Part shown: piece by piece, positions 1-17,798 of the stretch
Numbering within the stretch: position 1 is the first letter of the stretch
Layout: each line of letters starts with the position of its first letter
NCBI RefSeq assembly: GCF_900459405.1
Contig: NZ_UHFN01000004.1
Span: 1 to 17,798, forward strand
Length of the DNA stretch: 17,798 nt
Origin: Streptococcus hyointestinalis
GTDB taxonomy: Bacteria > Bacillota > Bacilli > Lactobacillales > Streptococcaceae
Direction: 5' to 3'
Notes under the pieces: model-generated
What the model saw: the letters and a program-made list of their open reading frames with translations, nothing else
The model's database searches: none
Told to the model about the DNA's origin: nothing
Position numbers and translations under genes: made by a program

Positions 1-19
1 ATTTATGGAGGAAAACAAC

Positions 20-3000
20 ATGACAAACTTTAAAATGACTGACGCTTTTACATTCCCAAAAACTAAGGCTGAAAAAGTCGAAGCTAACATGCAAGCGATT
101 CGCTTGGTGAAAAAACTCCAAGAAACTGGAGAGACAGCATTTGCTGAAGAACAAGCTATCCTCGCTCGCTATGTTGGCTGGGGTGGATTAGCGAACGACT
201 TCTTTGATAGTCGCAGCAGTCGCTTTGAAGCTGAAAGAAATGAATTAAAAGCGCTCGTTACCAAAGAAGAATACCATGCAATGGAACAATCTTCTCTAAC
301 GGCTTACTACACTGATCCTGCTATAGCTCGTGAAATGTGGAGCATTTACTAGAAGATGGTTTCAAAGGTGGTAACATCCTAGACCCATCAATGGGTACTG
401 GTATCTTCTTTGCAACGATGCCAGAAAAAATTATGTCTAACTCAACCCTATATGGGATAGAGTTAGATACTATTACTGGTGCTATTGCTAAACAACTGTT
501 TCCAGAAGCAACCATCAAAGTCCAAGGCTTTGAAACGGTTGATTTTAAGGACAGCCCATTTGACCTTGTGATTACTAACGTTCCATTTGGAGACTTTCGT
601 ATCCGCGATAATGAAAACGGTAAGGTTTATCTCATCCACGATTACTTTATTTCTAAAGCTACTCGCTTGGTAAGAGATAAAGGAGTTGTAGCTGTCATTA
701 CATCTACAGGAACAGTTGATAAGAGAACAGGCTCAGTTCTACGTGAACTGGATGCTAACAACATCGCCTTTCTTGGTGGTGTACGCTTACCTAATAACGC
801 TTTTCGTGCTATTGCAGGAACAACTGTAACAAGTGATATTCTATTCTTCCAAAAGAACGGTCTTGAATCAAACGATGAACTTTATTTCGGTTTAACAAAG
901 AGTGATTTGGATGAAGAAGGACGAGTGTTCGTTAATACTTACTTCCGAAAAGAAGAAGGTGAAGAGAACGAACAAGTTCTTGGAAACTACACTATCCGCT
1001 ACTTTAACGGAGCAACACTTTCTCTTGCTTTGCTGATAGCGACCTAATGGAAGATTTAAATGAAGCTCTTAAAAATCTCTGCTTTGCTGAAGGTTTAGCC
1101 AAGGCAACCTCTAACGATGTTGAAGTGGTTGAACTAGTAGGAGAAGAAGATATTGAGCTTATTGAACGCTTGAATATCCGTTTGCACGAGTACGCTTGTG
1201 ACGCTAATAATAATATTTACTATCGTGATACTGAAGGTGTCCGACCATCTAGTCGTTCAGCTGAAATGGTCTTACCAAAACAAAGATGGAGTATTCTCTC
1301 ACTATGATAAGAAATACTCTGATAAAGTCATTTCAGAATTTGAAAAAGCTAGAGATAAAGACGACAGTATCGTAACAAGTACTTACATCAGTCCTACACC
1401 ATCAACGAAAGGTGCTAATAAAGGACTTTACAAAGGTGTATACTTCTACGAAAAAGCTCTTGAGAAAACTGAAAATGCACGTATCCTTGGCATGATTAAG
1501 ATTAAAAAATGCTTTATCAAGATGTCATTGATATTCAAGCAACAAGTGATTATGACAAAGATGAGTTCAAACTCGGTCTAGCAAGATTAAACACCATCTA
1601 CGACCACTTTGTGGCAACATATGGTTTTATCAATCTCGCTGCTAACGCTCGGTTGTTTGAACGTGATGACCGTTATCCATTGATTGCGAGCTTGGAAGAA
1701 GAAGAGCTTGACGAAAATGATAGTAGTAAAATTGTCTACATCAAGTCAGAAGCCTTTAAAAAAGCGCTTGTTCGTCCTAAAAAATTGAAAATTGTTGATA
1801 GTGCTTATGAAGCGCTAATGACAAGTCTCTCTGAAGGACGTGGCGTTGACTTTGACCTCATGATGTCTGTTTATCCAAACAGCACTAAAGACACCTTGGT
1901 CGAAGAGCTTGGAACTTTGATTATGATAGACGTAGAGTGGTATCAACAAAGTAATGTTATCGCATATGAGATAAAAGACGCAGCACTCGCCGGAGATGTG
2001 CGTACAAAACGTGATATTGCTCAATCGCTGTTAGAAAAAGGGGACAATGCTGCTGACTGGGAGTGGTATGTGGAACAATTTGAACAAGTCATCCCAGAAG
2101 ATGTCCTGATTACTGATATTTCCTTTAACCTCGGTTCTGCATGGATTCCAAATCGAGTTGTGGGTTACTTTGCATGGAAAGTGCTTGGTGACTCCCATGA
2201 TATGACGTTTGAGGATGAAGCATGTGACAACGTTATTACCACAACCAAAATTGGACGTGGGATTAAACAAAAATTTGTAAATCGTATCATGAACCGCCAA
2301 GGAAACATCAAATTTGGTCTACGTGAAAAACTCCAAGTATGGACGTGGACATGACATTCTTACCTACCTCTTAGGTTCTGACCAGCCAACTATCACAAAA
2401 GAACATTGGAACTACTGAAGAACCTAAACGTGTCGTTGACGAAGTTGCGACAGCAAACCTACGTGAAGCTGAACGTCAATTACAAGAAGCCTTTAAGTCA
2501 TTTGTTGAAGAGGACGATGAACTTGTTAAAGTTGTTGAAGCAGCTTATAACGATACTTTTAATCGTCGTGTCAATCGCCAATATGACGGAAGTCACTTAA
2601 AAATTGACGGTCTCATCAAAGGTGCTGAACTTCGTCCGCATCAACTCAATGCAGTACAACGTATTATTGAGGACAAGCGTGCTTTATTAGCGCATGAGGT
2701 TGGTAGTGGTAAATCCCTTACCATGACAAGCGCAGCATTCAAAATGAAAGACCTAGGACTTATCAATAAACCGATGTTTGTTGTGCCGTCTAGTCTGACT
2801 GCTCAGTTTGGACAAGAAATCATGCGTTTCTTCCCAACACGAAAAGTGTTCGTGACAACTGAACAAGATTTCGAAAAGTCACGCCGTCGCTTATTCATCT
2901 CTCGTATCATCACTGGTGATTACGATGGAATTGTTATTGGACACAGTCAATTTCAAAAAATCAAAGTCTCTCAAGAGCGCCAAGTACAGTTCTTGAATGA

Positions 3001-5448
3001 TAAGATTGCTGAAATGCAAGATGTCCTAGACTATGCCGAAGAAAACGATGATAGAATTAGCTACAAGCAAGCGAAAGCTCTTGAGCGTAACTATGAAGCG
3101 CAGTTGATGAAAGTGCGTGACAGCTCACAAAGTCGTACCGATGATTTCATTGATTTTGAATCCCTCGGTGTTGACATGCTTTTTGTCGATGAAGCGCACA
3201 AGTACAAAAATGTACGTCCACTAACTCGTTTAGGTAACGTAGCTGGTATTGGTAATACAACTGCTCAACAAAATATTGATATGGAGATGAAAATTCGATC
3301 TATTCAAGAAGAGCATAACTACACCAATGTTGTGTTTGCGACTGGTACTCCAGTTTCAAACTCTATTAGTGAAATGTACACAATGATGAACTACATCCAA
3401 CCAGATGTCCTTGAGGACTTTGGTATGGATAACTTCGATGCGTGGGTCGGTGCGTTTGGTATTATTGAAAATAGTCTCGAACTAAACCCTACAGGTGATA
3501 AGTATGTCTCACGTAAACGTTTCTCTAAATTTACCAACCTACCAGAGCTAATGGCTATTTATCGTATCACAACCGATATTGCCATGACTGAGGACCTAGA
3601 CCTTCCTGTTCCAGAAGAAGAAAAGATTGCTGTTAAAAGTGAATTAACAGACGCTCAAAAAGAATACCTTAATCTTTTAGTTGAGCGTTCTGATAAAATC
3701 AAATCTCGTTCTGTAGATCCAACAGAAGACAACATGTTAAAAATCACGAGTGAAGCTCGTAAGTTGGCTCTTGATATGCGACCCTTAACGAAAAAAAATA
3801 CACCTTGTCTGACAATAACAAGATGTTGCAAGTCGTTGATAGAGTAGAAGCTATCTATCACAGAGAACAGGCTCACCGTGGCACACAAATGATTTTTACT
3901 GACCTTGGAACTCCTCGCCCTAACCAATTTTCAATCTATCAAGAGTTGAAAGACCTTTTGGTAGAGCGTGGTATCCCAGAAGAAGAGATTGCATTCATTC
4001 ACGACGCCAATACGAAAAAAGCTAAACTTCAATTGTCACGTCAAATGAATGCTGGTGAAATTCGTGTTTTAATCGCTTCTACTGAAAAAGGTGGTACTGG
4101 TCTTAACGTCCAACGTCGCTTGAAAGCTGTACACCATTTAGACGTCCCTTGGAAGCCTAGTGATATTATTCAACGTAACGGTCGTATCGGTTCGTCAAGG
4201 TAATATCTATAAGAAAGTGCAAGTGTTCCACTATATCACTACTGGGTCATTTGATAACTACTTATGGCAAATCCAAGAAACAAAGCTCAAATATATCACT
4301 CAAATTATGACGTCTCGCAATCCTGTGCGTGCTGCAGAGGATATTGATGAACAAACCATGACAGCATCCGATTTTAAGGCGATTGCTACTGGTAATCCAT
4401 ACCTTAAATTGGAAGATGGAACTCGATAATGAGTATGAGCTGCTTGTCAATCGCAGAAAAGCATGGGAGCGTTCTTATCATGACTCTATTCGCCGCATGG
4501 ACAATGCAAAACAAAACCTTAAATTGATTGATATTCGACTTGAACGAATTCGTGAGGATAAAGTCACTGCTAAAGCCAATCGTTTAGAACCTGTCCTTGA
4601 TGAGGATGGAAAAGTTGTTAATGACGGTTTTGAAATGACTTTTAGTAACGGCAAAACGTTTACTAAACGTGACGCTGCAGGTAATCAACTTCACTTTGAC
4701 ATGCAAATGAAATGTGTCACCAGAACGAAAACTTGTGACACTGGCTACTTATCGTGGTTTCGCATTGAAAATGCAGACTATGGAAAAACCATACAAAATG
4801 GGTACGATATTGAAATTAAGTATTGTCGGTGCTAATTCATATCCTATCAAAGTTGATTTTGCGAGTCCGTTAGGGACAATTCAAAAAATTAACAATGTCA
4901 TTGCTGGTTTAACCAAAAAAGAGCAAAGCATGCTAGAAGATAAAGAAAATTACCAAATTGTTTTAAAACGTGGCTTAGTAGATGATACATTCTCCGATCA
5001 AGCTCGTCTTGACTATGTTGAAGCAAAACGTGCTGTTATCTGTCCTCTTGTTGAGAACGAAGAGACCACCACTGAAGAAATCGAAAAAGCGATTGCGGAG
5101 TTCGAGAAAAACTATGAAGGTGAAATCGTTGCTCAAGAAACAGTAACATCAGTAGAACGTTATAGCGAAAACTATGACGAAAGCGAAAGTGAGGTTGTAG
5201 AAGAAATCGAAGAGGTTAAAGAGGAAACAACAAAAGTTGGTAATGCCGGTGACAATGCAACTGAATTTTCAGCACTTGTTGATGAATTCCTAACTGAAGC
5301 AAATGAATTTCTTAAACAAGCTAATGACCTGTTCGATGATGTCCTATCTAAAAACGTTCTGGAAACAGAAGTTAAGATAACGTCTCCTTATATCGAACAA
5401 AATATAAGCGTTTATGAAGAAGTTTCATTGTTTGATTTTATTGCCTAA
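20..5448 (+). pseudogene. DarB-like DNA methyltransferase / SNF2 helicase fusion, multiply frameshifted
   Basis: Conceptually a single protein of about 1,800 residues of the N6-adenine methylase plus DEAD/SNF2 helicase family found on plasmids, ICEs and P1-like phages, where such proteins protect or remodel incoming DNA. Seen in order: YVGWGGL near nt 170; SAM-binding motif DPSMGTG near 385; TNVPFGD (variant of NPPF/Y) near 575; Walker A HEVGSGKS near 2695; DEAH box VDEAHKYKN near 3190; ATGTPVSNS near 3340; C-terminal helicase lobe with STEKGGTGLNV near 4085 and QRNGRI near 4170; acidic tail to 5448. The ATG at 20 follows GGAGG at 7-11; an ATG at 5 overlaps that site and is less likely. Reading frame changes near 345, 1030, 1280, 1505, 2328, 2410, 3795, 4190, 4425 and 4712, mostly one-base gains or losses in short homopolymers. 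Segments between breaks stay open and conserved, so decay is recent or the breaks are sequencing errors. Confidence 0.85.
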
Positions 5449-5459
5449 CTTTTCCTTGG

Positions 5460-5482
5460 TATAGCTAGTTTTTCTAGCTATA
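5460..5482. terminator. Hairpin after the methylase-helicase gene
   Basis: Perfect 9-bp stem TATAGCTAG / CTAGCTATA with a five-T loop, 12 nt after the stop codon at 5448. No U-tract follows on the plus strand, so it may be a weak terminator or an RNA-stabilising 3' hairpin rather than a classical intrinsic terminator. Confidence 0.45.
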
Positions 5483-5531
5483 CTAACTAAGTCCCTAAAA
5501 TGCTATCATATTAGGGGTTTAGCTAGTATAG
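5478..5531. repeat. Long imperfect inverted repeat at the insertion point of the first TnpB element
   Basis: Arms 5478-5498 and 5511-5531 match over 21 bp with three differences, separated by a 12-nt loop. The right arm ends exactly where the TnpB element begins, and joining 5530 to the far flank at 6995 extends the palindrome a little. It follows the helicase gene and could be its original terminator, a structured 3' end or a transposition hotspot. Confidence 0.6.
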
Positions 5532-5710
5532 TGAACCACCCCTACCTACGCATACGCTAAGAGGTAGGGGCTTCTTGGGTAGAGTGCAGACTTATTGATT
5601 AGCTGACTAACCAACAGAGGTTACACTATTTTACCAAGCTATCCCCGTAGTTCCTACGGTTCATTTGTTTTGGACTAGGCTAATCTCAATCCTTCATTTA
5701 GGATATTGAT
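5515..5710 (-). ncRNA. Predicted omega RNA (reRNA) of the first TnpB element
   Basis: In IS605-type elements the TnpB guide RNA runs from the 3' end of tnpB through the right-end hairpin into flanking DNA. Here the minus strand after the tnpB stop holds a small hairpin CCGTAG-GAA-CTACGG near 5645-5660, then the right-end hairpin 5539-5570 and the TTCAC end. The next 16 nt outside the element (complement of 5515-5530, TATACTAGCTAAACCC) would be the guide. The 5' limit is approximate. Confidence 0.5.
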
Positions 5711-6784
5711 ACTAGCGTTGATGTCTCTATCATGATGAGAACCACAATTCTCGCAAGTCCAATTTCGGATATTGAGTGGTTTCTTTCCAGAGTTGTGACC
5801 GCAATCTGAACATAGTTGAGATGATGGATACCAACGACTGATTTTTGATACTTGTTTCTCGTACCATTCAGCCTTATATTCCAACATTCTCACAAATTCA
5901 GACCATGAGACATCGCCAATAGATTTCGCTAACTTGTGATTAGTCATCAGGTTTTTACTCGATAAGTCCTCAATACAGATAATATCGTGGTTCTTGATAA
6001 TCTCCATACTGAGCTTATTGAGAAAGTCCTTACGCTTATTGGCAATCTTTTCATGGATTTTAGCAACCTTGATACGTTGCTTTTGGTAATTAGCACTCTC
6101 GGATAGTTTCTTTCCTGCCTTTTTAGCACCCAAGGCACGTCGAGATAGTATTTTTTGTTCCTTAGCCAACTTCTTAGACAGGTTCTTCAGAAACCGCTCA
6201 TTACCGATTTTCTCACCAGTGGATAGAATGGCGAAGTTTTCAATACCTAGGTCGATACCAACAGAAGTACCTGTCTTTGGAAGGGGCTGGACATCGCTTT
6301 CACAGAGAATAGAAATGTAATACTTTCCAGTTTCTGTCATGGAGATAGTTGCACTTTTGATTGTACCAATCATTTGACGATGTTGTTCCAATCTAACCCA
6401 ACCAATCTTAGGGAGCTTGACTTTACCGTCAGAAACGGCTATTGTACCATTTTGGTTATTTGTTCGATAAGACTGACGGTGGCGTTTTGACTTGAATTTA
6501 GGAAAGCCAAATCCAGAGTTGAAGAATGATTTATAGGCTTTTTGCAAGTTGAGCTGAACATTGGCAAGTGCCAAACTGTCAACCTCTTTCAGCCAAGGGA
6601 ACTCTTTCTTATACTGAGCTGGTGTGTTTTTGAGCGTTTTACCAGTCTCCTCGTAATACTTGATTTTATCTGCAAGCATCATATTCCAGATAGCACGAGA
6701 TGAACCGAATGTTTTCGCAAACATGATACGCTGGTCAAGGTTGGGATATAAGCGAAATTTATAGGATTTTTGCTTAACAGTCAC
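5675..6784 (-). CDS. tnpB: TnpB RNA-guided nuclease (IS605 OrfB family)
   Basis: A 369-aa, full-length TnpB. It is an RNA-guided DNA nuclease that cuts the empty donor site and so helps the element persist. RuvC-I aspartate D178 lies in VGIDLG, RuvC-II glutamate E272 in CIEDLS, a zinc finger uses C325/C328 and C344/C347, and RuvC-III D354 lies in [10 protein letters not shown], so all catalytic residues are present. The N-terminal [10 protein letters not shown] strand is typical of the family. The start is GTG at 6784 behind GGAAGGAG. The gene is undamaged, in contrast to the helicase gene next to it. Its promoter (6817-6846) carries a sequence box that is repeated upstream of the operon at the right end of the window. 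Confidence 0.93.
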
Positions 6785-6816
6785 ACAGAACTCCTTCCCA
6801 AGTTTTTTATACTACT

Positions 6817-6873
6817 ATTATACCTCTAGTAGCCTCAATACTCCAAGTCGGTTGGACGATACTATCCTACGAA
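6817..6873 (-). promoter_or_regulatory. Promoter of the first tnpB with repeated upstream box
   Basis: On the minus strand a -35 TTGGAG (6841-6846) and -10 TATAAT (6817-6822) are 18 bp apart. Directly upstream, 6853-6873 is a 21-bp block that recurs without mismatch at 17716-17736, again next to TTGGAG-18-TATAAT. The bases just after the -10 are also similar at both places. Confidence 0.7.
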
Positions 6874-6943
6874 TTTGACTGCTTATACTTTAACCTCTAT
6901 TTTTGGGGGCGATGATTACACATTGAGTCCTATGCCATATCCA

Positions 6944-6990
6944 AGCCCTTACATCCCACCACCTAAGAGAGGTGGGGGAATGTAAGGGCT
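6944..6990. repeat. Left-end hairpin of the first TnpB element
   Basis: AGCCCTTACAT at 6944-6954 and its complement ATGTAAGGGCT at 6980-6990, with an inner CCCACC/GGTGGG pairing. The size and place match the left-end recognition hairpin of IS200/IS605 elements. Confidence 0.7.
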
Positions 6991-6994
6991 GTTA

Positions 6995-7290
6995 GTTAAA
7001 ATACCAACATAAAAATATATAGATATAACTAAGTATATATTTAGGTAAAAATAAAGGGGTAAAAAATTAACGAGAAATCTAAATATAATGATGTATTTAT
7101 GGGAATATTAAGGTATTTATAGTGACAAATATACTGCTTTATTGTACAATAGGACAATAGAGGGATTATTATAATATATTTCGACATAACTCTAGGAACT
7201 GTATTGTGAAAAGGGATACTTCATAAAATCTATAAATCTATAAATTTATAGACTTTGTGACATTGTTAACCGCTTAATGGGAAAAAGATG
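6995..7290. other. AT-rich intergenic stretch with short repeats
   Basis: No gene is seen. The stretch is very AT-rich and holds direct repeats of TCTATAAA and a perfect 14-bp palindrome CTATAAATTTATAG at 7238-7251. It also has one copy of GTGACATTGTTAA (7257-7269) that recurs at 8494-8506, and GACTTTGT twice (7251 and 7293). It could be an operator region for the promoter at 7291 or part of a replication origin; neither is shown. Confidence 0.4.
7257..7269 (+). repeat. Direct repeat GTGACATTGTTAA, copy 1
   Basis: The same 13 bases occur at 8494-8506 in direct orientation, 1,237 bp away, so that the two copies bracket the operon 7291-8472. Copy 2 lies in the centre of the inverted repeat beside the recombinase gene. 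Confidence 0.5.
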
Positions 7291-7319
7291 TTGACTTTGT
7301 TTAGTAGAAAAAGTATAAC
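7291..7319 (+). promoter_or_regulatory. Sigma-A promoter of the 7369-8432 operon
   Basis: TTGACT at 7291-7296 and TATAAC at 7314-7319 with the optimal 17-bp spacer. The predicted start near 7326 leaves a leader of about 43 nt ahead of the ATG at 7369. The palindrome 7238-7251 lies about 40 bp upstream and may bind a regulator. Confidence 0.75.
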
Positions 7320-7368
7320 TTTTCTAAATACGGCTCCTCAAGGAAAATAATGGATAGGGAGTCTTAAC

Positions 7369-8067
7369 ATGGACAATACTACGCATGTTACTGTTAATAG
7401 CTTAGTTGATGAGTTAAGCGACTATGCTAGACTTGATACTTCTTCAAAACTTTATGAAGGTATCATCAGCGATTTCATTGATGGAGTAGGTTTACCAGAC
7501 ATCTGCGAAAGGCATACCCTGAATAAGAATATTCAGCTTGCTGAACGCACGATTAGGGGTAAGTTGAAGGAGATATTTAAAGATAATACCTTGGTGGACG
7601 CTGATGTTATTAACAATATTATGGTAACTTATTTCAGACTGTTGTTCTTCCAGATGTTGGTTGAGGGCGAAAAAGAACTCGTTAAGTTCAGAAAGAATAA
7701 TCGCATTGTTCGATTAACAGGAAGATCTAGCTTCATCGAGGGAGCTGAAAGGTATTTAGGTAATTTACCTTACGGTTTATTAGTTCACTTAATCCCTCAA
7801 AACTATTTGTTTAGCTACTATGTTCAGGGGAGTAACGCTACAAAGTTTGTGAATATGATGACTAGAGTTGAAAATCGAGGGATTAGGTATAAAGATTTTG
7901 GTAAAGAACTAGGTTTTTGGGGAGAAACACTCGATGATTATATTGATAAACAGTTAGAGAAAATGAATATCAAAGTCAGTAATGGGTATCTGATTGACTC
8001 TAAAACCAAGCAACGCCTTACATTTCTCGAAGAGAAGAAGCTAGAAGCAGTAGGAGAAGTAGGTTAG
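7369..8067 (+). CDS. Unknown 232-aa protein, first gene of a small operon
   Basis: Not recognised. The ATG follows ATAGGGAGTC at a usable distance and lies about 43 nt behind a strong promoter. The protein is soluble and charged, without signal peptide or membrane segments. Residues around 45-70 (DGVGLPDICERHTLN... AERTIRGKLKEI) could form a helix-turn-helix, which would make it a DNA-binding or replication protein, but this is only a pattern reading. The C-terminal third is lysine and glutamate rich. Two small membrane-protein genes follow in the same direction and a terminator closes the unit at 8446. Its location beside AT-rich repeats and a recombinase site makes a role in element maintenance plausible but unproven. 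Confidence 0.8.
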   Translation: MDNTTHVTVNSLVDELSDYARLDTSSKLYEGIISDFIDGVGLPDICERHTLNKNIQLAERTIRGKLKEIFKDNTLVDADVINNIMVTYFRLLFFQMLVEGEKELVKFRKNNRIVRLTGRSSFIEGAERYLGNLPYGLLVHLIPQNYLFSYYVQGSNATKFVNMMTRVENRGIRYKDFGKELGFWGETLDDYIDKQLEKMNIKVSNGYLIDSKTKQRLTFLEEKKLEAVGEVG

Positions 8068-8090
8068 CAATTAAGGGGAGGTAAAGGATT

Positions 8091-8261
8091 ATGATGACTG
8101 TTTTACTTGTGTTTGTTTCATTGGTGATTGCTGCTTCTGCAATATTTGGAGCATGGGCAATTTGTAGTATCTCTAGAGAAGCTGATGAAGCAGCAGAGAG
8201 ACTTCTAAAAGATTATACCCTCAGTAAGCAGGATGTTCTAAAGAACAAGTCAATGAAATAA
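8091..8261 (+). CDS. Small membrane protein, 56 aa, unknown
   Basis: Begins 23 nt after the previous stop behind AAGGGGAGG. Residues 4-25 form one hydrophobic helix (VLLVFVSLVIAASAIFGAWAI), followed by a charged tail rich in E, D and K. This is a single-pass peptide with the tail probably in the cytoplasm. ATG at 8094 is an alternative start. No known family is recognised. Together with the next gene it forms a pair of tiny membrane proteins behind the 232-aa gene. Confidence 0.7.
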   Translation: MMTVLLVFVSLVIAASAIFGAWAICSISREADEAAERLLKDYTLSKQDVLKNKSMK

Positions 8262-8303
8262 AGCATTCTGAAGGAAAATTTGTCAAATATTGGGAGGAAT
8301 GCC

Positions 8304-8432
8304 ATGAATATCATTGTCTCTATTATTGGTATACTGTTAATATTAGCAATTGCTGGAGTGACCTACATGCTAATGATAGCAGAAGGAGAGGAGCAAGAAA
8401 ATGAATTGACCAGCAGCAAAAACAGGAGCTAG
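8304..8432 (+). CDS. Small membrane protein, 42 aa, unknown
   Basis: The ATG at 8304 is preceded by TGGGAGGAAT, a strong ribosome binding site. Residues 3-25 are one hydrophobic helix (IIVSIIGILLILAIAGVTYML), followed by an acidic then polar tail. It ends 14 nt before the operon terminator. The layout resembles a small holin-like or accessory peptide, but there is no direct evidence for toxicity. Confidence 0.65.
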   Translation: MNIIVSIIGILLILAIAGVTYMLMIAEGEEQENELTSSKNRS

Positions 8433-8445
8433 TATTAGTAAAAAC

Positions 8446-8472
8446 AAAGGACTATCGTCATGATAGTCCTTT
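8446..8472. terminator. Intrinsic terminator of the 7369-8432 operon
   Basis: Perfect 11-bp stem AAAGGACTATC / GATAGTCCTTT with a 5-nt loop, ending in TTT with A-run on the opposite side, so it may work in both directions and also stop leftward transcription from the recombinase gene. Confidence 0.8.
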
Positions 8473-8483
8473 TAAATATGTAT

Positions 8484-8521
8484 TAGCTAAATAGTGACAT
8501 TGTTAAATTGCTATTTAGCTA
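8484..8521. repeat. 11-bp inverted repeat beside the recombinase gene, candidate recombination site
   Basis: TAGCTAAATAG (8484-8494) and CTATTTAGCTA (8511-8521) are perfect inverted arms around a 16-bp centre that contains the direct repeat GTGACATTGTTAA. The right arm abuts the recombinase stop codon at 8522. XerS acts at a dif site next to its own gene and Xer arms are 11 bp, but a 16-bp centre is longer than a usual Xer core of 6-8 bp. It could instead be a 3' hairpin; no U-tract follows it. Confidence 0.45.
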
Positions 8522-9658
8522 TTATAGGTCATGTAAAGCCCTTTGTGTATCATCATTAAGGATGTGAGCGTACGTTGTTACAGATTGTGTATTTCCACCC
8601 CTATGGCCTAGTTGATGTGCCAAAAGCACCGGGTCTTTTGTAGCACCGTATAACCGAGTCGCCAAGGTATGACGAAGCTTATGAGGAGTTACTCTAATAC
8701 CGAAGCATTCAGAGTATTTTGATACAGTACGCTCAATAGCTGCGCTGCCTAATCTTCTTGGTACACCAGATTGAATTGAAAGAAACAGAGCTCGTTCTGT
8801 ATCAAGGCGTTCTTTAGAATCCTTAATATTTGCTTTTTCTTCTTTGGATAGTGATTTTCCGACTTTATAACGTTTTTCTCTAATTTCAAGATATTCTTTT
8901 AAATAACGTTTGGCAAGTGGGGCAATACTTACAGTATCATTCTCCCCCCCTTTACGAACAACGTTGACAGTTAAGTCATTAAGATTTAGATCCGTTAGGT
9001 TTGTATTTGTAGCTTCCGATAGACGTATTCCTGTAGCAAGGAATAGTGAAATAATAGCAAGGTCACGTTCCTTGTTTATGTTATAAGAAGCTAGAGCTCG
9101 ATTTGAAATCTTTTTAGGATACTCAAACTCAATAAAGTCAATAAAGGCTTGCGTCTGATCTCCTAAGAATAATTGAGATTTCATACTTGCTGCACGTGCC
9201 TGTAGAGTTTGTGTTTTTTTACTGAGCTTAATTTTTTTCATGACATTTCGGTCGAAGTAGGGCTGTCCATGTTCATCCTCAGATTCAATTGTTAGATAAT
9301 TGAATAGGCTAGATAGAGATATTAACGTACGGCTTATCGTTTTTTCAGATAATGTCTTATTTTTTGCTTGTGCAGAATTATTTAGGAGGTTTCTTTCTCT
9401 CAAATAAACAATAAAAGACTCCATGTCTTTCTTTGAAAGATTTGCTAGGGTATCTAATTGAATGTCTTTAATAGTATCTGCCGAAGTTAAGTCGGCCTCT
9501 ATAAGCCATGAGAAAAAACGTTTGTATTCTTTTAGGTACTCGTACAGAGTTTTCTGAGAGCGCCCCTGAACGACTTTAGATCGATAATACTCGTTGACAT
9601 AAAAAGGCATTTCCTCTAAGTAGGACTGGATATACTCCATAAGTTTTTCAGTTTTCAT
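8522..9658 (-). CDS. XerS-like tyrosine recombinase
   Basis: A 378-aa tyrosine recombinase. Residues such as TLYEYLKEYKRFFSWLIEA, NVMKK, NKERDLAII and the TPHKLRHTLATRLY block match streptococcal XerS, the single recombinase that resolves chromosome dimers. Active-site residues are all present: R212, K236, H326, R329, H352 and nucleophile Y363. An insertion of about 22 residues (near 268-290, lysine and glutamate rich) is not in chromosomal XerS as I remember it (about 356 aa). An element-borne version probably resolves plasmid multimers or excises the element. No good ribosome binding site lies close to the ATG at 9658 because a TnpB element begins 12 bp upstream. The apparent native promoter is now at 11286-11314, beyond that element. 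Confidence 0.9.
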   Translation of the reverse strand: MKTEKLMEYIQSYLEEMPFYVNEYYRSKVVQGRSQKTLYEYLKEYKRFFSWLIEADLTSADTIKDIQLDTLANLSKKDMESFIVYLRERNLLNNSAQAKNKTLSEKTISRTLISLSSLFNYLTIESEDEHGQPYFDRNVMKKIKLSKKTQTLQARAASMKSQLFLGDQTQAFIDFIEFEYPKKISNRALASYNINKERDLAIISLFLATGIRLSEATNTNLTDLNLNDLTVNVVRKGGENDTVSIAPLAKRYLKEYLEIREKRYKVGKSLSKEEKANIKDSKERLDTERALFLSIQSGVPRRLGSAAIERTVSKYSECFGIRVTPHKLRHTLATRLYGATKDPVLLAHQLGHRGGNTQSVTTYAHILNDDTQRALHDL

Positions 9659-9677
9659 ATGATTTTAACCGTGGAGA

Positions 9678-9697
9678 CCCCTCACTTTAGTGAGGGG
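9678..9697. repeat. Left-end hairpin of the second TnpB element
   Basis: Perfect 8-bp stem CCCCTCAC / GTGAGGGG with loop TTTA, nested inside AACCGT (9667) and ACGGTT (9702). The right-end hairpin has the same stem length and the same TTTA loop. Confidence 0.8.
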
Positions 9698-9749
9698 AGG
9701 AAACGGTTGTCCTCCTTTTTTTTAATATTACAACAACTTTTCTATCGAA

Positions 9750-9784
9750 TTCATGACTATAATATGGTATAATTAAGTCATGAA
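9750..9784 (+). promoter_or_regulatory. Extended -10 promoter of the second tnpB inside a 9-bp inverted repeat
   Basis: TGGTATAAT gives an extended -10 (TATAAT 9768-9773) with no good -35. Perfect arms TTCATGACT (9750-9758) and AGTCATGAA (9776-9784) flank it, a layout that would suit an operator or an RNA/DNA hairpin that limits tnpB expression. Confidence 0.6.
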
Positions 9785-9810
9785 AGTAATTCAATAGAAA
9801 GGGGTTAGAC

Positions 9811-11043
9811 ATGGATTTGAATCGAGTGATTAAAGCACGTATTGTGTTTGATAATCAGAACGATATTGTAAAAATGGTTGAATCACAAGAAGCGTATCGA
9901 CAAGGTTGTAACTTTGTTTCAGACTACATTTTTAATCACGGTTTTCAGTTAAATGCTACAGCATTAAACAAATTTGTTTACAGTGATTTACGTGAACAAT
10001 TCGGACTTAAATCACAAATGGCTCAAACCTGTATACGAACCGTTGTGGCACGGTATAAAACAGTGCAAACTCAATTGCGTAAACAACGTGTCTGGGACGG
10101 TTACAAGAAAGATAATCACGGGAATGAAGTTAAAAACTACATTAACAAAGATTTAGACTTTCTTTGGAAACCAATTATTTTCAGTCGTCCGCAATTAGAT
10201 TTAGTACGTAATCGTGATTACTCCTATACCAAAGACGGTAAGGTTTCTCTAAACACCGTTCATGGACGTGTGATTGTTAACCCGATTTACAACGGTTTCG
10301 AGCATTATTTCGACGGTTCATGGACACTAGGTACTGCTAAAATTCTTAAATCAGGTAAACACTGGTTTATGCACATCGCAGTAAGCAAAGAGTTAAACGA
10401 CCAAGAACCTGAAATCAGAAACGTTGTTGGTATTGACCGTGGTTTGAGACAATTGGTGACCACTTATGACAATAAAGGTAAAACGATGTTTTACTCTGGT
10501 AAACAAATTGGTCACAAACGTCGTAACTATGCACGGTTACGTAAAGAACTACAATCCAAAGGTACAAAGTCCGCTAAACGAAGACTGAAAGCTATCAATC
10601 AACGAGAATCCCGTTGGATGAACGATGTCAATCATCGTATTTCTAAGACACTCGTTGATACCTATGGTTCAGGAACTTTGTTTATGCTAGAGGATTTAAC
10701 CAATGTCACCTTTGACACTGTTTCTAAACGTAAGAAGGAAAACCGTTACGAACATCATTCCTGGTCGTTTTATGATTTGGAACAAAAGTTAGCTTATAAA
10801 GCTATAGCAAACGGTTCCCTTGTTGTTAAATCGGATGCACATTACACAAGTCAACGTTGTCCAAAATGTGGTCACATTGATAAAGATAATCGTGATAGAG
10901 CAAAACATGAGTTTTGTTGCAAACGGTGTTCTTTTAGAACCAATGACGATCGTGCAGCGAGCATGAACATTCAGTTCTTGGGAACCTTGTATAATAGTGG
11001 TGTTGAGAAACCACGTTTTGAAAAACATGAAATAAATCAGTAA
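9811..11043 (+). CDS. tnpB: TnpB RNA-guided nuclease (IS605 OrfB family), second copy
   Basis: A 410-aa TnpB of a different subgroup from the one at 5675-6784; the two share only family motifs. Catalytic D209 lies in VVGIDRG, E294 in FMLEDLTN, the zinc finger uses C350/C353 and C370/C373, and the third RuvC aspartate (D379) lies in NDDRAASMNI, so it looks active. The ATG follows AAAGGGG by 6 nt. The open frame is intact. The gene is convergent with nothing and points away from the recombinase gene that the element has disconnected from its promoter. The nuclease would use the RNA made from its own 3' end to cut the re-joined recombinase leader after loss of the element. Confidence 0.93.
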   Translation: MDLNRVIKARIVFDNQNDIVKMVESQEAYRQGCNFVSDYIFNHGFQLNATALNKFVYSDLREQFGLKSQMAQTCIRTVVARYKTVQTQLRKQRVWDGYKKDNHGNEVKNYINKDLDFLWKPIIFSRPQLDLVRNRDYSYTKDGKVSLNTVHGRVIVNPIYNGFEHYFDGSWTLGTAKILKSGKHWFMHIAVSKELNDQEPEIRNVVGIDRGLRQLVTTYDNKGKTMFYSGKQIGHKRRNYARLRKELQSKGTKSAKRRLKAINQRESRWMNDVNHRISKTLVDTYGSGTLFMLEDLTNVTFDTVSKRKKENRYEHHSWSFYDLEQKLAYKAIANGSLVVKSDAHYTSQRCPKCGHIDKDNRDRAKHEFCCKRCSFRTNDDRAASMNIQFLGTLYNSGVEKPRFEKHEINQ

Positions 11044-11206
11044 GCCTTACATGGTTTACTGTTGGGTAGCTGAAACGAAAGTTTCTTGTCAACCTGCCCC
11101 GATGTGGTAACGTTATATCTAGGAGTTTGATAAAACGTTTGTACTAGATTAGTTACTACAAGCCCGTTACTTTAGTAACGGGTAGTTGACTGTCACCTCT
11201 AAAATT
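10990..11206 (+). ncRNA. Predicted omega RNA of the second TnpB element
   Basis: Overlaps the tnpB 3' end and runs through the right end. After the stop codon, GTTG...CAAC encloses GAAAC-GAAA-GTTTC near 11060-11093, followed by AACGTT copies and the right hairpin 11163-11182. The predicted guide is the first 16 nt outside the element, TGTCACCTCTAAAATT (11191-11206). The 5' end is a guess. Confidence 0.55.
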
Positions 11207-11285
11207 TCTAGGTAAAATTTGATGTTTTAAATTGTATCAGACGGTTTGAAGAAGTGATTTTACACTTCGGACTTTTAGTAAACAA

Positions 11286-11314
11286 ATTATACTTTTTCCA
11301 CCCGAAGTTGTCAA
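11286..11314 (-). promoter_or_regulatory. Consensus promoter, apparently the displaced recombinase promoter
   Basis: On the minus strand TTGACA (11309-11314), a 17-bp spacer and TATAAT (11286-11291) make a perfect sigma-A promoter. No gene follows before the TnpB element; the leader from about 11279 to 11191 contains a small hairpin (GAAGTG/CACTTC) and AGAGGTGA, and then meets the element's right end. Across the element lies the recombinase ATG. Confidence 0.85.
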
Positions 11315-11374
11315 GAGTTTTATCACCTACCCTCTGAGAAGAGATTTTCCCTAATTCAATAACTTTTGAGTAAG

Positions 11375-11402
11375 AAAAATCAGCAAACTATTGCTGATTT
11401 TT
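11375..11402. terminator. Bidirectional intrinsic terminator
   Basis: AAAAATCAGCAA and TTGCTGATTTTT form a 12-bp stem with a 4-nt loop and T-run on both strands. It ends leftward transcription from the broken gene at 11388-11593 and shields the recombinase promoter region. Confidence 0.85.
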
Positions 11403-11593
11403 TTGTTGTTCCTGCTGTTCCTTTTCAAGTAACTTAATTATATGTTGTCGCTCTTCGTTACTCAAACTTATTTTTTTAGTTGACTTAGGACAACGTAGGC
11501 AGATGCGGCTTCCGCTCTCTTGCCTTTATCTTTTTTGTATGCGCCATCTGTAAAGATAGTATAGTTATCGACATCCTGAATGCTGCTGGTCAT
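11388..11593 (-). pseudogene. Small broken gene with RNase H-like start
   Basis: The ATG at 11593 follows AAGGAGC and opens a 41-codon frame that stops at 11468. Its residues 11-37 (YTIFTDGAYKK... ASAYVVL) look like the first two strands of an RNase HI fold, including the TDG aspartate, but the remaining catalytic parts are missing. A second frame carries LRCPKSTKK followed by SLSNEERQHIIKLLEKEQQEQQ and stops at 11388, inside the terminator stem. The two frames cross at or before a run of seven A. Either this is a truncated RNase H relic fused by frameshift to another tail, or the 41-aa peptide is the whole product. Assignment to RNase H is weak. Confidence 0.4.
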
Positions 11594-11649
11594 AATAGCT
11601 CCTTCCATAGTAACTACAACAGTCCATTTTAAACAACTATAGCTACAAA

Positions 11650-11682
11650 AGATATACCCTCATCATATCAGAGGGTATATCT
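11650..11682 (-). promoter_or_regulatory. Attenuator-like hairpin in the leader of the 11593 gene
   Basis: A perfect 12-bp stem AGATATACCCTC / GAGGGTATATCT with a 9-nt loop followed on the minus strand by TTTTG. It lies about 20 nt downstream of the predicted start (promoter 11707-11712) and about 57 nt upstream of the ATG, so it would stop transcription before the gene unless opened. Confidence 0.55.
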
Positions 11683-11706
11683 TCGTCTTATCATAGATTT
11701 GTCTTT

Positions 11707-11745
11707 ATTATACCTTATATTAGGAAAAAGGAAAGAGTACCATAG
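11707..11745 (-). promoter_or_regulatory. Promoter with TACCATA box, copy 1
   Basis: Minus-strand -10 TATAAT at 11707-11712 and the box CTATGGTACT (complement of 11736-11745) exactly 23 bp upstream. The -35 position is poor, which suggests that a factor bound at the box is needed. The same arrangement with the same spacing occurs at 14965-15003. Confidence 0.55.
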
Positions 11746-11828
11746 GTGTTGCTGCACTTCACACATAACGGTTCTTTCTATGAATAGTGAGATGTAGCTA
11801 TTCTTCTATAGATCATCCCTGTTACCAA

Positions 11829-12075
11829 CAAAAAAGTCCTACCAATAGGTTGTTTGGTAGGACTCATCCCAAAGGGGAACTTCTTTTTAAGAGCGCACCC
11901 CTCTGCCCTCTTACATAATAAGCGCTGTAGCAAGTATCAACCCTTGCTAAAGGTTAACGATTAGGAAAACATCCATAACTCCTCTTTGTGCTTTTTAGGC
12001 TTATCGCCGAGGAACAGTTTTTAAGCTCTGCCAAGCCATGCGATGCGCTTCTACCGCAAGCTCTGATGAGTTAGT
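11829..12075 (-). ncRNA. Probable structured small RNA of about 250 nt, own promoter and terminator
   Basis: A near-consensus promoter (CTGACA 12105-12110, 17 bp, TATAAT 12082-12087) is followed by about 250 nt without a convincing gene and a strong minus-strand terminator: 11-bp stem 11835-11845 / 11854-11864 followed by six T. Within it several stems can be drawn, among them GGCUU/AAGCC around a GCAG...CUGU core, UAGCAAG/CUUGCUA and AAGAG/CUCUU. It also holds AAAGAGGAGTT before a nine-codon frame (MDVFLIVNL), so it may be a dual-function RNA. No known RNA family is recognised. Confidence 0.55.
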
Positions 12076-12081
12076 ACATCA

Positions 12082-12110
12082 ATTATATCAAGAATTTAAC
12101 CAAGTGTCAG
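12082..12110 (-). promoter_or_regulatory. Promoter of the small RNA
   Basis: CTGACA at 12105-12110 and TATAAT at 12082-12087 on the minus strand with a 17-bp spacer. It lies 34 nt beyond the stop codon of the 320-aa gene and serves no open reading frame of normal size. Confidence 0.75.
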
Positions 12111-12143
12111 TTCATAGCCCTGTAGTGAGTCACATGAATTAGT

Positions 12144-13106
12144 TCACTCTTCATTATTGTTTCTAAAACCAAAGAGAGGATCATCGTCCAAAAATGGGTT
12201 ATCATCAATTTCATCTGAAATAGAAACAACGGAGTGAGAATTGCTTTCGTCTACTTTTTCAGCTAGTGAGGTTACTGCAGCTAGTATATCAGCAACCTTC
12301 TTGTCTACAACGTTCTCCAAGCCCTCTATTTTGAGCATAGCGTTCTTTAATTCAGCCTGCAATAGATTTGTATTCTCTTTTTCTTTGCTGCTCTCTATGC
12401 GCTCACCAATGGCTTCTAGTGCGTCCTTTTTCTCACTGGACATTTGTTTGTCCACTACGATACTATCAAGTGTTAAATCACTTGGTTTTCGTGTAATGCC
12501 ATCCAAGGCCCTTATGGGCTTATTCTGTACAATAAATAGATATGTGTTGACATTAAAGAACGGTTGCTCAAATATCACAGCTTCCATTAGCTTTTGATAA
12601 AATGCTTGGTTCTCTTCGTCTAATAAGTACAGGATAGGAAGAATAGTGTTGCTATAGACAATAGAAGTCGAGTTCAAAAGAATAATAATATCATCTCTTC
12701 TGAAAAGGTCGATACCAGATTTCTCAAAAATCTTCACGGTTGTCAAACAGTGAACATCATACAACATTTTAAAGCGCAGGAGTTCCTCTGGAGAAAAGTG
12801 GCCTATTTCATCGAGAATAAAGAGAACAGAGTATCCTCTTTCATGTGCCTTTGCAACAAAATCTGCTTTACTAGTGACAACGACATTAGTCGACGCAGCA
12901 GTTTGGTTACCACCTAGCCAGCTTATATTTCTTTGTGTCTTCCCTAGTTCACGGATTTCAATTGGAACATTGGCGGTGTCTGGTATGTAGATAATTACTT
13001 TGTTTGAGGTATTTTCTTTAGTTAAACTGTAAAGTTTTCGGTAGAATGGTGAATTTGTAGTCTCTGGTCGAATATACCCCTCTACATAAAGATTAAGTTT
13101 AGTCAT
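12144..13106 (-). CDS. Unknown 320-aa protein with coiled coil and acidic tail
   Basis: Not recognised. The start ATG at 13106 lies inside the last codons of the upstream gene (8-nt overlap), so translation is coupled and the two products probably work together. Residues 1-110 contain alternating strands and helices, with VLFILDEIG near 94-102 resembling a Walker B-type strand, although no P-loop is seen upstream. Residues about 225-290 (SSEKKDALEAIGERIESSKEKENTNL... AAVTSLAEKV) form a likely coiled coil. The C-terminus is strongly acidic and ends in DDDPLFGFRNNNEE. No membrane segments. Position behind a relaxation-type winged-helix protein suggests a role in plasmid transfer or segregation, which is inference only. 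Confidence 0.85.
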   Translation of the reverse strand: MTKLNLYVEGYIRPETTNSPFYRKLYSLTKENTSNKVIIYIPDTANVPIEIRELGKTQRNISWLGGNQTAASTNVVVTSKADFVAKAHERGYSVLFILDEIGHFSPEELLRFKMLYDVHCLTTVKIFEKSGIDLFRRDDIIILLNSTSIVYSNTILPILYLLDEENQAFYQKLMEAVIFEQPFFNVNTYLFIVQNKPIRALDGITRKPSDLTLDSIVVDKQMSSEKKDALEAIGERIESSKEKENTNLLQAELKNAMLKIEGLENVVDKKVADILAAVTSLAEKVDESNSHSVVSISDEIDDNPFLDDDPLFGFRNNNEE

Positions 13107-14556
13107 TTACTGGAGTTTCCATTTCTTTTTCTTCTAAAAACACATTATTGATGTTAAAACGAGTTGTTTTTAATTCATGGTTGCCGTCCTCTTTTAATTT
13201 AAGAACTTTTAAGGCTGATAGAATATTGTTGGTACTAGCTTCTTTGAGGTCAAGAAATAGAATATTATCTAAACCATCATAGCTATCATTGACACGGTAT
13301 TTATCATTTATTGCTTGAATTTGCTCTATTGAATCAACGATGATGAGTAACAAGTGTTTATCGCCGTTTTCATCAAAGCCATTTTTTAGGTGTCCAAAGT
13401 GACGAAAAACATCCCAAAGGTTATCCATGTCACTGTGCTCTCCGCTCATGGTAACAAACGGATAAAGGTCAAAACAGGCTATTTTACCATTCTTTCCTCT
13501 AACTTGGAACTGACCGTTAAATCTCAGCTCTGGAACATACATCGTCTTTTCAACGATACGTGGCTTTGCAGCTCCTTTATTTTTGGCAATGGATTGAGCA
13601 TATTGCTGTGCTTGGTCGTTTAGTGTTTTATTTTTTTGTTGAGTGGCTTTCTTATTTGGTAGCTCGAAGGAAACCTTATAATCAAAACGCTTCATATAGT
13701 GAAACGGAACGTATTTAACAAAGTCGTCTTTTAATCTGAAATTGAGGTATGCGTCTACTATCTTCCAACAACGAATAGGAGTAAATCGATCCTTTTCTTT
13801 GAGGATTTCTCTCCACTTATAAGCAAACTCACGACTGATGAGGTTCATAATCATGAGATAGGTAGTTCCATTGCTATAAATAGAAAAGGCTTCACCGGTC
13901 AAATTCTCTGCTCGTTCTCCTTCAATATGGGGATCACGTTTAAACTTCCATCTATCCACCAAATAGTATTTGTGTAGCCTATCAAGTGAGTTACTAACCT
14001 GTTTTGTAGTTGCCCCTGTCTCCCTTACAATCTGTAGGAACTGTACGTTTCTAAACGTGGCAATAAATAGCAAGATTTGTCTATCTAGGTCACTAAGTAA
14101 CTGGTCTATGATGATATAATCGTTTTCTGTGTAGTAATCAATAATTACCTTATGTGACTTTGCCCCTTTTTTTATTTCATGGTTGTTAATCATCAAATTG
14201 CCATTGTTTTCGTCTAACTCCAAACGAGATGATTTATGATGGGCAACATTTTCAATGTTTTCATTGTTTAAAGTCACAAAAAAAGGGAAATGATTTACTG
14301 GCGGCACATGAATTAGCTCGAAATCATCATAATACGATTGTGAAAAACGAGAAACAGCAGGCGATACTAGCTGCTGTGTTTGTTTATCAGTAAATACACC
14401 TAGTTTTTTTAAAGATTTTCCGGTAAAGTTAGACAGGTAGTCTCCTTTAGAGTTCTGGTTCTTATTGTTTGCCTTTAGTTCGACAACTTTTTTAGGGCTT
14501 AGATTTTCCTTTAAGTTCTTAAAAGTTGTCCATAGGTTATTTTTCTCTTTTACCAT
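13099..14556 (-). CDS. Winged-helix protein, possible replication-relaxation family
   Basis: A 485-aa protein beginning at the ATG at 14556, which follows CGGAGGGG; an upstream TTG at 14592 is in frame but overlaps the previous gene and lacks a better site. Residues about 152-203 (LLSDLDRQILLFIATF... TTKQVSNSLDRLHKYYLVDRW) form a clear winged helix with the pattern of the plasmid replication-relaxation family. Near 339-368, PELRFNGQFQVRGKNGKIACFDLYPFV fits the strand-rich second domain of that family, perhaps a degenerate nuclease fold. The N-terminus is basic. It is preceded by RHH remnants and overlaps the next gene. The family call is moderate; members are linked to plasmid mobilisation or replication. 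Confidence 0.75.
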   Translation of the reverse strand: MVKEKNNLWTTFKNLKENLSPKKVVELKANNKNQNSKGDYLSNFTGKSLKKLGVFTDKQTQQLVSPAVSRFSQSYYDDFELIHVPPVNHFPFFVTLNNENIENVAHHKSSRLELDENNGNLMINNHEIKKGAKSHKVIIDYYTENDYIIIDQLLSDLDRQILLFIATFRNVQFLQIVRETGATTKQVSNSLDRLHKYYLVDRWKFKRDPHIEGERAENLTGEAFSIYSNGTTYLMIMNLISREFAYKWREILKEKDRFTPIRCWKIVDAYLNFRLKDDFVKYVPFHYMKRFDYKVSFELPNKKATQQKNKTLNDQAQQYAQSIAKNKGAAKPRIVEKTMYVPELRFNGQFQVRGKNGKIACFDLYPFVTMSGEHSDMDNLWDVFRHFGHLKNGFDENGDKHLLLIIVDSIEQIQAINDKYRVNDSYDGLDNILFLDLKEASTNNILSALKVLKLKEDGNHELKTTRFNINNVFLEEKEMETPVND

Positions 14557-14581
14557 GTTACCCCTCCGTCTAAGTCTTGAG

Positions 14582-14788
14582 TTATCCTTCAAAGGTAATT
14601 TGTGGGTTATTCTTTATAAAATCAATGAGGAGCTGATAAAATAAAGCACTCATTGTAAGTTTCATCGATCTTGCTTTAGTAGCAAAGTCCTTGTGGAGTT
14701 CTTCTTCTACGAGACATACAATTTTGACCTCTTTCCCTCTGCTGCGCTGCCCTAGGTCAATAGTAACCGAAAAACTTCTCTGGACCTT
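14582..14788 (-). pseudogene. RHH-like protein, no usable start
   Basis: An open frame of about 68 codons ends 25 nt before the start of the winged-helix gene. Its end reads VEEELHKDFATKARSMKLTMSALFYQLLIDFIKNN, shown here in part (EELHKDFATKARSMKLTMSA), and has the strand-helix-turn-helix look of a ribbon-helix-helix DNA-binding protein such as a MobC-like or CopG-like regulator. No ATG, GTG or TTG with a ribosome binding site opens it, and it is cut off upstream by TAA at 14789-14791. The likely explanation is a lost start or a frameshift against the adjacent broken frame at 14752-14907. An ATT start cannot be excluded. Confidence 0.5.
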
Positions 14789-14907
14789 TTAAATAATTGA
14801 CTACAATATAGTAAAGCACTGTTTTCTACTTAGTTTGCTCGTTTAGCCATTTTATCAAGTTCAGCTGCACATTTGCCATCTACTGTACATGAGATTTGTT
14901 TTGTCAT
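14752..14907 (-). pseudogene. RHH-like protein cut by a stop codon after 25 residues
   Basis: The ATG at 14907 follows AAGGA and opens MTKQISCTVDGKCAAELDKM, typical of the strand and first helix of a ribbon-helix-helix protein. A TAA at 14830-14832 stops it after 25 aa. Reading on in the same frame gives VENSALLYCSQLFKRSREVF, which fits the missing turn and second helix, up to TAG at 14752. A single-base change therefore probably inactivated a full RHH regulator. It is the first gene behind the promoter 14965-15003 and overlaps the second RHH-like frame. Confidence 0.5.
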
Positions 14908-14964
14908 ATTTAGTTAATCCTTACTTTCTTCGATTTGTCTTTGTTCTCTGTACTGATACTTTTC

Positions 14965-15003
14965 ATTATATCAGAAAACCTGGAAATGAAAACAGTACCA
15001 TAG
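14965..15003 (-). promoter_or_regulatory. Promoter with TACCATA box, copy 2
   Basis: Minus-strand TATAAT at 14965-14970 with CTATGGTACT (complement of 14994-15003) exactly 23 bp upstream, as at 11707-11745. Predicted to drive the operon 14907-12144. The distance from the start to the RHH ATG is about 50 nt. Confidence 0.6.
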
Positions 15004-15027
15004 TTGTATAGGAAATACATCAGCATG

Positions 15028-15051
15028 ACACTAAAATTGACATTTTAGTGT
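15028..15051. promoter_or_regulatory. Perfect 10-bp palindrome with TTGACA in its centre
   Basis: ACACTAAAAT (15028-15037), TGAC, ATTTTAGTGT (15042-15051). The loop creates TTGACA, and TATGAT follows 15 bp later, so this could be a rightward promoter under an operator. No gene follows to the right before the antitoxin promoter at 15204; the stretch 15052-15203 holds only imperfect inverted repeats (GAGTAC...GATACTC, and TTTTAGG...CCTAAAA) and no gene I can support. Confidence 0.4.
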
Positions 15052-15203
15052 AAAAAATATGATACAAAAAGAGTACCGAAAACGCAGAATATCGATACTC
15101 TCAAACAAATATTTTTATGAAAAGAAAAAGTTTTTAGGATTGACTATATGATAGTTCATAGCCCTAAAAGTTTTCTTAAACAGTGCTATCTTTGTTTTCT
15201 TGT

Positions 15204-15352
15204 TTGCCATTTGTCTCAAAAATGGTATAATGATTATAGAAAAAGAGCTGAGCGGCTAACTCAGCTCCACGTAGAACCGTTGAAGACGGCAGCAAAGTTT
15301 ATTGTTATTAAAAATAACCGCTACTCCGCTAAAGTTAGACGATTATTTTTTT
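15204..15352 (+). ncRNA. Orphan antitoxin RNA, copy A of the type I cassette
   Basis: Promoter TTGCCA-16-TATAAT (15204-15209, 15226-15231) with extended -10. The RNA would start near 15238, fold GAGCTGAG/CTCAGCTC (15245-15252, 15260-15267), carry GTAGAACCGTTGAAGACGGC, and end in a weaker stem with a run of T near 15352. Layout and motif match copy B at 15590-15735, where the RNA faces a toxin gene. Here the toxin gene is gone. Confidence 0.6.
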
Positions 15353-15388
15353 GTCATGTTGATAAGTTCAAGTATGAGCTTTCTTTCA

Positions 15389-15433
15389 GAAAACAAGAGC
15401 CACCGTCTTAACTTTTCTACATAGTCTATTATA
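15389..15433 (-). promoter_or_regulatory. Leftover toxin promoter and 5' leader, copy A
   Basis: TATAAT (15428-15433) followed by a leader whose 33 bases at 15389-15421 are identical to 15892-15924 in copy B. Past 15389 the toxin open frame is missing: only 37 nt separate this block from the antitoxin terminator, against about 157 in copy B. Transcripts from here would encode no toxin. Confidence 0.65.
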
Positions 15434-15450
15434 CCATATACAAAACAAAA

Positions 15451-15477
15451 AACTTTCTACCTAAAAAGTAGAAAGTT
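15451..15477. terminator. Terminator, copy A
   Basis: AACTTTCTAC / GTAGAAAGTT with a 7-nt loop and T-runs on both strands. Counterpart of the terminator at 15955-15980. Confidence 0.75.
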
Positions 15478-15479
15478 TT

Positions 15480-15596
15480 TTAGTAGAGAGGTGTTATACC
15501 AAAGAACACCATCAATATTTTGTAAACTACGACAACTCCAAGTGGGAATGCTAGAAATTTGTTAAAATGTCTACAATAATATTTTGTATTTGCTAT
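15480..15596 (-). pseudogene. Relic of the 42-aa membrane peptide, copy A
   Basis: The 3' part reads FLAFPLG, then VVVVYKILMVFFGITPLY and a stop, closely matching the C-terminal 26 residues of the intact peptide at 15985-16113. Upstream the match fades (YYCRHFNK) and an in-frame TGA precedes it without a start codon. It marks the left copy of a tandem duplication. Confidence 0.65.
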
Positions 15597-15735
15597 TCAT
15601 CTGCTAAATGGTATAATAGAAGTAGAAAAGGAGTTGAGCAGCAACTCAACTCCATGTAGAACCGTTTAAGACGGTGACAAGTAGGGCAAGAAATAATCCG
15701 TCCACCGGTCAAAGTTAGGACGGATTATTTTTGTC
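15590..15735 (+). ncRNA. Antitoxin RNA of the holin-like type I toxin, copy B
   Basis: Promoter TTGCTA-16-TATAAT (15590-15595, 15612-15617), predicted start near 15624, hairpin GGAGTTGAG/CTCAACTCC, then GTAGAACCGTTTAAGACGGT, then a 12-bp terminator stem (15692-15703 / 15718-15729) ending in T-run. The terminator overlaps the end of the toxin frame on the other strand. The ACCGT...ACGGT segment can pair with the AAGACGGT segment in the toxin leader (9 of 10 positions, counting wobbles), which gives a second contact besides the 3' overlap. Confidence 0.7.
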
Positions 15736-15829
15736 TATCAAGCATAATTAAAGCAATAACAAGTGTTAGTAAGCTGATGATGAAACCACCAAAAGCGAAC
15801 ATAACCTGCAGTGCTTCAGCGACTGACAA
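15725..15829 (-). CDS. Holin-like type I toxin peptide
   Basis: A 34-aa peptide, SVAEALQVMFAFGGFIISLL followed by a second hydrophobic stretch and the charged end DRQK. This is the pattern of the putative holin-like toxin family (Hol-Tox): short acidic start, AFGxFII, one membrane helix, basic tail. It starts with TTG at 15829, 9 nt behind AGGAGG. The message starts near 15924 and its 3' end overlaps the convergent antitoxin RNA, which would block translation or trigger decay. Such toxins depolarise the membrane when the antitoxin is lost and so keep plasmids in the population. The use of TTG may hold expression low. Confidence 0.8.
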   Translation of the reverse strand: MSVAEALQVMFAFGGFIISLLTLVIALIMLDRQK

Positions 15830-15830
15830 A

Positions 15831-15878
15831 TTAGGTCTCCTCCTCTCCTTTAGATTTTGATGTATTGCCCACAGGCAT
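15831..15878 (-). CDS. Possible 15-codon leader peptide ahead of the toxin
   Basis: MPVGNTSKSKGEEET, ending 1 nt before the toxin TTG. The ATG at 15878 abuts GAGGTG; a GTG at 15872 would have better spacing to it. The last codons form the toxin's AGGAGG, so translation of this leader would cover or couple to the toxin start. Could also be chance. Confidence 0.35.
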   Translation of the reverse strand: MPVGNTSKSKGEEET

Positions 15879-15930
15879 CACCTCACTTTCGGAAAACAAG
15901 AGCCACCGTCTTAACTTTTCTACAGATTTT

Positions 15931-15936
15931 ATTATA
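15931..15936 (-). promoter_or_regulatory. Toxin promoter, copy B
   Basis: TATGGTATAAT on the minus strand gives an extended -10 with TATAAT at 15931-15936; no clear -35. It starts the toxin message near 15924, about 95 nt ahead of the TTG. Confidence 0.65.
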
Positions 15937-15954
15937 CCATATACAGAGCAAAAA

Positions 15955-15980
15955 AACTTTCTATTTAAAAATAGAAAGTT
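15955..15980. terminator. Bidirectional terminator between the toxin promoter and the 17514 operon
   Basis: AACTTTCTAT / ATAGAAAGTT with a 6-nt loop and long T-runs on both strands. It lies 5 nt after the stop of the 42-aa peptide and insulates the toxin promoter from the operon. Confidence 0.8.
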
Positions 15981-15984
15981 TTTT

Positions 15985-16113
15985 TTAATAAAGGGGTGTA
16001 ACACCCAAAAACACCATCAATAATTTGTAAGCTATGACAAGCCCTAGTGGAAATGCTAAAAAATTGGTGAAAAACCACCATGATAATCTAGCGGATTCTT
16101 TTATTGATTTCAT
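15985..16113 (-). CDS. Small membrane peptide, 42 aa, last gene of the operon
   Basis: The ATG at 16113 lies 4 nt behind the previous stop codon and overlaps the ribosome binding site GGAGTAGG, so translation is coupled to the 217-aa membrane protein. The peptide has a short charged start (MKSIKESARLS), an aromatic cluster WWFF and a hydrophobic helix from about residue 13 to 38 broken by FPLG. A damaged second copy of the C-terminal half is found at 15480-15596, so this gene's end was duplicated together with the toxin cassette. Function unknown; its partner in the operon suggests a membrane complex. Confidence 0.75.
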   Translation of the reverse strand: MKSIKESARLSWWFFTNFLAFPLGLVIAYKLLMVFLGVTPLY

Positions 16114-16117
16114 ACAC

Positions 16118-16771
16118 CTACTCCTCTTCACTATAGGACAAGATAACATCAAATAATTTTATAGGACGTTTACCATTTAAAGCAAAATCAATCGTGATGT
16201 CCATATTACCGTTAGTGTTTGGTGTTGTTTTTACGTGGTAAGCAAAAACCTTATCATCCTCTTGATATTTATCCTTAAAAGTTTTGATGATAGATCTGAT
16301 AGCAATTTTTTCTACCTTATCCTGCTCAGCTAGAATACGATTGTTTTGGTTATCGTACTCGAAGGGTTCAAAGTCAAGTTCCTGTGAATTGTCCACTGCT
16401 ATACGATAAGCGATTTTGTTGAAATACTTATCATAAGCCAATAACAAAAAGTAAACTAGCGTTAAGAATGATACAGTGTCTACCAATATTGAAAGATCTT
16501 CACTACTCCAACCAGTAAGGTTGATAACTAACAATAATGACATGATGGGTTTTACCGCAGTCGTCTCTATAGAAAACCATGACGTAAAGTTTAATAGTAT
16601 GAGAATACCGACATATCCTATAGTGCACCAGATTGCTATTGTTTTCAACGTTCCGTGGTTAATTCCTGTTTGAAAAGCTAGCCAAGTGATAATGATAGCT
16701 AGTAGCATAATACCAGCTAGTGTTCTGATAAATCCTATAGGTTGACGTGTTTTAGCTAATAGTTCTAACAT
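16118..16771 (-). CDS. Membrane protein, 217 aa, unknown
   Basis: Begins at ATG 16771 behind AAAGGGGG, 15 nt after the end of the acidic gene. Four hydrophobic segments are visible near residues 14-34, 42-62, 73-90 and 95-114. They are followed by a soluble C-terminal half of about 100 residues that is rich in D, E, K and N, probably in the cytoplasm. The frame is intact. No family is recognised. It stands between a frameshifted acidic protein and a 42-aa membrane peptide; a part in a conjugation or surface complex is possible, but nothing in the residues proves it. Confidence 0.8.
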   Translation of the reverse strand: MLELLAKTRQPIGFIRTLAGIMLLAIIITWLAFQTGINHGTLKTIAIWCTIGYVGILILLNFTSWFSIETTAVKPIMSLLLVINLTGWSSEDLSILVDTVSFLTLVYFLLLAYDKYFNKIAYRIAVDNSQELDFEPFEYDNQNNRILAEQDKVEKIAIRSIIKTFKDKYQEDDKVFAYHVKTTPNTNGNMDITIDFALNGKRPIKLFDVILSYSEEE

Positions 16772-16786
16772 AGGCAGTTGCCCCCT

Positions 16787-17514
16787 TTATTTTGCTTTAA
16801 CAGACGCTTTAACTTTACGGCTGCCACGTCCTTTTTTAGAACTAACTTCAGCTTGTTTCATGCTGTCAGAGATGATTTCTTTGTAACTACGGATGGTTTC
16901 TATGTGCTCATCGTTTTCAATAGTTTCAGAGGTTCTAGCTGGCTCTCCAATCTCATCAAGATCATCATTATCTTCGGATTGGATATCTATTTCTGATTCT
17001 TCTGACGACATTTCTTCGTTCTCTTCGTTGTTATCCTCTTTAAGGTAGCTATCTAACCATTTATCATAGTCTCCATAGATTTTGACAGCTTCAATTTCTG
17101 GTAGACGAAACTCTGCAGCAGCATAAATTTTTCATGCTATTAGGAAGGTCTCCTACGCTATCCTCGTCAAATAGAGTAGCGTTTTCAAAGTTTTCAAAAG
17201 CAATATTAAAGTCAAACTTCTTTGACCTTAGTATTTGGGTTGATAGAGCTTCGTTTTTCTAGTTGCAAGAACTCTTCTTCATGTGTTCCGTTAATGACAT
17301 TGACTGGTTGTTTCATATTGATGTAGAACTTACCAGTATCTCCAAGGATGAAGTCCTCGCTTATTACGGATTCCATAAAGTTCTTGATCTCGTTATCATC
17401 TTTAAATGTTAACTCATCATTAGCTTGCGCCAAGGTAGCTAACTTATCGCTATAATGTTCTATAGACTTATTTTTTAAGAAAGCAAAATGGTCTGGTTTA
17501 AGTAAAATTGTCAT
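16787..17514 (-). pseudogene. Acidic protein of about 240 aa, two frameshifts
   Basis: The ATG at 17514 follows AAGGAG by 8 nt. The first segment ends in NPNTKVKEV at 17212, but one base over, the frame continues KFDFNIAFENFENATLFDED and on to about 17125. There a second slip in a GAAAAATTTA context leads to YAAAEFRLPEIEAVKIYGDY and the final acidic-to-basic tail that stops at 16787. All three segments keep coding character and no other gene fits the gap 17012-17211, so this is one gene with two one-base breaks. The last 20 residues are basic (KKGRGSRKVKASVKAK), the region before is rich in E, D and S. Unknown function. Breaks may be mutations or sequencing errors, as in the helicase gene. 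Confidence 0.7.
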
Positions 17515-17576
17515 AGATTTTTCTCCTTATTTTCCCCTTCGTTTTTAACATAAAGATGTTTAATTGATATACTATT

Positions 17577-17623
17577 ATTGTAACCCCAAAGTACATTTTT
17601 TGGATAGACTACCATAGACTATC
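17577..17623 (-). promoter_or_regulatory. TACCATA box, copy 3, with imperfect palindrome
   Basis: The box ACTACCATAG (17608-17617) sits inside an imperfect palindrome with arms GATAGACTA and TAGACTATC (17603-17623). A weak -10 TACAAT lies at 17577-17582, 25 bp away instead of 23. It would start about 55 nt upstream of the ATG at 17514. Confidence 0.4.
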
Positions 17624-17679
17624 TAAAGTATCATTCAAGTCATAAATATATACGCTGATATGTCATTTTAGATACTTCT

Positions 17680-17736
17680 ATTATATCATCGGACACCTCT
17701 ATGCTCCAAAGCGACTGGACGATACTATCCTACGAA
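17680..17736 (-). promoter_or_regulatory. Promoter with repeated 21-bp box, second copy
   Basis: TTGGAG (17704-17709) and TATAAT (17680-17685) with an 18-bp spacer, preceded by 17716-17736, identical to 6853-6873. Predicted to drive the operon 17514-15985 with a leader of about 160 nt. The rest of 17520-17798 holds no gene. Confidence 0.65.
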
Positions 17737-17798
17737 CTTTACCTTGTTTATCGACAACTCATTCTACAACTAAAGTAGTTTATTTCTTGTCTGCTATG

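Follow-up and report, generated by a model that had tools for sequence, protein, structure and literature searches.

A probable plasmid-borne variant of the XerS/dif system with a self-inverting segment in Streptococcus hyointestinalis

On a 17,798-bp contig of Streptococcus hyointestinalis (contig C4, the whole of which is the window analysed here), a TnpB element separates the gene of an XerS-like tyrosine recombinase from a promoter-like sequence, and the question is whether this sequence is a promoter that the recombinase has lost or part of something else. The first-pass annotation had read it as a perfect TTGACA-17-TATAAT on the minus strand, pointing at nothing but the right end of the element. 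The hexamers and their spacing are real, and the match is the only 12/12 among positions 7000-11800, where matches of at least 9/12 numbered 23 against 17.3 (sd 4.5) in shuffled sequence; the scan required T at the last −10 position, hence the left promoter-like sequence with its TATAAC is not among them. The reading as a plain promoter was dropped because the −10 is part of the 12-bp core of an XerS/dif-type recombination site. The features are collected in Table 1.

Table 1. Features of the window around the recombinase gene
Feature	Position	Strand	Basis or remark
Left promoter-like TTGACT-17-TATAAC, towards the 232-aa gene	7291..7319	+	−35 on fixed left flank; sequence
Left dif-like site, a hybrid with canonical left and degenerate right arm around the core	7300..7331	+	7/32 mismatches to C2 full site
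Left core GAAAAAGTATAA	7307-7318		Inverted relative to right core
Segment that inverts, carrying 232-aa gene, xerS, TnpB element and leader; 3,992 bp with the two 12-bp cores	7307..11298	.	C4-C2 alignment
232-aa protein gene, co-inverted, convergent with xerS	7369..8067	+	Homologues on related plasmids
xerS-like tyrosine recombinase, 378 aa	8522..9658	-	NCBIfam NF003462 (XerS), 428.5 bits, cut-off 267
TnpB-only IS605-type element	9657..11190	+	Left end 9657-9659 (few bases uncertain), right end about 11190
Left-end hairpin of the element	9667..9708	-	Fold −23.6 kcal/mol, z −2.8
tnpB ORF, 410 aa	9811..11043	+	Pfam OrfB_IS605, Cas12f1-like_TNB; NCBIfam guided_TnpB
Leader on promoter side of element, ending in AGAGGTGA next to it	11191..11285	-	Sequence; 95 bp
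Right dif-like site, a hybrid with degenerate left and canonical right arm around the core	11274..11305	-	4/32 mismatches to C2 full site
Promoter-like TTGACA-17-TATAAT	11286..11314	-	−35 on fixed flank outside core; −10 in core plus one base beyond
Right core	11287-11298		12 bp
Plasmid gene pair (320 aa, 497 aa), fixed right flank	12144..14592	-	Similar-size pairs beside xerS in L040, L042 and L054, likeness judged by eye

The same assembly holds a second version of the locus in a 213,008-bp contig (C2). The outer flanks are collinear on the plus strand (window 1-7321 with C2:173438-180762, and 11284-17798 with C2:184725-191237), whereas window 7304-11301 corresponds to C2:180745-184742 on the opposite strand. 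The inversion covers precisely the stretch from core to core, and the rest is identical bar small gaps; the reverse complement of window 7322-11286 occurs in C2 without a single difference, and the forward version is absent from it. The crossover position lies inside GAAAAAGTATAA, as delimited by differences between the arms. Since C2 carries the inter-core DNA exactly inverted, the window is one isomer of an invertible segment, both orientations of which, bounded by inverted repeats, are present at the level of assembly contigs. The adjacency of site and gene suggests that the plasmid XerS catalyses the inversion, and the two isomers presumably interconvert in the living population. We consider it probable that the locus is an XerS/dif variant carried on a plasmid, with a segment that inverts itself.

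That C4 is instead chimeric or mis-joined, with no inverted plasmid behind it, is highly improbable. The contig is short and wholly redundant with C2, the two differing in 28 one-base gap columns; the window isomer is thus known from an apparently unpolished contig. Against an artefact, both breakpoints fall in the same 12-bp core, one copy of which lies within the dif-like site of the enclosed recombinase, and the segment inside is exact. A 12-bp repeat should also be too short to fool an assembler.

The core GAAAAAGTATAA occurs twice in the 213 kb of C2, compared with 0.10 occurrences expected from base composition. With at most one mismatch AGWRGAAAAAGTATAAYTTKT is found at only four places genome-wide, two in each of the two contigs, and the next four places have three mismatches; the reversed control gave 10 matches at up to three mismatches. 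In the C2 isomer a full dif-like site, TTTAGTAGAAAAAGTATAATTTGTTTACTAAA, stands on the leader side of xerS, where the window isomer has a hybrid. This full site differs from the sites upstream of xerS on the related Streptococcus plasmids L054, L040 and L042 by 2/32, 6 and 7 mismatches, respectively, and resembles the chromosomal difSL (mostly GAAAAACTATAATTTTC; PMC5357621) in architecture and core. Five plasmids were each scanned whole for their own site, which in the fifth, G182, was chosen by position and has 11 mismatches to the C2-type site. In each the site occurred once, upstream of xerS, with the next different place at 9/32 mismatches or more. The second site of the invertible segment is degenerate and inconspicuous by similarity: it has 11/32 mismatches to the full site, C2 contains chance places with 9, and the five best inner 19-mers do not include it. 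In the other four plasmids nothing closer than 9/32 mismatches was found as a second site; such scans, the degenerate site being so weak by similarity, cannot reveal an equally weak one.

The encoded recombinase has the R-K-H-R-H-Y catalytic set of the tyrosine recombinases in an alignment of 15 XerS proteins; in the XerS tree 3 of the 12 inner branches are starred and the placement of the plasmid proteins is not resolved. The co-inverted 232-aa protein matches no Pfam family, and its homologue search gave one 99% cluster. Scans that reach close relatives or exact patterns only, of the genome contigs with this protein and of viral contigs with xerS, site, leader and 232-aa protein, showed no relative.

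Comparison with relatives bears out the view that the element has come between xerS and its upstream site, since the relatives have the site upstream of xerS and no TnpB in the gap. The distance from site to xerS is 1,640 bp here and would be about 107 bp without the element. At the chromosomal loci, 73-86 bp lie between the start of the dif core and the xerS ATG in 30/30 cases, these being the 29 best-scoring non-own XerS matches of a 284-genome search and the strain's own chromosomal locus. Among the plasmid relatives, counting from coordinates, L042 has 85 bp from site to xerS, L054 has 76 bp to the Met that aligns with other XerS proteins (40 bp if the frame's first ATG is taken), and L040 has 424 bp with a small ORF between. 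The relatives go half-way to refuting the first-pass reading: position and architecture of the upstream site are conserved, the leader sequences are not, and the cores of L040 and L042 contain no TATAAT. A query with the leader (window 11180-11350) gave matches in 28/279 genomes of the genus at E 0.01 or better; outside the own genome they span at most 43 bp among the matches listed, and the match in genome G225 is its dif-like site.

The element itself is of the TnpB type (guided_TnpB NF040570, 195.1 bits against a cut-off of 100; Pfam OrfB_IS605, 53.3 against 30.5), and it contains no ORF of tnpA size beside tnpB. C2 has a sister copy of 93% identity (C2:33050-34585), matching the window from 9653, and a further copy (C2:21259-22453) with 68% DNA and 64% protein identity. 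The left ends of the three copies share ATATG-[A/C]-T(3-4)-AACCG and the right ends share TAGTTGAC. An end at 9669/9670, 12 bp from the xerS ATG as first proposed, was abandoned since the sister copy matches from 9653; together with the common left ends this places the start of the element at about 9657-9659, directly next to the start codon or overlapping it. Searches of the genus found the element DNA (284 genomes, E 1e-40, best two candidates per genome, the own sister copy not among them) and the TnpB protein (279 genomes, E 1e-120) in the own genome only. A HEARO RNA match on the minus strand at 11040-11190 was discarded (23 bits against a gathering score of 83, E 0.062).

The first-pass annotation correctly noted that the xerS ATG has no close ribosome binding site, and inspection of the sequence showed no Shine-Dalgarno within about 20 nt. 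On the xerS strand an AAGGAGG and the ATG stand on either side of the left-end hairpin, with about 8 nt left to the ATG, and this arrangement may serve as the ribosome site of xerS. No minus-strand promoter-like match lies wholly inside the element; one of 9/12 straddles its right end. These two absences would suit the view that TnpB has severed an ordinary promoter from xerS, so that the recombinase is not expressed or is expressed from within the element, as would the position of TnpB in a gap that is uniformly short in the chromosomal loci and short in 2/3 plasmid relatives. We nevertheless find this view very unlikely, given that the −10 coincides with the recombination core and that the inversion is later than the insertion: both isomers carry TnpB at the same base and with identical sequence, so the inversion postdates it, unless chromosomal XerS carried it out. 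Full silencing of recombination, as previously suggested, was dropped on this ground, and, from the order of events, recombination seems not to have been stopped by a TnpB insertion right at the start codon of the recombinase.

In the self-inverting system that we favour, the normal site would be the full dif-like sequence upstream of xerS, as in the C2 state, and by analogy it may be used for resolution of plasmid multimers. The recombinase would also pair the full site with the degenerate inverted site 4 kb away, which has the same 12-bp core, and recombination would flip the intervening DNA to give the window isomer with its two hybrid sites. TnpB would have inserted between site and start codon before the flip; with the element already there, xerS would now be read through it or from it.

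The promoter-like sequences add a further layer. TTGACT and TTGACA stand on the two fixed flanks, both exactly 17 bp from the shared −10, where the background rate of a hexamer with at least 5/6 matches is 0.0085 per position. With a −35 on each fixed flank, inversion gives xerS the upstream promoter half of the 232-aa gene and vice versa; the xerS sequence scores 12/12 in the window state and 11/12 in the C2 state. These sequences are presumably used as promoters. One may speculate that the site is at once a split promoter, with the −10 in the Xer core and the −35s on the fixed flanks; that the recombinase, when it inverts its own gene, swaps the upstream half in front of itself for that of a neighbouring plasmid gene; and that, with TnpB in the leader, all xerS transcripts from this promoter are antisense to guide RNA and tnpB, which sets recombinase and TnpB expression against each other. 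This full combination is quite unlikely. That the flip is a selected switch, altering expression of xerS and the 232-aa gene through exchange of promoter halves, is somewhat less unlikely though still doubtful: it would fit the presence of a −35 at the same spacing on either flank, whereas the relatives show no sign of conservation, and any effect on expression would be graded since neither gene loses its promoter-like sequence in either state.

There is about an even chance that the inversion has no regulatory role and was made by chromosomal XerS or as a rare dimer-resolution accident of the plasmid XerS. difSL has the same inner GAAAAA and resembles the present site in its core, the degenerate second site has no better counterpart in the other plasmids (within the reach of the scans given above), and XerC/D is known to invert plasmid DNA between sites that are not identical but have the same spacer (PMC9947245). 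The outer arms, however, are unlike difSL, and an accident does not need a −35 at 17 bp on both fixed flanks.

The known role of XerS is chromosome housekeeping. A plasmid xerS inverted between a full and a degenerate site, with both states in one assembly, provides a natural substrate, with which one may ask which parts of a dif-type site XerS needs. It also raises the question of whether promoters are frequent off-targets when a Xer core doubles as a −10 box. A literature search, with subscription papers mostly outside its reach, returned no description of inversion by a plasmid XerS.

The closest known system is XerS/difSL, which resolves chromosome dimers in streptococci and lactococci. 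The two are alike in the XerS family, the site upstream of the gene, the catalytic residues, and the inner GAAAAA and TATAA-type core. They differ in that the present system is plasmid-borne, has a second inverted degenerate site and an inverted isomer, and lacks the difSL arm sequences, its outer arms being TTTAGTA/TTACTAAA versus CTTTCC/TTGAAAA. Chromosomal xerS genes, moreover, have their −35 in the right arm of difSL (30/30), whereas here the −10 is in the core and the −35 in the flank. The pXerC/D system of Acinetobacter plasmids (PMC9947245) likewise inverts plasmid DNA reversibly between non-identical, oppositely oriented Xer sites with a common spacer and leaves hybrid sites in the inverted isomer; there the recombinases are the XerC and XerD of the host and the sites flank resistance modules, while here a plasmid XerS lies inside the segment. 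The PsrA hsdS inversion of Streptococcus pneumoniae shares a tyrosine recombinase gene at the locus and short inverted repeats, and is unlike in being chromosomal and rearranging specificity genes; deletion of xerS had no detectable effect on it (PMC4948785). The element resembles the IS200/IS605 TnpB elements of the ISDra2 model in TnpB family, in ends apparently common to its copies and in a guide expected from the right flank, and differs by having no tnpA-size ORF; that its TnpB might cut the rejoined leader, as first suggested, would match the role proposed for ISDra2 TnpB, cutting of the rejoined site (PMC8612924).

The 2.55-Mb assembly consists of seven contigs, of which C4 (17,798 bp) is the window itself, while the 213,008-bp contig C2 also includes its region. 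The two contigs hold the same flanks around an inverted segment that carries a 232-aa gene, the plasmid xerS, a TnpB element and the leader (table). C2 contains an exact copy of window 7322-11286 as its reverse complement, and no exact match to the forward strand of this stretch. Outside the junctions no base is substituted between the contigs, and 28 one-base gap columns, all beyond window 4711-14781, are the only differences, so C4 looks like an unpolished contig of the alternative isomer of the same plasmid. An SNF2-type ORF (window 1-5448), fragmented in the window but uninterrupted in the part of C2 that was retrieved, shows small-gap differences between its copies as expected of an unpolished contig; on the related plasmid NZ_CP135592 an AcrIIA9-family Cas9 inhibitor is annotated near the SNF2-type gene (L093:3039-3491). 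The right flank contains a direct repeat of about 189 bp with 84% identity (15383-15567 and 15886-16073), and window 15590-15942, overlapping the repeat region, is matched at 70-85% by other stretches of C2 and by contig C7.

Features of the two isomers and their positions
Feature	Window	C2	Strand in C2	Basis
Left fixed flank	1-7321	173438-180762	+	Alignment
Inverted segment	7304-11301	180745-184742	-	Alignment
Right fixed flank	11284-17798	184725-191237	+	Alignment
TnpB element, abutting xerS start codon	~9657/9659 to 11190			Shared ends of three copies
xerS promoter-like sequence	TTGACA-17-TATAAT	TTGACT-17-TATAAT		
232-aa gene promoter-like sequence	TTGACT-17-TATAAC	TTGACA-17-TATAAC		

Judged by the differences between the arms, the crossover lies within the 12-mer GAAAAAGTATAA (7307-7318, +; 11287-11298, -), which occurs only twice in C2 against 0.10 expected from base composition. 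An extended pattern around the 12-mer is found genome-wide with at most one mismatch at four places, two per contig, and four further matches at three mismatches compare with 10 matches for a reversed control. In the perfect minus-strand promoter of the first-pass annotation (11286-11314) the -10 hexamer is made of core bases and one base beyond, and its -35 is located on the right fixed flank; the left one offers TTGACT, also at 17-bp spacing. Hexamers matching TTGACA in at least five of six bases have a frequency of 0.0085 per position in this DNA, so by simple arithmetic the chance of two at 17 bp is about 7e-5, or 6.5e-4 if 16-18 bp is allowed. TATAAT is absent from the site core in L040 and L042, two of the related plasmid loci. 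An AT-rich palindrome (7221-7260; two 20-nt arms, 85% complementary), which may be an operator, precedes the left -35 by about 30 bp.

The leader of the recombinase in C2 carries a full dif-like site, TTTAGTAGAAAAAGTATAATTTGTTTACTAAA. Scanning with this sequence located sites upstream of xerS-like genes in Streptococcus sp. WB01_FAA12 (L054; 2/32 mismatches), S. equinus and S. ruminicola (L040/L041; 6/32) and Streptococcus sp. (L042; 7/32). A full-length scan of five plasmids, each with the site that it carries itself, found one occurrence per plasmid, upstream of xerS, and the next different place had at least 9 mismatches; in the fifth plasmid (G182) the site was picked by position and has 11 mismatches to the full site of the window plasmid. 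An exact-pattern scan of genome_contigs for the plasmid site class returned one record, the source of L054. In one genome of the genus (G180), 12,183 bp of a plasmid are identical to a stretch of NZ_CP046920.1, an S. ruminicola plasmid. The plasmid XerS reaches 428.5 bits with the XerS model, whose cut-off is 267, and its alignment retains the catalytic residues R, K, H-R, H and Y. In L054, a 429-aa protein (L054:7119-8408) encoded some 640 bp upstream of that plasmid's full site is weakly OrfB_IS605-like, at 20 bits against a Pfam cut-off of 30.5.

The partner site in the C2 state, between the 232-aa and 320-aa genes, is degenerate, with 11/32 mismatches to the full site. What identifies it is its exact core and the place of the breakpoint, not similarity, by which it is unremarkable: C2 has chance places with 9 mismatches, and the five best inner 19-mers do not include it. 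The window isomer has two hybrid sites, with 7 and 4 mismatches. No second site with fewer than 9 mismatches was seen in the four other plasmids, by a scan that would miss one with 11. It is on the degenerate second site, together with the Acinetobacter precedent discussed below, that a competing explanation mainly rests, namely that chromosomal XerS, or plasmid XerS accidentally during dimer resolution, made a rare inversion without a regulatory role; we consider the chances of this evenly balanced. Because the full site is present in the C2 state, we regard that state as the parental one, but a simple history is opposed by the gene order in L040 and L042, which is similar to the window state, and by L054, where xerS has the C2 orientation and the 232-aa homologue lies elsewhere.

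That a TnpB element separates the promoter from xerS, as first annotated, was borne out. Without the element the core would lie about 107 bp from the ATG, close to the distance of 73-86 bp at the chromosomal loci. The genome has three such insertions, the others at C2:33050 (93% DNA identity) and C2:21259 (68%), and their common ends, ATATG-[A/C]-T(3-4)-AACCG on the left and TAGTTGAC on the right, delimit the element against the xerS ATG. This start codon is likely native because the N-terminus aligns with other XerS from residue 1. Both isomers hold the element at the same base, so the inversion happened after the insertion. Read on the xerS strand, the left end has AAGGAGG, then a hairpin that ends 8 nt before the ATG; the hairpin might bring this putative ribosome site close to the start, and the GGAGG is also accounted for by a terminator-like site of the opposite strand, whose stem includes it. 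Should the ISDra2 model (PMC8612924) apply, the right flank from about 11191 would serve as guide and the rejoined leader as its target; cutting of the rejoined site is a general property proposed for such elements. The guide lies within the flipped segment, its sequence is the same after inversion, and its first 18 bases match only their own copy in the window at up to two mismatches. A second TnpB element (5531-7005; ORF 5675-6784, minus strand) has copies at 95-100% identity, with four near full-length on C2 outside the region and four shorter on C7 (96-99%), and one additional C2 copy at 78%.

Homologues of the 232-aa protein were found in 4/284 genus genomes (G000, G180, G182 and G225), each with a further XerS match, and three genomes (G106, G207 and G211) have two XerS matches and no 232-aa homologue. 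PLSDB holds the protein in three records, all with xerS. Neither it nor four relatives matched a Pfam family. In L042:7195-9806 (NZ_CP135592) an HNH endonuclease, a cytosine methyltransferase and an adenine methylase are annotated between xerS and the 232-aa homologue.

According to a review (PMC5357621), XerS is a single recombinase acting at the 31-bp difSL adjoining its own gene. Here, difSL was found upstream of the organism's own chromosomal xerS and at 29 further loci, the best-scoring non-own XerS matches of the 284-genome search, with the inner GAAAAA of the plasmid site and a core that is mostly CTATAA. The right arm holds the -35 of a promoter-like TTGAAA-17-TATACT before xerS in 30/30 chromosomal loci examined (L011-L039, L051), so, judged from these sequences, the window plasmid is not special in having its site and xerS promoter overlap; the arrangement also suggests that chromosomal xerS expression could be controlled by XerS binding. 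In S. pneumoniae, hsdS segments are inverted by PsrA, and at that locus no effect of deleting xerS could be detected (PMC4948785). No report of a plasmid XerS flipping its own gene was found in the open-licence literature. Reversible Xer inversion in plasmids is already known: PMC9947245 describes reversible inversions at XerC/D sites of Acinetobacter plasmids, with identical spacers and with hybrid sites as in the window isomer.
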